Shown piece after piece: positions 1-64,000 of a stretch of DNA of 64,000 nt; the stretch's first letter is position 1, and every line of letters begins with the position of its first letter. Source of the stretch: Allobosea sp. CS1GBMeth4 (GTDB taxonomy: Bacteria; Pseudomonadota; Alphaproteobacteria; Rhizobiales; Beijerinckiaceae); assembly GCF_900185715.1 (NCBI RefSeq), contig NZ_FYAS01000016.1:124001-188000 (forward strand), given 5' to 3'. Position numbers and translations under genes: made by a program. Below the pieces are notes generated by a model. The model saw nothing but the letters and a program-made list of their open reading frames with translations, was not told where the DNA came from and made no database searches.

Positions 1-312
1 AGCTGCTATGTCACCTACTGGTCTGGGCTCGATCTCGGCTCGCCGGCGACCAGTTCGCCCCTGCGCGGCAACGGCGCCAAGGGCAGCCCGGGCTGGCCCG
101 ACAGCCCGCAGATCGAAGCGCTGCGCGCCCGCTTCCTGACCGCCGGCGACCCGGCCGAGCAGAAGGCGATCGCCCGCGAGATCGAGCTGCAGGCGATGCA
201 GGATGTGCCCTATGTCCCGGCCGGCCAGTACCTGCAGCCGGTCGCCTATCGCAAGACCCTGACGGGCATGCTGAACGGCGTCCCTGTCTTCACCAATCTG
301 CGCAAGGGCTGA
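1..312 (+). CDS. Family-5 (peptide-type) ABC substrate-binding protein, C-terminal fragment
   Basis: Only the last 103 residues are in the window; the frame is open from base 1 to a TGA at 310-312. The fragment has the typical end of SBP_bac_5 proteins: a helix with paired acidic and basic residues, then a PYVPAGQY stretch, and a YRKTLTGML motif close to the C-terminus. The same YRK(T/S)LTGML motif ends the SBP at 28438-30024, so the two are likely paralogues of one subfamily. It lies 69 nt upstream of a GGT-like hydrolase on the same strand, suggesting that the imported ligand is a substrate of that enzyme. The ligand cannot be told from the fragment. Confidence 0.85.
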   Translation, partial: SCYVTYWSGLDLGSPATSSPLRGNGAKGSPGWPDSPQIEALRARFLTAGDPAEQKAIAREIELQAMQDVPYVPAGQYLQPVAYRKTLTGMLNGVPVFTNLRKG

Positions 313-381
313 CCGCCCTGCGCCTCCTTCCCCAGAAGGGCCGGCGATCGACGCCGGCCCTGTTCCACGAAAGCCTCTTTC

Positions 382-1977
382 ATGCGTGATCTCGAGCTTC
401 CCGGTCGGTCCCTCGCCATCAGCCGCAATGCGATGGCGGCGACCTCGCATCCCGCCTCGACGCTCGCCGCGCTCGACGTCATGAAGGCCGGCGGCACTGC
501 CATCGACGCCGCCATCGCCGCCTGCGCCGTGCAATGCGTGGTCGAGCCCGGCTCGACCGGGATCGGCGGCGACTGCTTCGCGCTCTATTCGCGCGGCGGT
601 TCGACCGACATCCTCGCCTATAATGGTTCGGGCCGCACGCCCGCCGCGGCGACCCTCGACTGGTATCGGAAGGCCGGCATCGCCACGCTGGAGCGGCATT
701 CGCCGCATGTCGTCACCGTGCCCGGCGCGATCGATGCCTGGACGCGGCTCAACAGGGACCATGGACGCCTGCCGCTGGCGGAGGTCCTCGCGCCCGCCAT
801 TGCCTATGCCCGCGACGGCTATGCACTGACGCCGCGCGTCGCCTACGACCTCGCCGCCCAGCGCGAGTTGCTGGCCAGGGACGCCAACGCCGCCGCGACC
901 TTCCTGGTCGACGGTCAGGCCCCGTCGGCGGGCACCGTGCAACGCCAGCCGGCCCTCGCCGCGACGCTCGAAGCGATCGGCCGCGAGGGGCGCGACGCCT
1001 TCTATCGCGGCGAGATCGCCAGGGAGATGGTCGCCTACCTCGAGGCCGCCGGCGGCCTGCACACGCTGGAGGACTTCGCCGCGGCCGAGGGTGAATACGT
1101 CACGCCGATCAGCGCGAGCTTCCGCGGCCGCACAGTCTATGAGTGCCCGCCCAACGGCCAGGGCGTGATCGCCCTGCTGATCATGAGGATCCTCGAGCGC
1201 TTCCAGCCCAAGGGCGGCCCGCTCGCCGTCGAGAACCTCCACATCGAGCTGGAGGCGACCCGGCTCGCCTATGCCGCGCGCGACCGCTTCCTCGCCGACC
1301 CCGCTGGGGCGCAGGTGCCGGTCGAGCATCTGCTGTCGGACAAGCTCGCCGGCGAGCTCGCCGGCATGATCGATCCCGAGCGCGCGCTCGATCCACTGCC
1401 GGTCATCCCCGGCGGCGCCGAGCACAAGGACACGGTCTACATCAGCGTCGTCGACAAGGACCGCAACGCCGTCTCCTTCATCAACTCGATCTTCTCGCCC
1501 TTTGGCAGCGGGCTGATGACCGGCAAGTCCGGCGTGCTCTTCCATAATCGCGGCCAGAGCTTCGTGCTGAAGGAGGGACATCCCAACGCGATCGCGCCGC
1601 GCAAGCGCCCGATGCACACCATCATTCCGGGCATGCTCGCCGAGGGCGGCCGCGTCGTCATGCCCTTCGGTGTCATGGGCGGGCACTACCAGGCCATGGG
1701 CCACGCGCACTTCCTGGCGAAGTTGTTCGACCACGGCCTCGACCTGCAGGAGGCGATCGACCTGCCGCGCCTCTTCCCGCTGCCGGGCACGAAGACGGTC
1801 GAGGCCGAAGGGCGCCTGCGCGACGGCGTCGGTGCGGCGCTCGCGGCGCGCGGCTTCGACGTTCAGCCGCCGAAATCGCCGATGGGCGGCGCCCAGGCAA
1901 TCTGGATCGACTGGGAGAAGGGCACGCTGACCGGCGGCTCCGACCCGCGCAAGGACGGCTGCGCCCTGGGGTATTGA
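382..1977 (+). CDS. Gamma-glutamyltransferase-family Ntn hydrolase, cytoplasmic type (GGT copy 1)
   Basis: A 531-residue protein of the GGT family, whose members self-cleave to expose an N-terminal threonine nucleophile and hydrolyse or transfer gamma-glutamyl and related acyl-amide groups. Visible features are the N-terminal GGTAIDAAIAA segment, the GSTGIGGDCF motif, and HKDTVYISVVD, where Thr351 aligns with the catalytic Thr of E. coli GGT (TTHYSVVD). The C-terminus has the GGSDPRKDG motif. There is no signal peptide, unlike classical periplasmic GGT, so it probably acts in the cytoplasm on an imported compound. It follows an SBP gene and precedes a dehydratase. True substrate unknown; gamma-glutamyl peptides are only one possibility. 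Confidence 0.9.
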   Translation: MRDLELPGRSLAISRNAMAATSHPASTLAALDVMKAGGTAIDAAIAACAVQCVVEPGSTGIGGDCFALYSRGGSTDILAYNGSGRTPAAATLDWYRKAGIATLERHSPHVVTVPGAIDAWTRLNRDHGRLPLAEVLAPAIAYARDGYALTPRVAYDLAAQRELLARDANAAATFLVDGQAPSAGTVQRQPALAATLEAIGREGRDAFYRGEIAREMVAYLEAAGGLHTLEDFAAAEGEYVTPISASFRGRTVYECPPNGQGVIALLIMRILERFQPKGGPLAVENLHIELEATRLAYAARDRFLADPAGAQVPVEHLLSDKLAGELAGMIDPERALDPLPVIPGGAEHKDTVYISVVDKDRNAVSFINSIFSPFGSGLMTGKSGVLFHNRGQSFVLKEGHPNAIAPRKRPMHTIIPGMLAEGGRVVMPFGVMGGHYQAMGHAHFLAKLFDHGLDLQEAIDLPRLFPLPGTKTVEAEGRLRDGVGAALAARGFDVQPPKSPMGGAQAIWIDWEKGTLTGGSDPRKDGCALGY

Positions 1978-1986
1978 GGGCAACGC

Positions 1987-2012
1987 GAGGCCGCCCTGCA
2001 CGCGGCGGCCTC
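1987..2012 (+). terminator. GC-rich hairpin between GGT and dehydratase genes
   Basis: A perfect 9-bp inverted repeat (GAGGCCGCC at 1987-1995 and its complement at 2004-2012) with an 8-nt loop starts 10 nt after the GGT stop. No T-run follows, so it may be a weak terminator or an mRNA-stabilising stem rather than a full intrinsic terminator. Confidence 0.45.
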
Positions 2013-2070
2013 GACAGCGCCGGCGATCCGGCCATGCTTCTCTCCACAACAAGTCGAGGGAGAAGCGGGC

Positions 2071-3774
2071 ATGGCGGGCGAGGAACCGAAAGGGCGCGGC
2101 ATCGCCGGCGGGTTGACCAATTACGGCGATCCGGACTTCGCCGCTTATCTGCGCCGCTCCTTCGCCCGCTCCATGGGCTATTCCGACGAGGCCCTTGGCC
2201 GCCCGATCGTCGGCATCGCCAACACCTATAGCGGCTTCAACAACTGCCACCGCCACTTCCCGGAATTGCTGGAGGCGGTGAAGCGCGGCGTGCTGATGGC
2301 CGGCGGCCTCCCCGTCGAATTCCCGACCATCTCGCTCGGCGAGGTCTTCCTCAATCCGACCAGCCTGAAGTTCCGCAATCTGATGGCGATGGCCACTGAG
2401 GAGATGATCCGCGCCCAGCCGATCGACGCGGTCGTGCTGATGGGCGGCTGCGACAAGACCGTGCCGGCGCAGTTGATGGCGGCGCTCTCGGCCAATGTCC
2501 CGGCCGTCCAGCTCGTCGCCGGGCCGATGTCGACCGGCCGCCACAAAGGCGAGCGGCTCGGCGCCTGCACCGATTGCCGCCGCTTCTGGGCCCGCTTCCG
2601 CGCCGGCGAGATCGGCGAGGCCGAGATCGAGGCGGTCGAGGGCCGGCTCGCCACCACCGCCGGCACCTGCGCGGTGATGGGCACGGCCTCGACCATGGCC
2701 TGCATCGCCGAGACCCTGGGGCTCGCCCTGCCGCGCTCGGCCGCCATCCCCGCCGTCCATGCCGACCGCCTGCGCTGCGCCGAGGAGAGCGGCAGGCGCG
2801 CCGTCGCCCTGATCGGCACGAAGGAGCTGCTGCCCCGCCGGATCGTCACCGAGCAGGCGATCGAGAACGCCTGGCGCGTGCTGCTGGCGATCTCGGGCTC
2901 GACCAATGCCGTCGTCCACCTCACCGCGATCGCCCGCCGCGCCGGCATCAGGGTCGACCTCGATCGTCTCAACCGGCTTTCCGACGAGACGCCGGTGCTG
3001 GTGAACCTGAAGCCGGTCGGCGACAACTACATGGAGGACTTCTTCGCCGCCGGCGGCGTCCCCGCCGTACTGCGGGAACTGCGCGACCTGCTGCATCTCG
3101 ACTGCCTCGGCGTGACAGGCCGGACGCTCCGCGAGCTGATCGACGCGCCCCTCGCCGACCAGGTCGACCGCGCGATCATCCGGCCGCGATCGGAGCCGGT
3201 CGACCCCGATGGCGGGCTCGTCGCCGTGTTCGGCTCGCTCGCCCCGCGCGGTGCCATCGTCAAGCGCGCCGCGGCCGAGAAGCGCCTGCTCGAGCACGAG
3301 GGCCGCGCCGTGGTCTTCTCGTCGCTGGACGACCTCTCGGCCCGCATCGACGATCCCGACCTCGAGGTCGGCCCGGACGACGTCCTCGTCCTGCAGAATG
3401 CCGGCCCGAGGAGCGCCGCCGCCATGCCGGAAGCCGGCTATCTGCCGATCCCGCGCAAGCTCGCGGCCAGAGGCGTCAAGGACATGGTCCGCATCTCCGA
3501 CGCCCGCATGTCCGGCACCGCCTATGGCGCGATCGTCCTGCATGTCGCGCCGGAAGCGGCGGTCGGCGGCCCGCTCGCTCTGGTCCGCACCGGCGACCGC
3601 ATCCGGCTCAGCGTCGCCGAGCGCCGGCTCGACCTGCTGGTGGACGAGGCCGAGCTCGACGCGCGCCGGGCCGCCCTGCCGCCGGCGCCGGCCAGGCAGC
3701 GTCGTGGCTATGACCGGCTCTATGACGAGCACGTGCTCCAGGCCGATGAGGGCGTCGATTTCGACTTCTGCTGA
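2071..3774 (+). CDS. IlvD/Edd-family dehydratase, probably an aldonate (sugar-acid) dehydratase
   Basis: A 567-residue IlvD/Edd dehydratase that removes water from a 2,3-dihydroxy acid to give a 2-oxo acid using an Fe-S cluster and Mg2+. Three cysteines expected to hold the cluster are visible: Cys59 (NNCHRHF), Cys127 (GGCDKTVP) and Cys200 (AGTCAVMG). The serine base lies in DARMSGTAYG (Ser481). The three-Cys pattern and length match L-arabinonate/D-xylonate-type dehydratases better than branched-chain IlvD or Edd (known family trend). The ATG is preceded by GAGGGAG. No aldolase or sugar dehydrogenase is adjacent. A link to the deoxy-sugar cluster near 46-53 kb is possible, but that is inference. 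Confidence 0.88.
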   Translation: MAGEEPKGRGIAGGLTNYGDPDFAAYLRRSFARSMGYSDEALGRPIVGIANTYSGFNNCHRHFPELLEAVKRGVLMAGGLPVEFPTISLGEVFLNPTSLKFRNLMAMATEEMIRAQPIDAVVLMGGCDKTVPAQLMAALSANVPAVQLVAGPMSTGRHKGERLGACTDCRRFWARFRAGEIGEAEIEAVEGRLATTAGTCAVMGTASTMACIAETLGLALPRSAAIPAVHADRLRCAEESGRRAVALIGTKELLPRRIVTEQAIENAWRVLLAISGSTNAVVHLTAIARRAGIRVDLDRLNRLSDETPVLVNLKPVGDNYMEDFFAAGGVPAVLRELRDLLHLDCLGVTGRTLRELIDAPLADQVDRAIIRPRSEPVDPDGGLVAVFGSLAPRGAIVKRAAAEKRLLEHEGRAVVFSSLDDLSARIDDPDLEVGPDDVLVLQNAGPRSAAAMPEAGYLPIPRKLAARGVKDMVRISDARMSGTAYGAIVLHVAPEAAVGGPLALVRTGDRIRLSVAERRLDLLVDEAELDARRAALPPAPARQRRGYDRLYDEHVLQADEGVDFDFC

Positions 3775-3902
3775 GGCGCGCCATGGCGAAGCACCTGACG
3801 AAGCTTCGCGGATCGCAACGGCCCGATGCCGCCGGAGTGGTTGACCCGCGGCGGATTTCCGCCAGCAATGCGGCCTCATCAAATCAGTTCGACGAGGCCA
3901 CC

Positions 3903-5147
3903 ATGAACAAGCACGTCTCCGGCATCGATGCCGCCAAGCTCGACAGGCTGGCGCAGGTCGCGGTCAAGGTCGGCCTCAACCTGCAGCCGGGGCAGGACCT
4001 GTTCCTGACCGCGCCGGTCGCGGCGCTGCCGCTGGTCAGGCGGATCGCCGAGCACGCCTACAAGGCCGGCGCCGGCCTCGTCACGCCGATCCTCTCCGAC
4101 GAGGCGCTGACTCTGGCGCGCTACCGCTTCGGCCAGGATGCCAGCTTCGACCGCGCCCCCTCCTGGCTCTACGAGGGTGTCGGCAAGGCCTTCGCGGCCA
4201 ACACCGCCCGCCTCGCCATCGTCGGCGACAATCCGATGCTGCTCGCCGGTCAGGATCCGGCCAAGGTCGCGCGCGCCAACAAGGCGAACTCGATCGCCTA
4301 CCAGCCGGCGCTGGAGAAGATCGCCAATTTCGACATCAACTGGAACATCGTCTCCTATCCCGGCGCGGCCTGGGCCCAGCAGGTCTTCCCCGGCGATGCC
4401 GAGGAGGTCGCGGTGGCCCGCCTGGCCGAGGTCATCTTCGCCGCCTCGCGCGTCGACCGCGACGACCCGATCGCCGCCTGGGCGCAGCACAACGCCGCTT
4501 TGGCGCAGCGCACGAAATGGCTGAACGGCCAGCGCTTTTCCGCGCTGCATTTCACCGGCCCCGGCACCGACCTCACCATCGGCCTCGCCGACGGGCATGA
4601 ATGGGAAGGCGGCGCCTCGACCGCCAAGAACGGCATCACCTGCAACGCCAACATTCCGACCGAAGAGGTCTTCACCACCCCGCATGCCCGCCGCGTCGAG
4701 GGGCATGTCTCCTCGACCAAGCCGCTCTCCTATCAGGGCACGCTGATCGACGAGATCCAGGTGCGCTTCGAGGCCGGGGCGATCGTCGAGGCGAGGGCGA
4801 GCCGCGGCGAGGAGGTGCTGAACAAGGTGCTCGACACCGACGAGGGTGCGCGCCGGCTCGGCGAAGTCGCGCTGGTGCCGCATTCCTCGCCGATCTCGCA
4901 GAGCGGCATCCTCTTCTACAATACACTCTTCGACGAGAACGCCTCCTGCCACATCGCGCTCGGCCAGTGCTATTCGAAGTGCTTCGTCGACGGCACCAGG
5001 CTGACGCCCGAGCAGATCGCGGCCCAGGGCGGCAACAAGAGCCTGATCCATATCGACTGGATGATCGGCTCCGACGAGATCGACATCGACGGCATCAAGC
5101 CCGACGGCAACCGCGTTCCGGTCTTCCGCAAGGGCGAATGGGCTTGA
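3903..5147 (+). CDS. M29-family metallo-aminopeptidase
   Basis: A 414-residue aminopeptidase of the thermophilic M29 family (AmpS/PepS type), a cytosolic dimetal enzyme that removes N-terminal residues from peptides. Supporting motifs are the Gly-rich LTIGLADGHEW strand, NIPTEEVFTTPH (metal-ligand glutamates), GEVALVPHSSPI, the SCHIALGQCY histidine and IHIDWMIGS near the C-terminus. The start at 3903 gives the normal family length. An in-frame ATG at 3783 would add a 40-residue tail of no clear fold and is not preferred. Next to GGT and peptide-type transport genes, it fits peptide catabolism. Confidence 0.9.
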   Translation: MNKHVSGIDAAKLDRLAQVAVKVGLNLQPGQDLFLTAPVAALPLVRRIAEHAYKAGAGLVTPILSDEALTLARYRFGQDASFDRAPSWLYEGVGKAFAANTARLAIVGDNPMLLAGQDPAKVARANKANSIAYQPALEKIANFDINWNIVSYPGAAWAQQVFPGDAEEVAVARLAEVIFAASRVDRDDPIAAWAQHNAALAQRTKWLNGQRFSALHFTGPGTDLTIGLADGHEWEGGASTAKNGITCNANIPTEEVFTTPHARRVEGHVSSTKPLSYQGTLIDEIQVRFEAGAIVEARASRGEEVLNKVLDTDEGARRLGEVALVPHSSPISQSGILFYNTLFDENASCHIALGQCYSKCFVDGTRLTPEQIAAQGGNKSLIHIDWMIGSDEIDIDGIKPDGNRVPVFRKGEWA

Positions 5148-5158
5148 GAGGAGCTTGT

Positions 5159-5241
5159 CGTCATTGCGAGCACAGCAAAGCAATCCAGCTTCGCGCCCGC
5201 TGCCCCTGGATTGCTTCGTCGCTGCGCTCCTCGCAATGACG
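5159..5241. repeat. Intergenic palindromic element, family C copy 1
   Basis: A long imperfect hairpin with perfect 12-bp outer arms (CGTCATTGCGAG at 5159-5170 and its complement at 5230-5241) and inner arms built on AAGCAATCCAG/CTGGATTGCTT. It fills the gap between two convergent genes and could act as a bidirectional terminator. A second copy lies at 25209-25296. Confidence 0.85.
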
Positions 5242-5258
5242 GGGAGCGCGAGCTTGCA

Positions 5259-6608
5259 TCACCCGCCTTGGTCGATCCGCGCCAGCGCCACCTCGATCGC
5301 GGCGAAAATCTCCTCGATCTCCGCGGGCGCGATCACCAGCGCCGGCGACAGCACCAGCGTGTCGCCGGCATTGCGGATCAGCACGCCGGCATCGAGGCAG
5401 AGCCTGCCCACCTCCCCGCCCCTGGCGCCGTCGGCATCCGGGCGCGGCGCGAGATCGATCGCGCAGAGCAGGCCGGCGGTGCGGATATCGACGACATGGG
5501 CCGAGCCCTTCAGCCGGTGCGCCCGCTCCTCCCAGAGCGGCAGCACCTCGGCGAGCCCGCCCAGGATGTCCTGCTCGGCGAAGACGTCGAGCGTCGCGAG
5601 GCCCGCGGCGCAGGCGAGCGGATGGGCCGAATAGGTATAGCCGTGGAAGAGCTCGATCGCCTCGGGCGGGCCGGCCATGAAGGCCTCGTAGACATGGCCG
5701 GCGACGAGGACGCCGCCCATCGGTACCGCGCCGTTGGTCATGCCCTTGGCGCAACACATCAGATCCGGCCTGACGCCGTAGGCTTGCGCTGCGAAGGGAG
5801 CCCCCAGCCGGCCGAAGCCGGTGATGACCTCGTCGAAGATCAGCAGGACGCCGTGCCGGTCGCAGATCGCGCGCAGCCGTTCGAGATAGCCCCTGGGCGG
5901 CGGATAGACCCCGCCCGAACCCGTCACCGGCTCGACGATGACGGCCGCGACCGTCTCGGGATCATGGATCTGCAGCAAGGTCTCCAGCTCCTCCGCCGCG
6001 GCGAGCCCGCCCTCCGGCCGGCCGCGCGAGAACGCCATGGTCGCGCGATCGTAAGGCAGGGGCAGATGCGCGACATCCGGCAGCAACGGCCCGAAGGCGG
6101 CCTTGTGCCGGCCGATGCCGGAGACCGAGAGCCCGCCCCAGCCCATGCCGTGATAGCCCTTGGCCCGGCCGATCAGCTTGGTCCGCGAAGCCTGGCCGCG
6201 CGCCCGATGATAGGCCCGCGCGATCTTCAGCGCGGTATCGACCGCTTCCGAGCCGGAATTGACGAAGAAGACATGCTCGATGCCCTCCGGCGCGATGTCG
6301 CAGAGCCGCGCCGCATAGGCCCGCGCATCGGGATGGCTCATCTTGAAGGAGGAGACGAAGTCGAGCCGCCCGGCCGCAGCGCGGATCGCCTCGGTGATCC
6401 TCGCCTGGCCGTGCCCGGCGTTGACGCACCAGAGCCCCGCCATGCCGTCGAGCACGCGCCGCCCGTCCGGTGTGACGTAGTGCATGCCCTCCGCCCGTTC
6501 GAACAGCAGCGGCGCCTGCCGGAAGGCGCGCATCGGCGTGAACGGCATCCAGAACGCGTCGGGAGCGTTGTCGAGGCGGTTTCCGGGGGCAAGCGCATGC
6601 GCGGTCAT
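5259..6608 (-). CDS. Class III (omega) aminotransferase, beta-alanine:pyruvate type
   Basis: A 449-residue PLP enzyme of aminotransferase class III, moving an amino group between an omega-amino acid or amine and pyruvate or another oxo acid. Motifs visible are FVNSGSEAVDTALK (phosphate binding), IFDEVITGFGR with the PLP-N1 aspartate at Asp259, and CAKGMTNGAVPMG with Lys288 as the Schiff-base lysine. The N-terminal FWMPFTPMR segment is typical of beta-alanine/taurine/pyruvate omega-aminotransferases. It is downstream of the tandem-wHTH GntR gene on the same strand, with a palindromic element and a candidate operator between them. The exact amine donor is not predictable. Confidence 0.9.
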   Translation of the reverse strand: MTAHALAPGNRLDNAPDAFWMPFTPMRAFRQAPLLFERAEGMHYVTPDGRRVLDGMAGLWCVNAGHGQARITEAIRAAAGRLDFVSSFKMSHPDARAYAARLCDIAPEGIEHVFFVNSGSEAVDTALKIARAYHRARGQASRTKLIGRAKGYHGMGWGGLSVSGIGRHKAAFGPLLPDVAHLPLPYDRATMAFSRGRPEGGLAAAEELETLLQIHDPETVAAVIVEPVTGSGGVYPPPRGYLERLRAICDRHGVLLIFDEVITGFGRLGAPFAAQAYGVRPDLMCCAKGMTNGAVPMGGVLVAGHVYEAFMAGPPEAIELFHGYTYSAHPLACAAGLATLDVFAEQDILGGLAEVLPLWEERAHRLKGSAHVVDIRTAGLLCAIDLAPRPDADGARGGEVGRLCLDAGVLIRNAGDTLVLSPALVIAPAEIEEIFAAIEVALARIDQGG

Positions 6609-6639
6609 GGCGGGGTCCTCGCTATGGATCGCCGCACGA

Positions 6640-6663
6640 TGTCTTTCTTTAGCTCAAAAGACA
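6640..6663. promoter_or_regulatory. Candidate GntR operator upstream of the aminotransferase
   Basis: A perfect 7-bp inverted repeat TGTCTTT (6640-6646)/AAAGACA (6657-6663) with a 10-nt spacer, 32 nt upstream of the aminotransferase start. The half-site TTGTCTT, read on the minus strand, is also present in the inverted repeat upstream of the GntR gene itself. Binding is inferred. Confidence 0.4.
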
Positions 6664-6710
6664 ATAGTGAGAAGGCCAGTCTTGACCAGGACCTTCCGAC
6701 CTCCTCAGCC

Positions 6711-6825
6711 CTCATCCTGAGGAGCGCTCCGCAGGAGCGCGTCTCGAAGGATGCTTCAGCTTCCTCCCGAACCGCCTGGAGCATCCTTCGGGACGGTCGC
6801 TGCCGCGACCTCCCCAGGATGGGGG
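6711..6825. repeat. Intergenic palindromic element, family E
   Basis: An imperfect inverted repeat with outer arms built on CTCATCCTGAGGAG and its near complement (CCCCAGGATGGGGG) and inner arms CGAAGGATGCT/AGCATCCTTCG. It lies between the GntR gene and the aminotransferase, both on the minus strand. No coding potential. Confidence 0.75.
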
Positions 6826-6843
6826 CTCAGAGAAACGATACGG

Positions 6844-7725
6844 TCAGCCCAGCCCGTCCGGACGGCGCAATTGCATCGCGCGCTGGAGATGGCTGCGCAT
6901 CAGCGCGCTGGCGAGCTGGAGATCGCCGGCTTCGATCGTCGCGAGCATCTGCAGATGCTCGCGGCAATTCACCACGACGCGCTCATAGCCATAAGTCCAG
7001 TCGTAATTGGACAGACGCCGGAGCTGGTTCTGGCGGCGCACGGCGGAGTGGATGAAGCGGTTGCCGGAGGCGGCCGCCAGCCCCTCGTGGAAATCGGCGT
7101 TCATCTCGTAGAAGCCGATCGCCGAGCTCTCCTTCCAGGGGAGCGACAGGGTCAGCTCATGCCGTGCCCGCATCTCGTCGATCCAGGCCTGGTCCAGCAC
7201 GAAGCCGGGCTCGAGGAACACCATCGGCTCGATCAGCAGTCGGAAGCGATAGCGCTCGTCATGCACCGACTGGTCGCGCGGCTCGTGCAGGAAGCGCCAG
7301 CCATAGCCGCGCTTGCGCTCGACCATGTCGAGATCGGCCAAGCGCGCCATCAATCGCTGCACCTCCTGCCGGCCGAGCTCGTAGCGCCGCATCAGCTCGA
7401 GCTCGGAAATCTCGTCGGGCAGGCGCCCGCCATGGCGGTCATGCGCCACCCTGACCATGGCGAGCTCGGTCGCGTCGACGCTCGCGCCCGAATCGCCCGA
7501 CATCTCCGGCGCACTCAACAGCTCGACGCCCTTGTTGGGGTGCCGGCGCACCAGCCCCTGCCGGGCGAGATGGTCGATCGCGGCGCGAACCGGGGTGCGC
7601 GAGACGTTGAGGCGCCGCGCCGCGCTGTTCTCGTTGAGCCACGCGCCCGCTTCCAGCCCATCCTCCCGGACCATGCGGAGGATCCGCTCCGCAATGTCCT
7701 GCTGCAATCGTGTCGGCGTCGTCAT
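6844..7725 (-). CDS. GntR/FCD-family regulator with two winged-helix domains
   Basis: A 293-residue regulator. Residues about 5-70 form a GntR winged helix (SAARRLNVSRTPVRAAIDHL). A second GntR-like winged helix follows at about 90-145 (SELELMRRYELGRQEVQ, ending in an RGYGWRF wing). The C-terminal part is an FCD ligand domain with the metal-binding pattern NADFHEGL, EHLQMLATIEAGD and MRSHL. Two DNA-binding domains in one chain are unusual for this family. The start at 7725 is the first ATG that gives the normal N-terminus. It is divergent from the C45 hydrolase gene and upstream of the aminotransferase; inverted repeats with a shared half-site precede both. Confidence 0.88.
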   Translation of the reverse strand: MTTPTRLQQDIAERILRMVREDGLEAGAWLNENSAARRLNVSRTPVRAAIDHLARQGLVRRHPNKGVELLSAPEMSGDSGASVDATELAMVRVAHDRHGGRLPDEISELELMRRYELGRQEVQRLMARLADLDMVERKRGYGWRFLHEPRDQSVHDERYRFRLLIEPMVFLEPGFVLDQAWIDEMRARHELTLSLPWKESSAIGFYEMNADFHEGLAAASGNRFIHSAVRRQNQLRRLSNYDWTYGYERVVVNCREHLQMLATIEAGDLQLASALMRSHLQRAMQLRRPDGLG

Positions 7726-7739
7726 TGCAGGGCTCTTGA

Positions 7740-7765
7740 TTGTCTTAGTTTGAAATGAAATACAA
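7740..7765. promoter_or_regulatory. Candidate operator/promoter in the divergent gntR - C45 hydrolase gap
   Basis: Inverted half-sites TTGTCTT (7740-7746) and AATACAA (7759-7765; complement TTGTATT) flank a 12-nt spacer, resembling FCD-GntR operators. TACAAT at 7761-7766 could be the -10 box for the C45 hydrolase. This would place transcription start near 7773 and supports translation from 7807 rather than from the ATG at 7768. Confidence 0.4.
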
Positions 7766-7806
7766 TATTGACTGACACAGCGCCAGTGCGATGCGGAGAC
7801 TTGGTC

Positions 7807-8949
7807 ATGACCCCGCCCTTTCCCTTCGTCGATGTCTCCGGCACGCCCTATGAGCGCGGCCGCCAGCATGGTGCGGCGGTGCCGCAGCGCGTCAAGCGTT
7901 CGATCGAGCTCTATGGCGGGCAGCTCGGAGATCTCGGCTACGGCGCCGCCGCCAAGTCGCGGCTGATCGGCGAATTCGCCCGCGAGATCGAGGCCTACGG
8001 CAAGCACTATGTCGAGGAGATGCGCGGCATCGCCGACGGTGCCGGCGTCGCGCTGGAAGACGTCATCATGATCAACGCCCGCACCGAGGTGATCGCCAAG
8101 GCGAGGCTGGAGAAGAACAGGCCGGTCGAGGTACAGGAAGAGCTCGACGATGGCTGCACCGGCGCGATCATCCTGCCCGAGCGCAGCGCCTCGGGCGAAC
8201 TGATCCACGGCCAGAACTGGGACTGGAAGGCCGAATGCGCCGAGACGGCGATCGTGCTGCGCGTGCGCCGCGCGGACGGACCGGACTTCCTGACCTTCGT
8301 CGAGGCCGGCGGCCTCGCCCGCTGCGGCATGAACGCGGCCGGCATCTCGATCACCGCCAATTATCTCGAAAGCGAGCGCGACTTCACCCAGACCGGCGTG
8401 CCGCTCGCGCTGATCCGCCGCAAGGTGCTGGAGCAGGAGCACCTCGCCTTCGCGATCAAGGCGGTGGCGACGACCCCCAAGGCCTGCTCGAACAACATGA
8501 TGCTCGCGACCGTCGCCGGCTTCGGCATCGACTTCGAATGCGCGCCCGACGCCGCCTTCCCGCTCTACCCGCAGGACGGGCTGATCGTCCACGCCAACCA
8601 CTGGGTCGGCCAGGTCGCGCTGACCAAGCTCACCGATACCGGCACGCCGCGGGTGCCCGAGAGCTTCTACCGCGACTGGCGCGTCAGGAAGCTGCTCGAC
8701 GAAGCCGGCCGCAAGCTCACGGTCGCCGATCTCAAGCAGGCCCTTTTCGACGACTTCCTGAGCCCGCACTCGGTCTGCCGGCCGCCGCGCCTCAACGACA
8801 CCGGCAATCTCTCCGCCACCGTCGCGATGGTGATCATGCAGCCGGCGAGGGGCACGATGGAGGTCGCGCCGCTGCCGGCCCTCAACCGCGGCTTCACCCG
8901 CTACAGCCTCGCCGACGAGCCGGTGACGCTGGCGCAGGCCGCCGAGTAG
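7807..8949 (+). CDS. C45-type acyltransferase/amidohydrolase (isopenicillin N acyltransferase-like Ntn hydrolase)
   Basis: A 380-residue Ntn hydrolase of the acyl-coenzyme A:6-aminopenicillanic acid acyltransferase family, which self-cleaves before a cysteine nucleophile. The cysteine is Cys117 in LDDGCTGAI, followed by HGQNWDW and GLARCGMNAAGI, both family motifs. Bacterial members hydrolyse or form amide bonds of N-acyl amino acids or peptides; the substrate here is unknown. The start at 7807 has GGAG 7 nt upstream. An upstream in-frame ATG at 7768 would overlap the likely promoter. The gene lies 50 nt before an SBP gene on the same strand, so the SBP ligand is a candidate substrate. Confidence 0.87.
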   Translation: MTPPFPFVDVSGTPYERGRQHGAAVPQRVKRSIELYGGQLGDLGYGAAAKSRLIGEFAREIEAYGKHYVEEMRGIADGAGVALEDVIMINARTEVIAKARLEKNRPVEVQEELDDGCTGAIILPERSASGELIHGQNWDWKAECAETAIVLRVRRADGPDFLTFVEAGGLARCGMNAAGISITANYLESERDFTQTGVPLALIRRKVLEQEHLAFAIKAVATTPKACSNNMMLATVAGFGIDFECAPDAAFPLYPQDGLIVHANHWVGQVALTKLTDTGTPRVPESFYRDWRVRKLLDEAGRKLTVADLKQALFDDFLSPHSVCRPPRLNDTGNLSATVAMVIMQPARGTMEVAPLPALNRGFTRYSLADEPVTLAQAAE

Positions 8950-8999
8950 GGCGGCCAGGACAGCGTCGAAGCCGAACCATAAACAAGGGGAATCCGCCG

Positions 9000-10559
9000 A
9001 TGCACAGCCGACGCCGCCTTTCCCTCGCCCTCGCCGGACTGGGCCTTGTCGCCGCGGCCACCTCGCCCGCTGCGGCCACGGCCCTGCGGGTCCATCTCAA
9101 CGCCGACATCCGCAGCATCAATCCGGGCGTCAATCGCGACGACAACACCGACGCGGTCGTCCTGCACATGGTCGAGGGCCTCGTCGCCTATGGCGAGGAT
9201 TCGGCGGTGAAGCCGCTGCTGGCCGAGACGATCGCGGTCTCGCCGGACGGGCTCGGCTACACCTTCACTCTGCGCAAGGGCGTGAAGTTCCACAACGGCG
9301 CCGAGCTCACCTCCGCAGACGTGGTCTGGAGCTGGAACCGCTATATGGATCCGAAGACCGACTGGCGCTGCCTGTCGGAGTTCGACGGCCGGGGGCGCGC
9401 CAAGGTCGAGGCGGTCACGGCGCCCGATCCGGGAACGGTCGTCTTCCGGCTCGACAAGCCGAGCTCGCTCTTCCTCGCCAACCTCGCCCGCACCGACTGC
9501 GCAATGACCGCGATCCTGCACAAGGATTCCGTGAAGGCCGACGGCTCCTTCGACAAGCCGGTCGGCACCGGCCCCTACAGCTTCGGCGAGTGGAAGCGCG
9601 GCGAATTCGTCCGCCTGACCCGCAACGCGGCCTATGCCAGCCTGCCGGGCGCGCCCGACGGCTATACCGGAGGCAAGCGCCCGCTCGTCGACGAGGTCCG
9701 TTTCGTGGTGATCCCGGACGGCGCGACCGCCAAGGCGGCGCTGCTGCGCGGCGACATCGACATCGTGCCCGACGTCGCCAATGCCGAGGTCAAGGAACTC
9801 AGGAAGGATCAGCGCATCGGGCTCTCGATCACGCAGAATATGGGGCTGGTCGGCATCCTCCTGCAGACGCGCGATCCGCTGCTCGGCAACGTCAAGCTGC
9901 GCCAGGCGATCGCGGCGGCGCTCGACACCGAGGAGCTGGTCGCCCAGGTCACGGACGGGCTCGGCAAGCGCAACAACTCGATCGTGCCGACGATGTCGTC
10001 CTATTACGGCTCCGTCCAGGCCAGGGGCTACGAGTACGACCTCGCCGCCGCCCGGAAGCTGCTCCAGGAAGCCGGCTACAAGGGCGAGCCGCTGGTGATG
10101 CTGGCGAACAAGCGCTACCCGCAGAGCTTCGATGCCGCCGTGGTGGCGCAGCAGATGCTCCAGGCCGCCGGCATCAACGTCCAGATCGAGGTGCTCGAAT
10201 GGGCGACGCAGCTCGACCGCTATTCCAAGGGCAATTACCAGCTCCAGGCCTTCCCTTATTCGGCCAGGCTCGACCCAGCCCTCTCCTTCGAATCGGTGAC
10301 CGGCCCGAAGGCGACCCAACCGCGCAAGGTCTGGGACAATCCGGAGGCGCAGGCGCTGCTCGACAGATCGATGGTCGTCTCGGACAAGGCGGAACGGCAG
10401 AAGCTGTTCGACGAACTGCACCGGCGTTTCATCGCCGATGTGCCGATGGTGATGCTCTATAACGGCATCGATGCGGGCGCCTTCGGCAAGCGCATCAAGG
10501 GTTACACATCCTCGATCCTGTCCAAGCCGCGGCTCTGGGAGGTCGCGGTCGCGGATTAA
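9000..10559 (+). CDS. Family-5 ABC substrate-binding protein, paralogue 1 of 3
   Basis: A 519-residue periplasmic SBP (peptide/opine/nickel family 5). The signal peptide is at residues 1 to about 27 (RRR start, Leu/Ala-rich core, AAATA end). Family motifs are VKFHNGAELTSADV, GTGPYSFGEWKRGE and the C-terminal YNGIDAGAF. It shares whole blocks with the proteins at 12275 and 13878 (NPGVNRDDNTD, YMDPKTDWRC, EWATQLDRYSKGNYQ, KPRLWEV). AGGGG is well placed before the ATG. No permease is adjacent; the module at 15467-18869 is the nearest. The gene ends in a convergent overlap with a GntR gene. Confidence 0.92.
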   Translation: MHSRRRLSLALAGLGLVAAATSPAAATALRVHLNADIRSINPGVNRDDNTDAVVLHMVEGLVAYGEDSAVKPLLAETIAVSPDGLGYTFTLRKGVKFHNGAELTSADVVWSWNRYMDPKTDWRCLSEFDGRGRAKVEAVTAPDPGTVVFRLDKPSSLFLANLARTDCAMTAILHKDSVKADGSFDKPVGTGPYSFGEWKRGEFVRLTRNAAYASLPGAPDGYTGGKRPLVDEVRFVVIPDGATAKAALLRGDIDIVPDVANAEVKELRKDQRIGLSITQNMGLVGILLQTRDPLLGNVKLRQAIAAALDTEELVAQVTDGLGKRNNSIVPTMSSYYGSVQARGYEYDLAAARKLLQEAGYKGEPLVMLANKRYPQSFDAAVVAQQMLQAAGINVQIEVLEWATQLDRYSKGNYQLQAFPYSARLDPALSFESVTGPKATQPRKVWDNPEAQALLDRSMVVSDKAERQKLFDELHRRFIADVPMVMLYNGIDAGAFGKRIKGYTSSILSKPRLWEVAVAD

Positions 10560-11206
10560 GCCGCGCCGTTGGCCTCGATAAGGTCCTTGATGATGTGATG
10601 GCTGGTGAGCGCGGCCAGGCGCTCGCCATCTCCGGCGCGGATCGCCGCGACCATCGCATGGTGCTCGGCATCGCTCTCGAGCAAGGCCCGATGCGAGGCC
10701 CAGATCGTGACCGCCGAGCCGCGCGAGCGGTCGCGCAGGCTCCAGATCGTCTCCGCCAGCACCGGATTGCCGCAATGCTCGTAGATCAGGCTATGGAAGG
10801 CGCGATTGATCTCGCTCTGCTCGACGCGCGTGCCGCTCTGGACAGCGCGGCTGAACTCGTGAGCGAGCGCTTCGAGCCTTGCGACCACCTTGTCGTCCAT
10901 CCGGCCGATCACCAGGCGGGACGCAGCGGTCTCGAGGATGATGCGGGTGTCGCGGATCGCCCGGTAGGTCTCGAGATCGATCTCGGTCACCCGGTAGCCA
11001 CGATTGGGCACGTGCTCGATCGTCTTGCGCACGGCGAGCTCGTCGAGCGCGGCGCGGACATCGAAGCGCGTCGCCTGGAAGGCCTCCTCCAGATCGATCT
11101 GCCGCAGCCATTCGCCCGGCCGATAGGCTCGGACATGGATCGCCCGGGCGATCTCGTTGGCGAGTTCGCCCTTGGCGCGCTGACGGGTCTTTGGACGGGT
11201 GGCCAT
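10556..11206 (-). CDS. GntR/FCD-family transcriptional regulator
   Basis: A 216-residue regulator: winged helix at about residues 10-75 (LEEAFQATRFDVRAALDEL, NRGYRVTE wing) and an FCD ligand domain with NRAFHSLIYEHCGN, EHHAMVAAIRAGD and a C-terminal TSHH. FCD proteins usually bind small organic acids or sugar acids through a metal. It lies divergent from the hydrolase-SBP2-SBP3-Dpp gene set with a perfect palindrome in the gap, so it is the likely local regulator. Its TAA overlaps the SBP1 stop: bases 10556-10559 (TTAA) serve both convergent genes. Confidence 0.9.
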   Translation of the reverse strand: MATRPKTRQRAKGELANEIARAIHVRAYRPGEWLRQIDLEEAFQATRFDVRAALDELAVRKTIEHVPNRGYRVTEIDLETYRAIRDTRIILETAASRLVIGRMDDKVVARLEALAHEFSRAVQSGTRVEQSEINRAFHSLIYEHCGNPVLAETIWSLRDRSRGSAVTIWASHRALLESDAEHHAMVAAIRAGDGERLAALTSHHIIKDLIEANGAA

Positions 11207-11318
11207 GACTGGTCTCTAGAGCATCGAAGCGACGCTTGCGAGCCGGCTCGCTCACCTCGCGCACAGCCGAAACTCCTGTCGAATCCGGCTTGCAGGGCCG
11301 AATATAACATGCAACAAA

Positions 11319-11330
11319 ATTGGCGCCAAT
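11319..11330. promoter_or_regulatory. Perfect palindrome, candidate GntR operator
   Basis: ATTGGCGCCAAT is a perfect 12-bp palindrome in the divergent gap between the FCD-GntR gene and the alpha/beta hydrolase, 25 nt before the hydrolase ATG and inside an AT-rich patch (AATATAACATGCAACAAAATT). A repressor site is inferred. Confidence 0.4.
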
Positions 11331-11354
11331 CTTACAGCCAATCAGGAAACCTGC

Positions 11355-12239
11355 ATGACCGCTCCCGCCGCAACGCCCGCCAAGCAGGACGACGCGGCGG
11401 CGATCGCCCGCGCGCTCTACGATCTCGGCCCGACGCCGGTGATCGCCTGCAGAGCCGACCCGCGCTTCAGCTATTGCCTCTATGTGCCGAAGACGCTCGG
11501 CAAGGGCGGGCAGGCGCCCGAGCTCGTCGTCACCATGCACGGCACCGGCCGCGGCTTCACCGGCTATCGCGACGCCTTCCAGGCGTTCGGCCGCTGGAAC
11601 AATTGTATCGTCCTCGCCCCGCTCTTCCCGATCGGCGTAATGGGCGACGGCAACCGCAACGGCTTCAAGTACATGCGCGAGGGCGAGGTCCGCTACGACC
11701 ACATCCTGCTCGCCATGGTCGAAGAGGTCGCGCAGCATTACGGCGTGCGCTTCGACCGCTTCGCCCTGTTCGGCTATTCCGGCGGGGGCCATTTCACCCA
11801 CCGTTTCCTAATGCTGCAGCCTCAGAAGCTCTGGGCCGCCTCGATCGGCGCGCCGGGCTCGGTGACCCTGCTCGACCCGACGCGCGACTGGTGGGTCGGC
11901 ACCCGCAACATGGCCGAACTCTTCGGCACCGCCCCCGACATCGAAGCGATGCGCAAGGTCGCGGTGCAGATGATCGTCGGCGCCGCCGATCTCGAGACCT
12001 GGGAGATCACCCACCAGCCCGGCAGCGCCAGCTGGATGCCGGATGCCAACCATGCCGGCGTGAACCGCCCGGAACGGCTCGACAGCTTGCGCCGGAATTT
12101 CGAGGAGCACGGCATCACGGTGCGCTTCGACCTGGTGCCGAACATGCCGCATGACGGGCTGAAGGCCGTCTCGCGGGTGGAGGACTTTCTCGCCGACGTG
12201 CTCGCCAAGCGCCGATCCGGCGCGGCGAAGGCGGCCTGA
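11355..12239 (+). CDS. Alpha/beta-fold hydrolase (esterase/depolymerase-like)
   Basis: A 294-residue cytoplasmic alpha/beta hydrolase with no signal peptide. The oxyanion region TMHGTGRG is at residues 60-67, the nucleophile elbow GYSGGG places Ser142, and probable triad partners are Asp212 (GAADLE) and His266 (NMPHDG). The fold resembles PHB-depolymerase/feruloyl-esterase-like hydrolases. It is the first gene of a plus-strand run leading to two SBPs and a full Dpp module, so it may cleave an ester or amide in the imported compound. The exact bond is not predictable. Confidence 0.87.
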   Translation: MTAPAATPAKQDDAAAIARALYDLGPTPVIACRADPRFSYCLYVPKTLGKGGQAPELVVTMHGTGRGFTGYRDAFQAFGRWNNCIVLAPLFPIGVMGDGNRNGFKYMREGEVRYDHILLAMVEEVAQHYGVRFDRFALFGYSGGGHFTHRFLMLQPQKLWAASIGAPGSVTLLDPTRDWWVGTRNMAELFGTAPDIEAMRKVAVQMIVGAADLETWEITHQPGSASWMPDANHAGVNRPERLDSLRRNFEEHGITVRFDLVPNMPHDGLKAVSRVEDFLADVLAKRRSGAAKAA

Positions 12240-12274
12240 GGCCGCCTGGACCGCGAACAGCGAGGAGAACGACC

Positions 12275-13819
12275 ATGAACCGCCGGCTCACCTGCGCCTT
12301 CGCTCTCCTCGCCCTCGCGAGTCCCGCTACGGCGCAGACGATCAATGTCGCGCTCAATGCCGACATCCGTTCGACCAATCCGGGCGTCAACCGCGACGAC
12401 AACACCGACGCCGTCGTCCTGCACATGGTCGAGGGCCTGGTCGGCTATCGCGAGAACGGCGCGGTAGCGCCTTTGCTGGCAGAGAAGGTCGCCGTCTCCT
12501 CTGATGGGCTGACCTACACCTTCACCCTGCGCCAGGGCGTCAAGTTCCACAACGGCGCCGAGCTCACCTCGGCCGACGTCCTGTGGAACTGGACCCGCTA
12601 CATGGACCCGAAGACCGACTGGCGCTGCCGGTCGGAATTCGACGGCCGCATCGGCATGAAGGTGACCGGCGTCACCGCACCCGATCCGTCGACCGTGGTG
12701 ATGAGATTGGAGAAGCCGAGCGCGCTCTTCCTCGACACGATGGCGCGGACCGACTGCGCCATGGTCGCGATCATCCACAAGGACTCGCTGAAGCCGGACG
12801 GCTCCTTCGACAAGCCGATCGGCACCGGCCCGTTCATGCTCGGCGACTGGCGCCGCGGCGAGTTCGTCTCGCTCAAGCGTTTCGATGCTTACGTCTCGCC
12901 ACCCGGCGACAAGCGCGACGGCTATGTCGGCCGCAAGAACGCCTTGGTGCCGGAGATCAAATTCCTCGCCATCGCCGACGGCGCGACCGTCAAGGCCGGC
13001 CTGATCTCGGGCGCGCTCCATGTCGCCGACATCCCGGATTCCGACCTGCCGGAGATGCAGAAGAGCAACAGCGTTCAGGTCGTGACCGCGCCGAGCGCGA
13101 CCAAGCACGCTTTGCTCTTCCAGAGCCGCGATCCGCTGCTGTCGGACGTCCGGATGCGCCAGGCGATCGCGGCGGCGCTCGATCTCGACGAGCTCGTCGC
13201 CCAGGCCTCGAACGAGCTCGGCAAGGTCAACAACTCTGCCGTCCACATGGCCTCTCCCTATTACGGCGAGGTCCAGCGCCAGCGCTACGATCACGATCCG
13301 GCCCGGGTGAAGAAGCTGCTCGCGGAGGCCGGCTACAAGGGCCAGACGATCAAGCTGATCGCCAACAAGCGCGCGACCGTGCCGAGCTTCCCGGTCGCGG
13401 TGGTGGCGCAGGCGATGCTTCAGGCGGCCGGCATCAACAGCGAGATCGAAGTGCTGGAATGGGCGACGCAGCTCGACCGCTACAGCAAGGGCAACTACCA
13501 GATGATGTCCTTCAGCTATTCGGCCCGTATCGATCCGGCCCAGAGCTACAACCAGTTCAGCGGCGCCAAGGACACCTACCCGTCCAAGGCCTGGGACAGC
13601 CGCCGCGCCGACGAGCTGATCGAGAAGGCGACGATCACCGCTGATGAGGCCGAACGGCAGAAGCTGTTCGACGAGCTCCACAAGCTCATGCTCGCCGATG
13701 CGCCGCTGATCTTCCTCTACAACCAGGTCGATACCGCCATGGTCTCGAAGCGCCTGCGGGGCTTCGCGCCCTGGGTCGCCTCGAAGCCGCGGCTCTGGGA
13801 GGTCGGCCTCGCCGATTGA
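12275..13819 (+). CDS. Family-5 ABC substrate-binding protein, paralogue 2 of 3
   Basis: A 514-residue periplasmic SBP with a signal peptide at residues 1-21 (MNRR start, ATAQ cleavage end). Closely similar to its neighbours at 9000 and 13878, with shared NPGVNRDDNTD, VKFHNGAELTSADV and EWATQLDRYSKGNYQ blocks. GAGGAG is 7 nt before the ATG. It is 35 nt downstream of the alpha/beta hydrolase and followed after 58 nt, including a strong hairpin, by paralogue 3. The ligand is unknown. Residue differences in the C-terminal half (QSYNQFSGAKDTYPSKAW) suggest that its specificity differs from paralogues 1 and 3. Confidence 0.92.
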   Translation: MNRRLTCAFALLALASPATAQTINVALNADIRSTNPGVNRDDNTDAVVLHMVEGLVGYRENGAVAPLLAEKVAVSSDGLTYTFTLRQGVKFHNGAELTSADVLWNWTRYMDPKTDWRCRSEFDGRIGMKVTGVTAPDPSTVVMRLEKPSALFLDTMARTDCAMVAIIHKDSLKPDGSFDKPIGTGPFMLGDWRRGEFVSLKRFDAYVSPPGDKRDGYVGRKNALVPEIKFLAIADGATVKAGLISGALHVADIPDSDLPEMQKSNSVQVVTAPSATKHALLFQSRDPLLSDVRMRQAIAAALDLDELVAQASNELGKVNNSAVHMASPYYGEVQRQRYDHDPARVKKLLAEAGYKGQTIKLIANKRATVPSFPVAVVAQAMLQAAGINSEIEVLEWATQLDRYSKGNYQMMSFSYSARIDPAQSYNQFSGAKDTYPSKAWDSRRADELIEKATITADEAERQKLFDELHKLMLADAPLIFLYNQVDTAMVSKRLRGFAPWVASKPRLWEVGLAD

Positions 13820-13840
13820 GCCGTCGCGGGCGCGACGGCT
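13819..13840 (+). terminator. Strong hairpin between SBP paralogues 2 and 3
   Basis: AGCCGTCGCG at 13819-13828 pairs perfectly with 13831-13840. The stem starts inside the stop codon of the upstream SBP and is not followed by a T-run. It is more likely a 3'-end stabiliser or processing stem, favouring SBP mRNA, than a full terminator. Confidence 0.5.
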
Positions 13841-13877
13841 GATCATAACGACAAACGAAAAACGACAGGGGACCGAG

Positions 13878-15431
13878 ATGAAGTATCTGTTTACGCCGGC
13901 GGCCGCCCTCCTCGCCACCGCCGCCTTCGCCGCGCCGGCCGCGGCGCAATCCATCACCGTCGCGGTGGCCGCCGACATCCGCAGCAACAATCCCGGCGTC
14001 AATCGCGACGACAACACCGACGATTTCGCGCTGCAGCTGGTCGAGGGCCTGGTCGGCTACAATGAGGGCGGCGCGGCGACGCCGCTGCTCGCCGAGAAGG
14101 TTGAGCTCTCCGCCGACGGCAGGACCTACACCTTCACCCTGCGCCAGGGCGTCAAGTTCCACAACGGCGCCGAGCTCACCTCGGCCGACGTGCTGTGGAG
14201 CTGGAACCGCTACATGGACCCGAAGACCGAGTGGCGCTGCACCTCGGAATTCGACGGCCGCTCCGGCCTGAAGGTCGAGGAGGCGACGGCGCCGGATGCG
14301 CGCACCTTCGTCATGAAGCTCGACAAGCCGAACGCGCTCTTCCTCGACACGCTCGCCCGCACCGACTGCGCGATGACCGCGATCCTGCACAGGGATTCGG
14401 TCAAGGCCGACGGCAGCTGGGACAAGCCGATCGGCACCGGCCCCTACAAGTTCGGCGAGTGGAAGCGCGGCGAATATTTCACCATGACCGCCTTCGAGGG
14501 CTACAGGTCGCCGAAAGAAGGCGGCAAGGCCGATGGTTATGTCGGTTCCAAGCGTCCGCTGCTCAAGGAGGTCAAGTTCCTGATCGTCAAGGACCCGGCG
14601 ACGGTGAAGGCCGGTCTCGTCTCCGGCGCGCTCGACCTGGCCGAGATCCTGCCGAGCGACGCGGCCGAATTGAAGAAGAACCCGAAGCTGGTGGTGGCGG
14701 CCGAACCCAATGCGGTGCGCCATGTCTTCCTGATCCAGACCAGGGACGCGGTGATGGGCAACCAGAAGCTGCGCCAGGCGATCGCCGCCGCGCTCGACAT
14801 GGAAGAGATCGTCGCCGCCTTCTACAACGACCTCGGCAAGCCCAACACCTCGCCGATCTATTCCGGCTCCAGCTATTTCGGCGAGGTCGAGAAGAAGGGC
14901 CACGCCTATGATCCGGCCCGCGCCAAGAAGCTGCTGCAGGAAGCCGGCTACAAGGGCGAGAAGATCGTGATCCTCGCCAATAAGCGCCCGGTCGTGCCGA
15001 GCTTCCCGGCTGCGGTGGTGGCGCAGCAGATGCTGCAGGCCGTCGGCGTCAACGCCGAGATCGAGGTGCTGGACTGGGCGACCCAGCTCGATCGCTACAA
15101 CAAGGGCAACTACCAGATGCAGTCCTTTTCCTTCTCCGCCCGCTTCGACCCCGCCATCGCCTTCGAGCAGTTCTCGGGGCCGAAGGAGAAGCAGCCGCGC
15201 AAGGTCTGGGACAATCCCGAGGCGCAGAAGCTGATCGACAAGCTGTTCGTCACCTCCGACCGGGCCGAGCGCCAGAAGCTCGTCGACGAATTGCACAGGC
15301 GCGTCATCGACGAGGTGCCGATGATCTTCGCCTTCAACGGCCTCGACATCGTCGCCCATTCCAGGCGCGTGCAGGGCTTCAAGCCGTGGCAGTCGAAGCT
15401 GCGCATGTGGGAAGTGACACTGGCGAACTGA
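13878..15431 (+). CDS. Family-5 ABC substrate-binding protein, paralogue 3 of 3
   Basis: A 517-residue periplasmic SBP with a signal peptide at residues 1-24 (ending AAAQ). It shares long identical blocks with the two upstream SBPs. It is immediately followed, 35 nt later, by the DppB-like permease, so it is the most likely cognate SBP of the module. GGGGACC lies upstream of the ATG. Three similar SBPs before one permease pair suggest a transporter with interchangeable binding proteins. Confidence 0.93.
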   Translation: MKYLFTPAAALLATAAFAAPAAAQSITVAVAADIRSNNPGVNRDDNTDDFALQLVEGLVGYNEGGAATPLLAEKVELSADGRTYTFTLRQGVKFHNGAELTSADVLWSWNRYMDPKTEWRCTSEFDGRSGLKVEEATAPDARTFVMKLDKPNALFLDTLARTDCAMTAILHRDSVKADGSWDKPIGTGPYKFGEWKRGEYFTMTAFEGYRSPKEGGKADGYVGSKRPLLKEVKFLIVKDPATVKAGLVSGALDLAEILPSDAAELKKNPKLVVAAEPNAVRHVFLIQTRDAVMGNQKLRQAIAAALDMEEIVAAFYNDLGKPNTSPIYSGSSYFGEVEKKGHAYDPARAKKLLQEAGYKGEKIVILANKRPVVPSFPAAVVAQQMLQAVGVNAEIEVLDWATQLDRYNKGNYQMQSFSFSARFDPAIAFEQFSGPKEKQPRKVWDNPEAQKLIDKLFVTSDRAERQKLVDELHRRVIDEVPMIFAFNGLDIVAHSRRVQGFKPWQSKLRMWEVTLAN

Positions 15432-15466
15432 TCGCGCCCGTACCGTCCGCACAGCGGGAGGAACCG

Positions 15467-16411
15467 ATGCTGCGCTTCGCGCTGACGCGCATCCTGATGT
15501 CCGTGCCGACATTGCTGATCGTGTCGGTCTCGGTCTTCGCTTTGATCCGCCTGATCCCGGGCGATCCGGCCTCGCTGATGCTGGGGGATCTGGCGACACC
15601 GGCCTCGATCGCCGACCTGCAGGCCAGGCTCGGCCTCGACCAGAGCCTGCCGGTCCAGTTCGGCATCTGGTTCGGCAATCTGCTGAAGGGCGATCTCGGC
15701 CAGTCGATCAACTCGCAGCAGGCGGTGCTGCCGCTGATCCTGCAGCGCTTCTGGATCTCGGCCCAGATCGTGCTGGTCGCGGTCGCGCTCGCCAGCCTCG
15801 TCGCCGTGCCCGCTGGCGTCCTCGCCGCCTGGAAGCAGGATTCCGCGCTCGACCTGTCGCTCGTGGCGGCCGCGACGCTGCTGCTCTCGATCCCGACCTT
15901 CTGGCTCGGCCTGCTGCTGCTGCTCTTCTTCGGCCTCAGGCTCGAATGGCTGCCGGTGGTGGGCTATGTCTCGATCGCCGAGAATCCATGGGCCGGCCTT
16001 CTCTACCTCGTCATGCCGATCATGACGCTGTTCCTGCACGAGATCGGCGTGATCCTGCGCATGGCGCGCGCCTCGACACTGGAGGTGCTGCGGCTCGACT
16101 ACATCACCCATGCGAGAGCCAAGGGCCTGAGCGAGGGCGCCGTGCTCTGGAACCACGCCTTCAAGAACGCATTCGGCCCGACCTGGACGCTGATCGGCCT
16201 GGTGCTCGGCAATCTCCTGGGCGGCATCGCGGTGGTCGAGACGGTCTTCACCATCCCCGGCCTTGGCCGCCTGCTGGTCGATTCGATCTTCGCCCGCGAC
16301 TATCCGGTGATCCAGGGCTGCATGCTCTTCGTCGCCTTCACCTATGTGCTGGTCAATCTCGTGATCGACCTCTGCTACCCGCTCTTCGATCCGAGGGTGA
16401 CGGCGCAATGA
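15467..16411 (+). CDS. DppB-type ABC permease
   Basis: A 314-residue inner-membrane permease of the peptide/opine/nickel family. There are six predicted helices: the first at residues 8-30, then LARLGLDQSLPVQF-type periplasmic region and the GDLGQSI motif. The cytoplasmic coupling loop THARAKGLSEGAVLWNHAFKN precedes the last two helices. GGGAGGA is 5 nt before the ATG. The stop overlaps the next start (ATGA), marking a tight operon with DppC- and DppDF-like genes. Confidence 0.93.
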   Translation: MLRFALTRILMSVPTLLIVSVSVFALIRLIPGDPASLMLGDLATPASIADLQARLGLDQSLPVQFGIWFGNLLKGDLGQSINSQQAVLPLILQRFWISAQIVLVAVALASLVAVPAGVLAAWKQDSALDLSLVAAATLLLSIPTFWLGLLLLLFFGLRLEWLPVVGYVSIAENPWAGLLYLVMPIMTLFLHEIGVILRMARASTLEVLRLDYITHARAKGLSEGAVLWNHAFKNAFGPTWTLIGLVLGNLLGGIAVVETVFTIPGLGRLLVDSIFARDYPVIQGCMLFVAFTYVLVNLVIDLCYPLFDPRVTAQ

Positions 16412-17226
16412 GGCTTCCCGCTCCGAACGCCCTGGTCGGCGGCACACTGATCGGCTTCCTCGGTATGGTCGCAGCGGTCAGCGCGCTCTGGACGCCCTAC
16501 GATCCGCTCAAGCTCTCCTTCCGCGCCAAGCTCGCTGCACCGTCGGCGACGCACTGGCTCGGCACCGACGAGTTCGGCCGCGACGTGCTCTCGCGGCTGA
16601 TGGCGGGCGCCGCCACCTCTGTCTGGATCAGCCTGCTAACGGTCGCGCTCGCCGTCTCGCTCGGCACGGTGATCGGCCTGTTCTCCGGCTATGTCCGGGG
16701 CTGGGTCGACCGCGCCGTCATGGCCTTCAACGACGCGCTGCTCGCCTTCCCCGGCATTCTCCTGGCGCTCGGCCTGCTCGCGGTGGTCGGCGCCAACAAA
16801 TACGGCATCATCCTGGCGCTCGGCATCGCCTATGCGCCTTCGGTCGCCCGCATCGTGCGCGGCACCGTGCTCTCGCTGCGCGAGCGCGAGTTCATCGCGG
16901 CCTCGCGGGTGATGGGCAATTCGGAAGGGTTCACCATGGCCCGCCACATCCTGCCAAACTGCATCGCGCCGCTGACCGTGCTCGCGACCTCGATGTTCGG
17001 CTGGGTGCTGCTGGCCGAGAGCTCGCTCTCCTTCCTCGGCCTCGGCGTGCCGCCGCCGGCGCCGACCTGGGGCAACATGCTGGCGGGCTCGCGGCCCTAT
17101 ATCGGCCAGGCCGTCTGGCTCGGCATCTTCCCCGGCCTCTGCATCTCGCTGACCCTGCTCGGCATCAACCTGCTCGGCGATGCGCTCCGCGACAGGCTCG
17201 ACCCGCGGATGAGGGGTGCGCGATGA
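16408..17226 (+). CDS. DppC-type ABC permease
   Basis: A 272-residue permease partner of the preceding gene. The N-terminal helix is followed by the conserved HWLGTDEFGRDVLSRL motif. The coupling loop is EFIAASRVMGNSEGFTMARHILPN. A SLSFLGLGVPPPAPTWG motif precedes the last helix, all typical of DppC. It overlaps both neighbours by 4 nt (ATGA). Confidence 0.93.
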   Translation: MRLPAPNALVGGTLIGFLGMVAAVSALWTPYDPLKLSFRAKLAAPSATHWLGTDEFGRDVLSRLMAGAATSVWISLLTVALAVSLGTVIGLFSGYVRGWVDRAVMAFNDALLAFPGILLALGLLAVVGANKYGIILALGIAYAPSVARIVRGTVLSLREREFIAASRVMGNSEGFTMARHILPNCIAPLTVLATSMFGWVLLAESSLSFLGLGVPPPAPTWGNMLAGSRPYIGQAVWLGIFPGLCISLTLLGINLLGDALRDRLDPRMRGAR

Positions 17227-18869
17227 CCGCCACCAAGCCATTGCTCGAAGTCGACGACCTCACCCTGCGGATCGGCGCAAGCGGCCGCACCGTCGTCAAC
17301 GATATCAGCTTCTCGGTCTCGCCCGGCGAGATCGTCGGCATCGTCGGCGAATCCGGCTCGGGCAAGACGCTGGCGGCCCGCGCCGTGATGGGCTTCATCC
17401 CGCCGGCGGTCCGCCTCGTCTCCGGCTCGATCCGCTTCGACGGCGAGGAGGTCACGACCATGGCGCAAAAGCGCCTGCGGGCGATCCGCGGCGCCAGGGT
17501 CGGCATGGTCTTCCAGGAGCCGATGACCTCGCTCAACCCCTCCATGCTGATCGGCCGCCAGCTCGAGGAAGGGCTGGCGCTGCACCGCAAGCTCGACGCC
17601 GCCGGCCGGCGCGCGCTCATCCTCGACATGCTCCGGCGCGTCGGCATCCGCGATCCCGAGGGCGCCTTCGACGCCTATCCGCACCAGTATTCCGGCGGCA
17701 TGCGCCAGCGCATCATGCTGGCCTCGGTGATGCTGCTGAAACCCGCGCTGCTCCTCGCCGACGAGCCGACCACCGCGCTCGACGCCGTCGTCCAGCGCGA
17801 CGTCATGGAGCTGATGGTCGGTCTGACCAGGGAGAACGGCACCGCCGTGCTCCTGATCTCGCACGATCTCGGCATGGTCGCGCGCTATTGCAGCCGCATC
17901 GTCGTGATGTGCCAGGGCGATGTCGTCGAGCAGGGCAGCAGCGAGGACATCCTCGCCCGGCCGCAGCACCCCTATACCCGCAAGCTGCTCGCCGCGATGC
18001 CGCATCGCGAGCCTGCCCGGAACCTGCCGGAGGCGGCGACGCCGCTCGTCTCGGTCGATGACCTCGTCGTCGACTATGGCGGCCGCCAGGGCTTCTTCCG
18101 CAAGGAACAGGGCAAGCGGGCGCTGCACGGCATCAGCCTCTCGGTGAAGCCGGGCGAGGTCGTCTCGGTCGTCGGCGGCTCGGGCTCCGGCAAGACCACG
18201 CTCGGCCATGCCATCGCCGGCCTGATCAGGCCGAGCGGCGGCGAAATCCGCTTCAACGGCAAGCCGATCGACCGGAGCGACTCCGCCTGGTGGGACTACC
18301 GGCTGAACTGCCAGATGGTCTTCCAGGACCCCTATTCCTCGCTCGATCCGCGCATGACCATCGGCGAGCTCGTGGCCGAGCCCTTAAGGCTGGTCGAGGG
18401 CATGGGCGCCGCCGAGAAGAAGGCGCGGCTGCAGGAGGTGCTGGCCGAGGTCGGCCTCGGCGACGGCTTCGCCGAGCGCTACCCGCACGAGCTCTCCGGC
18501 GGCCAGCGCCAGCGCGTCGCCATCGCCCGCGCCGTCATCCGACGGCCGAGCTTCGTCATCGCCGACGAGCCCGTCTCGGCCCTCGACGTGACGGTGCGCG
18601 CGCAGGTGCTGGAACTCTTCGCCGAATTGCAGAAGAAGCACGGCTTCTCCTGCCTGTTCATCAGCCACGACCTCGGCGTGGTCGAGCAGGTCTCCGACCG
18701 CGTCGTCGTCATGCATGAGGGCCGCATCGTCGAGGAAGGCACGCGCGACCAGATCTTCGACGCCCCCCAGCACGACTACACCCGCAAGCTCCTCTCCGCC
18801 GTGCCCGGGCTGGAGAGTACGAAGGATGGCGGCGTCAGGCTGTTCTGGCGGCTGCCGGAGCCGGCGTGA
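17223..18869 (+). CDS. Fused DppD-DppF ABC ATPase
   Basis: A 548-residue protein with two complete nucleotide-binding domains in one chain, like GsiA/YejF. NBD1: Walker A GESGSGKT (about 42-49), signature YSGGMRQRI, Walker B LLADEPTTALD. NBD2: Walker A GGSGSGKT (about 317-324), signature LSGGQRQRV, Walker B VIADEPVSALD. Each half ends with the oligopeptide-transporter-type HPYTRKLL/HDYTRKLL extension. It energises the DppB-DppC pair and is the only complete Dpp ATPase in the window, so it may also serve orphan SBPs. Confidence 0.94.
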   Translation: MTATKPLLEVDDLTLRIGASGRTVVNDISFSVSPGEIVGIVGESGSGKTLAARAVMGFIPPAVRLVSGSIRFDGEEVTTMAQKRLRAIRGARVGMVFQEPMTSLNPSMLIGRQLEEGLALHRKLDAAGRRALILDMLRRVGIRDPEGAFDAYPHQYSGGMRQRIMLASVMLLKPALLLADEPTTALDAVVQRDVMELMVGLTRENGTAVLLISHDLGMVARYCSRIVVMCQGDVVEQGSSEDILARPQHPYTRKLLAAMPHREPARNLPEAATPLVSVDDLVVDYGGRQGFFRKEQGKRALHGISLSVKPGEVVSVVGGSGSGKTTLGHAIAGLIRPSGGEIRFNGKPIDRSDSAWWDYRLNCQMVFQDPYSSLDPRMTIGELVAEPLRLVEGMGAAEKKARLQEVLAEVGLGDGFAERYPHELSGGQRQRVAIARAVIRRPSFVIADEPVSALDVTVRAQVLELFAELQKKHGFSCLFISHDLGVVEQVSDRVVVMHEGRIVEEGTRDQIFDAPQHDYTRKLLSAVPGLESTKDGGVRLFWRLPEPA

Positions 18870-18874
18870 TGAAG

Positions 18875-18920
18875 GGCGCGGGGAACCCCTCTCCCATGCG
18901 GGAGAGGGGTTCCCCGCGCC
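18875..18920. repeat. Perfect 21-bp inverted repeat (family A compact form)
   Basis: Arms 18875-18895 and 18900-18920 are perfectly complementary with a 4-nt loop (ATGC), forming a very stable GC-rich stem 5 nt after the DppDF stop. It shares its core (GCGGGGAACC...CTCTCCC) with the long element at 43978-44119. It probably reduces read-through into, or stabilises mRNA before, the GGT gene. Confidence 0.85.
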
Positions 18921-18969
18921 TCATTTCGGGGCGACTACCGGTTCGTATGAAAGGATGAAGGTCCGTAAC

Positions 18970-20583
18970 ATGAAGAACGGAATGATCGTCGCCCCGCAGC
19001 CGGAGGCGGTCGAAGCCGGCGCGGCCGTGCTGGAGCGCGGCGGCAATGCGGTCGACGCGGCGATCGCCTGCGCCTTCATGCAGGGCGTGGTCGATCCGCT
19101 GATGTGCGGCATCGGCGGCTTCGGCTCGATGCAGCTCTACATGCCCGGCAAGGGCGTCCACGAGATCGTCGAGTTCTATGCCCGCGCTTCCTATGCGGCG
19201 AAGCCGGACATGTGGCAGGACAAACTGCGCGGCCAGTCGCGCGACGGCTTCGCCTTCCTGCTCGAAGGCGGCATCAGCGAGTTCGGCCATCTCGCCGTCT
19301 GCACCCCCGGCAGCGTCAAGGGCTATGACCATGTACTCTCGCGCTTCGGCACCATGGATTGGGCCGATGTGATCGCCCCGGCGATCCGGCAGGCGCGCGA
19401 GGGCGTGCTGGTACGCCCGCACATGCACTGGTTCTGGTCGCAGGACCAGAGCGGCTCCGGCCAGGTCAACACCGCAGACAAGCTGCGCTACGGCGAGACC
19501 GGCAAGCGGCTCTATTTCCGCCCCGACGGCAGCGTTAAGCGCCCCGGCGACGTGATCGTCAACGCCGACATGGCCAACACGCTGGAGCGTCTGGCCAAGG
19601 GCGGCGCCGACCTGTTCTACCATGGCGAACTCGCCGAGGAGATCGCCGCCGACTTCGCGGCGCATGGCGGGCTGATCTCGCGCGAGGACCTCGCCCGCTA
19701 CGAGCTTTCGGTCGCCGAACCGATCTGGGGTTCCTATCGCGGCCACCGCATCGCGACCTCGCCGCCGCCGGCGAGCGGCATGTCGATGCTGCAGATCCTC
19801 AACATGCTCGAATCCTTCGACATCGGCACGCTCGTCCATGGTGGCGCCGAGCATGTCCGCCTGCTTGCCGAGGCGATGAAACGCATGACCATCGACAAGG
19901 ACGAGTTCATGGGCGACCCGGCCTATGTCGACGTCCCCGTCGCACGCCTGATCTCGAAGGAGCATGCGGCGGAGCAGGCCGCCGGCATCCGCCGTGGCGA
20001 GCGGGCACAGGTGAAGCGGCTGGAGCGCTCCTCCCAGCGCGAGACCACCCATGTCACCGTCGTCGACAGGCACGGCAACGCCGTCGCGCTGACCCATACG
20101 CTCGGCAGCCCGTCCGGCGCGATCACCGAGGGGCTCGGCTTCATCTACAACGGCACGATGAGCCGCTTCGACCCGCGTCCCGGCCGCGCCGGCTCGATCG
20201 CGCCCGGCAAGCGCCGCTCCTCCTCGGCGGCGCCGACCATCGTCTTCAAGGGGGACCGGCCCTTCATCGTCATGGGTGCGCCGGGCGGCAGCTATATCGC
20301 CCCGGCCATGGCGCAAGGCATCATGAACGTCATCGATTTCAGGATGTCGATGCTGGAAGCGGTGGCGGCGCCGCGCGTCATGGCCGTCTCGAATTCGATC
20401 GATATCTCAAACCGCATCCGCCGCAGCGTCGAGGCGCAGCTCACGGCCGACGGCTACGACGTCAAGCGCTCGGCCCAGAGCTATCCCTTCGCCGCCCTCC
20501 ACGGCGTCAAGATCGAGGACGGGCTTTGCACCGGCGGCGCCGACCCGCAGCGCGACGGCATGGCGATCTCGGTGCCGGGGTAA
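18970..20583 (+). CDS. Gamma-glutamyltransferase-family Ntn hydrolase, cytoplasmic type (GGT copy 2)
   Basis: A 537-residue GGT-family protein. LERGGNAVDAAIACAF and CGIGGFGS are N-terminal motifs. RETTHVTVVD gives the catalytic Thr359 as first residue of the small subunit, and GSPSGA plus MGAPGGSYIAPAM form the small-subunit core. There is no signal peptide. The ATG at 18970 has GAAGG 8 nt upstream; an in-frame ATG at 18955 has no spaced Shine-Dalgarno and is less likely. It is last in the Dpp module run and probably acts on the imported ligand. The substrate may not be glutathione. Confidence 0.9.
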   Translation: MKNGMIVAPQPEAVEAGAAVLERGGNAVDAAIACAFMQGVVDPLMCGIGGFGSMQLYMPGKGVHEIVEFYARASYAAKPDMWQDKLRGQSRDGFAFLLEGGISEFGHLAVCTPGSVKGYDHVLSRFGTMDWADVIAPAIRQAREGVLVRPHMHWFWSQDQSGSGQVNTADKLRYGETGKRLYFRPDGSVKRPGDVIVNADMANTLERLAKGGADLFYHGELAEEIAADFAAHGGLISREDLARYELSVAEPIWGSYRGHRIATSPPPASGMSMLQILNMLESFDIGTLVHGGAEHVRLLAEAMKRMTIDKDEFMGDPAYVDVPVARLISKEHAAEQAAGIRRGERAQVKRLERSSQRETTHVTVVDRHGNAVALTHTLGSPSGAITEGLGFIYNGTMSRFDPRPGRAGSIAPGKRRSSSAAPTIVFKGDRPFIVMGAPGGSYIAPAMAQGIMNVIDFRMSMLEAVAAPRVMAVSNSIDISNRIRRSVEAQLTADGYDVKRSAQSYPFAALHGVKIEDGLCTGGADPQRDGMAISVPG

Positions 20584-20593
20584 GCGCTTCGCC

Positions 20594-20804
20594 TCTCCCC
20601 TTGCTGGAGAAGGTGGCCCGAAGGCCGGATGAGGGGTCGCGCATGGTCTACCCGCCATGCTCGCCCTTATGGCGAGCATCCACGTCTTGAACACCACATC
20701 GCAGGAAGGAAGACGTGGATAGTCGGGACAAGCCTGACCCTGACGAGAAAGCGTCACGAGACCCCTCACCCTAACCTCTCCCGCAAGGGGGGAGGGGACT
20801 TAAC
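20594..20804. repeat. Composite intergenic repeat: family A element split by a family B element
   Basis: Outer parts (20594-20640 and 20760-20804) are complementary halves of a CTCTCCCC.../...GGGGAGGGG palindrome that includes GATGAGGGG/CCCCTCACC. The middle (20654-20745) is a separate palindromic unit with another copy at 48885-48978. It fills the gap between the convergent GGT2 and Lrp genes and may act as a bidirectional terminator. Confidence 0.75.
20654..20745. repeat. Palindromic element, family B copy 1 (nested)
   Basis: Shares blocks GCGAGCATCCACGTCTTGAA and AGACGTGGAT with the copy at 48885-48978. Internal arms ATCCACGTCTT/AAGACGTGGAT form the main stem. Short indels and substitutions distinguish the two copies. 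Confidence 0.8.
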
Positions 20805-21300
20805 CCAGCGCGATCTGCAGCGGATCGACCGAGATCGCCCGCTTCAGCGTGCGCAGGCCGAAGGTGGTGCGCGACTGGCGCAAGCCCGGCAGCCGGTAGA
20901 TCTTCTCGCGCAGGAAGCGCTCATAGTGCTCGGTACCGCTGACCACGGCCTTGACGAGATAGTCGTAATCGCCGGTGACGAGATGGGCCTCGACCACTTC
21001 GGGGATGCGCGCCAGCGCCTCGCCGAAGCGATCGAGCAGCTTGTCGTCGTGCTTGTCGAGCGTGATCTCGATGAAGACGACATTGTCGAGCCCGAGTGCG
21101 CGGTGGTTGAGCACCGCGACATATTTCTCGATCGCGCCGCTCTCCTCGAGCCGCTTCACCCGCGTCCAGCAGGGCGAGGGCGACAGACCGACCTTCTCCG
21201 CCAGCGCATTGATCGTCAGCCGGCCATCCTCGTTGAGCGCCGAGAGAATGCGCCGGTCGATCGCGTCCAGCTCGTCGCCACGCCGCGCCCTGCTCGCCAT
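20800..21300 (-). CDS. bkdR: Lrp/AsnC-family regulator, likely regulator of the bkd operon
   Basis: A 166-residue Lrp-family protein. N-terminal HTH at about residues 12-60 (LDAIDRRILSALNEDGR, VGLSPSPCWTRVKRLEESG), then an AsnC/RAM ligand domain with VTGDYDYLVKAVV. It is divergent from the branched-chain 2-oxoacid dehydrogenase operon, the same arrangement as Pseudomonas bkdR, an Lrp-type activator that responds to branched-chain amino acids. The functional name rests on this context. Confidence 0.85.
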   Translation of the reverse strand: MASRARRGDELDAIDRRILSALNEDGRLTINALAEKVGLSPSPCWTRVKRLEESGAIEKYVAVLNHRALGLDNVVFIEITLDKHDDKLLDRFGEALARIPEVVEAHLVTGDYDYLVKAVVSGTEHYERFLREKIYRLPGLRQSRTTFGLRTLKRAISVDPLQIALG

Positions 21301-22846
<1,546 letters not shown>

Positions 22847-22850
22847 CGCC

Positions 22851-23867
22851 ATGCCCCGCATGACCATGATCGAGGCGATCCGCTCGGCCCTCGACGTCTC
22901 GATGGGCCGCGACGACAATGTCGTCGTCTATGGCGAGGATGTCGGCTTCTTCGGCGGCGTCTTCCGCTGCACGCAGGGTCTCCAGCAGAAATACGGCGTC
23001 ACCCGCTGCTTCGACGCGCCGATCAGCGAGCTCGGCATCGTCGGCACTGCGATCGGAATGGCCGCCTATGGCCTGCGCCCCTGCGTCGAGATCCAGTTCG
23101 CCGACTACATGTATCCGGCCTATGATCAGATCGTCTCGGAAGCCGCCCGCCTGCGCTACCGCTCGGCCGGCGACTTCACCTGCCCGATGGTGATCCGCAT
23201 GCCGACAGGCGGCGGCATCTTCGGCGGCCAGACCCACAGCCAGAGCCCGGAGGCCCTGTTCACCCATGTCTCGGGGCTGAAGACGGTGGTGCCGTCCAAT
23301 CCGCGCGACGCCAAGGGGCTTCTGATCGCGGCGATCGAGGACCCCGATCCGGTGATCTTCCTCGAGCCGAAGCGGCTCTATAACGGCCCCTTCGACGGCC
23401 ACCACGACCGGCCGGTCACGCCCTGGTCGAAGCACGAGCTCGGCGAGGTCGAGGACGGCCATTACACCATCCCGCTCGGCAAGGCGGCGATCCGGCGCGA
23501 GGGCCGGGCCGTCACCATCGTCACCTACGGCACCATGGTCCATGTCGCGCAGGCGGCCGCCGAGGAGACCGGGATCGACGCCGAGATCATCGATCTGCGC
23601 ACCCTGCTGCCGCTCGATCTCGACGCGATCATCGCCTCGGTCGCCAAGACCGGCCGCTGCATCGTGCTGCACGAGGCGACGCTGACCTCGGGCTTCGGCG
23701 CGGAGCTGGCCGCGCTCGTGCAGGAACACTGCTTCTACCACCTCGAGGCGCCGATCATGCGCGTCACCGGCTGGGACACGCCTTATCCGCACGCCCAGGA
23801 ATGGGATTACTTCCCCGGCCCGGCCCGGCTCGGGCGGGCGCTGCGCGAGATCATGGAGGCACGCTGA
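22851..23867 (+). CDS. bkdA2: Branched-chain 2-oxoacid dehydrogenase E1 component, beta subunit
   Basis: A 338-residue E1 beta subunit, partner of the preceding gene in an alpha2beta2 heterotetramer. [31 protein letters not shown] and [16 protein letters not shown] are conserved TPP/interface motifs; the transketolase C-domain has RTLLPLD and [13 protein letters not shown]. The start lies 4 nt after the alpha-subunit stop. Confidence 0.95.
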
Positions 23868-25171
23868 TGGCCGAGCGCATCATCAAGCTGCCCGATGTCG
23901 GCGAGGGCATCGCCGAGGCGGAGCTGGTCGAGTGGCACGTCAAGGTCGGCGACATCGTCCGCGAGGACGACCTCATCGCCGCGGTGATGACCGACAAGGC
24001 GACGGTCGAGATTCCCTCCCCGGTCGAGGGGGAGGTCACCTGGGTCGGCGCCGAGATCGGCGACACCGTCGCGATCGGCTCGGCCCTGGTCAAGCTCGAG
24101 GTCGCCGGCGCAGCCAAGGCCGGGGAGCCGGCCGAGGCTGAAGCGCCCGCCGAGCAGCCACAGGAGGAGCCCGCCCCGGTCCCGCCCGCCACGCCAGCTT
24201 CGGCGCCTGACGCCGCCCCCAGGCGGATGCCGACGCCCAAGCCCGCTCCGGCCCGCCCGGCGCCGATCGCCGCCGCGCCCGCGCCGCGCCGTGCCGCCGG
24301 CGAGAAGCCGCTCGCCTCGCCCGCCGTCCGGCTGAAGGCGCGCGAAGCCGGCATCGACCTGCGCCAGGTCCAGGGCTCCGGCCCGGCCGGCCGCATCACG
24401 CACGAGGACATCGACGCCTTCCTCCAGCGCGGACCCGAGGCCCCGGCCGCAGGCGGACTCGCGCGGAAGACGGCGGTCACCGAGGTCAAGGTCGTCGGTC
24501 TGCGCCGCCGCATCGCCGAGAAGATGGCGCTGTCGAAATCGCGCATCCCGCACATCACGATTGTCGAAGAAGTCGACGTCTCCGCTCTCGAAGATCTGCG
24601 CGCGGCCCTCAACAGGAAGCCGACCGCCGAGCGGCCGAAGCTGACGCTGCTGCCCTTCCTGATGCGGGCCATGGTCAAGGCGCTCGGCGAGCAGCCGGGC
24701 CTCAACGCTCTCTATGACGACGAGGCCGGACTCGTCCGCCAGCATGCCGGCATCCATATCGGCATCGCGACGCAGACGCCGTCCGGACTGGTCGTGCCGG
24801 TGGTGAAGCACGCCGAGGCGCGCGACCTCTGGGGCTGCGCCGTCGAGCTTTCCCGCCTCGCCGAGCGCGCCCGCGAGGGCGGCGCCAGCCGCGACGAGCT
24901 CACCGGCTCGACCATCACCATCACCTCGCTCGGCGCGATGGGCGGCATCGCCACCACGCCGGTGATCAATCATCCCGAGGTCGCGATCGTCGGCGTCAAC
25001 AAGATCATGGTCCGCCCGGTCTGGGACGGCGCCACCTTCGTGCCGCGCAAGATGATGAACCTCTCCTGCAGCTTCGACCACCGCGTCGTCGACGGCTGGG
25101 ACGCCGCCGTCTTCGTGCAGCGGCTGAAGGAGCTGCTGGAGACGCCGGCAACCTTGTTCGTGGATATGTGA
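23867..25171 (+). CDS. bkdB: Branched-chain 2-oxoacid dehydrogenase E2 (dihydrolipoamide acyltransferase)
   Basis: A 434-residue E2. One lipoyl domain (1-80) has lipoate-carrying Lys44 in [11 protein letters not shown]. An Ala/Pro-rich linker (about 85-140) leads to a peripheral-subunit-binding domain ([16 protein letters not shown]). The catalytic acyltransferase domain ends with [11 protein letters not shown] (His405, Asp409). Its ATG overlaps the E1 beta stop by one base (TGATG). A family C palindromic element separates it from the E3 gene. Confidence 0.95.
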
Positions 25172-25208
25172 TGTCGATGGATCCCTTATCGCACGCTGCG
25201 GGCGCCGC

Positions 25209-25296
25209 CGTCATTGCGAGGAGCGTCAGCGACGAAGCAATCCAGGAGGACCTAGGGCGAGCCCCCCTGGATTGCTTCGCTGCGCTCGCAATGACG
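25209..25296. repeat. Intergenic palindromic element, family C copy 2
   Basis: Perfect 12-bp outer arms (CGTCATTGCGAG at 25209-25220, complement at 25285-25296) and inner AAGCAATCCAG/CTGGATTGCTT arms, as at 5159-5241. It sits inside the bkd operon between E2 and E3 and may set relative mRNA levels. Confidence 0.85.
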
Positions 25297-25337
25297 GCGG
25301 AGCCGGATTGCGACGATCTGGTCGACGGGAGCCCATC

Positions 25338-26735
<1,398 letters not shown>

Positions 26736-26812
26736 CCGGCCGGCGCGCGGCCGGCGCGGGGCGGCTCCCCGCATGGCGAGGCTTGACGCAGCGACGCAAG
26801 CCGCTTCGACTG

Positions 26813-28354
26813 ATGGCACGGGCCATGCTTGGCCCGCCTGCCGCGCCGGAGCCAGCCGCCTTGACCGAACCCTGCGACCTTAATGCCGTCACCGCCCGCC
26901 GTCTGATCGGCGAGAAGAAGCTCTCGGCCTCCGAACTGCTCGAAAGCTGCCTTGCCCGCATCGATGCGGTCGATCACGCCGTCAACGCCATGGTGGCGCG
27001 CGACGACGAGCGCGCCCGCGCCGTGGCCAAAGCGGCCGACGCGGCGACCATGCGCGGCGACGAATTGCCGGCCCTGCACGGCCTGCCGATCGGCATCAAG
27101 GATCTCGAGGATGTCGCCGGCCTGCGCACCACCTATGGCAGCCCGCTCTTCGCCGACCATGTGCCAGCGAAGGACCAGGGCATCGTCGCCTCGGTGCGCC
27201 GGGCCGGCGCCGTCATCGTCGGCAAGACCAATACGCCCGAATGGGGCGCCGGCGCCAACACCCGCAACGCCGTCTACGGCGTCACCGGCAATCCGTTCGA
27301 TCCCTCGCGCTCGGCCGCAGGCTCCTCCGGCGGTTCGGGCGTCGCGCTCGCCACCAACATGGTGCCGATCGCCACCGGCTCGGACACGGGCGGCTCGCTG
27401 CGCAACCCGGCCGCCTTCAACGGCATCGTCGGCTTCCGCCCGACGCCCGGCCTGGTGCCGAGCGACAAGCGCCCGCTCGGCTGGAATCCGCTCTCGGTGC
27501 TGGGCCCGATGGCACGCACCGTGCCCGATCTCTGCCTGCTGCTCTCGACCATGGTCGGCGACGACGCCGTCGATCCGCTGGCGACGACCATCCACGGCAA
27601 GCGGGTCCGAAAGGCCGAGGATTTCGCCCGGCCGGCGCCATGCGACCTCGCTTCGTTGAAAGTCGCGATCACCCCGGATTTCGGCTTCGCCCCGACGGAG
27701 AGACACATCCGCGAGGTCTTCGCCGACAAGGTCGGCCGCTTCAGCGCGGCCTTCGCCGTCGCGGCGGAGGCGACGCCGGATTGCACCGGCACCGACGAGA
27801 CCTTCGAGGTGCTGCGCGCCGTCGCCTTCCTCGCCGGGCAATATGAACGGGTCCGCGACATGCCCGACAAGGTCGGCCCCAATGTCCGCGCCAATGTCGA
27901 GGAGGGCCTGCGTTACGGTGCGCTCGACGTCACCCGCGCCCTCAAGCAGCAGACCGTGCTCTATCACAACTGGCAGCGCTTCTTCGAGACCTACGATGTC
28001 ATCCTGACGCCGGCGATCACCCTCTCGCCGCGGCCCTGGTCGGAGCTCTACCCTGCCGAGATCGACGGCAAGCCGACGCGCACCTATTTCCACTGGCTCG
28101 CCATGGCCTATGCGGTGACCACGGTCGGCCATCCGGCGATCTCGCTGCCGGTCGGGCTCGATCGCGACGGCCTGCCCTTCGGCCTGCAGATCGTCGGCCC
28201 GCGTGGCGGCGACGCCAAGGTGCTTGCCGTCGCGGCCGCGCTGGAGCAACTCTTGGCCGGCGACCCGCTGACGGCGCGTCCCGTGCCGGACATCGCCAGG
28301 CTGAAGGCGGCGCCGAAGCTCGCGGACAGCCCGAACTTCCTCGGCTTCGACTAG
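26813..28354 (+). CDS. Amidase-signature enzyme
   Basis: 513 residues (509 if the ATG at 26825 is used). The Ser-cisSer-Lys triad of the amidase signature family is visible: Lys96 (PIGIKDLED), Ser171 (AAGSSGGSG) and Ser195 (SDTGGSLRNPA). Such enzymes hydrolyse carboxamides or aryl/acyl amides in the cytosol. It is followed after 83 nt by an SBP gene on the same strand, so it may process what that SBP delivers. It is not a GatA: no gatB/C is nearby and the C-terminus differs. Confidence 0.9.
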   Translation: MARAMLGPPAAPEPAALTEPCDLNAVTARRLIGEKKLSASELLESCLARIDAVDHAVNAMVARDDERARAVAKAADAATMRGDELPALHGLPIGIKDLEDVAGLRTTYGSPLFADHVPAKDQGIVASVRRAGAVIVGKTNTPEWGAGANTRNAVYGVTGNPFDPSRSAAGSSGGSGVALATNMVPIATGSDTGGSLRNPAAFNGIVGFRPTPGLVPSDKRPLGWNPLSVLGPMARTVPDLCLLLSTMVGDDAVDPLATTIHGKRVRKAEDFARPAPCDLASLKVAITPDFGFAPTERHIREVFADKVGRFSAAFAVAAEATPDCTGTDETFEVLRAVAFLAGQYERVRDMPDKVGPNVRANVEEGLRYGALDVTRALKQQTVLYHNWQRFFETYDVILTPAITLSPRPWSELYPAEIDGKPTRTYFHWLAMAYAVTTVGHPAISLPVGLDRDGLPFGLQIVGPRGGDAKVLAVAAALEQLLAGDPLTARPVPDIARLKAAPKLADSPNFLGFD

Positions 28355-28437
28355 CCCAGGACCTGCCCGACGCGAGAAACGGCACATCGACCCAGGTTCA
28401 CCTGGTACCGGCTGCAAGCATAAGAGGGGAAGATCAG

Positions 28438-30024
28438 ATGAAACGTCGTCAGTTCCTGCAGGGCACGGCCGCCGCCGCCCTGTTCGCGCCAGCGCTGGCG
28501 CGCGAGGCCTCGGCGCAGGCGCCGAGCCCAACCGTGCTCAGGATGGCGCCGCAGGCGAACCTCACCTCGCTCGATCCGATCTGGACCACCGCAACCGTGA
28601 CCAACAATCACGGCTATTACGTCTTCGACACGCTCTATGGCGGCGATCTCAACCTGAAGCCGCAGCCGCAGATGGCCGAGGGCCACGAGGTTTCGGCGGA
28701 CGGCAAGGTCTGGAAGATCAGGCTGCGCGAGGGCCTCGCCTTCCATGACGGCCAGCCGGTCCGCTCGGTCGACTGCATCGAGAGCCTGAAGCGCTGGGGC
28801 CAGCGCGACCCTTACGGCCAGCTGCTGCTCAAGGCGGTCGAAGCCTGGAACGCCCCGGACGAGCGCACCATCGAGATCAGGCTGACCCGGGCCTTCCCGA
28901 TGATGCTCGACTGCCTGGCCAAGGCCGACAACCCGCCCTTCATCATGCCCCAGCGCCTGGCCAAGACCGACGCGACCAAGCAGGTCACCGAGATGATCGG
29001 TTCGGGCCCCTACAAGTTCGTCGCCGGCGAATATGTCACCGGCAGCCGCGTCGTCTACGAGAAGAACGAGGCCTACAAGCCGCGCAGCGAGCCGCCGAGC
29101 CGCAATGCCGGCGGCAAGGTCGCCCACTTCAAGCGCGTCGAGTGGCCGATCCTGCCCGACCCGGCGACGGCCGCGGCGGCCCTGACCAAGGGCGAGATCG
29201 ACTGGTGGGAGCGCCCGCTCGCCGATCTGCAGCCCCTGCTCGCCCGCAGCCCCGACATCACCCGCGAGGTCATCGACAAGAACGGCCGCGGCGCGATCAT
29301 GCGGCTGAACCATCTCCAGCCGCCGTTCAACAATCCGAAGGTCCGCGCCGCCATCCGCCTCGCCGTCAACCAGGAAGATTATATGCGGGCGAGCCAGGGC
29401 GACGACACCACGGCCTGGCAGCTCTGCCGGAATCTCTGGTGGCGCGGCACCCCCTACTACACCGGCGAGATCGAGGACCTGATGCCGCAGAGCCTCGACA
29501 AGGCCAAGGCGGCGCTGAAGGACTCAGGCTACAATGGCGAGAAGGTCGTGATCATCAATCCGACCGACTTCCCCGATATCGGCCCGCTCGGCGACGTCAC
29601 CTACGAGCTGCTGAAGTCGCTCGGCATGAATGTCGAGATGATGGCCAGCGACTGGGGCACGGTGATCCAGCGCCGCAACAGCCGCGAGCCGGTCGAGAAG
29701 GGCGGCTGGAGCATCTTTCACACCACCGGCGCGGCGGTCGGCTGGGGCAACCCGGCTTTGTCCAATCTCGTCCGCGGTCCGGGCGAGAAGGGCTGGTTCG
29801 GCTGGTGGACCAACGCCAAGGCGGAGGAACTCGCCGAGCAGTGGCTCTACGCGCCGGACGAGGCCAGGCAGAAGGAGGTCGCGGTCGCGCTCGGGCGCCT
29901 GGCGCTGGAGGAATGCGCCACGATCCCGCTCGGCCAGTTCGTCATCAAGACCGCCTACCGCAAGAGCCTGACCGGCATGCTGCCGGGCTCGGCGCCCTAT
30001 CCCTGGGGCCTGAAGCGGGTGTAG
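28438..30024 (+). CDS. Family-5 ABC substrate-binding protein with a Tat-type signal
   Basis: A 528-residue SBP. The N-terminus KRRQFLQGTAAAALFAPALA fits a twin-arginine signal, so it may be exported folded. Family motifs are LTSLDPIWTT, LREGLAFHDGQPV and GSGPYKFVAGEY. The C-terminal AYRKSLTGML matches the truncated SBP at 1-312, suggesting one subfamily. No permease or ATPase gene is within 8 kb on either side, so it is an orphan SBP between an amidase and a convergent GGT. GAGGGGAAGATC precedes the ATG. Confidence 0.91.
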   Translation: MKRRQFLQGTAAAALFAPALAREASAQAPSPTVLRMAPQANLTSLDPIWTTATVTNNHGYYVFDTLYGGDLNLKPQPQMAEGHEVSADGKVWKIRLREGLAFHDGQPVRSVDCIESLKRWGQRDPYGQLLLKAVEAWNAPDERTIEIRLTRAFPMMLDCLAKADNPPFIMPQRLAKTDATKQVTEMIGSGPYKFVAGEYVTGSRVVYEKNEAYKPRSEPPSRNAGGKVAHFKRVEWPILPDPATAAAALTKGEIDWWERPLADLQPLLARSPDITREVIDKNGRGAIMRLNHLQPPFNNPKVRAAIRLAVNQEDYMRASQGDDTTAWQLCRNLWWRGTPYYTGEIEDLMPQSLDKAKAALKDSGYNGEKVVIINPTDFPDIGPLGDVTYELLKSLGMNVEMMASDWGTVIQRRNSREPVEKGGWSIFHTTGAAVGWGNPALSNLVRGPGEKGWFGWWTNAKAEELAEQWLYAPDEARQKEVAVALGRLALEECATIPLGQFVIKTAYRKSLTGMLPGSAPYPWGLKRV

Positions 30025-30032
30025 CGCTCCGC

Positions 30033-30074
30033 CGTCATGCTCGGGCGGCGCGCTGCGCCGACCCGAGCATGACG
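30033..30074. terminator. Bidirectional hairpin terminator-like element
   Basis: Perfect 13-bp arms CGTCATGCTCGGG (30033-30045) and complement (30062-30074), plus an inner CGGCG/CGCCG stem, in the 54-nt gap between convergent SBP and GGT genes. No strong T-run on either side. Confidence 0.65.
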
Positions 30075-30078
30075 AATG

Positions 30079-31716
30079 CTACGACGCCGCCACGGCCGCC
30101 GACCAGGGCGAGGCGGCGTCGCTGATGCCGTCCTGTTCCCCTTGCCCGGCCCGCACCATGTTCGGGCAGGCGAAGTTGAGCGGCAACACGCCGTGCTCGA
30201 CCACGCTCAGCGGGCCGGCGGCGGCGAGCGCGGCGAGCGTGCCCTCCGGCAGGCGCGCATCGGCGCTCGTGCCATCCGGTCCGGAGACGTCGATGCGCGG
30301 CTGATGCGCGGCATCCTCCAGGCTCATGCCGCAATCGAGGGTGAAGGCCAGCATCTGGTAGACGCTGGCGAGGATGCGCCGCCCGCCCGAGGCGCCCGCT
30401 CCATAGCGCGGAACGCCGCCGTCGGCCGGCGTCACCACCACGGGACACATGTTGCAGAGCGGGCGCGCGCCCGGCGCGATCGCATTGGCGCTGCCGGGGC
30501 GCGGATCGAACCACATCATCCCGTTGTTCATCAGCACCCCGGTCTCGGGCAGGACGAGACGGCTGCCCATCGACGAGAGAAGGGTCGTCGTCAGCGCGAC
30601 GATGGTGCCCTCGCCATCGACCACCGTCAGATGCGTCGTGCAGGTCTCGGCCGGCTCCTTGGCCATCTGTGCCGCGCCCAGCCCCGAGAGCCGGCTGGCA
30701 TAGGCTTCGCGCATCACCTGCGAGAGCTTGACGAACCAGGCCGAATCCGGCCCGCCCGCCGGCGGCGGGCTGCCGGCCATGCCCTCGACCACCGCCTGCA
30801 GGGTCGGCGCCGCCGTCAGGCCTCCGGCGGTATGGATGCGGTGCGTGCCGCGCCAGTCGATCACCGGCGCCTCGCGCACACTCGCCCGGCAATCGGCCAG
30901 ATCCTGCGCGTCGACCACGCCGCCGGCCCTGGCGATGTCGGCGGCCAGCCGCGCCGCCAGCTCGCCGCGATAGAAATCGTCGAGCCCCGCCCTGGCGAGA
31001 TGCTCGAGCGTCGCGCCGAGATTGCCGAGCCTCATGAAGCCCGGCACGCCCTGATAGGGCGGCACCGGCGGCAGCCCGTCCGGCAGGTAGATGCGGGCAC
31101 TTTCCTCGTAGAGCCGCAGGATCGAGGCTGAGGAAGCGATCTTCAGCGTCGTGTACCAGTCCTGCGCCAGGCCGCGCTTCGCCAGGCCGATCGCCGGCTG
31201 GAGCAGCTCGGAGACCGGCATGCTCGTCCCGAACCTGTCCTTCAGCGTGGCGTAACCCGCGACGGAGGACGGGATGCAGAACGAGAGCGGGCCATGGATG
31301 TTGCGGTCGCCGACGACGCCGGGCCAGGCGAAGAAATCGAGCTTCATCTCGCCGGTCAGCGGATAATCGGCAGGATCGGCCCGCCGGGACGCGACCGGGC
31401 CGAAATCGACGACCTGCGCCCGGCTTTCGCCTGCCTTCAGCACGACGCCGAAGCCGATGCCGCCGAGGCCGCTGTTCCAGGGCTCGACCGCGGCCAGTGC
31501 GAAAGCGGTCGCCACCGCGGCGTCGGCGGCGTTGCCTCCCGCCGCGAGGATCGCCGCGCCGGCCGCGGCCGCCTCGTGGTTCTGCGAGACGACGATGCCG
31601 TTGCGGCCGCGCGCCGAAGGCTTGGTCAGGCTCCAGTTCTGGGTGCGGTAGGCGCGGGCGCGGTGCGGTTCGGCGATGGTCATGACGGTCTCGTGCAGGG
31701 CGGTGACGACCGTCAT
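30079..31716 (-). CDS. Gamma-glutamyltransferase-family Ntn hydrolase, cytoplasmic type (GGT copy 3)
   Basis: 545 residues from the ATG at 31716; a GTG at 31743 and an ATG at 31683 are alternatives and no clear Shine-Dalgarno decides. GGT motifs: AAGGNAADAAVATAFALA, GLGGIGFG, and CTTHLTVVD with the predicted nucleophile Thr360. Small-subunit motifs are SSMGSRL and NNGMMWFDPRPGSANAIAPG. No signal peptide. It is convergent with the orphan SBP at 28438. The sequence is divergent from copies 1 and 2, so these are not recent duplicates. Confidence 0.88.
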   Translation of the reverse strand: MTVVTALHETVMTIAEPHRARAYRTQNWSLTKPSARGRNGIVVSQNHEAAAAGAAILAAGGNAADAAVATAFALAAVEPWNSGLGGIGFGVVLKAGESRAQVVDFGPVASRRADPADYPLTGEMKLDFFAWPGVVGDRNIHGPLSFCIPSSVAGYATLKDRFGTSMPVSELLQPAIGLAKRGLAQDWYTTLKIASSASILRLYEESARIYLPDGLPPVPPYQGVPGFMRLGNLGATLEHLARAGLDDFYRGELAARLAADIARAGGVVDAQDLADCRASVREAPVIDWRGTHRIHTAGGLTAAPTLQAVVEGMAGSPPPAGGPDSAWFVKLSQVMREAYASRLSGLGAAQMAKEPAETCTTHLTVVDGEGTIVALTTTLLSSMGSRLVLPETGVLMNNGMMWFDPRPGSANAIAPGARPLCNMCPVVVTPADGGVPRYGAGASGGRRILASVYQMLAFTLDCGMSLEDAAHQPRIDVSGPDGTSADARLPEGTLAALAAAGPLSVVEHGVLPLNFACPNMVRAGQGEQDGISDAASPWSAAVAAS

Positions 31717-31813
31717 CGTGGCACGCCGTTCCGGGGAGGTCACGGGCCGGCGATGCGGGACGGGGCCGCGCCTTGCGCCGGTCTGGCCGGGCGCCGGCCG
31801 GCCGCGGTCCCTG

Positions 31814-31926
31814 GAGCCGGATCCGATCGGATTGACTCAATCTGATCGGTGAATCCGGCTCTCACTTTTAGCCTGGAGACCGTTTTACCGATCAGCTTGC
31901 GGTGCAAGCTGATCGGAACGGGCTCT
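31814..31926. repeat. Intergenic palindromic element, family G
   Basis: Two stems. An imperfect GAGCCGGAT...ATCCGGCTC palindrome with GATTGACTCAATC at its centre is at 31814-31860. A perfect 13-bp hairpin with arms 31888-31900 and 31904-31916 (CCGATCAGCTTGC and complement, loop GGT) follows. It lies between the EEP-family gene and the GGT gene, both on the minus strand. Confidence 0.7.
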
Positions 31927-32761
31927 AATGCGCCTGGCGATCCTCGCCGGGCAAATGCACCATCGCCTTGATCGGCAGATGGTCGGAGGCGAGCCGCGAC
32001 AAGTCGGTGTCGTGCAGATCGACCTGCGCGATCGTCTCGGCCGGATAGGCGACGATGCGGTCGAGCGCCCAGATCGGGAAGCGCGAGGGGAAGCTCGGGA
32101 TCGCCGCCTGCAGCGGCCCGAATTTCGGTGCCAGCCCGTGCAGGCTCGACTTCTTGCCGACGCGCCACTCGTTCAGGTCGCCCATCAGGAAGATCGGCCG
32201 GCCATCGGTCGGCTTCGAGGCGGAGATCAGCGTTTCGACCTGGCGCGAGCGCGAATGGCGCAGCAGGCCGAGATGCGCGGCGACCACCCGGATCGAGGCG
32301 CCGCGCACGGTCAGGTCCGCGATCAGCGCGCCGCGCGGCTCGACACCGGGCAGCACGAGCTGCCGGGTCGCCGTGACGGCGCCGTCGCGGAAGAGCACGA
32401 CGTTGCCGTGCCAGCCATGGCCCTGCCAGACGCTCTGCACCGGCACCGGCGTCAGCCCGGTCCGGCGCTCGAGGCGGGTGAGGTCGAGCAGCCCGGCGCG
32501 TTCGCCGAAGCGCTGATCGGCCTCCTGCAGCGCTACCACGTCGGCATCGATCTGCCTGAGCACCTCGATGATCCGGTCCGGGTCGAAGCGGCGGTCGCGT
32601 CCCACGGCCTTGTGGATGTTGTAGGAGGCGATCCTCAGCTCGGCAGCCGGCGGCACGCTCGCCACGGCCTTGTGGCCGACGGTCTCGCGCGTCCAGCTCG
32701 ATATCTGCGGCGGGCGCAGCGCCCTGATCCGGCGCAGACCGCGCCCTTCGAACTCCAGCAT
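31925..32761 (-). CDS. Endonuclease/exonuclease/phosphatase (EEP) family protein
   Basis: A 278-residue protein of the DNase I-like EEP superfamily: metal-dependent phosphodiesterases acting on DNA, inositol phosphates or phospholipids. Motifs in order are IASYNIHK (Asn), VVALQEAD (metal Glu), VVAAHLGL, FLMGDLNEW (Asp/Asn) and LASDHLPI (catalytic Asp-His). No signal peptide or membrane anchor is evident. Its neighbours give no functional clue. The substrate is not predictable. Confidence 0.87.
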   Translation of the reverse strand: MLEFEGRGLRRIRALRPPQISSWTRETVGHKAVASVPPAAELRIASYNIHKAVGRDRRFDPDRIIEVLRQIDADVVALQEADQRFGERAGLLDLTRLERRTGLTPVPVQSVWQGHGWHGNVVLFRDGAVTATRQLVLPGVEPRGALIADLTVRGASIRVVAAHLGLLRHSRSRQVETLISASKPTDGRPIFLMGDLNEWRVGKKSSLHGLAPKFGPLQAAIPSFPSRFPIWALDRIVAYPAETIAQVDLHDTDLSRLASDHLPIKAMVHLPGEDRQAH

Positions 32762-32996
32762 CCGGCCGGCATCTCCAATCGTTCGCCCCCGCTCGCTAGC
32801 AAGAGCCCTGCCATGATCAATTCCTGACGCACTTTGCGGTTCGATCGGCCGAGGGCGAACGACTCGCGCGGAACAGCGTTAGCGGAAAGTTCCGGCCGGT
32901 GCAGCCCTTCGAAAGACGGGTCGCCGCCGCGCGATCGCCGTCGCGATGGCGACGGCGGGCGGCCGCTTTCTTGCCCCGCCCGCCGAACGCGCGCCG

Positions 32997-34253
32997 CTAC
33001 GTCGCGGCGGCAGGATCGGCGACCGGCTGGACCGCCTCGGCTGCCGCGGGATTGCGCACCAGGCGAGGCGCGGTTGCATCGAGCAGCGGCAGTGCCGCGG
33101 CGCCGAGCGCTGCCGTGAACTGCCCCGTCGTGCCGCGCTGGACCCGCGGAACCGAACGCTCGCCGCCTCTGGCGACGGCGAGCGGCAGCGGCGCAGCCGC
33201 CGCGATCAGCGCGTCGATGACGCTGTCGGGCAGGGCGCCGCCGAGCACGATCGTCTCCGGGTCGAACAGGCTCTCCAGCATGGCGAGCACCGGCGTGAGC
33301 AGGGCGCCGGCCTGCGCGATCCAGCCCAGCACCGCCGGATGGCCCTCCGCCTGGAGCCTGGCGATGCCGGCGGCGTCGACCGGCCCGATACCGGCCAGGC
33401 GCAGCGCCTCCTGCAGCGCCGGCGGCGAGACATAGCGCTCGAGGCAGCCCCGGCGGCCGCAGACGCAGGGCAGGCCCTGCGGAACCGCCGGGAGATGGCC
33501 GATCTCGCCGGCATTGCCGAAGGCGCCGCGATAGGGCTCGCCGTCGAGCATCAGCCCGAGCCCGAGCCCGAGCCCGAAATAGACCAGGCAGACATGCCGC
33601 AGATTGCGGCCGACGCCGTAGAGATGCTCGCCGACGGCCGCCGCCGTCGCGTCGTTCTCGATCGTCACCGGGGTGCCGAGCGCCGCGCTCATCAGTGCCG
33701 TCACGTCCTGGCCGGTCCAGCCCGGCAAGGCGGTCGAGCCCACGGTGAGCGTGCCCTGGAAGTCGAAGGGACCCGGCATCACCACGCCGCAGCCGAGCAG
33801 GCGCTCCGGGATATCCGCCCCGGCCCGCACCTGCGCCAGTTCCTGCGCCGCGACCATCTGCACCGCCTCGACCGCCAGGTCCGGCAGCGGCGCGACGCGG
33901 CGCGCCCTGACCTCGCCGGCGAGGTCGACCAGCACGGTGGTGACATGGTCGGCGGCGATCTCCATGCCGGCCGTGACGCCGCCGGCGGCGTTGAGCGCGA
34001 AGTCGACCGGGGGCTGGCCGCGCGCCGTGCGCCGGCGGCCGAGCTCGACGAGGAAGCCCTCCTCCAGCAATTCGGCGACGATGTTGGAGACTGCCTGCGC
34101 CGTCAGCCGGGTCAGGTTGGCGATGTCGGAGCGACCGAGCCGGCCATGCTGGCGCAAGGTCTCCAGCACGACCCGCCGGTTATGCCGGCGCGCCCGCTCG
34201 GGATTGGTCCCGAGGGCTGCGCTGTGGGCGGCTGGCGGCTTGCGATGCGGCAT
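32997..34253 (-). CDS. ROK-family transcriptional repressor (NagC/XylR type)
   Basis: A 418-residue ROK regulator. An N-terminal winged helix (VVLETLRQHGRLGRSDIANLT, about residues 24-75) is fused to a sugar-kinase-like ROK domain with NDA (in IENDATAAAVGEH), GEIGH and the zinc motif CVCGRRGCLE. The kinase phosphate motif at the domain start is degenerate (GVTAGMEIA), which favours a sensor over an active kinase. It is divergent from the SBP-permease-lyase-kinase-SIS operon and is its likely repressor. Upstream in-frame starts run into the operator region and are not preferred. Confidence 0.88.
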   Translation of the reverse strand: MPHRKPPAAHSAALGTNPERARRHNRRVVLETLRQHGRLGRSDIANLTRLTAQAVSNIVAELLEEGFLVELGRRRTARGQPPVDFALNAAGGVTAGMEIAADHVTTVLVDLAGEVRARRVAPLPDLAVEAVQMVAAQELAQVRAGADIPERLLGCGVVMPGPFDFQGTLTVGSTALPGWTGQDVTALMSAALGTPVTIENDATAAAVGEHLYGVGRNLRHVCLVYFGLGLGLGLMLDGEPYRGAFGNAGEIGHLPAVPQGLPCVCGRRGCLERYVSPPALQEALRLAGIGPVDAAGIARLQAEGHPAVLGWIAQAGALLTPVLAMLESLFDPETIVLGGALPDSVIDALIAAAAPLPLAVARGGERSVPRVQRGTTGQFTAALGAAALPLLDATAPRLVRNPAAAEAVQPVADPAAAT

Positions 34254-34295
34254 CGGGAGGCTCGGCTCTGTCTCGGCCCACAGGCTGCGACGGCG

Positions 34296-34320
34296 ATTAA
34301 TCCAACTCAAGTGAATTAAT
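34296..34320. promoter_or_regulatory. Candidate ROK operator and adjoining -35 box
   Basis: An imperfect 25-bp palindrome with perfect ATTAAT/ATTAAT ends, AT-rich in a GC-rich genome and typical of NagC/XylR-type sites. TTGACA at 34324-34329 directly follows and is a good -35 for the sugar operon; the -10 (AAGCAT at 34347) is weak. Repression by the divergent ROK protein is inferred. Confidence 0.5.
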
Positions 34321-34423
34321 TGGTTGACAGCCGCGGGCCGCCGGCAAAGCATGGCGCGGGATGTCCGGCCGGCCGGGAGCCGATGCAGGCGGGCGTCGCA
34401 ACCAGACGGGGGAGGTAGAGATC

Positions 34424-35683
34424 ATGCGCGGCCTTCGCGGATTGTTCCTGGGCCTGGCGATGTCGGTCGGCGCGATCGCCGGAGCCCGCGCCCAGGCGGT
34501 CGAGATCGAGTATTGGCAATACGTGTTCGACGCCCGCATCAAGGCGATGAACGAGCTGATCAAGCGCTTCGAGGCCGCCAACCCGACCATCAAGGTCAAG
34601 CACACCACCTTCCCCTATGCCGACTACCAGACCAAGATCGCCGCGGCGGCGCCGGCCGGCCAGGGTCCCGACGTGGTCCAGCTCTTCTATGGCTGGGTCG
34701 ACAACTTCATCGCCGGCAAGGTCATCCGGCCGCTGCCGCGCGACGCCTTCCCGCCCGAGATGATCGAGAAGGAATTCTACCCGATCGTCTCGGCGATGAA
34801 GCGCGAGGGCGAGTATTACGGCCTGCCGACGGCGGTGCGCTCGCTGGCACTGTTCTACAACAAGAAGATCTTCCAGGAGGCCGGCCTCGATCCGGCCAAG
34901 CCGCCGAAGACGCTCGACGAGTACCTCGATGCCGCGAAGAAGGCGACGAAGCGCGACGGCGCCGGCAACATGCTGCAGGCCGGCGTGACGCTCGACATGC
35001 CCGGCCAGGACTATCATTGGTGGCGCGAGGTGCTGCTGCGCCAGATGGGCGGCAAGCCCTATTCCGATGACAACAGGACCGTCGCCTATGACAGCGAGGC
35101 CGGCGCCAGGTCGCTCGCCTGGTATGCCGACCTCCAGCGCGTCCACAAGGTCGGGCTCGCCGGCTTCATGGACGAGGGCCAGGCCGCCTTCCGCGCCGGC
35201 CGCGCCGCCATGACGATCGACGGCTCCTTCCGCCTCGGCGCCTTCGGCGGCATCAAGAATTTCGAATGGGGCGTCGCCGAGCTGCCGGCCGGCCCGGACG
35301 GGACGAAGTCCAACTTCGCCAGCTACTGGGTCAACGCCATCACCACCAAGCCTTCGGGCGAGAAGCTGGAGGCGGCAAAGAAGTTCATGGCCTTCGTCAC
35401 CTCGCCCGAGGCGATGCAGCTCTGGCTGGAGTCCGTCGGCGAGTTGCCGGCGCGCAAGGCGGTGGCCGAGACCGAGAAGAACCTCGGCCACCCGGTCTAC
35501 GGGCCGTTCCTGAAGGCGCTGAACTACTCGCAGGCGACGGTCTTCGTCGACGAGATGCCGCAGCGCCAGGTCATCCTCGACATGGCCAACCGCGTGCTGC
35601 TCCAGAACCAGGAGCCGAAGGCGGCACTCGCCGAGGCGGCCAAGGCCGAGCAGGCGATCCTCGACCGCTTCTACAAGAAGTGA
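34424..35683 (+). CDS. Family-1 (sugar-type) ABC substrate-binding protein
   Basis: A 419-residue periplasmic SBP of the MalE/UgpB-like family. Signal peptide residues 1-24 (ending ARAQA). Motifs are FEAANPTIKVKHTTFPYADYQTKI, GQGPDVVQLFYGW and YGLPTAVRSLALFYNKKIF. It opens the ROK-controlled operon; GGGGGAGG lies 8 nt before the ATG. The sugar-type family and downstream kinase/SIS genes point to a sugar or sugar-conjugate ligand. Confidence 0.93.
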   Translation: MRGLRGLFLGLAMSVGAIAGARAQAVEIEYWQYVFDARIKAMNELIKRFEAANPTIKVKHTTFPYADYQTKIAAAAPAGQGPDVVQLFYGWVDNFIAGKVIRPLPRDAFPPEMIEKEFYPIVSAMKREGEYYGLPTAVRSLALFYNKKIFQEAGLDPAKPPKTLDEYLDAAKKATKRDGAGNMLQAGVTLDMPGQDYHWWREVLLRQMGGKPYSDDNRTVAYDSEAGARSLAWYADLQRVHKVGLAGFMDEGQAAFRAGRAAMTIDGSFRLGAFGGIKNFEWGVAELPAGPDGTKSNFASYWVNAITTKPSGEKLEAAKKFMAFVTSPEAMQLWLESVGELPARKAVAETEKNLGHPVYGPFLKALNYSQATVFVDEMPQRQVILDMANRVLLQNQEPKAALAEAAKAEQAILDRFYKK

Positions 35684-35702
35684 GACCTGTCGGGATCAAT
35701 AC

Positions 35703-35807
35703 CGTCATTCCGGACAAGCAGCGACAGCCGCGCAGCTCCGGAATCCAGCGTAGCGCGCAGCCCTATGATGGATTCCGGGCCTCCGCTTCGCTCCGCCCGG
35801 AATGACG
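35703..35807. repeat. Intergenic palindromic element, family D copy 1
   Basis: Outer arms CGTCATTCCGG (35703-35713) and complement (35797-35807), plus internal TCCGGAATCCA/TGGATTCCGG arms. It sits between the SBP and first permease gene of one operon. Relatives at 47781-47879 and a fragment at 45221. Confidence 0.85.
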
Positions 35808-35835
35808 GGCGGATGGATCAACGGACCTCGCGCAG

Positions 35836-36771
35836 ATGAGCCTCTCGACACAGGACGACAGGGCGCAAGGCCGCCTCTGGCACGGCCTCAGCCTGCGGCA
35901 GAAGCAGGTGGCCTGGGCCTGGGCCTTCCTCGCCGTGCCGATCCTGTTCTACGGGCTGATCCGGTTCTATCCGACTCTCGAGGCCTTCGTGATCTCGACG
36001 ACGAAGTGGAACCTGATGACGCCGCCGAGCTTCGTCGGGCTGGCGAATTTCGAGCGCCTGCTCGCCGATCCGGTGTTCTGGAAGGTGTTCGGCAACACCT
36101 TCCTCTACCTCGTCATCGGCACGCCGCTCAGCCTCATCCTCGCCTTCGTCATCGCCTATCATCTCGACCGCGTCCGCTTCATGCACGGCTTCATCCGGGC
36201 GCTGTATTTCCTGCCCTTCCTGACCACGGCGGCGGCGATGGCCTGGGTCTGGCGCTGGTTCTACCAGCCGGTGCCGATCGGCCTGTTCAACAATCTGCTC
36301 GCCGGCTTCGGCATCGCCCAGCAACCCTTCCTGCGTTCGACCACGCAGGCGCTGCCGGCGGTGCTGGCGCCGGCGATCTGGGCCGGCCTCGGCTTCCAGG
36401 TCGTGATCTTCCTCGCCGGCCTGCGCGCCATCCCGACGACCTATTACGAGGCGGCGCGCATCGACGGCCTCCCCGATCTCGCCATCCTCAGGAAGATCAC
36501 GCTGCCGCTGCTCAAGCCGACGATCATCTTCCTCGTCGTCTTCTCATCGATCGGGTTCCTGCGGATCTTCGATCAGGTCTACAACATGACCAGCCAGACC
36601 AGCAGCGATCCGGGCGGGCCGCTGAACGCGACCAAGCCGCTGGTGCTGATGATCTACCAGACCGCCTTCTCCTCCTTCGACATGGGCTATGCCGCGGCGC
36701 AGACCGTCGTGCTCTTCCTCGTCCTGCTCTGCGTCTCGCTGCTGCAGCTGCGCCTGCTGAGGGACCGCTGA
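35836..36771 (+). CDS. Sugar ABC permease (UgpA/MalF-like)
   Basis: A 311-residue inner-membrane permease with six predicted helices. The coupling loop EAARIDGLPDLAILRKITLPLLKP is the classical EAA motif that docks the ATPase. The Shine-Dalgarno before the ATG is weak, perhaps because a large palindrome lies just upstream. Its stop overlaps the next start by one base. Confidence 0.92.
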   Translation: MSLSTQDDRAQGRLWHGLSLRQKQVAWAWAFLAVPILFYGLIRFYPTLEAFVISTTKWNLMTPPSFVGLANFERLLADPVFWKVFGNTFLYLVIGTPLSLILAFVIAYHLDRVRFMHGFIRALYFLPFLTTAAAMAWVWRWFYQPVPIGLFNNLLAGFGIAQQPFLRSTTQALPAVLAPAIWAGLGFQVVIFLAGLRAIPTTYYEAARIDGLPDLAILRKITLPLLKPTIIFLVVFSSIGFLRIFDQVYNMTSQTSSDPGGPLNATKPLVLMIYQTAFSSFDMGYAAAQTVVLFLVLLCVSLLQLRLLRDR

Positions 36772-37613
36772 TGAGCGCGACAGCCTCGCCGCTCTCCGGG
36801 CGGATCGAGCCCGGCCGCATCCTCGCCTGGCTGCTGCTGTTCGGCGGCGGCCTGATCATGGTGACGCCGCTCGCCTTCATGTTCGCGACCTCGCTGAAGG
36901 ATTCCTCCGAGATCTACGATCTCGCCTTCTTCCCGGCGCATCCGACGCTCGACAACTACGTCGCCGTTCTCTCGGACGGCCGTTTCCTGCGCTGGTTCGC
37001 CAACTCCTTCGGCATCGCGACAGCGGTGACGCTCTCCAACGTCTTCTTCGACAGCCTGGTCGGCTACACCCTGGCGAAGTTCCAGTTCCGCGGGCGCTAT
37101 CTCGTCTTCGTCGCCATCCTCTCGACGCTGATGATTCCGACCGAGATGCTGGTCATCCCCTGGTACGTCATGGCCAAGAACTTCGGCTGGCTCGACAGCT
37201 ATTGGGGCATCATGTTCCCCGGCATGATGACCGCCTTCGGCACCTTCCTGATGAAGCAGTTCTTCGAGACGGTGCCGAACGATTTCCTCGAAGCCGCCCG
37301 CGTCGACGGGCTCGGCGAGTTCGCGATCTTCTGGCGCATCGCCATGCCGCTGGTGACGCCGGCGCTGTCCGCGCTCGCGATCTTCACCTTCCTCAGCAAC
37401 TGGACGGCCTTCATCTGGCCGCTGATCGTGACGACGAGCAAGGAACTCTACACGCTCCCCGTCGGACTCACGAGCTTCGCCGTCGAGGCGCAGGTGCAAT
37501 GGGAGCTGATCATGACGGGCGCGGCGCTGGCGACCCTGCCGACGCTCACCGTCTTCCTGCTGCTGCAGCGCTACATCGTCCGCGGCGTCGTGCTCGCCGG
37601 ATTGAAGGGATGA
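36771..37613 (+). CDS. Sugar ABC permease (UgpE/MalG-like)
   Basis: A 280-residue permease, partner of the preceding gene. EAA loop EAARVDGLGEFAIFWRIAMPLVTP and the MalG-type SNWTAFIWPL and VRGVVLAGLKG ends are visible. Translationally coupled (TGATG) with UgpA-like and overlapping or abutting the lyase gene. Confidence 0.93.
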   Translation: MSATASPLSGRIEPGRILAWLLLFGGGLIMVTPLAFMFATSLKDSSEIYDLAFFPAHPTLDNYVAVLSDGRFLRWFANSFGIATAVTLSNVFFDSLVGYTLAKFQFRGRYLVFVAILSTLMIPTEMLVIPWYVMAKNFGWLDSYWGIMFPGMMTAFGTFLMKQFFETVPNDFLEAARVDGLGEFAIFWRIAMPLVTPALSALAIFTFLSNWTAFIWPLIVTTSKELYTLPVGLTSFAVEAQVQWELIMTGAALATLPTLTVFLLLQRYIVRGVVLAGLKG

Positions 37614-37618
37614 GTTCG

Positions 37619-39136
37619 ATGACCGAACCCGCGGACCCCCGCGTCAACGACAGATCCGTCTTTCCCGATCCGGTCTACCGGGAGACGGTGCTGCGCCCGC
37701 TCTTCGACGGCGCCAGGACGCATCATGTCGAAGGCTTCCGCGCCATCGACCGCGCCCATCTCGTCATGCTGGCGGAGACCGGGATTCTTCCGCAGGAGAC
37801 AGCCTCGCGCATCGCCTGCGCCCTGCTCGCGATCGAACGCGAGATCGATCCGGCGGCGCTGAGCTATACCGGCGAGGTCGAGGACTATTTCTTCCTGGTC
37901 GAGGCCGAATTGCGCAAGCGCCTCGGGCCCGATGACGACGGCCGGCTGCATACCGGCCGCTCGCGCAACGACATCGACCATACCCTGTTCAAGCTGGCGC
38001 TGAAGCCGAGGCTCGACGGCCTTGCCCGCCGACTGCGCGCCGTCATCGCCGCTGCGCTGACGCTGGCCGAACGCGAGAAGGCGACGCTGATCGTCGCCTA
38101 TACCCATGGTCAGCCGGCCCAGCCCTCGACGCTCGGCCATTACCTCTCCGCCGCGATCGAGGTGATGCTGCGCGACCACCGGCGCCTGATGCAGGCGCGC
38201 GAACTCATCGACCTCTGCCCGCTGGGCGCCGCCGCGATCACCACCTCGGGTTTCCCGCTCGACCGTCATCGTACCGCCCATCTGCTCGGCTTCGCGGCGC
38301 CCTTGCAGAACTCCTATGGCTGCATCGCCGCGGTCGACTACACGACGGCCGTCTTCAGCGCCGTGGAACTGGTGTTCCTGCATCTCGGCCGGCTGATTCA
38401 GGACCTGCAGTTCTGGACCGCCTTCGAGGTCGGCCAGATCTACGTGCCCAACGCCTTCGTGCAGATCTCCTCGATCATGCCGCAGAAGCGCAATCCGGTG
38501 CCGATCGAGCATCTGCGCCATTTGTCCTCGCAGACGGTCGGCCGCGCCCACCTGGTCCGCGACATCGTCCACAACACGCCGTTCACCGACATGAACGACT
38601 CGGAGGGCGAGACGCAGGAGGCTGGCTACCAGGCCTTCGAGAGCGGCGGGCGCGTGCTCGATCTGCTCGCCGCGCTGCTGCCGACGCTCTGCGTCGACGG
38701 CCGCCGCGTCGCCGAGACCGTCCGGCGCTCCTGCATCACGATCACCGAGCTCGCCGACACGCTGGTGCGCCGGGAGGGCCTTTCCTTCCGCGCCGCCCAC
38801 GAAATCGCCTCGGCGGTGGCGCGGGCCGTCGTCGCCAGGGATGGCGACCTGCCGCGCGATGGCTACGAGCCGTTCCTGGAAGCCTTCCGCCACGCCGCCG
38901 GCCGTGAGCCGGGCCTGAGCCGCGAGGCGTTCGGCAGCGCCGTCTCTCCGGAGAACTTCATCGCGGTGCGCGAACGCTTCGGCGGGCCGGGGCCGAAGGC
39001 CCTGGGCGAGGCCCTGGCCGGCTATCGGGCCGAGCTGACAGCGGCACAGGAGGCCGCCCTCGCGCTCGCCGGCCGCGAGGACGCCGCGCGTCGCGAGCTC
39101 GACGCGGCCTTCGCCGCCCTCGCAGGAGCCGCCTGA
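37619..39136 (+). CDS. Argininosuccinate-lyase-family protein in a sugar-transport operon
   Basis: A 505-residue member of the fumarase/aspartase superfamily, ArgH branch. These enzymes eliminate an amine (or other leaving group) from a succinyl moiety and release fumarate. Conserved blocks: LHTGRSRND (about 110-118), YTHGQPAQPSTLGH (161-174), and the flexible catalytic loop QISSIMPQKRNP (282-292). Ile119 sits where ArgH normally has Gln (SRNDQ), and it is about 40 residues longer than typical ArgH. GAAGGG is 9 nt before this ATG; an ATG at 37610 is the alternative start. No argG or other arginine gene is nearby. The operon context argues for another substrate, perhaps an N-succinyl (aspartyl) sugar conjugate (inference). 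Confidence 0.85.
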   Translation: MTEPADPRVNDRSVFPDPVYRETVLRPLFDGARTHHVEGFRAIDRAHLVMLAETGILPQETASRIACALLAIEREIDPAALSYTGEVEDYFFLVEAELRKRLGPDDDGRLHTGRSRNDIDHTLFKLALKPRLDGLARRLRAVIAAALTLAEREKATLIVAYTHGQPAQPSTLGHYLSAAIEVMLRDHRRLMQARELIDLCPLGAAAITTSGFPLDRHRTAHLLGFAAPLQNSYGCIAAVDYTTAVFSAVELVFLHLGRLIQDLQFWTAFEVGQIYVPNAFVQISSIMPQKRNPVPIEHLRHLSSQTVGRAHLVRDIVHNTPFTDMNDSEGETQEAGYQAFESGGRVLDLLAALLPTLCVDGRRVAETVRRSCITITELADTLVRREGLSFRAAHEIASAVARAVVARDGDLPRDGYEPFLEAFRHAAGREPGLSREAFGSAVSPENFIAVRERFGGPGPKALGEALAGYRAELTAAQEAALALAGREDAARRELDAAFAALAGAA

Positions 39137-40203
39137 TGGCCGGGATCGCGATCGAGAAACTGGTCAAGCGCTATGGCCAGACCCAGGTCGTGCACGGCCT
39201 CGACCTCAATATCCAGGACGGCGAATTCGTGGTCTTCGTCGGCCCCTCCGGCTGCGGCAAGTCGACGACCTTGCGCATGATCGCCGGGCTCGAGGAGATC
39301 GACGGCGGTACGATCGCGATCGGCGGCCGCATCGTGAACCGGCTCGAGCCGAAAGAGCGGAACATCGCCATGGTGTTCCAGAACTATGCGATCTACCCGC
39401 ATATGAGCGTCGCCGAGAACATCGCCTTCGGCCTCTACACCGCCGCGCTCGACAAGGCGCAGAAGCGCAGGCGTGTCGAGGAAGTCGCCGAAGTGCTCGG
39501 ACTGACGGCCCTGCTGGAGCGCCGCCCCTCCGCCCTGTCCGGCGGCCAGCGCCAGCGCGTGGCGATCGGCCGCGCCATGGTGCGCGACCCTGCCGTCTTC
39601 CTGTTCGACGAGCCGCTCTCAAACCTCGATGCGCAATTGCGCGCGCAGATGCGGCTCGAAATCAAGCGCCTGCACCAGCGGCTGCGCACCACCATCGTCT
39701 TCGTCACCCACGACCAGGTCGAGGCGATGACGCTGGCCGACCGGATCGTCGTGATGCGCGACGGCCGCATCCTCCAGGTCGGTGCCCCTATGGCGCTCTA
39801 CGAGAAGCCGGCCGACGTCTTCACCGCCCGCTTCATCGGCTCGCCGACGATGAACATCGTGCCGGCGAGGGCGACCGCGGAGGCTGGCAGCAGCAGCTTG
39901 CAGCTCGGGGAAACGCCGCTCGCCTGGTCCGCGGCCCTCCCCACGGATGTCCTTGTCGGCGTCCGGCCGCAGGAACTGCGCGTACTGGAACACGGCGAGA
40001 GCGCCGATCTCGTTCTCTCCGGCAGCGTCGCCGTGGTCGAGCCGCTCGGCCCGGAGACCTTCGTCCATGTCGAGGCCGAGGGCGGATTGCTGCTCGCCTC
40101 GGCCCCGGCCCGGAACCCGCCCGCCGTCGGCAGTGCCGTCAGGCTCGGCGCCGCGGCCGCGGCGCTGCACCTGTTCGACGCCAAGAGCGAGCGCGCCTTG
40201 TGA
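39136..40203 (+). CDS. Sugar ABC ATPase (UgpC/MsmK/MalK type)
   Basis: A 355-residue ATPase: Walker A GPSGCGKST (about 36-44), signature LSGGQRQRV, Walker B FLFDEPLSNLD, switch His in FVTHDQVEA. A C-terminal TOBE-like domain (about 240-355) is typical of the sugar/glycerol-phosphate class. Start and stop overlap both neighbours (TGATG, GTGA). As the only ATPase of this class in the window, it could also energise the ATPase-less importer at 46925-50349. Confidence 0.94.
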   Translation: MAGIAIEKLVKRYGQTQVVHGLDLNIQDGEFVVFVGPSGCGKSTTLRMIAGLEEIDGGTIAIGGRIVNRLEPKERNIAMVFQNYAIYPHMSVAENIAFGLYTAALDKAQKRRRVEEVAEVLGLTALLERRPSALSGGQRQRVAIGRAMVRDPAVFLFDEPLSNLDAQLRAQMRLEIKRLHQRLRTTIVFVTHDQVEAMTLADRIVVMRDGRILQVGAPMALYEKPADVFTARFIGSPTMNIVPARATAEAGSSSLQLGETPLAWSAALPTDVLVGVRPQELRVLEHGESADLVLSGSVAVVEPLGPETFVHVEAEGGLLLASAPARNPPAVGSAVRLGAAAAALHLFDAKSERAL

Positions 40204-41159
40204 TCTCCGCGCGGCCACGGCCGGACGGGCTCGTGCTCAGCACCGGCCGGCTCTATTGCGATCTCGTCTTCCGGGGGCTGGCGGCGATGCCGCGTCTCGG
40301 CGAAGAGCGCTTCGCCGAGGATGTCGCGATCGTCCCCGGCGGCGGCGGCTTCATCACCGCGGCCCATCTCGCCGGGCTCGGGCGGCCCGCGGCCCTGCTT
40401 TCGCGCCTCGGCGAGGACCCGCTTTCGCAATCGCTCCTGCCGGCGCTCGCGGCCAGCGGCGTCGATCTCGCCTTCCTGGAGCGCGCCGCCGATGCCGGCC
40501 CGCAGCTCACCGTCGCGATGGTCCGGGACGGCGAACGCGCCTTCCTCTCGCGCCGCGCCGGCCGGGCCCGCCCGGCGACGCTCGCCGCCGCCCTCGGCGA
40601 TGTCCGTGCCACTCATCTCCACGTCGCCGAATTCGCGACGCTGGCCGAGATCCCGCATCTGGTCACCGACGCCAGGCATCACGGTCTCACGGTCTCGCTC
40701 GACCCGAGCTGGGACGATGCCCTGATCCGCTCGCCCGATCTCGTCGCGCGCTGCAGCGGCGTCGACATTTTCCTGCCGAATGCGTCGGAGGCGCGGGCGA
40801 TCGCCGGTTGCGACGATCTCGACGCGGCCGGGCAGCGGCTCGCGCAACATTTTCCGCTGGTGGCGATCAAGGACGGCGACGCCGGCGCCCGTCTCCATCG
40901 GGTCGGCGCGAGCCTGGCGCTCCCCGCCGCGGCCTGCCGGGCGGTGCTCGACACCACCGGCGCGGGCGACGCCTTCAATGCCGGCTTCCTCGCCGCCTGG
41001 CTCGCCGGGCGGTCCCCCGAACGCGCCCTCGCCGAGGGCATCGCCTGTGGTACGCTCTCGGTCGAGAATGTCGGCGGCGCCGGCCACGCGCTCGATCGGC
41101 GCCGGGTCGCCCGCATCGCCGACCAGCTGCTCGAGACGCCGCTGCGACGCCATGGCTGA
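40200..41159 (+). CDS. PfkB-family sugar kinase
   Basis: A 319-residue ribokinase/PfkB-fold kinase with a GTG start in a 4-nt GTGA overlap with the ATPase. Signature 1 is GGGGFITAAHLAGLG (about 47-61). Signature 2 is DTTGAGDAFNAGFLAAWLAG with catalytic base Asp257. It probably phosphorylates the imported sugar or a product of the lyase. The specific sugar is not predictable from sequence. Confidence 0.9.
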   Translation: MISARPRPDGLVLSTGRLYCDLVFRGLAAMPRLGEERFAEDVAIVPGGGGFITAAHLAGLGRPAALLSRLGEDPLSQSLLPALAASGVDLAFLERAADAGPQLTVAMVRDGERAFLSRRAGRARPATLAAALGDVRATHLHVAEFATLAEIPHLVTDARHHGLTVSLDPSWDDALIRSPDLVARCSGVDIFLPNASEARAIAGCDDLDAAGQRLAQHFPLVAIKDGDAGARLHRVGASLALPAAACRAVLDTTGAGDAFNAGFLAAWLAGRSPERALAEGIACGTLSVENVGGAGHALDRRRVARIADQLLETPLRRHG

Positions 41160-42177
41160 GGCCCTGCTCACCCGCGAGGCGACCGAGGTCGCCGCCGTCG
41201 CCCGCCGCCAGATCGCGGGGAACGGCGCCATCATCGCCGATCTCGTGCAGCGCCTGCACATCAAGCGGCCCGCCTTCGTCGCGACCTGCGCGCGCGGCTC
41301 CTCCGACCATGCCGCGACCTATGGCAAATACCTGATCGAACGGACGCTCGGCCTGCCGGTCGCCTCGCTCGGCCCGAGCCTCGCCTCGGTCTATGGCGGC
41401 GAGCTCGATCTCTCCCGCGCCATGTTCATCGCCGTCTCGCAATCCGGCCGCAGCCCCGACGCGCTGCTGCTGACCGAAGCGGCGCGGCGCGCCGGGGCGC
41501 TCGTCGTCGGCTTCGTCAATGACGAGGCGTCTCCGCTCGCAGGCATGGTCGACGTGCTCCTGCCATTGTGCGCGGGGCCTGAACACAGCGTCGCCGCGAC
41601 CAAGAGCTTCCTCGCCACCTGCCTCGCCTTCCTCCATCTGGTGGCGGAATGGGCGCAGGACCAGGCCTTGTCCGGCGCTCTGGAGCAGGCGCCCGAGGCG
41701 CTCGACGCGGCCGGATCCTGCGACTGGAGGCCGGCGCTGCTGTCCTGGCGCGACGCGCGGAGCCTCTACGTCATCGGCCGGGGCCTCTCCTTCGGCATTG
41801 CCCAGGAGATCGCGCTCAAGTTCAAGGAAACCTGTCGCGTCCACGCCGAGGCCTTCAGCGCCGCGGAGGTCCTGCATGGACCGCTGGCCCTGGTCGGTCC
41901 CGGCTTCCCGGCGCTGGCGCTCGACCCTGGCGACGAGGGCAGCGAAAGCGTCGCCGCCGCCGCCGCGGCCTTTCTCGGGCTCGGCGCCGATCTGCGCTAT
42001 GCCGGCAGCCGGGCCGGCGCGGGACAAGGCTTGCCGCTGCCGCCCGGCCTGCCGGCCGCCTTGCAGCCGCTGGCGCAGGTCCGCGCCTTCTACGGCGCCG
42101 TCGCGGCGCTCGCGCGCAGCCGCGGCCTCGACCCCGACTGCCCGCCCAACCTGTCCAAGGTGACGCGAACGGTCTGA
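41152..42177 (+). CDS. SIS-domain sugar-phosphate isomerase/deaminase (GlmS-C/NagB-II-like)
   Basis: A 341-residue protein of two SIS domains, like the isomerase half of GlmS without its glutaminase domain. CARGSSDHAATYGKYLIE and VSQSGRSPDAL are in SIS1. ATKSFLAT, GRGLSFGIAQEIALKFKE and HAEAFSAAEVLHGPLAL are in SIS2, ending NLSKVTRTV. This class includes glucosamine-6-phosphate deaminases (NagB-II/AgaS) and Amadori deglycases. The sequence is closer to the GlmS/NagB-II pattern than to FrlB. It overlaps the kinase gene by 8 nt and probably acts on the kinase product. Confidence 0.88.
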   Translation: MAEALLTREATEVAAVARRQIAGNGAIIADLVQRLHIKRPAFVATCARGSSDHAATYGKYLIERTLGLPVASLGPSLASVYGGELDLSRAMFIAVSQSGRSPDALLLTEAARRAGALVVGFVNDEASPLAGMVDVLLPLCAGPEHSVAATKSFLATCLAFLHLVAEWAQDQALSGALEQAPEALDAAGSCDWRPALLSWRDARSLYVIGRGLSFGIAQEIALKFKETCRVHAEAFSAAEVLHGPLALVGPGFPALALDPGDEGSESVAAAAAAFLGLGADLRYAGSRAGAGQGLPLPPGLPAALQPLAQVRAFYGAVAALARSRGLDPDCPPNLSKVTRTV

Positions 42178-42182
42178 ACGAT

Positions 42183-43469
42183 CTACCTGCCCAGCACCAG
42201 GTTCGGCAGCCAGGTCGTCAGCGGCGGCCAGAGCGTCACCGCCAGCAGCACCGCCAGCAGCGGCAGCAGCCAGGGCACGATCGCGCGCGACATCGCCTCG
42301 AAACTGATCTTCGCGATCTTCGAGGTGACGAAGAGCACGACTCCGACCGGGGGCGTGATCGTGCCGATCATCAGGTTGAGCACGAAGATCAGTCCGAACT
42401 GGATCGGGTCGATGCCGAATTGCGCCGCAGCCGGCGTCAGGATCGGAATCAGGATCAGCATCGCCGCCAGCGCTTCCATGAAGCAGCCGACGAAGAGCAG
42501 CAGCAGGTTGACGATCAGCAGGAAGACGAAGGGATTGCCGGCGAGATCGACGATCATCGGCCCGACCGTCTGCGGAATGCGCGAGATCGACAGGCACCAG
42601 CCCAGTGCCGCCGCAGTCATCACCAGCGCCAGCACGACCCCGGTGGTCTCGACCGTCTGCACCGCCAGTTCCGGCAGGTCGTCGAGCGAGAAGCTCCTGT
42701 AGACGAAGAGGCCGAGCACGATCGCATAGGCGGTCGCGACCGCGGCGGCCTCCGTCGGTGTGAAGATGCCGGCCATCATCCCGCCGAACAGGATCACCGG
42801 CGTCATCAGCGCCCAGTGCGCCTCCTTGTAGGCGGCCCAGAGCTGGGCGCCCCCGGGGAAGGGATGGCGCGGCAGGTCCTTCTTCCGGGCGACATGGACC
42901 ACCATCGCCATCAGCGCGCCGGCCATCAGCAGGCCGGGGATGACCCCGGCCAGGAACAGGCCGCCGATCGAGACGTCGGCCGAGACGCCGTAGATCACCA
43001 TCGGCAGCGAGGGCGGGATGATCGGCCCGATCGTCGCCGAGGCGGCCGTGATCGCCGCCGCCGTTTCCGGATCGTAGCCCTCGTCCTGCATCGCCTTGAT
43101 CTCGAGCGTGCCGACGCCGCCGGCATCGGCCACCGCCGAGCCCGACATGCCGGCGAAGATCACGCTGGCGAGGATGTTGGCGTGGCACAGGCCGCCGCGG
43201 AGCCAGCCGACGCAGGCCGTCGCGAAGGCGAAGATCCGGTCGGTGATCCCCGCCGAGTTCATGATGTTGCCCATCAGGATGAACAGCGGCGCGGCGAGCA
43301 GCGGGAAGGAATTCGCCGACTGCGCGATCTTCTGCGGGACGATTCCGAGCGGGAAGGCGCCGAAATAGGCGAAGGCGATGGCCGCCAGCCCCATCGAGAC
43401 GAAGAGCGGCACGCCGAGCAGCAGCGCGGCGAACCAAACCGGCAGGAGCTGCAGCATCAGAGCGCTCAT
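42183..43469 (-). CDS. dctM: TRAP transporter large permease (DctM type)
   Basis: A 428-residue, very hydrophobic protein of about 12 helices. DctM motifs: PLFILMGNIMNSAGIT, FAGMSGSAVADAGGVGTLEIKAM, SATIGPIIPPSLPMVIYG and NLMIGTITPPVGVVLFVTS. It carries Na+-coupled uptake of an organic acid delivered by DctP. Start overlaps the DctQ stop (ATGA). It ends 5 nt from the convergent SIS gene. Confidence 0.94.
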   Translation of the reverse strand: MSALMLQLLPVWFAALLLGVPLFVSMGLAAIAFAYFGAFPLGIVPQKIAQSANSFPLLAAPLFILMGNIMNSAGITDRIFAFATACVGWLRGGLCHANILASVIFAGMSGSAVADAGGVGTLEIKAMQDEGYDPETAAAITAASATIGPIIPPSLPMVIYGVSADVSIGGLFLAGVIPGLLMAGALMAMVVHVARKKDLPRHPFPGGAQLWAAYKEAHWALMTPVILFGGMMAGIFTPTEAAAVATAYAIVLGLFVYRSFSLDDLPELAVQTVETTGVVLALVMTAAALGWCLSISRIPQTVGPMIVDLAGNPFVFLLIVNLLLLFVGCFMEALAAMLILIPILTPAAAQFGIDPIQFGLIFVLNLMIGTITPPVGVVLFVTSKIAKISFEAMSRAIVPWLLPLLAVLLAVTLWPPLTTWLPNLVLGR

Positions 43470-43963
43470 AGCGGCTGCGTCCCCGGCTCGGCGTCCTCGA
43501 CCCTGCGGCCGGCGACGACGACGCCGATCTCGGCCAGCGCCTGCAGGATCAGCGCCAGCCCCGCGAGCGGCATCACCACGTAGAGCGCCGCGCTGGTGAT
43601 CGGCAGGGCGATCGATTCGACGTCCCAGGTGCGCTCGATCAGCCCGAAGGAATAGCGGATCAGGATCGCGGCGAAGACGATGATCGCGGCTTGCGTCACG
43701 ATCTCCAGCATGCGTCCGGCCGGTTTCGGCAGCAGGTCGGCGAAGACCGTGATCCGGATATGCGAGCGCCGCCGCGCCGCGATGATCCAGCCGACGAAGC
43801 CGGTCCAGACAAGGAGGTACTGAGCCAGCTCGTCGGTCCAGGCGAGCGGAGCGTTGAGCTGGCGCGAAGCGACGCCGAGGAGAACCGCGACGAGCAGCGC
43901 CAGCAACAGCCCGACGGCGGCCGCGCGCACCAGGCGGTCGGTGAAGGCGACGAGGGATTTCAT
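43466..43963 (-). CDS. dctQ: TRAP transporter small permease (DctQ type)
   Basis: 165 residues, four predicted helices, with family motifs VASRQLNAPLAWTDELAQYLLVW and RRRSHIRITV. The ATG at 43963 starts just before the first helix; longer in-frame starts would read through a palindromic repeat. Partner of the DctM and DctP genes around it. Confidence 0.9.
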   Translation of the reverse strand: MKSLVAFTDRLVRAAAVGLLLALLVAVLLGVASRQLNAPLAWTDELAQYLLVWTGFVGWIIAARRRSHIRITVFADLLPKPAGRMLEIVTQAAIIVFAAILIRYSFGLIERTWDVESIALPITSAALYVVMPLAGLALILQALAEIGVVVAGRRVEDAEPGTQPL

Positions 43964-43977
43964 GAGCGTCCATGATG

Positions 43978-44119
43978 AGGGCGCGGGATCCCCTCTCCCG
44001 GATGGGAGAGGGGCAGGGGAGAGGGATCGCCGCGGACCAAGGGGGTGAGGTGGCGCCGTTGCGCCTTCTGCGGTGAGGGCGGGCCGTTCTCCCATCCGGG
44101 AGAAAGGTTCCCCGCGCCT
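43978..44119. repeat. Long palindromic element, family A
   Basis: Near-complementary arms at 43978-44010 and 44088-44119 (both contain CTCTCCC/CTCCCGGATGGGAGA-type cores) flank a GC-rich middle. Its ends match the compact 46-bp version at 18875-18920. It lies between DctP and DctQ genes. Confidence 0.75.
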
Positions 44120-44141
44120 GTCCCGGCCATCGCCGCGCTCT

Positions 44142-45134
44142 CTACAGCGCCGCGAGCGCGTCCCAGGTGCCCTTGCCCCATTTGCTCTCGAACTGCTTGG
44201 GCAGGCTGGCCAGCACCGGCTTGCTGAAGCTCTCCAGATCGGGCTCGGTCACGCTCATGCCTGCGGCCTTCAGCGTCGCGACCAGGCTGCCCTCCTGGCT
44301 CGCGAGCTCCGCATCCTGCCAGGCGACGCCGTTGGCGATCGCCGCTTCCAGGATCGTCCGGTCGGCATCCTTCAGCCCCTTCCAGAAGTCCTGGTTGATG
44401 ACGATCAGGCGCGGCGTGATGATGTGGCCGGTCAGGATCAGATGCTTCTGCACCTCCTGCAATTTGGCGCTGTGGATGGTCGGCAGCGGGTTCTCCTGTC
44501 CGTCGACCGCGCCCTGGCTCAGCGCCAGATAGAGCTCGTTGAAGTTGACCGGCGTCGCCTTGGCGCCCCAGGCCTCGACCATGGCGCGGAAGGTGTCGAC
44601 CGGCGGCACGCGCAGCTTGAGGCCGGCGACGTCGGCGGCGCTCTTCACCGGCTTGGAGCCGGTGGTGAGATGGCGCTTGCCGTAATAGGTCACCGCCGCC
44701 ATGCGCATGCCGCGCTTCTTGACGAGCTCGTCGTTCATCTGGGCGAAGACCGGCGCCTTGGCGACCTTGGCCATATGCCCCGGATCGCGCCAGAGATAGG
44801 GCGCCTCGATCACGGAGAGCTGGGGCAGGAAGGAGCCGAGCGCGGCAGCGCCGTCCGTGGTCATGGTCAGCGCGCCCGAGGCCACCGATTCCATCATGTC
44901 CTTGCCCGAGCCGAGCTGCCCAGCCGGGAAGGACTGGATGTCGATCCGGCCCGCGGTCTTCTCCTTCACCTCCTTGGCGATGCGCTCGACCATCTGCACC
45001 TGCGGATGCGTGGTCGGCAGCATCTCGCCCCAGCGCATCACCGTCGCCTGCGCGCGCAGCACGGTCGGCATCGCGAGCATGGTGCCTGCCGCCGCGGAAC
45101 CGGCGAGAAAGGCGCGTTTCGTCAGCTTCGTCAT
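44142..45134 (-). CDS. dctP: TRAP transporter solute-binding protein (DctP type)
   Basis: 330 residues. Signal KRAFLAGSAAAGTMLAMPTVLRAQA resembles a Tat/Sec signal. DctP motifs: FPAGQLGSGKDMMESV, LKLRVPP with the ligand-carboxylate-binding Arg, and VNFNELYLALSQGAVDGQENP. TRAP SBPs usually bind carboxylates such as sugar acids, consistent with the neighbouring aldolase. The ATG at 45134 is preferred because earlier in-frame starts add a non-signal tail. Confidence 0.93.
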   Translation of the reverse strand: MTKLTKRAFLAGSAAAGTMLAMPTVLRAQATVMRWGEMLPTTHPQVQMVERIAKEVKEKTAGRIDIQSFPAGQLGSGKDMMESVASGALTMTTDGAAALGSFLPQLSVIEAPYLWRDPGHMAKVAKAPVFAQMNDELVKKRGMRMAAVTYYGKRHLTTGSKPVKSAADVAGLKLRVPPVDTFRAMVEAWGAKATPVNFNELYLALSQGAVDGQENPLPTIHSAKLQEVQKHLILTGHIITPRLIVINQDFWKGLKDADRTILEAAIANGVAWQDAELASQEGSLVATLKAAGMSVTEPDLESFSKPVLASLPKQFESKWGKGTWDALAAL

Positions 45135-45220
45135 GGTCGGTCTCCTCCCAATCTGGCCGGTTCTCCGGCTCGATTCACGTTCGAATACAGCTCGATGGGC
45201 TTCCGCCCGTTCAGGGCCCG

Positions 45221-45243
45221 CCGTCATTCCGGGACAGGGGCGT
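45221..45243. repeat. Truncated family D palindrome
   Basis: CGTCATTCCGGGACAGGGG matches the left end of the family D elements (35703, 47781) but no right arm follows. It lies in the 126-nt gap between DctP and GntR genes. Probably a decayed copy. Confidence 0.4.
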
Positions 45244-45260
45244 TTCCATGCGGTCTCCCG

Positions 45261-45935
45261 TCAGTAGCTCATCGCCCGGGTCCGGGCGTTGTTGATGTGC
45301 TCGCTCATCGCGGCGGCGGCCTTGTCCGGATCGCGCGATTCGATCGCGGCGATGATCTTGAGGTGGTCCTGCATCACGGGGACCAGGATATGGTTCTGGA
45401 TGCGCGTCTCGTACTGCCGGATCAGCCGGATCTTCAGCCAGGTGACGCGGAAGGCCTGGCTGACGATGTCGTTGTCGAGATGGTCGATGATCGCCTCGTG
45501 CATCCGCCGGTCGACATCCTCGGCGTCCTCGATCAGCCTCTCGTCGCCGCCGGCCTCGGCCCGGCGAATGATCGCCTCGTGCCGTTCGCGCTGCTCGGCG
45601 ATCTCGGCGTCGGTCGCGGTCTGCGTATAGGCGACGGTCGCCTCCTTCTCGAGGAAGAGCCGGAACTGGAAGGCATTGCGGATCAGGTTGAGGTCGACAT
45701 GGGCGACCTGCATGCCGCGTTGCGGCACGGTCTTGATCAGCCCTTCCGCCTCGAGCCGCGGGATCAGCTCGCGGATCGCGCCGAGCGGAAAGCCCGTCAT
45801 GGCGACGAGCTCGCGCTGGGTCACGAACTGGCCGGGCCGGATTTCGCGCGCGAGCAGCCGCTCGGTGAAGCTGGCATAGGCCCGCTCCCTGAGCTTCAGC
45901 GGCTCGCCCTCGCGGTCCGGCTCGGACTGGCTCAT
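45261..45935 (-). CDS. GntR/FCD-family transcriptional regulator
   Basis: A 224-residue regulator. Winged helix at about residues 15-80 (TQRELVAMTGFPLGAIRELIPRL, QRGMQVAH wing), then an FCD domain with DRRMHEAIIDHLDN, DHLKIIAAIESRD and MSEHINNAR. It is flanked by the DapA-type aldolase and the TRAP SBP on the same strand, so it probably controls this sugar/sugar-acid locus. The effector may be a sugar acid or 2-oxo acid. Confidence 0.9.
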   Translation of the reverse strand: MSQSEPDREGEPLKLRERAYASFTERLLAREIRPGQFVTQRELVAMTGFPLGAIRELIPRLEAEGLIKTVPQRGMQVAHVDLNLIRNAFQFRLFLEKEATVAYTQTATDAEIAEQRERHEAIIRRAEAGGDERLIEDAEDVDRRMHEAIIDHLDNDIVSQAFRVTWLKIRLIRQYETRIQNHILVPVMQDHLKIIAAIESRDPDKAAAAMSEHINNARTRAMSY

Positions 45936-45949
45936 CTCGTCTGCCTCCC

Positions 45950-46846
45950 TCAGGCGGCCCTGGCGCGGGTGATCCGGTCGAAGGCGGCGCAGAGCGCCTT
46001 GCGCTGGCTCTCGTCGAGCGCGGTCAGCGGCGCCCGCATCGGGCCGTAGCCGTCGTCGCCATGGAGATGGCCGACCAGCGCCTTCACCGCCGGCAGCACC
46101 GGATAGGAGCAGATCTCGTCGACCAGCGCGTTCACCACCGCGTCCTCGGCGCCTTCGTACACGATCGGCCGCAACAGGTGAGGCACCAGGTTGGCGACGC
46201 CGCAGATCGAGCCCTGCGCCCCGGCGCGCACCGCGCGGCCGAGCAGACGCTCGTCGCCGACGAGGATGGCGAGCTCGCCATGCGCCTTCAGGAAGGCCTC
46301 GGTCGTCGGATAGTCGCAGGAGGAATCCTTCACCCCGGCCACGACCCCCGGGAAGGCCGTCTTCAGCCGCCCGACCAGAGCGACCGAGATGTCGACCGCC
46401 GTGACCGAGGGGATGTGGTAGAGGATGGTGTTGCGGGCCGATGCGCCAAGCTTCTCGAAGAATTGCGAGAACCAGGCATAGAGCCCTTCGTCGCCGACGC
46501 CCTTGAAGTAGAAGGGCGGGGCGACCAGGAGGCCCTTCGCGCCCATGTCCAACGCCGTCCGCGCCTGCTCCACCGCCGCGCTCAGCGAAGCGGCGGCGAC
46601 ACCGGCATAGATCTGCCTCGCCGGGTCGATGCCGGCGCCGACGAGCGCGCCGAGCATGGCGGTGCGGGACGAGGCGCCGAGCGCGGCGCCCTCGCCGGTG
46701 GTGCCGAACAGGGTGACGGAGTCGCAGCCATTGGCGAGCACATGCCTGGCATGGTGGACGAGCCGCGGCAGGTCGACGGCGCCGCCCTCCCGCATCGGCG
46801 TGGTGATGGCGCAGGAGAGGCCGAAGCGATCGGGATTCAGAGCCAT
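45950..46846 (-). CDS. DapA-family aldolase (2-keto-3-deoxy sugar acid aldolase-like)
   Basis: A 298-residue class I aldolase of the DHDPS/NAL family. Schiff-base Lys173 in VAGVKDSSCD, Tyr143 in LYHIPS, and the carboxylate-binding LFGTTGEG loop (47-54). Members split 2-keto-3-deoxy sugar acids to pyruvate plus an aldehyde, or make dihydrodipicolinate. Its place between sugar permeases and a GntR, opposite lactonase and mutarotase genes, favours a 2-keto-3-deoxy-fuconate/rhamnonate-type aldolase over DapA (inference). Confidence 0.88.
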   Translation of the reverse strand: MALNPDRFGLSCAITTPMREGGAVDLPRLVHHARHVLANGCDSVTLFGTTGEGAALGASSRTAMLGALVGAGIDPARQIYAGVAAASLSAAVEQARTALDMGAKGLLVAPPFYFKGVGDEGLYAWFSQFFEKLGASARNTILYHIPSVTAVDISVALVGRLKTAFPGVVAGVKDSSCDYPTTEAFLKAHGELAILVGDERLLGRAVRAGAQGSICGVANLVPHLLRPIVYEGAEDAVVNALVDEICSYPVLPAVKALVGHLHGDDGYGPMRAPLTALDESQRKALCAAFDRITRARAA

Positions 46847-46924
46847 TGCAAGAAGTCTTTCCGTGAGATGTCCGACTGGGATGATGGGGAGATCAGGCGC
46901 GCGACGAGGCCGTCGCCGGCGATG

Positions 46925-47743
46925 TCAGCCATCCTTGAGCCCTCCGGCGGAGAGGCCGGCGACGATCTCGCGCTGGGCGAGAACGGTCAGGAGCAGGACG
47001 GGCAGGGTGACGAGCAGGGCGGCGGCGGCGAGCGGCCCCCAGGAAATCTGCTCGAAGGTCAGCGAGTTGTAGACGGCCGAGGGCAGCGTACGGCTCGCCT
47101 TGCCTCCTAACACCACCGAGAAGATGAAATTGTTCCAGGAGAAGATGAAGGCGAGGATGCCGCCGACGACGATCCCGGGCCGGGCCAGCGGCAGCGCGAC
47201 ATGGCGGAAGGCCTGCCAGGTCGAGGCGCCGTCGATGCGCGCGGCGTCCTCCAGCTCCATCGGCACGTTCTCGAAGTACCCGATCATGATCCAGACGATG
47301 ATCGGGATGGTGATGACGAGATGGGTGATCACCAGCGCGGTGATGGAGCCCACCAACCCGGTCATCTGGAACAGCAGGAAGAGCGGGATCAGATAGGAGA
47401 GCGCCGGCGTCATCCGCGCGACCAGGATCAGGATCGCGAATTTGTGCGCCTTGCCGCGGGCGATGCCGTAGCCGGCCGGCACGCCGACCGCGAGGCCGAT
47501 CAGCACCGCACCGCCGGTGACGAGGATCGAGTTCCAGAGATAGAGCGCGAAATTGTTCTTCTCGAACACGTCGAGATAGTTCGCCAAGGTCGGCGGGCTC
47601 GGGATGAACACCGGCGGGAAGGCGGTGTTGTCGAGTTCGTTCTTCAGCGAGAGCGAGATCATCCAGAGGAAGACCAGCACCGCCGGCGAGACCAGCACGA
47701 AGACCGAGGCGTAGAAGCCGAATTTCGTGGCGAGGCGCTTCAC
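46925..47743 (-). CDS. Sugar ABC permease (MalG-like)
   Basis: A 272-residue permease with six predicted helices and an EAA loop EDAARIDGASTWQAFRHVALPLARP. SWNNFIFSVVLGG and VAGLSAGGLKDG ends are typical of MalG-like subunits. Minus-strand partner of the permease at 47934. No ATPase gene accompanies the pair. Confidence 0.92.
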   Translation of the reverse strand: MKRLATKFGFYASVFVLVSPAVLVFLWMISLSLKNELDNTAFPPVFIPSPPTLANYLDVFEKNNFALYLWNSILVTGGAVLIGLAVGVPAGYGIARGKAHKFAILILVARMTPALSYLIPLFLLFQMTGLVGSITALVITHLVITIPIIVWIMIGYFENVPMELEDAARIDGASTWQAFRHVALPLARPGIVVGGILAFIFSWNNFIFSVVLGGKASRTLPSAVYNSLTFEQISWGPLAAAALLVTLPVLLLTVLAQREIVAGLSAGGLKDG

Positions 47744-47780
47744 GGCTGCGCCCTCCCCTCGGCATCGCAGAGCCAGGCGC

Positions 47781-47879
47781 CGTCATCCCGGACGCAGCGA
47801 AGCGGAGCTCCGGGATCCATCGTAGAGTGCGGAGCTCTGCGATGGATCCCGGGACGACCTTCGGCCGCCCGGGATGACG
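47781..47879. repeat. Intergenic palindromic element, family D copy 2
   Basis: Outer arms CGTCATCCCGG (47781-47791) and complement (47869-47879), with inner CCGGGATCCATCG/CGATGGATCCCGG arms. It sits between the two permease genes of one transporter. Confidence 0.85.
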
Positions 47880-47933
47880 CCGCGTGTGAGATGGCGCGAA
47901 GAGAGCAGATGCCGATGCCGTAAGCGCGCTTCA

Positions 47934-48863
47934 TCACGCGTTCCACTTCGACTTCTGGCGCGCGTAGAGCAGCAGCAGCGACAGCATGATGATGATCACG
48001 AAGAAGATCACCACGACCGCCGAGGCGTAGCCGATCTTGTAGAACTGGAAGGCCTGCAGATAGAGGAAGATGTTGAGCGTCTCCGACGAGGTCCCCGGCC
48101 CGCCCTGGGTGATCACGAAGATCGTGTCGAACGCCTTCAGCGCGTCGATGGTGCGGATCACGATCGCCACCATGATGAACGGCCAGACCAGCGGCAGCGT
48201 GATGTGCCGGAACATGTGCCAGGCATTGGCGCCGTCGATCAGCGCGGATTCGTACGGCTCCTTCGGCAGGCCGGCCAGGCCGCCGAGCACGATCAGCATG
48301 ACCAGCGGCGTCCAGTGCCAGACCTCGACCAGGATCAGCGTCGGGATCACCGTATTCGGCGAATAGACCCAGGCCTGCGGTCCGATGCCGATCAGCGAGA
48401 GCAGGTAGTTCAGCACGCCGAGCTGGGGATGGAACATCATCGTCCAGACCAGCGCGACCGCGACCGGCGTCGCCATCATCGGCATGACGAAGATGGTGCG
48501 CAGCAGGCCGCGGAACGGGAATTCGCGATGGAAGACCAGCGCCGCGGCCGTGCCGAACAGGATCGGCAGCACCACCGCGAGCACGGTGTAGTAGAAGGTA
48601 TGCCCCATCGACTCGATGAAGCGCGGATCGCGGGCGAGTTCGACGAAATTCTGCAGGCCGACGAACTCCTGGCCGCCGCCGATCTTCCAGTCCTGCGTCG
48701 ACATGTAGAGCGTGAACAGCCAGGGGAAGACGATGACGCTGGCGACGATCAGCACCGCCGGCAGGGAGAACAGCCAGTAGCGCGGCGTGAAGTCCTGCGA
48801 ATCCGCCGCGGGGATCTGTGCCGGGCTCGCAAGGCTACTGGCTGGCAGGGTGGTGCTGGTCAT
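47934..48863 (-). CDS. Sugar ABC permease (MalF/UgpA-like)
   Basis: A 309-residue permease. A first helix near residues 29-52 and an EAA loop ESALIDGANAWHMFRHITLPLVWP identify the MalF-like subunit. Partner of the MalG-like permease; the SBP gene lies upstream beyond a family B palindrome. Confidence 0.92.
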   Translation of the reverse strand: MTSTTLPASSLASPAQIPAADSQDFTPRYWLFSLPAVLIVASVIVFPWLFTLYMSTQDWKIGGGQEFVGLQNFVELARDPRFIESMGHTFYYTVLAVVLPILFGTAAALVFHREFPFRGLLRTIFVMPMMATPVAVALVWTMMFHPQLGVLNYLLSLIGIGPQAWVYSPNTVIPTLILVEVWHWTPLVMLIVLGGLAGLPKEPYESALIDGANAWHMFRHITLPLVWPFIMVAIVIRTIDALKAFDTIFVITQGGPGTSSETLNIFLYLQAFQFYKIGYASAVVVIFFVIIIMLSLLLLYARQKSKWNA

Positions 48864-48884
48864 TATTGGCTCTGGAAGCTCACA

Positions 48885-48978
48885 CCGTCATGCTCGCCCT
48901 TGTGGCGAGCATCCACGTCTTGAACACCGTCCTGGCCGCAGGAAGACGTGGATGGTCGGGACAGGCCCGACCATGACG
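48885..48978. repeat. Palindromic element, family B copy 2
   Basis: Free-standing copy of the unit nested at 20654-20745. Ends CCGTCATGCTCG/CGACCATGACG are complementary, and inner arms ATCCACGTCTT/AAGACGTGGAT form the main stem. Between the SBP and permease genes. Confidence 0.85.
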
Positions 48979-48999
48979 CGTTCGGCGGCCAAGCTCGGC

Positions 49000-50349
49000 T
49001 CAGCCCTGCTCGCTCTTGACCAGCACCGGCGCGAAGGCCTCGGTCGCCTTCTTCAGCTCCGCCGCGACGTCGGCGCCGCCGATCATGTTGGTCAGCGCCA
49101 CGCCGAAGACGTCGCGGAATTCGGTGACCGGAACGATCTGCGGCAGCGCGGCGCGGGCGATCTTGGCCGAGTTCAGCAGGCAGTCGAAATACTGCTTCCC
49201 GAACTTGGATTTCTCGATCGTTTCCTTGTCGAGATAGGCCGAGGAGCGGGCCGGCGCGCCGGCGCCCGCCTTCAGCATGGCGAGTTGCTGGGCCCTGTTG
49301 GTGATGAACTGGATATAGAGCCAGGCCGCTTCCTTCTTCTGGGAGCCGCGCGAGATGCCGATGCCGTCGCCGAACATGCCGGCATGATGCGCCTTTGGGC
49401 CGGGCGGGGTGACGCCGTAGCCGACCTTGCCGACGATGCGCGATTTGGTCGGGTCCTCGAGCGGGGTCGCGAAGCCGATGCCGTCCAGCCACATCGCGGC
49501 GCGGCCCTGCATGAAGGTCGTCTGGCATTCGTTCCAGTTGAAGCCGACCGCCCCGGCGGGACCGGTGTCCTTGTTGAGCTTCTTGTAGAGCTCGCCGGCC
49601 CAGATCGCCTCCGGTCCGGCAGTCTGCAGCTTGCCATCGGCCGAGGTGGTCTCGACGCCCTGGCCGAGCAGGAGGCAGGCCCAGACCGGGACGTTCGCGT
49701 TCTTCAGGCCGCGTGAGACGAAGCCGGCGACGCCCTTGGCCGGGTCGTGCAGCTTGGCGGCGGCGACCGCCATCTCGTCCATGGTCTTCGGGAAGGCGAC
49801 GCCCTTCGCGTCGAAGAGCTCCTTGTTGTAGTAGACCATCCAGTAGTCGACGAAATAGGGCAGCGTATCGAGCGCCCCGTCGGCCTGGCGGGCATAGGCC
49901 ACGGCGCCGGCGCCGAAATCCTCGAAATTGAAGTCGGGCGAGGTCAGCGAAGCGTCCTTGATCATGGGCGAGAGGTCGGCGAACCATTTGCCCTTGGCGG
50001 CCATGCGCTTCTGCACGTGCAGCGAGATCGCGCTGACGTCGAAGCTCGGCTTGCCCGAGGCGAATTCGATCACCGCCTTCTGGCGCTGCTGCTGCTCCGG
50101 CACCTGCTCGGAGGAGACCTTGATGCCGGTGAGCTCGGTGAACTCCTTCTCGGCGGCCTGGAACAGGTCCGAGCGCGGGTTCTTGACCAGCAGCACGTCG
50201 ATCGACTGACCGGAGAAGCGCTTCCAGTTGAAGCCGGCCTGGGCTCGCGCCTCGCGCAGCACCAGCGGCGAGGCGATGGCGCCTGTCGCGCCGAGCGCGG
50301 CTGCGCCGCGCAGCAGGCCGCGCCGCGTCGGCTTCAAGATCTCGGTCAT
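49000..50349 (-). CDS. Family-1 (sugar-type) ABC substrate-binding protein with a Tat-type signal
   Basis: A 449-residue SBP. The N-terminus TRRGLLRGAAALGATGAIA is a likely twin-arginine signal. Family-1 motifs: FTELTGIKVSSEQVPEQQQRQK, YYNKELFDAKG and WNECQTTFMQGRAAMW. First gene of a minus-strand run SBP-permease-permease-aldolase-GntR. Divergent from the aldo/keto reductase-lactonase-mutarotase genes. The context suggests a 6-deoxyhexose or related sugar ligand. Confidence 0.92.
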   Translation of the reverse strand: MTEILKPTRRGLLRGAAALGATGAIASPLVLREARAQAGFNWKRFSGQSIDVLLVKNPRSDLFQAAEKEFTELTGIKVSSEQVPEQQQRQKAVIEFASGKPSFDVSAISLHVQKRMAAKGKWFADLSPMIKDASLTSPDFNFEDFGAGAVAYARQADGALDTLPYFVDYWMVYYNKELFDAKGVAFPKTMDEMAVAAAKLHDPAKGVAGFVSRGLKNANVPVWACLLLGQGVETTSADGKLQTAGPEAIWAGELYKKLNKDTGPAGAVGFNWNECQTTFMQGRAAMWLDGIGFATPLEDPTKSRIVGKVGYGVTPPGPKAHHAGMFGDGIGISRGSQKKEAAWLYIQFITNRAQQLAMLKAGAGAPARSSAYLDKETIEKSKFGKQYFDCLLNSAKIARAALPQIVPVTEFRDVFGVALTNMIGGADVAAELKKATEAFAPVLVKSEQG

Positions 50350-50460
50350 GGACGTCCTCCCTGGATTGATGCGCGGCCCTGGCTGGCCGTCTTGATCCGT
50401 TCCGACGGGGTTCATCCTTGCCCGCGGCTGCCGGAATGCTGGGCAGGCTAGTCCGGATCG

Positions 50461-50484
50461 AACATGGTTGCAAGCTGACATGTT
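50461..50484. promoter_or_regulatory. Candidate operator in the divergent deoxy-sugar control region
   Basis: AACATG (50461-50466) and CATGTT (50479-50484) form a perfect 6-bp inverted repeat with a 12-nt spacer, in the 179-nt gap between SBP and aldo/keto reductase genes. It could serve the nearby FCD-GntR protein. Inference only. Confidence 0.35.
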
Positions 50485-50528
50485 GGTGTGCACATACTGC
50501 CGCGACACGGCCGAGCACCCGGTTCCCG

Positions 50529-51551
50529 ATGACCCTTTGCACGCTTCCAGCCCGACCTCTCGGCCGCTCCGGCATCACGGTCACCGCGCTCGGCTTCGGC
50601 GGTGCGCCGCTCGGCGATCTCTATGCCCGCCTCGACGAGGCGAGCGCGGTCGCGACCGTCGAGGCGGCGCTCGCGGCCGGCGTCGATCTGGTCGACACCT
50701 CGCCGCTCTACGGCCACGGCCTCTCCGAGCATCGCATCGGCTCGGCCTTGCGCCGCTCGGGACGAAAGGATGTGGTGATCTCGACCAAGATCGGCCGGGT
50801 CGCCGAACCCTTCGCCGGCCGGGGCGACGGTTCCGGCTATCTCGGCGGCCTGCCGCACGGCCTGCGCTTCGATTATTCCTATGACGGCGCCATGCGCTCG
50901 CTCGAGCAGTCGGCGCTGCGCCTCGGCGTCGGCCGGCTCGACATCGTCCTGATCCACGATGTCGATGTCTGGACCCATGGCGCGGGCATGATCGAGCAAC
51001 GCTTCCGCGAGGCCATGGACGGCGCTTATCGCGCCCTCGACGATCTGCGCGCCTCCGGCACGGTCGGTGCGATCGGCGTCGGAGTCAACGAAGCCGAGAT
51101 GTGCGAGCGCTTCGCCCGCGCCGGCGATTTCGACACGATGCTGCTTGCCGGGCGCTATTCCCTGCTCGAGCAGCCGGCGCTCGCCTCCTTCATGCCGCTG
51201 GCTCGGGAGAAGGGCATCGGCCTGCTGCTCGGCGGCGTCTTCAACTCCGGAATCCTCGCCACCGGGCCTGTCGCCGGCGCCAAGTACAATTACCGGCCGG
51301 CGCCGCCCGGGATCCTCGCCCGCGTCGCGGCGATCGAAGCGATCTGCACGCGCCATGACGTGCCGCTGCGCCGAGCCGCCCTGCAGTTCCCGCTCGGCCA
51401 TCCGGCGGTGGCGAGCCTGGTCATGGGCGCGGTCGGGCCGGAGGAGGTCGCGGACCAGATCGCCGAGCTCTCGGCCCCGGTCCCGGCCGCCCTCTGGGCC
51501 GAGCTGAAGGGCGAAGGCCTGCTCGGCGCCGACGTTCCGGTTCCGGCGTGA
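50529..51551 (+). CDS. Aldo/keto reductase, aldose 1-dehydrogenase type
   Basis: A 340-residue AKR. The tetrad is visible: Asp56 and Tyr61 (DTSPLYGHG), Lys87 (ISTKIGR), His143 (VLIHDVD). This subgroup includes D-threo-aldose/L-fucose 1-dehydrogenases that oxidise the sugar to its lactone with NAD(P)+. The lactonase and FucU genes immediately downstream support that role. The ATG at 50529 is chosen because the family N-terminus (RPLGRSGITVTALGFGGAPLG) starts right after it. Confidence 0.87.
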   Translation: MTLCTLPARPLGRSGITVTALGFGGAPLGDLYARLDEASAVATVEAALAAGVDLVDTSPLYGHGLSEHRIGSALRRSGRKDVVISTKIGRVAEPFAGRGDGSGYLGGLPHGLRFDYSYDGAMRSLEQSALRLGVGRLDIVLIHDVDVWTHGAGMIEQRFREAMDGAYRALDDLRASGTVGAIGVGVNEAEMCERFARAGDFDTMLLAGRYSLLEQPALASFMPLAREKGIGLLLGGVFNSGILATGPVAGAKYNYRPAPPGILARVAAIEAICTRHDVPLRRAALQFPLGHPAVASLVMGAVGPEEVADQIAELSAPVPAALWAELKGEGLLGADVPVPA

Positions 51552-51555
51552 CGCC

Positions 51556-52395
51556 ATGCGGATCGACGCGCACCAGCACTTCTGGCGTCTCGCGCGTGGC
51601 GACTATCGCTGGCTGACGCCGGCGCTCCTGCCGATCTATCGCGATTTCGGTCCCGCCGATCTCGCCCCGCTGCTCGCCGAGCACGGCATCGCCCGCACCA
51701 TCCTCGTCCAGGCGGCGCCGACCGAGGCCGAGACGGCCTACCTGCTCGACATCGCGGCGGCGACGCCCTTCGTCGCCGGCGTCGTCGGCTGGACCGATTT
51801 CGGCGCGCCGGACGTGGCCGAGCGCATCGCGGCCCTGGCCGGCGATCCGCTGCTGGTCGGCCTGCGGCCGATGGTCCAGGACATCGCGGAGGACGGCTGG
51901 CTGGCGCGTCCCGCGCTGGCGCCGGCCTTCGCGGCGATGACGGCGCACGGGCTCGTCTTCGATGCCCTGCTGCTGCCGCGCCATATCGCGCCGATGCTCA
52001 CGGTGCTGGAGCGGCATCCGGACCTCACCTGCGTCATCGACCATGGCGCCAAGCCGAACCTCGTCAGCGGCGACATCGCCGCCTGGCGCCACGGCATGAC
52101 GGCGCTCGCCGCGTATCCCCGCCTCGTCTGCAAGCTCTCCGGGCTCGTCACCGAGGCGGCCGCCGACTGGACGATGGAAACGCTCCGGCCGGCAGTCGAG
52201 CACCTCCTCGCCGTGTTCGGGCCGGACCGGCTGATCTTCGGCAGCGACTGGCCGGTGGTGACCCTGCGCGCCTCCTACGGCCAATGGCTCGAGACCGCCG
52301 AGGCCCTGCTGGCCGGCCTCGACGAGGCGCAGCGCGCCGCGATCTTCGGCGGCAATGCCCGCAACCTCTATCTCTCGCAGCGCGGACGCGGCTGA
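51556..52395 (+). CDS. Amidohydrolase-2 lactonase (L-fuconolactonase-like)
   Basis: A 279-residue TIM-barrel hydrolase of the amidohydrolase-2 family. N-terminal DAHQHFW (metal His pair), CVIDHGAKP and C-terminal FGSDWPV (catalytic Asp) are the family markers. DAHQHFW with YRWL is typical of fuconolactonase/rhamnonolactonase enzymes. It starts 4 nt after the reductase stop and presumably hydrolyses its lactone product. Confidence 0.87.
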   Translation: MRIDAHQHFWRLARGDYRWLTPALLPIYRDFGPADLAPLLAEHGIARTILVQAAPTEAETAYLLDIAAATPFVAGVVGWTDFGAPDVAERIAALAGDPLLVGLRPMVQDIAEDGWLARPALAPAFAAMTAHGLVFDALLLPRHIAPMLTVLERHPDLTCVIDHGAKPNLVSGDIAAWRHGMTALAAYPRLVCKLSGLVTEAAADWTMETLRPAVEHLLAVFGPDRLIFGSDWPVVTLRASYGQWLETAEALLAGLDEAQRAAIFGGNARNLYLSQRGRG

Positions 52396-52396
52396 C

Positions 52397-52852
52397 ATGC
52401 TGAAAGATATCGACCCGATCCTCTCGGCCGACCTGCTCTGGATATTGGCCGCCATGGGGCATGGCGACGATCTCGCGCTCGTCGACGCCAACCACCCGGC
52501 GGAGACGATCGCGCGCGCCACCAGCAGCGGCCGGCTGGTGCGCTTGCCGGGCCTCACCATGGCACGGGCGGCGCGCGCCATCCTTTCGGTGCTGCCGATC
52601 GACGATTTCGAGCCCGAGCCGGCGCGGCGCATGCTGGTGGTCGGAGATGCCGCCGCGGTCCCGGAGGTCCAGCATGAGGTCCAGGCGGAGCTCGACCGGG
52701 CGCTGGGCCGCCCGCAGCCCCTCGCCGGCATCGAGCGCTTCGCCTTCTATGTGGCGGCGAAGCAGGCCTTCGCCGTGGTGCAGGTCGGCGATCCCCGTCC
52801 CTATGGCTGCTTCCTGTTCCGCAAGGGCGTCATCGCCGGCGCGCCGGGCTAG
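52397..52852 (+). CDS. fucU: RbsD/FucU-family sugar mutarotase
   Basis: A 151-residue RbsD/FucU protein that interconverts sugar anomers. N-terminal LSADLLWILAAMGHGDDLALVDANHP contains the catalytic His and Asp region; C-terminal PYGCFLFRKGV is the FucU-type Tyr motif. The FucU subgroup acts on L-fucose and related sugars. It completes a three-gene set with the reductase and lactonase. Confidence 0.9.
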   Translation: MLKDIDPILSADLLWILAAMGHGDDLALVDANHPAETIARATSSGRLVRLPGLTMARAARAILSVLPIDDFEPEPARRMLVVGDAAAVPEVQHEVQAELDRALGRPQPLAGIERFAFYVAAKQAFAVVQVGDPRPYGCFLFRKGVIAGAPG

Positions 52853-52966
52853 GCAAGCTCGCTGCCTCTGCGCCAGTAAGGCAGGTCGCATGACAGGGCC
52901 GGCGGCGACGGGCGGAACCGGGCGCCGCGTTGCGCCGCAAGACCGGCGCGATGAACGCGGCGAAGA

Positions 52967-53051
52967 TGGTGCCCCTGGCCGGGATCGAACCAGCACTCCT
53001 TGCGGAACTCGATTTTGAGTCGAGCGCGTCTACCAATTCCGCCACAGGGGC
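52967..53051 (-). tRNA. tRNA-Leu (CAA)
   Basis: Read on the minus strand, 53045-53051 (GCCCCTG) pairs with the complement of 52971-52977, followed by discriminator A and an encoded CCA (52967-52969). The anticodon loop CTCAAAA, closed by CTCGA/TCGAG, gives CAA (codon UUG). A long variable arm and GGTTCGATCC T-loop fit a class II tRNA-Leu. No clear terminator follows in the 114-nt gap to fucU. Confidence 0.95.
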
Positions 53052-53126
53052 CCAGGAGCCGGATGTTCCATCATCGTGGTGCCTTGCGTCGCGATGATGG
53101 AACTGAATCCGTCTCCCGCTTCAGAC

Positions 53127-53173
53127 AGAGCAGGATGCGAAAAACCGGTTTCCGGTCTTTCGCATCCTGCTCT
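53127..53173. repeat. Perfect 16-bp inverted repeat, family F
   Basis: AGAGCAGGATGCGAAA (53127-53142) is perfectly repeated in inverse at 53158-53173, with an inner ACCGG/CCGGT pair. It lies about 75 nt upstream of the tRNA start and 115 nt before the YqaA-like gene. The remaining parts of the 235-nt gap hold no visible gene. Confidence 0.8.
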
Positions 53174-53287
53174 GGCGGGCGCGGCGGACTATAGCGATCG
53201 GCAAGGGCCGGTCAATCTCGTGTGATCGCCCGTTCCCGCCGCATCGGCCCCATGGACGGGCGCCCCGGCAGCCGCTAAGGGGCGGCG

Positions 53288-53899
53288 ATGTTCGAACGCC
53301 TCTATCTCTGGACGCTCTCGCTCGCCGCCCGCCGCAGCGCTCAGGCCTGGCTCGCCGTCGTCGCCTTCATCGAGAGCTCCTTCTTCCTGATCCCGGCCGA
53401 TGTCCTGTTCGTGCCGATGGCGCTGGCCAGGCCGGAGCGGGCCTATCGCCTGGCCCTGATCGCGACCGTCTTCTCGACGCTGGGCGGCATCGCCGGCTAT
53501 GCGCTCGGCTACTACGCCTTCGACGCGCTGGCCCGGCCTGTCCTCGCCTTCTACGGCAAGCTCGACGCCTTCGAGCAGTTGCGCGCCTGCGCCGGCCCGG
53601 ACATGACGCTGCTCCTGCTGACCACGTCCGGCCTGGCGCATCTGCCGCCGATCAAGGTGGTGACGATCCTGGCCGGCGCCGTCCATATCGGGCTCGGCTT
53701 CTTCGTCGTCTCCTGCGTGCTCGCCCGCGGCGCCCGCTTCCTCGCGCTCGCCTTCCTGCTGCGCCATTACGGCGAGACCATCCGGCACTTCATCGAGAAG
53801 CGGCTGAAGCTCGTCGCGCTCGGCAGCGCCGCGCTCCTGATCCTGCTCTATTTCGGCCTCAAGCTGCTGACAGGCTCGGGCCAGCTCCTCTCCTGCTGA
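53288..53899 (+). CDS. YqaA/DedA-like (VTT-domain) membrane protein
   Basis: A 203-residue membrane protein with about five hydrophobic segments. AFIESSFFLIPADVLFVPMALARPERAYR and GGIAGYALGYYAFDALARP are the SNARE-associated/VTT motifs of the DedA/YqaA group, linked to lipid-carrier flipping and membrane homeostasis. It ends 7 nt before dsbB and may be co-transcribed with it. Confidence 0.87.
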   Translation: MFERLYLWTLSLAARRSAQAWLAVVAFIESSFFLIPADVLFVPMALARPERAYRLALIATVFSTLGGIAGYALGYYAFDALARPVLAFYGKLDAFEQLRACAGPDMTLLLLTTSGLAHLPPIKVVTILAGAVHIGLGFFVVSCVLARGARFLALAFLLRHYGETIRHFIEKRLKLVALGSAALLILLYFGLKLLTGSGQLLSC

Positions 53900-53906
53900 G
53901 TATTCC

Positions 53907-54437
53907 ATGACCGGCTTCCTCGCGCGCCCCCTCGCCGATCCCCGCCGCCTGATCGCGCTGATCGGCCTCGCCAGCCTCGCGCTGATCGCCGGCGCCTGGT
54001 TCTTCGAGCTCGTGCTGCACCTGCGGCCCTGCAAGCTCTGCCTCGAACAGCGCGCGCCGCACTATGCCGCGATCGCCTTCGCCGCGTTCGCCCTGCTCTT
54101 CGCCCGCTCGCCACGCCTGCAATTCGCGGCATTGGCCGGCCTTGCTTTGCTGATGGCCTGGAGCACCGGTCTCGGCGTCTACCATTCCGGCGTCGAGTGG
54201 GGCTTCTTCGCCGGGCCCAATGATTGCGGCGGCGCGGCGGCACCGGCGGCCGCCGGCATGCAGGACTTCATGAAGCAGCTCCAGACGACCCGCGTCGTCT
54301 CCTGCACCGAGGCCGCCTGGCGCTTCCTCGGCCTCTCGCTCGCCGGCTGGAACGCGCTGGCCTCGCTCGCGCTGCTCGGCCTGGCGCTGCTCGGCCTGAG
54401 GAGCCTTTCGCAGGATCCCGGCCGGTCGCGCGCCTGA
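53907..54437 (+). CDS. dsbB: Disulfide bond formation protein B
   Basis: A 176-residue inner-membrane protein with four helices that reoxidises DsbA using quinone. The quinone-linked pair Cys42-Cys45 (RPCKLCLEQR) and the DsbA-reactive pair Cys107 (NDCGG) and Cys133 (VVSCTE) are present. No dsbA gene is in the window. Confidence 0.93.
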   Translation: MTGFLARPLADPRRLIALIGLASLALIAGAWFFELVLHLRPCKLCLEQRAPHYAAIAFAAFALLFARSPRLQFAALAGLALLMAWSTGLGVYHSGVEWGFFAGPNDCGGAAAPAAAGMQDFMKQLQTTRVVSCTEAAWRFLGLSLAGWNALASLALLGLALLGLRSLSQDPGRSRA

Positions 54438-54581
54438 ACGGCGGGACCGGAGCCGGTTCCGGGAGCCGGGGCGGCGCTCCGCTTCATAACCTCACAGAAT
54501 ACGCCATCCCCGATTTCGACTTGGACAGACTGGGAGGACGGCCCCCACAATCGCCCCAAGAATGGTCGAGGGGATGAATCG

Positions 54582-56132
54582 ATGAAAACGCATGTCGCCG
54601 GGCTTGCGGGCCTGATGCTGTTCGCAGGCCTGCAGGGGCAGGCCCTGGCCGAGGAGACCGTTCTCAGGGTCAGCTCCGGCGCCAGCAACGTCACCACCCT
54701 CGACGCCCATCGCGCCAGCGCGACCGACGACAAGTCGCTGATCGGCTGGCTCTACAACGGTCTCGTGCGCTTCAAGCCCGGCAGCGCCGATCCCAAGGAC
54801 CTCGAGCCCGATCTGGCCGAGCGCTGGGAAACCTCCGCGGACGGCAAGGTCTGGACCTTCCACCTGCGCAAGGGCGTCAGGTTCCATGGCGACTGGGGCA
54901 CGCTCGACGCAGACGACGTCGTCTACTCGCTGCAGCGCGCCGCCGATCCGAAGCGCTCGACCTTCTCCTCGGACTTCTCGGCGATCGGCAAGGTCGAGAA
55001 GCTCGACGACCTCACCGTCCGCGTCACGCTGAAATATCCGGACGTCAATTTCCTCGGCCGCGTCTCCAACTACCATGGCGGCAACATCGTCAGCCGCAAG
55101 GCCGGCGAGGAGCTGGGGGACCGCTACGGCGCCAGGCCGGTCGGAACCGGCCCCTTCACCTTCGTCGAACAGGTGACCCAGCAATATGTGAAGCTCGCCG
55201 CCAATCCCGACTATTTCCGCGGCAAGCCGAAGATCGACACGATCATGATGCGAGCCATCCCCTCCGACAGCGCGCGCGAGCTCGCCTTCACCTCCGGCGA
55301 GCTCGACCTGTTCTATGGCAAGCGCGAGCAGCGCTGGGTCGATGCCGCCCGCCGCCGCCCGGGCTTCAACGTCGAGATCTTCCGGCCCGGCGAGTACCGG
55401 CTGCTGCACATCAACCGCAGCCAGCCGCCGCTCGACGACATCCGCGTGCGCCGCGCCATCGCCGCCGCGATCAACGTCGACGATCTCGTGCGCTATGTCG
55501 GCAAGGATGTCGGGCCCAAGGGCTGCTCCGTCGTCCCGCCCGGCTATCTCGGCGAGGATTGCTCGGTCGGCTACGGCTTCGACCTCGCCAGGGCCAGGGC
55601 CCTGCTGGCGGAGGCCGGCCACAAGGACGGCATCGCCATCAAGGCGATCGTCTCCAACATCTCGGCGCAGCAGCCCTTCATGGAGATCATCCAGGCGCAG
55701 CTCGCCAAGGCCGGGATCAAGCTCGAGATGCAGGTCGTCGACCACGCCACCTATCAGAGCCAGAGCCGCAAGGATCTGAGCGGCCTCGTCTTCTACGGCG
55801 CGGCCCGCTTCCCGATCGCCGACACCTATCTCAGCGAGTTCTTCCACTCGCGCGCCACCGTGGGCACCCCGACCGCCGCCACCAATTTCTCGCACTGCGC
55901 CGTCGCCGACAAGGAGATCGAGGATGCGCGGACGGCGCCGGATGCCGAGGCCCAGAAGGCGCTCTGGAAGGAGGCCCAGCGCAAGATCATGGACGATGTC
56001 TGCGCGATTCCCCTGTTCGAGCTGCGTCAGGTCTGGGCCCGCAGCGACAGGCTCGATTTCGGCTACGAGCTGAAGGGCGCGCTCAATCTCGCCCCGCCGA
56101 TCACCGAGAAGACCACGCTGAAGCCGCGCTGA
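54582..56132 (+). CDS. Family-5 (peptide-type) ABC substrate-binding protein
   Basis: A 516-residue periplasmic SBP. Sec signal residues 1-23 (ending QALA). Family motifs: VTTLDAHRAS, LRKGVRFHGDWGTLDADDV, PVGTGPFTF and LLHINRSQPPLDDIRVRRAI. GAGGGG is 6 nt before the ATG. It differs from the paralogue trio at 9-15 kb. Its likely permeases are at 62397 and 63338, separated from it by oxidase genes. Confidence 0.92.
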   Translation: MKTHVAGLAGLMLFAGLQGQALAEETVLRVSSGASNVTTLDAHRASATDDKSLIGWLYNGLVRFKPGSADPKDLEPDLAERWETSADGKVWTFHLRKGVRFHGDWGTLDADDVVYSLQRAADPKRSTFSSDFSAIGKVEKLDDLTVRVTLKYPDVNFLGRVSNYHGGNIVSRKAGEELGDRYGARPVGTGPFTFVEQVTQQYVKLAANPDYFRGKPKIDTIMMRAIPSDSARELAFTSGELDLFYGKREQRWVDAARRRPGFNVEIFRPGEYRLLHINRSQPPLDDIRVRRAIAAAINVDDLVRYVGKDVGPKGCSVVPPGYLGEDCSVGYGFDLARARALLAEAGHKDGIAIKAIVSNISAQQPFMEIIQAQLAKAGIKLEMQVVDHATYQSQSRKDLSGLVFYGAARFPIADTYLSEFFHSRATVGTPTAATNFSHCAVADKEIEDARTAPDAEAQKALWKEAQRKIMDDVCAIPLFELRQVWARSDRLDFGYELKGALNLAPPITEKTTLKPR

Positions 56133-56142
56133 GGGGTCTCGC

Positions 56143-57492
56143 GTGGAGGCGGTACGCCGGCTCGCGGCCTATGTCGCCAAGGCGCGCGAAGACCCGCTGG
56201 CCGACGATCTGCGGGAAGCGGCTTGTCGGGTCGTTCTCGATCTCGTGGCCGCGGCGCTGCCCGGGATCGATGCGCCGGGCCCGCGCGCGGTCCGGCGCGT
56301 AGCCTCGGCGACGACGGCCGGCGGAACCCTTCCCATCTGGTTCACCGGGCAGCGGGCTGGCCTTGCCGGCGCGATCTGGTGCAACGCCTCCGCCGCGGCG
56401 GCGCTCGATCTCGACGACGGCCACCGCATCGCACGCGGACATCCCGGCGCGGCAATCGTTCCGGCGGCCTTCGCCGCGGCCGAGGAGTCCGGCGCGACGA
56501 CGGAAGAACTGCTGCGGGCGATCGCCATCGGCTACGAGGTCGGCCTCGCCGTCGGCGCGGCTCGGCGCTTCTACGCGAATACCGGGATGTGGTCGGGCTA
56601 TGGCGTCGTCGCGGCGCTGGGCGCCCTCAGGCGGACGCCGCCGGACGTGCTGGCCCATGCCTTCGCCATCGCCGGCATCAGCGCACCGAATCAGCTCCAT
56701 GCCGGTGCCGGCCCGCTCTTCCCGGCGCAGGAGGGCAACGACGTCAAGGAAGGCATCGCCTGGTCGAGCCTGACCGCGGTCAACGCCCTCCTCCTCGCCG
56801 AAGCCGGGCACAGCGGGCCGCTCGCCCTGCTCGATCAGGCCGAGCACTTTCGGCTCGAGCAGCTCGGCGACGGCCTCGGCCGGCAGCGCTACATCGCCCG
56901 CAACTACATGAAGTTCCATGCCTGCTGCCGGCATGTCCATGCGCCGGTCGACGCCCTGCTCGGCCTCGCCGCGGAGCATCGGTTCGCGCCCGAGAGCATC
57001 GAAGCGATCGAGGTCGCGACCTATGCCGGCGCCCTGCGCATCGCCAACCGGCCGCAGCCCGGCGGCTTCACCGACATCCAGTTCAGCATCCCCTACTGCC
57101 TGGCGCTCGTCGCGATCGACGGGCCCGGCGCCCTGCTGCCGCTGACGGCGTCGGCGCTGGATCGCCCCGATGCCGTCGCCCTGGCGCGGAAGGTCTCGCT
57201 CCACCTCGACCCCGAGCTCGACGCCCGCTTCCCGGCGCAGACGCTGTCGCGCGTCACCGTCCGCAGTGCCGGGCGCGCGTTCACCTCGCCGGTGACCGCG
57301 CCGCGCGGCGAAGCGAGCGCGCCGCCCTCCTGGTCCGAGCTCGAAGACAAGTTGCGGCGGGCAAGCCGCTTCGCCGCAACGCCGGCTCAGCAGGATCAGC
57401 TGATCGGGGCCTGCCGCCGGCTGCGCGACGGCGATCATGCGCCGCTGCTCGGCGCACTCGCCGCGATCAGGCTGGATTCGGCGTCAGGATAG
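56143..57492 (+). CDS. MmgE/PrpD-family protein
   Basis: 449 residues starting with GTG (GAGGGG 6 nt upstream). The MmgE/PrpD fold covers 2-methylcitrate dehydratase, cis-aconitate decarboxylase and iminodisuccinate epimerase. N-terminal DLVAAALPG, the LDLDDGHRIARGHPGAAIVPAA active-site region and YMKFHACCRHVHAPVDALL are clear family motifs. It is 10 nt after the SBP gene, so it probably acts in catabolism of the imported compound, as a dehydratase or epimerase. Not a housekeeping PrpD: no prpB/C is present. Confidence 0.88.
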   Translation: MEAVRRLAAYVAKAREDPLADDLREAACRVVLDLVAAALPGIDAPGPRAVRRVASATTAGGTLPIWFTGQRAGLAGAIWCNASAAAALDLDDGHRIARGHPGAAIVPAAFAAAEESGATTEELLRAIAIGYEVGLAVGAARRFYANTGMWSGYGVVAALGALRRTPPDVLAHAFAIAGISAPNQLHAGAGPLFPAQEGNDVKEGIAWSSLTAVNALLLAEAGHSGPLALLDQAEHFRLEQLGDGLGRQRYIARNYMKFHACCRHVHAPVDALLGLAAEHRFAPESIEAIEVATYAGALRIANRPQPGGFTDIQFSIPYCLALVAIDGPGALLPLTASALDRPDAVALARKVSLHLDPELDARFPAQTLSRVTVRSAGRAFTSPVTAPRGEASAPPSWSELEDKLRRASRFAATPAQQDQLIGACRRLRDGDHAPLLGALAAIRLDSASG

Positions 57493-58390
57493 TCCGCGAG
57501 ATCTCAGCCGCCGCCTCGCGCGCGCTCGCGAGGAAGGCATCGACCAGCCTGGCGTTGCGGCTGTCGCGGTTGCGGCAGAGCTGGAAATCGAGCTGAAATT
57601 CCGGCTCGAAGCGGCGGATCGCGATCCTGTCGCGCAGGCCGCCGACGATCAGCGGATGCACCAGCGAGACGCCGACTCCGGCCGCGACGAATTCGCAGAG
57701 CGTCGGCGAGACGTTCGCCACCATGACCACCTCAGGCGTGACGCCATGGCTCTCCAGGACCCGGCTGATGCTGCGATTGGTGTGGCTCTCCGGATCGAAC
57801 GAGACGAACGGGACCCCGGCGAGGTCCGCCGGGACGATGACCTCCTTCGCCGCGAGCTCATGGCCCAGCGGCAGGATGCAGACGACCGGATGCCCCATCA
57901 TCGGCTCGGCATCGACGTAAGGGTTGTCGACCGGGGCGATGATCAGCCCGACATCGAGCTTGTGCGTCACGAGGGCGTCGGCGATCCATTGCGAGCTGCG
58001 CGACTGGACCGAGCAGAACACACCCGGCTGCCGCGCCAGGAAGCGCGAGGTCGCCTCCTGGATGAACGATCCGGAGAGCGCCGGCATCACGCCGATCAGG
58101 AGCCGGCTCTGCTCGTCGCGCCGGATCGCCTCGACCGCGTTCTCGACCTGGCGCACGCCGGCGAAGATCCGGTCGATCTCCTCGTAGAGCCGCATGCCGC
58201 GCCGTGTCGCCACCAGCCGGCCCTTCACCCGGTCGAACAGGCGCAGGGCCGTATCCTCCTCCAGATGCGCGATCAGCTTGCTCATCGCCGGCTGCGAGAC
58301 GTTCATCATCTCGGCCGCGCGGCTGACGGTGCCGTATTCGATCACCGCCTTGAAAGCCTCGACCTGGCGCAGATTGAGCCGCCTTACCAT
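57467..58390 (-). CDS. LysR-family transcriptional regulator
   Basis: A 307-residue LysR protein: N-terminal HTH (NLRQVEAFKAVIEYGTVSRAAEMMNVSQPAMSKLIAHLE) and a periplasmic-binding-like effector domain (LLIGVMPALSGSF, CEFVAAGVGVSLVHPL). Divergent from the oxidase operon with a 90-nt shared gap; it is the likely activator. Its last 26 bases overlap the end of the convergent MmgE/PrpD gene. Longer in-frame extension upstream is antisense to the oxidase gene and not real. Confidence 0.92.
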   Translation of the reverse strand: MVRRLNLRQVEAFKAVIEYGTVSRAAEMMNVSQPAMSKLIAHLEEDTALRLFDRVKGRLVATRRGMRLYEEIDRIFAGVRQVENAVEAIRRDEQSRLLIGVMPALSGSFIQEATSRFLARQPGVFCSVQSRSSQWIADALVTHKLDVGLIIAPVDNPYVDAEPMMGHPVVCILPLGHELAAKEVIVPADLAGVPFVSFDPESHTNRSISRVLESHGVTPEVVMVANVSPTLCEFVAAGVGVSLVHPLIVGGLRDRIAIRRFEPEFQLDFQLCRNRDSRNARLVDAFLASAREAAAEISRTILTPNPA

Positions 58391-58429
58391 CGCATAACCC
58401 TGAGGAATAGAGCTGAGAGAAAAACGACT

Positions 58430-58459
58430 TTGACGAAATACAATATCGCTCCCTAACGT
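58430..58459 (+). promoter_or_regulatory. Candidate promoter of the oxidase operon
   Basis: TTGACG (58430-58435) and TAACGT (58454-58459) with 18-nt spacing form a plausible sigma-70 promoter 21 nt before the oxidase ATG. The AT-rich stretch GAAATACAATAT within it also occurs at 7757-7768. LysR binding here is inferred. Confidence 0.4.
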
Positions 58460-58480
58460 CGGAGCGCGAGAGGGAATTTC

Positions 58481-59599
58481 ATGCGGCCGGACATCGTCGT
58501 CATCGGGGGAGGAACGGTCGGCGCCGCCATCGCCTACGGCCTCGCCGGCAAGTGCAACAAGGTGCTGCTGCTCGACGGCGACGACGGCGACTTCCGCGCG
58601 GCGCGGGCGAATTTCGGGTTGGTCTGGCTGCAGGGCAAGGGCCTCGGCATGCCGGCCTATCAGGCGCTGACGCGCGCCAGCATCGCGCTCTGGCGCGGCT
58701 TCACCGAGCGCCTCGAGGCCGAGACGGCGATCGATCTCGCCTATGAGCAGAATGGCGGCCTCGCCTTCTGCCTGGGCGAGGACGCCTTCGAGAAGCGCCG
58801 CCTCGACCTGCTGCGGCTCCATAACCAGCGCGGCGACGGCGAGCCGGATTGGGAGATGCTCGACCGCCCGGCGCTGGAGCGCCTTCTGCCGAAGGTGACG
58901 CTCGGCCCCGACGTCGCCGGCGCCAGCTTCGGGCGGCATGACGGGCACGCCAACCCGTTGCGGTTGCTCGCGGCCATGCATGCCGGCGTGCTGCGCCATG
59001 GCGGCGCATTGCGCCATCGCGCCCGGGTCCGGCGGATCGAGCCGGCCGGCACCGATTTCAAGCTCACGCTCGACGGCGAGACGCTGGTGGCGCCGCGGGT
59101 CGTCATCGCCGCCGGCCTCGGCTCGCCCGAACTGGCCCGGCAGGTCGGGCTCGACGTGCCGTTGCGCCCGGAGCGCGGCCAGGTGCTGGTCACCGAGCGG
59201 CTCGAACCCTTCCTGCCCCTGCCGGCGAGCGGCCTGCGCCAGACCGGCGAGGGCACGGTGATGATCGGCGCGACCAAGGACGATCCCGGCTTCGACGTCT
59301 CCACCACCGGCGAGGCCGCGGCGAGGCTCAGCCGCAAGACGGTGCAGATCGTCCCGGCGCTCGCCCGGGTCGGCCTCGTCCGGCAATGGGCCGGCCTGCG
59401 CATCATGACGCCGGACAGCTACCCGATCTATGCGCAGTCGCAGAGTCATCCCGGGGCCTTCGTCGCGCTCTGCCATTCCGGGGTGACACTCGCGGCCTTC
59501 CATGCCGAGGACCTCGCCTCGGCCATCGCGGCGGGCAGCCTGCCCGGGCGCCTGTCTCCCTTCCATCAGAGTCGGTTCGATGTTCCGCAAGCTGCATGA
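58481..59599 (+). CDS. FAD-dependent DAO-type oxidoreductase (probable beta subunit of a trimeric amine dehydrogenase)
   Basis: A 372-residue D-amino-acid-oxidase-fold flavoprotein. Dinucleotide motif VIGGGTVGAAIAYGLAG (7-23); C-terminal QWAGLRIMTPDSYPIYA and CHSGVTLAAFHA complete the FAD/substrate region. Homologous subunits (HcnC, OoxB, LhpB) oxidise imino or secondary-amine carbon-nitrogen bonds. It overlaps the next gene, a [2Fe-2S] protein, by 20 nt. First gene of the LysR-controlled operon. Confidence 0.9.
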   Translation: MRPDIVVIGGGTVGAAIAYGLAGKCNKVLLLDGDDGDFRAARANFGLVWLQGKGLGMPAYQALTRASIALWRGFTERLEAETAIDLAYEQNGGLAFCLGEDAFEKRRLDLLRLHNQRGDGEPDWEMLDRPALERLLPKVTLGPDVAGASFGRHDGHANPLRLLAAMHAGVLRHGGALRHRARVRRIEPAGTDFKLTLDGETLVAPRVVIAAGLGSPELARQVGLDVPLRPERGQVLVTERLEPFLPLPASGLRQTGEGTVMIGATKDDPGFDVSTTGEAAARLSRKTVQIVPALARVGLVRQWAGLRIMTPDSYPIYAQSQSHPGAFVALCHSGVTLAAFHAEDLASAIAAGSLPGRLSPFHQSRFDVPQAA

Positions 59600-59876
59600 C
59601 CCGGGACCGCAGGCGGTCACCATCTTCATCGACGGGCGCCCCGTCGTCGCGGAACCGGGCGAAAGCGTCGCCGCCGTGCTGCTGCGCCAGCAGGAGGGTT
59701 GGAACCGGACCACGCCGGTCTCGCAAAGCCCGCGCGCGCCCTACTGCATGATGGGCGTCTGCTTCGAATGCCTGGTCGAGATCGACGGCCAGGGCTCGGT
59801 GCAGAGCTGCCTGACGCCCGTCGCCGCCGGCATGCGCATCGCCCGCCAGCAGGGGCGCCGGAGCCTGTCGGCATGA
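59580..59876 (+). CDS. Small [2Fe-2S] ferredoxin-like subunit (HcnA/gamma type)
   Basis: A 98-residue protein with a plant-type [2Fe-2S] motif: Cys56, Cys61, Cys64 and Cys77 (Cx4Cx2Cx12C). It is the electron-transfer subunit of HcnABC/octopine-oxidase/D-hydroxyproline-dehydrogenase-like complexes. Start and stop overlap both neighbouring flavoprotein genes, consistent with a stoichiometric complex. Confidence 0.9.
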   Translation: MFRKLHDPGPQAVTIFIDGRPVVAEPGESVAAVLLRQQEGWNRTTPVSQSPRAPYCMMGVCFECLVEIDGQGSVQSCLTPVAAGMRIARQQGRRSLSA

Positions 59877-61273
59877 GCGAGCATACCGATCTCCTGATCG
59901 TCGGCGCCGGCCCCGCCGGCATGGCCGCCGCGATCGCCGCCCGCCGCCACGGTCTGTCCGTCCGCCTCGTCGACGAGCAGCCGGCGCCCGGCGGCCAGAT
60001 CTGGCGCGGCATCGAGACCGTCGCCGCGACGCCGCGCGCGGCGCGGCTCGGCGAGAGCTATCTTTCGGGTGCCGACCGCGCCGCGGCCTTCCGCGCCTGC
60101 GGTGCTCTGTACGAACCGGAAAGCCAGCTCTGGCAGATCGAGCCGGGCTTCCGCGCCTTCATCACGCGGGGCGGCAAGGCCCGCATCGTGACCGCAGAGG
60201 CGATCATCCTCGCGACCGGCGCGCAGGAACGGCCGGTGCCCTTCCCCGGCTGGACGCTGCCGGGCGTTCTGACGGTCGGCGCCGCGCAGATCCTGCTGAA
60301 GACGGCCGATTCCGTGCCGGAGAAACCGGTCTGGATCGCCGGCTGCGGGCCGCTGCCGCTGCTCTACATGACCCAGCTTCTGGCCGCGGGCGGCCGGATC
60401 GCCGGCTTCCTCGACACCACCGCGCGCGGGCGCGTCCGAGCGGCCCTGCGCCATCTGCCGCAGGGGCTCGGCCGTCTCGGCGATCTCATGAAAGGGCTGT
60501 CCTGGTCGCTGGCGCTGCGCCGGGCCGGCATCCCGACCATTCGCCACGTCACCGAGCTCGTCGCCGAGGGCGAAGGCCGGCTCCAGCGCCTGCGCTACCG
60601 CGCGGAAGACGGCCGCGAGGCCGAAGTCCCCGCCGAGGTGCTGCTCGTCCATGAGGGCGTGGTACCGAATATCCACGCAGCGCTCGCGCTCGGCTGCGCC
60701 GTGCGCTGGCATGCCGGCCAGCATTGCTATGTCCCGGTGCTCGACGCCTGGGGCGAGACCACGCAGGCCAATATCTTCATCGCCGGCGACGGCGCCGGCA
60801 TCGGCGGCGCCGAGGCGGCCGAACCGCGCGGGCGGCTCGCGGCATTGCGGGTCGCCGCCAGGCTCGGCCGGCTCGATGACGCCGCGGCCGAGCTCGCCGC
60901 CGCCCCGGAGCGCGGCGCCCTTTCCGGCGCGCTCGCGCTGAGGCCCTTCCTCGACGCGCTCTATGCGCCGCGACCGCAGCTTCATGCACCGCCGGACGAG
61001 ACGCTGGTCTGCCGCTGCGAGGAGGTCACGGCCGGCGAGCTGCGCGCCCGCGCGCTCGAGGGACGGCCCGGCCCGAACCAGCTCAAGGCCTTCACCCGCG
61101 CCGGCATGGGCCCCTGCCAGGGCCGGCAGTGCGGCTACGCCATGGCCCATATCGTCGCCGCCGCGCAGGGCCGCCCCGTCGAGGAGGTCGGCTTCTACCG
61201 GATCAGGCCGCCATTGAAGCCGGTCACGCTCGGCGAGCTCGCCAGCCTCGACGAGCAGGAACCGGCGGCATGA
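59873..61273 (+). CDS. FAD/NAD(P)-binding oxidoreductase with C-terminal Fe-S domain (alpha subunit)
   Basis: 466 residues, OoxA/HcnB-like. FAD motif IVGAGPAGMAAAIAARRHG; ILATGAQERPVPFPGW; second nucleotide motif IAGCGPLPLLYMTQLL; IAGDGAGIGGAEAAEPRG. A C-terminal BFD-like domain has Cys380, Cys382, Cys415 and Cys420 for another Fe-S cluster. With the two preceding genes it forms a beta-gamma-alpha amine/opine dehydrogenase set, donating electrons to the respiratory chain. Confidence 0.9.
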   Translation: MSEHTDLLIVGAGPAGMAAAIAARRHGLSVRLVDEQPAPGGQIWRGIETVAATPRAARLGESYLSGADRAAAFRACGALYEPESQLWQIEPGFRAFITRGGKARIVTAEAIILATGAQERPVPFPGWTLPGVLTVGAAQILLKTADSVPEKPVWIAGCGPLPLLYMTQLLAAGGRIAGFLDTTARGRVRAALRHLPQGLGRLGDLMKGLSWSLALRRAGIPTIRHVTELVAEGEGRLQRLRYRAEDGREAEVPAEVLLVHEGVVPNIHAALALGCAVRWHAGQHCYVPVLDAWGETTQANIFIAGDGAGIGGAEAAEPRGRLAALRVAARLGRLDDAAAELAAAPERGALSGALALRPFLDALYAPRPQLHAPPDETLVCRCEEVTAGELRARALEGRPGPNQLKAFTRAGMGPCQGRQCGYAMAHIVAAAQGRPVEEVGFYRIRPPLKPVTLGELASLDEQEPAA

Positions 61274-62400
61274 GCGAGGCCACATTCGACGTGGTCGTAA
61301 TCGGCGGCGGCCTGCACGGCCTCTCCGCCGCGCTCCACCTGGCGCGCGCCGGGCGCAAGGTCGCGCTGGTCGAGCGGCGCTGGACCGGCCGCCACGCCTC
61401 CGGCGCCACGGCGGCGGGCGTGCGCACGCTCGGCCGCGACATCGCGGAGATTCCGATCTCGCTCGAGGCGATGGCGATGTGGCACCGGATCGAGACCATC
61501 GTCGGCGACGATTGCGGCTTCCATGCCCATGGCCAGATCCGCGTCGCCGAGACGGCCGAGCACATGCCGGCCCTGATCGAGCGGCAGGCCCGCACCCGCG
61601 CGCTGGGATACGATCATGAGGAGCTGATCGACGCCGCCGAGCTGCGCCGCCTCGTGCCGGCGCTGAGCCCGCATTGCGTCGGCGCGCTGGCGGCGCGGCG
61701 CGACGGCGCCGCCGACCCGCACCGCACCATCGCCGCCTTCCGCCGCACCTGCGAAGCCGCGGGCGTCGCCATCGCCGAGGGTTGCGGCGTCGAGGCGGTC
61801 GACCGGATCGGCGGCGACTGGCTGCTGATCTGCGGCAGCAGGCGCTTTCGCGCGCCCCATGTCGTCAACGCCGCCGGCGCCTGGGCCGGCCGGCTCGCCG
61901 CCCTGTTCGGCGACGTGATCCCGCTCGGCGTCCGTGCCTCGATGATGATCGTCACCGAGCGGCTCGCGCCCTTGCTCGATCCCGTGGTCAGCGTCGTCGG
62001 CCGTGCGCTCTCCTTCAAGCAGGCGAGCCAGGGCACGCTGGTGATCGGCGGCGGCCTGCAAGGCTCGGCCGATCTCGACGCTGAGCGCAGCAGCGTCGAT
62101 TTCCGCCGGCTCGCCAGGGGCGCGCGCGCCGCCGGCGATCTCTTCCCCGCAGTGCGCGCGGTGCGGATCGCCCGCTGCTGGACCGGCATCGAGGCGGAAA
62201 CCCGCGACCATATCCCGGTGATCGGCCTCTCGCCGAATACGCCCGGCCTCGTTCATGCCTTCGGCTTCTCCGGGCACGGTTTCCAGCTCGTCCCGGTCGT
62301 CGGCGCCATCCTCGCCGAGCTGGTCTGCGAAGGCCGGTCGCGCCGCGAGATCGCCGCCTTCGCCCCGGGGCGACTGATGCAGGAAAGGGCGGTGGCATGA
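61270..62400 (+). CDS. Second DAO-type FAD oxidoreductase
   Basis: A 376-residue DAO-fold flavoprotein: VVIGGGLHGLSAALHLARAG, GVRTLGRDIAEIP, TRDHIPVIG and FGFSGHGFQLVPVVGA. It is distinct in sequence from the DAO protein at 58481. It overlaps the alpha subunit gene and the permease gene by 4 nt each. It may replace the first DAO subunit in an alternative complex or act alone on the product; sequence alone does not decide. Confidence 0.88.
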   Translation: MSEATFDVVVIGGGLHGLSAALHLARAGRKVALVERRWTGRHASGATAAGVRTLGRDIAEIPISLEAMAMWHRIETIVGDDCGFHAHGQIRVAETAEHMPALIERQARTRALGYDHEELIDAAELRRLVPALSPHCVGALAARRDGAADPHRTIAAFRRTCEAAGVAIAEGCGVEAVDRIGGDWLLICGSRRFRAPHVVNAAGAWAGRLAALFGDVIPLGVRASMMIVTERLAPLLDPVVSVVGRALSFKQASQGTLVIGGGLQGSADLDAERSSVDFRRLARGARAAGDLFPAVRAVRIARCWTGIEAETRDHIPVIGLSPNTPGLVHAFGFSGHGFQLVPVVGAILAELVCEGRSRREIAAFAPGRLMQERAVA

Positions 62401-63341
62401 TCGGCTACCTGGTCAGGCGCATCCTGCTCGCCATCCCCACTCTGTTCGTGATGCTGACCGCGATCTTCGTGCTGGTCCGCCTCGTGCCGGGCGACGCCGC
62501 CTCGGTCATCCTCGGAGACCAGGCCAGCGCCGCCTCGCTCGCCGCGCTCCGGGAAAAGCTCGGCCTGGACCAGCCCGTCCACGTCCAATATCTCAGCTTT
62601 CTCGGCAAGATCCTCAGCGGCGATTTCGGCGAGTCGCTGTCGAGCGGGCGCAGCGTCCTCCGCGAGGTGCTGCTCGTCCTGCCCTCCACGATCGAGCTCA
62701 CCGTCGCCGCCATCGCGATCGGCCTCCTCTTCGGCCTGCCGCTCGGCATCGCCGCGGCGCTCGCCCGCAATGGCTGGGTCGACTATGTCTCGCGCGTCGT
62801 CTCGCTGGTCGGCCTGTCCTTCCCGGCCTTCGTCTCCGGCATCCTGATGCTGATCGTCTTCGCCATCCAGCTCGGCTGGTTCCCGGTGCTCGGCAACACC
62901 AGCGGCGCCGGCAGCTTCGCCGAGCGCATGCGGGCCCTGGCGCTGCCGGCGCTCAATCTCGGCATCATCATGACCGCCTATGTGATGCGCGTGACCCGCG
63001 CCGCCATGCTCGGCGTGCTGACCGAGGACTATATCCGCACCGCCCGCGCCAAGGGCGTCGGCCCGTCCCGGCTCGTCGTCACCCATGCCCTGCGCAACGG
63101 GCTGATCCCGATCATCACCGTGGTCGGGCTCTATTTCGGCACGCTGATCGGCAATTCCGTGCTGACCGAGATCATCTTCAACCGGCCCGGCCTCGGCAAG
63201 CTGATCATCGGCGCCCTCAACGCCCGCGACTACACGCTGCTGCAGGGGCTGATGATCATCTTCGCCATCTGCGTGATCGTCGTGAACACGCTCACCGACC
63301 TCGCCTATGGCCTCGTCGACCCCAGGGTGAAATACTCATGA
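62397..63341 (+). CDS. DppB-type ABC permease
   Basis: A 314-residue permease: DQASAASLAALREKLGLDQPVHVQYL periplasmic region, GDFGESLSSGR, coupling loop RTARAKGVGPSRLVVTHALRNGLIP, and six predicted helices. Overlaps its neighbours by ATGA on both sides, so the oxidase genes and importer form one operon. Likely partner of the SBP at 54582. Confidence 0.93.
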   Translation: MIGYLVRRILLAIPTLFVMLTAIFVLVRLVPGDAASVILGDQASAASLAALREKLGLDQPVHVQYLSFLGKILSGDFGESLSSGRSVLREVLLVLPSTIELTVAAIAIGLLFGLPLGIAAALARNGWVDYVSRVVSLVGLSFPAFVSGILMLIVFAIQLGWFPVLGNTSGAGSFAERMRALALPALNLGIIMTAYVMRVTRAAMLGVLTEDYIRTARAKGVGPSRLVVTHALRNGLIPIITVVGLYFGTLIGNSVLTEIIFNRPGLGKLIIGALNARDYTLLQGLMIIFAICVIVVNTLTDLAYGLVDPRVKYS

Positions 63342-64000
63342 GCGCCGCCGACGCCCCCGTCGCGATCCAGCCCGGCGGGCTCTGGCTCGCCTTCACGCAG
63401 AACCGGCTCGCCTGGGTCGGGCTCGTCCTGCTGGCACTGATCGTCTGCGTCGCGCTGTTCGCGCCCTGGCTCGCCCCGCACGACCCGCTCGAGCAGAACA
63501 TCGTCGCGCGGCTGGAGCCGCCATCCGCCGAATTCTGGCTCGGCACCGATTCCTATGGCCGCGACGTGCTCTCGCGCCTGATCTACGGCGCCCGCATCTC
63601 GCTGTTCGTCGGCTTCGTCGCCATCCTGATCGCCATGCTGGTCGGCACCGCGATCGGCGTGCTCGCCGGCTATGTCGGCGGCGTTTTCGACCAGCTCGTC
63701 ATGGGCGTGCTCGACGTGCTGCTCGCCTTCCCCACCCTGCTGCTCGGCCTGATGATCGCCGCCATGCTCGGCGCGAGCCTCGAGAACCTGATCATCGCCA
63801 TCGCCGTGACCGAGGTCGCCCCCTTCGCCCGCGTCGCCCGCGCCCCGACGATCACGCTGCGCCAGCGCGATTTCGTCGAGGCCAGCCGCTCCTATGGCTG
63901 CGGGCCGTTCCGGATCATGACGCGGCACATCCTGCCGAACATGATCTCGGACGTGGTGGTGATGAGCTCGCTCTGGCTGGCTTCGGCGATCCGCACCGAG
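63338..64000 (+). CDS. DppC-type ABC permease, N-terminal part (runs off the window)
   Basis: 221 residues are visible and the frame is open at base 64000. The first helix is at about 26-47; FWLGTDSYGRDVLSRLIYGARISL and the coupling loop EASRSYGCGPFRIMTRHILPN are DppC motifs. About 60-80 C-terminal residues are expected beyond the window, probably followed by ATPase genes. Confidence 0.93.
   Translation, partial: MSAADAPVAIQPGGLWLAFTQNRLAWVGLVLLALIVCVALFAPWLAPHDPLEQNIVARLEPPSAEFWLGTDSYGRDVLSRLIYGARISLFVGFVAILIAMLVGTAIGVLAGYVGGVFDQLVMGVLDVLLAFPTLLLGLMIAAMLGASLENLIIAIAVTEVAPFARVARAPTITLRQRDFVEASRSYGCGPFRIMTRHILPNMISDVVVMSSLWLASAIRTE

Follow-up and report, generated by a model that had tools for sequence, protein, structure and literature searches.

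An ArgH-superfamily lyase within a sugar importer operon: a candidate cassette for catabolism of a glucosamine conjugate

Results

Gene organization of the locus

The 64-kb window, by which we mean the whole stretch of DNA analysed, carries a ROK regulator gene that is divergent from genes for an SBP, two permeases, a lyase, an ATPase, a PfkB kinase and a SIS-domain protein. This order, and the overlaps among the last six genes, had been described in a first-pass annotation, and coordinates and Pfam families agree with it. The features are as follows.

32997-34253, minus strand: ROK-family transcriptional regulator, divergent, winged helix and ROK domain (PF00480, E 1.4e-42; MarR/HTH_24 close to cut-offs); alternative longer start at 34352
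34307..34318, no strand: candidate operator core, inverted repeat TCAAGTGAATTA within ATTAATCCAACTCAAGTGAATTAAT, between ROK and SBP
34424-35683, plus strand: SBP of a CUT1-type sugar ABC importer (PF13416, E 1.2e-41; PF01547, E 1.5e-38)
35836-36771, plus strand: ABC permease 1 (PF00528, E 9.7e-14; top NCBIfam match UgpA, below cut-off)
36771-37613, plus strand: ABC permease 2 (PF00528, E 6e-20; top NCBIfam match UgpE, below cut-off)
37610-39136, plus strand: ArgH-superfamily lyase (PF00206, Lyase_1, E 4.4e-39, and ASL_C2)
39136-40203, plus strand: ABC ATPase, UgpC/MalK type (ABC_tran and TOBE; NF008653, 475 bits, cut-off 432)
40200-41159, plus strand: PfkB-family sugar kinase, GTG start (PF00294, E 1.4e-37); candidate glucosamine kinase
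41152-42177, plus strand: SIS-domain protein, NagB-II type (SIS Pfam; NF046059, E 2.9e-94)

Overlaps of 1-8 bases are found at all five junctions from permease 1 through the SIS gene, and a 152-base gap separates the SBP from permease 1. The Pfam families of the locus are ROK, SBP_bac_1/8, BPD_transp_1 (twice), Lyase_1 with ASL_C2, ABC_tran with TOBE, PfkB and SIS. By eye, the N-terminus of the SBP resembles a signal peptide. Its PDB relatives, among 60 of 515 matches listed, are sugar/oligosaccharide and UgpB binders, a likeness that is generic only.

A cassette with exchangeable parts

Related loci were compared using the best 80 of 450 relatives, a gene being counted as present when tblastn gave a match of >60 bits at <=9 kb from the lyase. 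Importer genes accompany the lyase in 78/80 loci (the other two, L038 and L080, end on short contigs), the divergent ROK gene in 77/80 (L063 is without a ROK match) and the PfkB gene in 75/80, which argues that the grouping is not due to chance. The SIS gene is present in just 17/80, mainly in Bosea/Alsobacter, and is outside the general core of the cassette. Of the lyase-PfkB-SIS neighbourhood that the first-pass annotation had in mind, the pairing with PfkB is thus general and that with SIS is not. In other cassettes a ROK kinase stands in for PfkB, and NagB-II, found in the window form and in L108, is replaced by the unrelated NagB-I in L104, L105 and L131. Across 116 lyase loci, the gene set is a cassette with exchangeable, non-homologous parts. 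Plasmid regions (21) were picked for variety among 60 records listed from each of 121 and 143 matches.

The gene set is widespread. In surveys that included the window's genome, the lyase was found in 12/385 genomes of the class and 5/398 of the phylum. For many carriers the recorded source is soil, a plant or sea water. Three loci, all of one genus, have the lyase without the importer, and by tblastn no such cassette was found with the lyases of Haladaptatus, Natribaculum, Geminicoccaceae and Cupriavidus (30-37% identity).

Within the window, TCAAGTRAATTA matches once only, at the ROK-SBP stretch. It is present in 56/86 such stretches, a count that includes the window, and 55 of its 58 matches within 1.62 Mb from the 85 other loci fall between ROK and SBP. 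The operator is shared with relatives of the locus, and the cassette is predicted to be repressor-controlled.

The lyase is separate from the genome's own ArgH

The lyase has the fold of the aspartase/fumarase superfamily and its signature motifs SRND, THxQ and SSxMPQKxNP. It barely passes the argH model TIGR00838 (281.1 against a cut-off of 279.5). Many of its relatives carry the database name argH. A canonical ArgH, an ArgH2 and one further ArgH-like gene sit elsewhere in the same genome. In a tree of 48 of 106 sequences, with long branches and only two ArgH references (the genome's own ArgH and ArgH2), the 33 alphaproteobacterial cassette lyases form a single clade (97/100) and the two references another (100/100), whereas the alphaproteobacterial and Deinococcus cassette lyases join with weak support (50/96). 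The concern voiced in the first-pass annotation, that the lyase could be canonical and the sole argH copy of the genome, can accordingly be set aside, and the phylogeny against ArgH that it called for separates the cassette lyases from both references.

The cassette lyases are without the WGGRF start and the LPLTYSKDMQEDK loop found in the genome's own ArgH. The loop LPLxYxKDxQEDK, which we take to be on the substrate side of ArgH, was absent from the 17 aligned cassette lyases, and its place is taken by HNTPFTDMND, invariant in 17/17. A structure model of the lyase is closest to EDDS lyase and ASL, at 22-33% identity; these closest solved enzymes break C-N bonds. Besides this identity and the replaced loop, the cassette lyase differs from EDDS lyase and ArgH (the ASL branch) in its neighbours, which are a sugar importer, a sugar kinase and a GlcN-6-P deaminase-type gene. 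It also matches the NCBIfam profile of XcbC, an ArgH-like protein of bacterial coenzyme M synthesis (E 5.5e-53, 180 bits, below the cut-off of 575); the likeness consists of this profile match, and XcbC itself differs in being biosynthetic and in having a sulfonated substrate. A 2018 study, going by its title, reportedly describes a member of the aspartase/fumarase superfamily that eliminates phosphate in the coenzyme M pathway. Together with the XcbC match, this would provide a precedent for C-O elimination by the lyase.

The SIS protein, the kinase and the freed sugar

The SIS protein resembles an NagB-II deaminase and, as judged from profile scores, is hardly a fructosamine deglycase. NF046059 (NagB-II) is the best of 5 families (316 bits, below the cut-off of 430; 338/342 aa aligned), compared with 28.3 bits for fructoselysine-6-P deglycase (FrlB, NF008481), also below its cut-off of 430. 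In a PDB search the top two matches are named otherwise or vaguely, and 8eol, a glucosamine-6-phosphate deaminase, matches at E 1.5e-67. The likeness to NagB-II of Shewanella SO3506 is full length, with the motifs LKFKE, HGP and NLSK present; the differences are the score below the curated cut-off and the placement, in that the SIS protein here would be fed by a lyase and a kinase, and NagB-II by NagA. The PfkB protein has no match above cut-off among NCBIfam kinase models.

Deaminase genes were counted at E <= 1e-60 for NagB-I (the search threshold was 1e-30 for lyase genomes and 1e-60 for the lyase-free set). A deaminase is present in 23/24 lyase genomes of the order and in 11/56 lyase-free ones (drawn from 273 genomes that lack a lyase match, namely G001-G060 after removal of the four that carry the lyase; Fisher p 8e-11, kinship ignored), and by genus in 11/12 against 11/52 (p 9e-6). 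The 23 comprise 18 genomes with NagB-II, which scores below the curated cut-off in 24/24 lyase genomes, and 5 with NagB-I. Kinship accounts for part of the co-occurrence, since 3/6 lyase-free genomes from families that also hold lyase genomes have a deaminase. Retrieval covered 15 of the 24 lyase genomes.

PIG-L genes in related cassettes

A PIG-L gene is found in 61/80 of the best related loci and in 15/24 lyase genomes of the order. It was searched for in the window's cassette and is absent; the single PIG-L of the window's genome (L088) is GalB-like by eye. PIG-L and NagB-II share no locus among the 80, although both do co-occur genome-wide, and their separation by locus could reflect two substrates. 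The main cassette PIG-L is ~800 aa in length and has an extended C-terminal part; its structure model, poor past ~residue 660 (mean pLDDT 71), is closest to diacetylchitobiose deacetylase, B. cereus BC1534 and MshB. A small extra PIG-L occurs in 4/7 Deinococcus loci, and the three that were scanned resemble MshB, Mca and BshB, with model scores below cut-offs. The cassettes thus have a family in common with BshB, Bca, MshB and Mca of bacillithiol and mycothiol metabolism, from which the main cassette PIG-L differs in its length and C-terminal part and in scores below curated cut-offs, and the window's cassette in holding none. In L116, 1/101 loci scanned, a cysteine dioxygenase adjoins a DMT transporter and PIG-L. 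A review (PMC4101496) assigns to the LmbE-like/PIG-L enzymes identified up to its publication substrates with an N-acetyl- or N-acylglucosamine core, among them GlcNAc-Mal. Should PIG-L act on the 2-amino group, the C4 acid would be attached elsewhere on glucosamine.

Taken together, the NagB-II-like SIS protein, the swap for NagB-I, PIG-L and the co-occurrence by genome indicate that glucosamine is very probably the sugar set free. The proposal in the first-pass annotation that an amino sugar is freed, phosphorylated and deaminated is very probably right, and its general idea of a lyase opening an amino-sugar conjugate gains support from these comparisons.

Discussion

From the observed gene content, families, conservation, swaps and common operator we infer a substrate, a lyase reaction and an order of steps. 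The operon may serve to break down a conjugate of glucosamine with a C4 dicarboxylate, most probably alpha-glucosaminyl-L-malate (GlcN-Mal), the core of the widespread bacterial antioxidant bacillithiol; we give this reading a probability of about 0.5. The conjugate would enter via the ABC importer. If its amine is acylated (GlcNAc-Mal, or Cys-GlcN-Mal, which is bacillithiol), the acyl group would be removed by the PIG-L hydrolase of most relatives, and the window's genome, without a cassette PIG-L, would take up the free-amine form. The ArgH-type lyase is proposed to beta-eliminate the malyl group, giving fumarate and glucosamine, GlcN-malate being our best guess for the conjugate. The PfkB (or ROK) kinase would then convert glucosamine to GlcN-6-P, and NagB-II (or NagB-I) GlcN-6-P to fructose-6-P and ammonia.

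BshC was searched for in 24 lyase genomes of the order, the window's own included, and found in 0/24, with positive controls in B. subtilis, Thermus composti and Deinobacterium chartae. On this result we rejected the idea that members of the order recycle their own bacillithiol; these bacteria would consume bacillithiol made by others. As bacillithiol is made in the genus Deinococcus, recycling is possible for the Deinococcus carriers. One possibility, which we advance tentatively and at somewhat less than even odds, is that bacteria not making bacillithiol import and degrade its scaffold, with a glucosaminyl-malate lyase opening the O-glycoside by beta-elimination, as fumarate, and not by hydrolysis. 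We know of no glycoside cleavage by beta-elimination of the aglycone in the ArgH branch. Several points count against the reading. The strongest pointer to N-acylglucosamine, PIG-L, is missing from the cassette of the window's own genome, and EDDS lyase and ASL cut C-N bonds, whereas GlcN-malate would need C-O elimination. The separation of PIG-L from NagB-II by locus, the NagB-II scores below the curated cut-off, the share of kinship in the deaminase co-occurrence, the single cysteine dioxygenase, the weak grouping of alphaproteobacterial with Deinococcus lyases and the three loci without an importer also weigh against it. GlcNAc-asparagine as a substrate was rejected by reasoning, because elimination would free ammonia and not the sugar.

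The C-N chemistry of these closest relatives would be kept with a Heyns-type substrate, N-(1,2-dicarboxyethyl)glucosamine, in which the aspartate nitrogen sits on C2 of glucose and the lyase would release fumarate and glucosamine for the kinase and NagB-II. Such a compound would account for kinase and deaminase and suit the window form without PIG-L; it would leave the PIG-L of most loci without a job, its amine being alkylated and not acylated, and the gene content points to no source for it, so we consider it unlikely. Equally unlikely, in our view, is a different malate ether or glycoside of glucosamine, unconnected with bacillithiol (e.g. plant, fungal or surface-polysaccharide), that is degraded by the same steps. 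The evidence for glucosamine and a fumarate-releasing lyase applies equally to it, and the many carriers from soil, plants and sea water would be in keeping with it, but the MshB/Mca/BshB-like PIG-L genes and the one cysteine dioxygenase suggest thiol cofactors. To our knowledge, there is no abundant natural glucosamine-malate compound besides the bacillithiol scaffold.

A PfkB kinase and a SIS enzyme in one operon is the layout of the fructoselysine and fructose-asparagine systems (FrlD-FrlB, FraD-FraB). The first-pass annotation envisaged import of an Amadori compound, fructosyl-aspartate, from which the lyase would free fructosamine for phosphorylation by PfkB and deglycation or isomerization by SIS, and the PfkB protein does match fructoselysine 6-kinase weakly (45 bits). 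This substrate is very improbable in view of the SIS scores for NagB-II and deglycase, the exchange of SIS for NagB-I, the ROK-type kinases and a PIG-L that would have no role, and an Amadori deglycase operon was rejected on the SIS scores. Compared with those operons, the cassette has a deaminase-type SIS protein and includes in addition a lyase, a ROK regulator and, in many loci, PIG-L. A better candidate than fructosyl-aspartate is an N-(acyl)glucosamine whose C4 dicarboxylate is attached at a position other than the nitrogen; GlcN-malate, the best fit, is of this kind. That the lyase is a second argininosuccinate lyase, placed in a sugar operon by chance, is barely credible despite the argH names and the TIGR00838 score, and a duplicate of canonical ArgH was rejected by the other ArgH genes, the loop replacement and the tree.

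In the open-licence literature searched, we found no published description of the cassette, nor of breakdown of the glucosaminyl-malate core of bacillithiol by other bacteria. PMC6282198 describes bacillithiol and its N-methyl form as perhaps more widespread than any other low-molecular-weight thiols in biology. Should our reading hold, the cassette would bring to light a nutrient exchange that is common in soil, on plants and in the sea, many 'argH' annotations would need correcting, and a non-hydrolytic means of cutting a glycosidic link would be added to those known. Even with a different conjugate, the swaps of parts indicate glucosamine as the product.

Results

The gene order and overlaps claimed in the first-pass annotation were reproduced in the window, with 1-8 bases shared at every junction among the final six operon genes, and Pfam assigned each gene to the family named there.

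32997-34253, minus strand: ROK regulator gene, divergent from the operon
34424-42177, plus strand: run of seven genes (SBP, permease, permease, lyase, ATPase, PfkB, SIS), including the ArgH-superfamily lyase (37610-39136) and the SIS protein (41152-42177)

Scanning species genomes yielded 450 relatives, and for the loci of the best 80 gene content was called from tblastn matches to genes of the window and to reference genes. The closest of these 80 loci are those of Bosea and kin (L008-L023; lyase identity 79-90%). Importer, lyase and PfkB occur with PIG-L, of the N-acylglucosamine hydrolase family, in 56 of the 80, and with NagB-II and without PIG-L in 17 (16 Bosea/Alsobacter-type loci and L057). 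Four have PIG-L without a kinase match, one (L059) has PIG-L with a ROK kinase, and contig ends interrupt two; by tblastn, PIG-L and NagB-II were found together in 0/80. The cassette of L045, from a record titled Bacillus subtilis SK6B4, resembles those of Pseudochrobactrum (L043, L054), and its assembly is probably mislabelled or contaminated.

Among plasmid regions, the importer adjoins the lyase in 17 of 21. These regions include ROK kinase with NagB type I (L104), PIG-L with ROK kinase and NagB-I (L105) and ROK kinase with a SIS protein of the NagB-II type (L108; E 1.8e-93); no kinase was found in L106. Lyase-bearing genomes of the same order contributed 15 loci, of which 12 have the cassette, five with PIG-L and PfkB and three with PIG-L without a kinase match; L131 combines PIG-L, PfkB and NagB-I. 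An MBL-fold hydrolase gene takes PIG-L's place in the PIG-L-free cassettes L109 (a plasmid region), L127, L128 and L132; a ROK kinase is present in 3/4 (L127, L128, L132), and NagB-II in two of these three (L127, L132). The lyases of L124-L126, from one genus, are 66-68% identical to that of the window and have no importer, so the enzyme occurs outside the importer context too. They adjoin what we take to be an FMN-dependent hydroxy-acid dehydrogenase-like gene, presumably with glycolate-oxidase-like and glutamate-cysteine-ligase-like genes close by; L126 has an FAD-linked oxidase gene near the lyase. Searches of a library of open-licence papers listed no description of the cassette.

The SIS protein is, by profile comparison, a likely NagB-II member: it scores 316 bits over its full length (below the cut-off of 430), 144 against glmS and 28 against fructoselysine-6-P deglycase. 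Its top two PDB matches are 7kqa (named FecR regulator) and 3fj1 (putative phosphosugar isomerase), followed by a glucosamine-6-phosphate deaminase, 8eol (E 1.5e-67). The motifs LKFKE, HGP and NLSK are found, presumably with a role in the mechanism.

Among genomes of the order, NagB-II (E <= 1e-50) is present in 18 of 24 with the lyase and NagB-I (E <= 1e-60) in five further ones, giving a deaminase in 23/24; the exception is 67% complete. It lies inside or next to the cassette in 5/23 (G100, G183, G245, G259 and the window's own genome, G000). Lyase-free genomes have a deaminase in 11/56 (NagB-II in eight, NagB-I in three others). Kinship ignored, Fisher p is 8e-11 per genome and 9e-6 per genus (11/12 vs 11/52). 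No NagB-II match reached the curated cut-off in either lyase or lyase-free genomes. A deaminase is present in three of the six lyase-free genomes from families also holding a lyase genome (G005, G015, G017, G021, G042, G044), so lineage accounts for part of the signal.

The inverted-repeat core TCAAGTRAATTA is found in 56 of 86 ROK-SBP stretches, delimited by tblastn match bounds; the exact string is missing from 30. In the 85 other loci (1.62 Mb), 55 of 58 occurrences fall in such a stretch, and the single occurrence in the whole window is at position 34307. The repeat is likely a ROK operator, a putative role based on its placement. The SBP-permease gap holds a palindromic element (35705-35805) bounded by TCATTCCGG and CCGGAATGA. 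This pair is in 0/7 Bosea/Alsobacter-type loci compared, with a single end in L010 only; the palindromic stretch is possibly a small mobile or REP-like element within the operon.

By eye, a gamma-glutamyltransferase-like gene lies upstream (30079-31743), and the Bosea-type locus L008 has a PF01019 gene on the same side. At 42183-46846, ORFs that by eye we take to be convergent TRAP-type transporter genes, a GntR-like regulator and a dihydrodipicolinate-synthase-like gene appear as a separate catabolic operon adjoining the cassette. A further ArgH-like gene of the genome (L005/L097; G000:C39:52000-71900) adjoins an ABC ATPase; a permease gene of the amino-acid type was also recognised there by eye, and the group may represent a second conjugate-lyase operon.

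Discussion

Two unrelated kinases (PfkB, ROK) and two unrelated glucosamine-6-phosphate deaminases (NagB-II, NagB-I) interchange in the cassette, which is best explained by glucosamine as the lyase product (estimated probability about 0.85). The earlier reading, an N-linked sugar-aspartate conjugate (for example an Amadori-type fructosyl-aspartate), is partly supported: an amino sugar is very probably the product, and the 28 bits of the SIS protein against fructoselysine-6-P deglycase speak against the Amadori form.

The nature of the conjugate is suggested by PIG-L. This partner (about 800 aa, PIG-L domain at the N-terminus) has invariant AHPDDE and HGHH, and no signal peptide was seen by eye in two sequences. 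Its predicted model is closest to diacetylchitobiose deacetylase, BC1534, LnmX and MshB; GalB (5cgz), of the same fold, is an exception to N-acylglucosamine substrates. A review (PMC4101496) gives N-acetyl- or N-acylglucosamine cores as the substrates of those LmbE-like enzymes that had been identified up to 2014, with GlcNAc-malate (BshB) and bacillithiol conjugates (Bca) among them. If the sugar nitrogen is acylated, an aspartate linkage through it is unlikely, and the fumarate-yielding group should sit on oxygen; we consider malate on C1 the probable C4 acid. A substrate of the glucosaminyl-malate (GlcN-malate) or bacillithiol type has, in our estimate, roughly even odds.

PIG-L is present in 15 of the 24 lyase genomes and is therefore dispensable in some. 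The window's cassette is without it, and the only PIG-L gene of that genome, beside a GalD-like gene, presumably resembles GalB (by eye, as for its neighbour). The import form in Bosea should thus be GlcN-malate itself, or else the substrate is a Heyns-type aspartate-glucosamine, which fits this PIG-L-free form but which we consider improbable.

For GlcN-malate, import of the conjugate would be followed, where PIG-L is present, by removal of the N-acyl group. The lyase would then yield glucosamine and fumarate, the kinase would, from its family and the swaps, form GlcN-6-P, and NagB-II or NagB-I, a well-supported family assignment, would convert this into fructose-6-P and NH3. Within the ASL branch such a C-O elimination would be out of the ordinary, but fumarases of the superfamily carry it out. 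XcbC matches the window lyase at E 5.5e-53, and a superfamily member in its pathway is reported to eliminate phosphate (a 2018 title by Partovi, cited in PMC11507031).

Bacillithiol is Cys-GlcN-malate, with many Firmicutes and Deinococcus radiodurans named as producers in extracts of PMC4360819. Deinococcus plasmids hold a rearranged cassette, with the lyase beside an importer in 7/7 regions and a small PIG-L and annotated carbohydrate kinase in four; the three of these PIG-L proteins that were scanned match the MshB, Mca and BshB models, all below cut-offs. In L116, one of 101 loci scanned, genes for cysteine dioxygenase, a DMT transporter and PIG-L follow ROK co-directionally. The dioxygenase would be expected if cysteine were released, for which this gene content is only suggestive. 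BshC is in 0/24 lyase genomes of the order, so that any bacillithiol used by these bacteria would come from other organisms.
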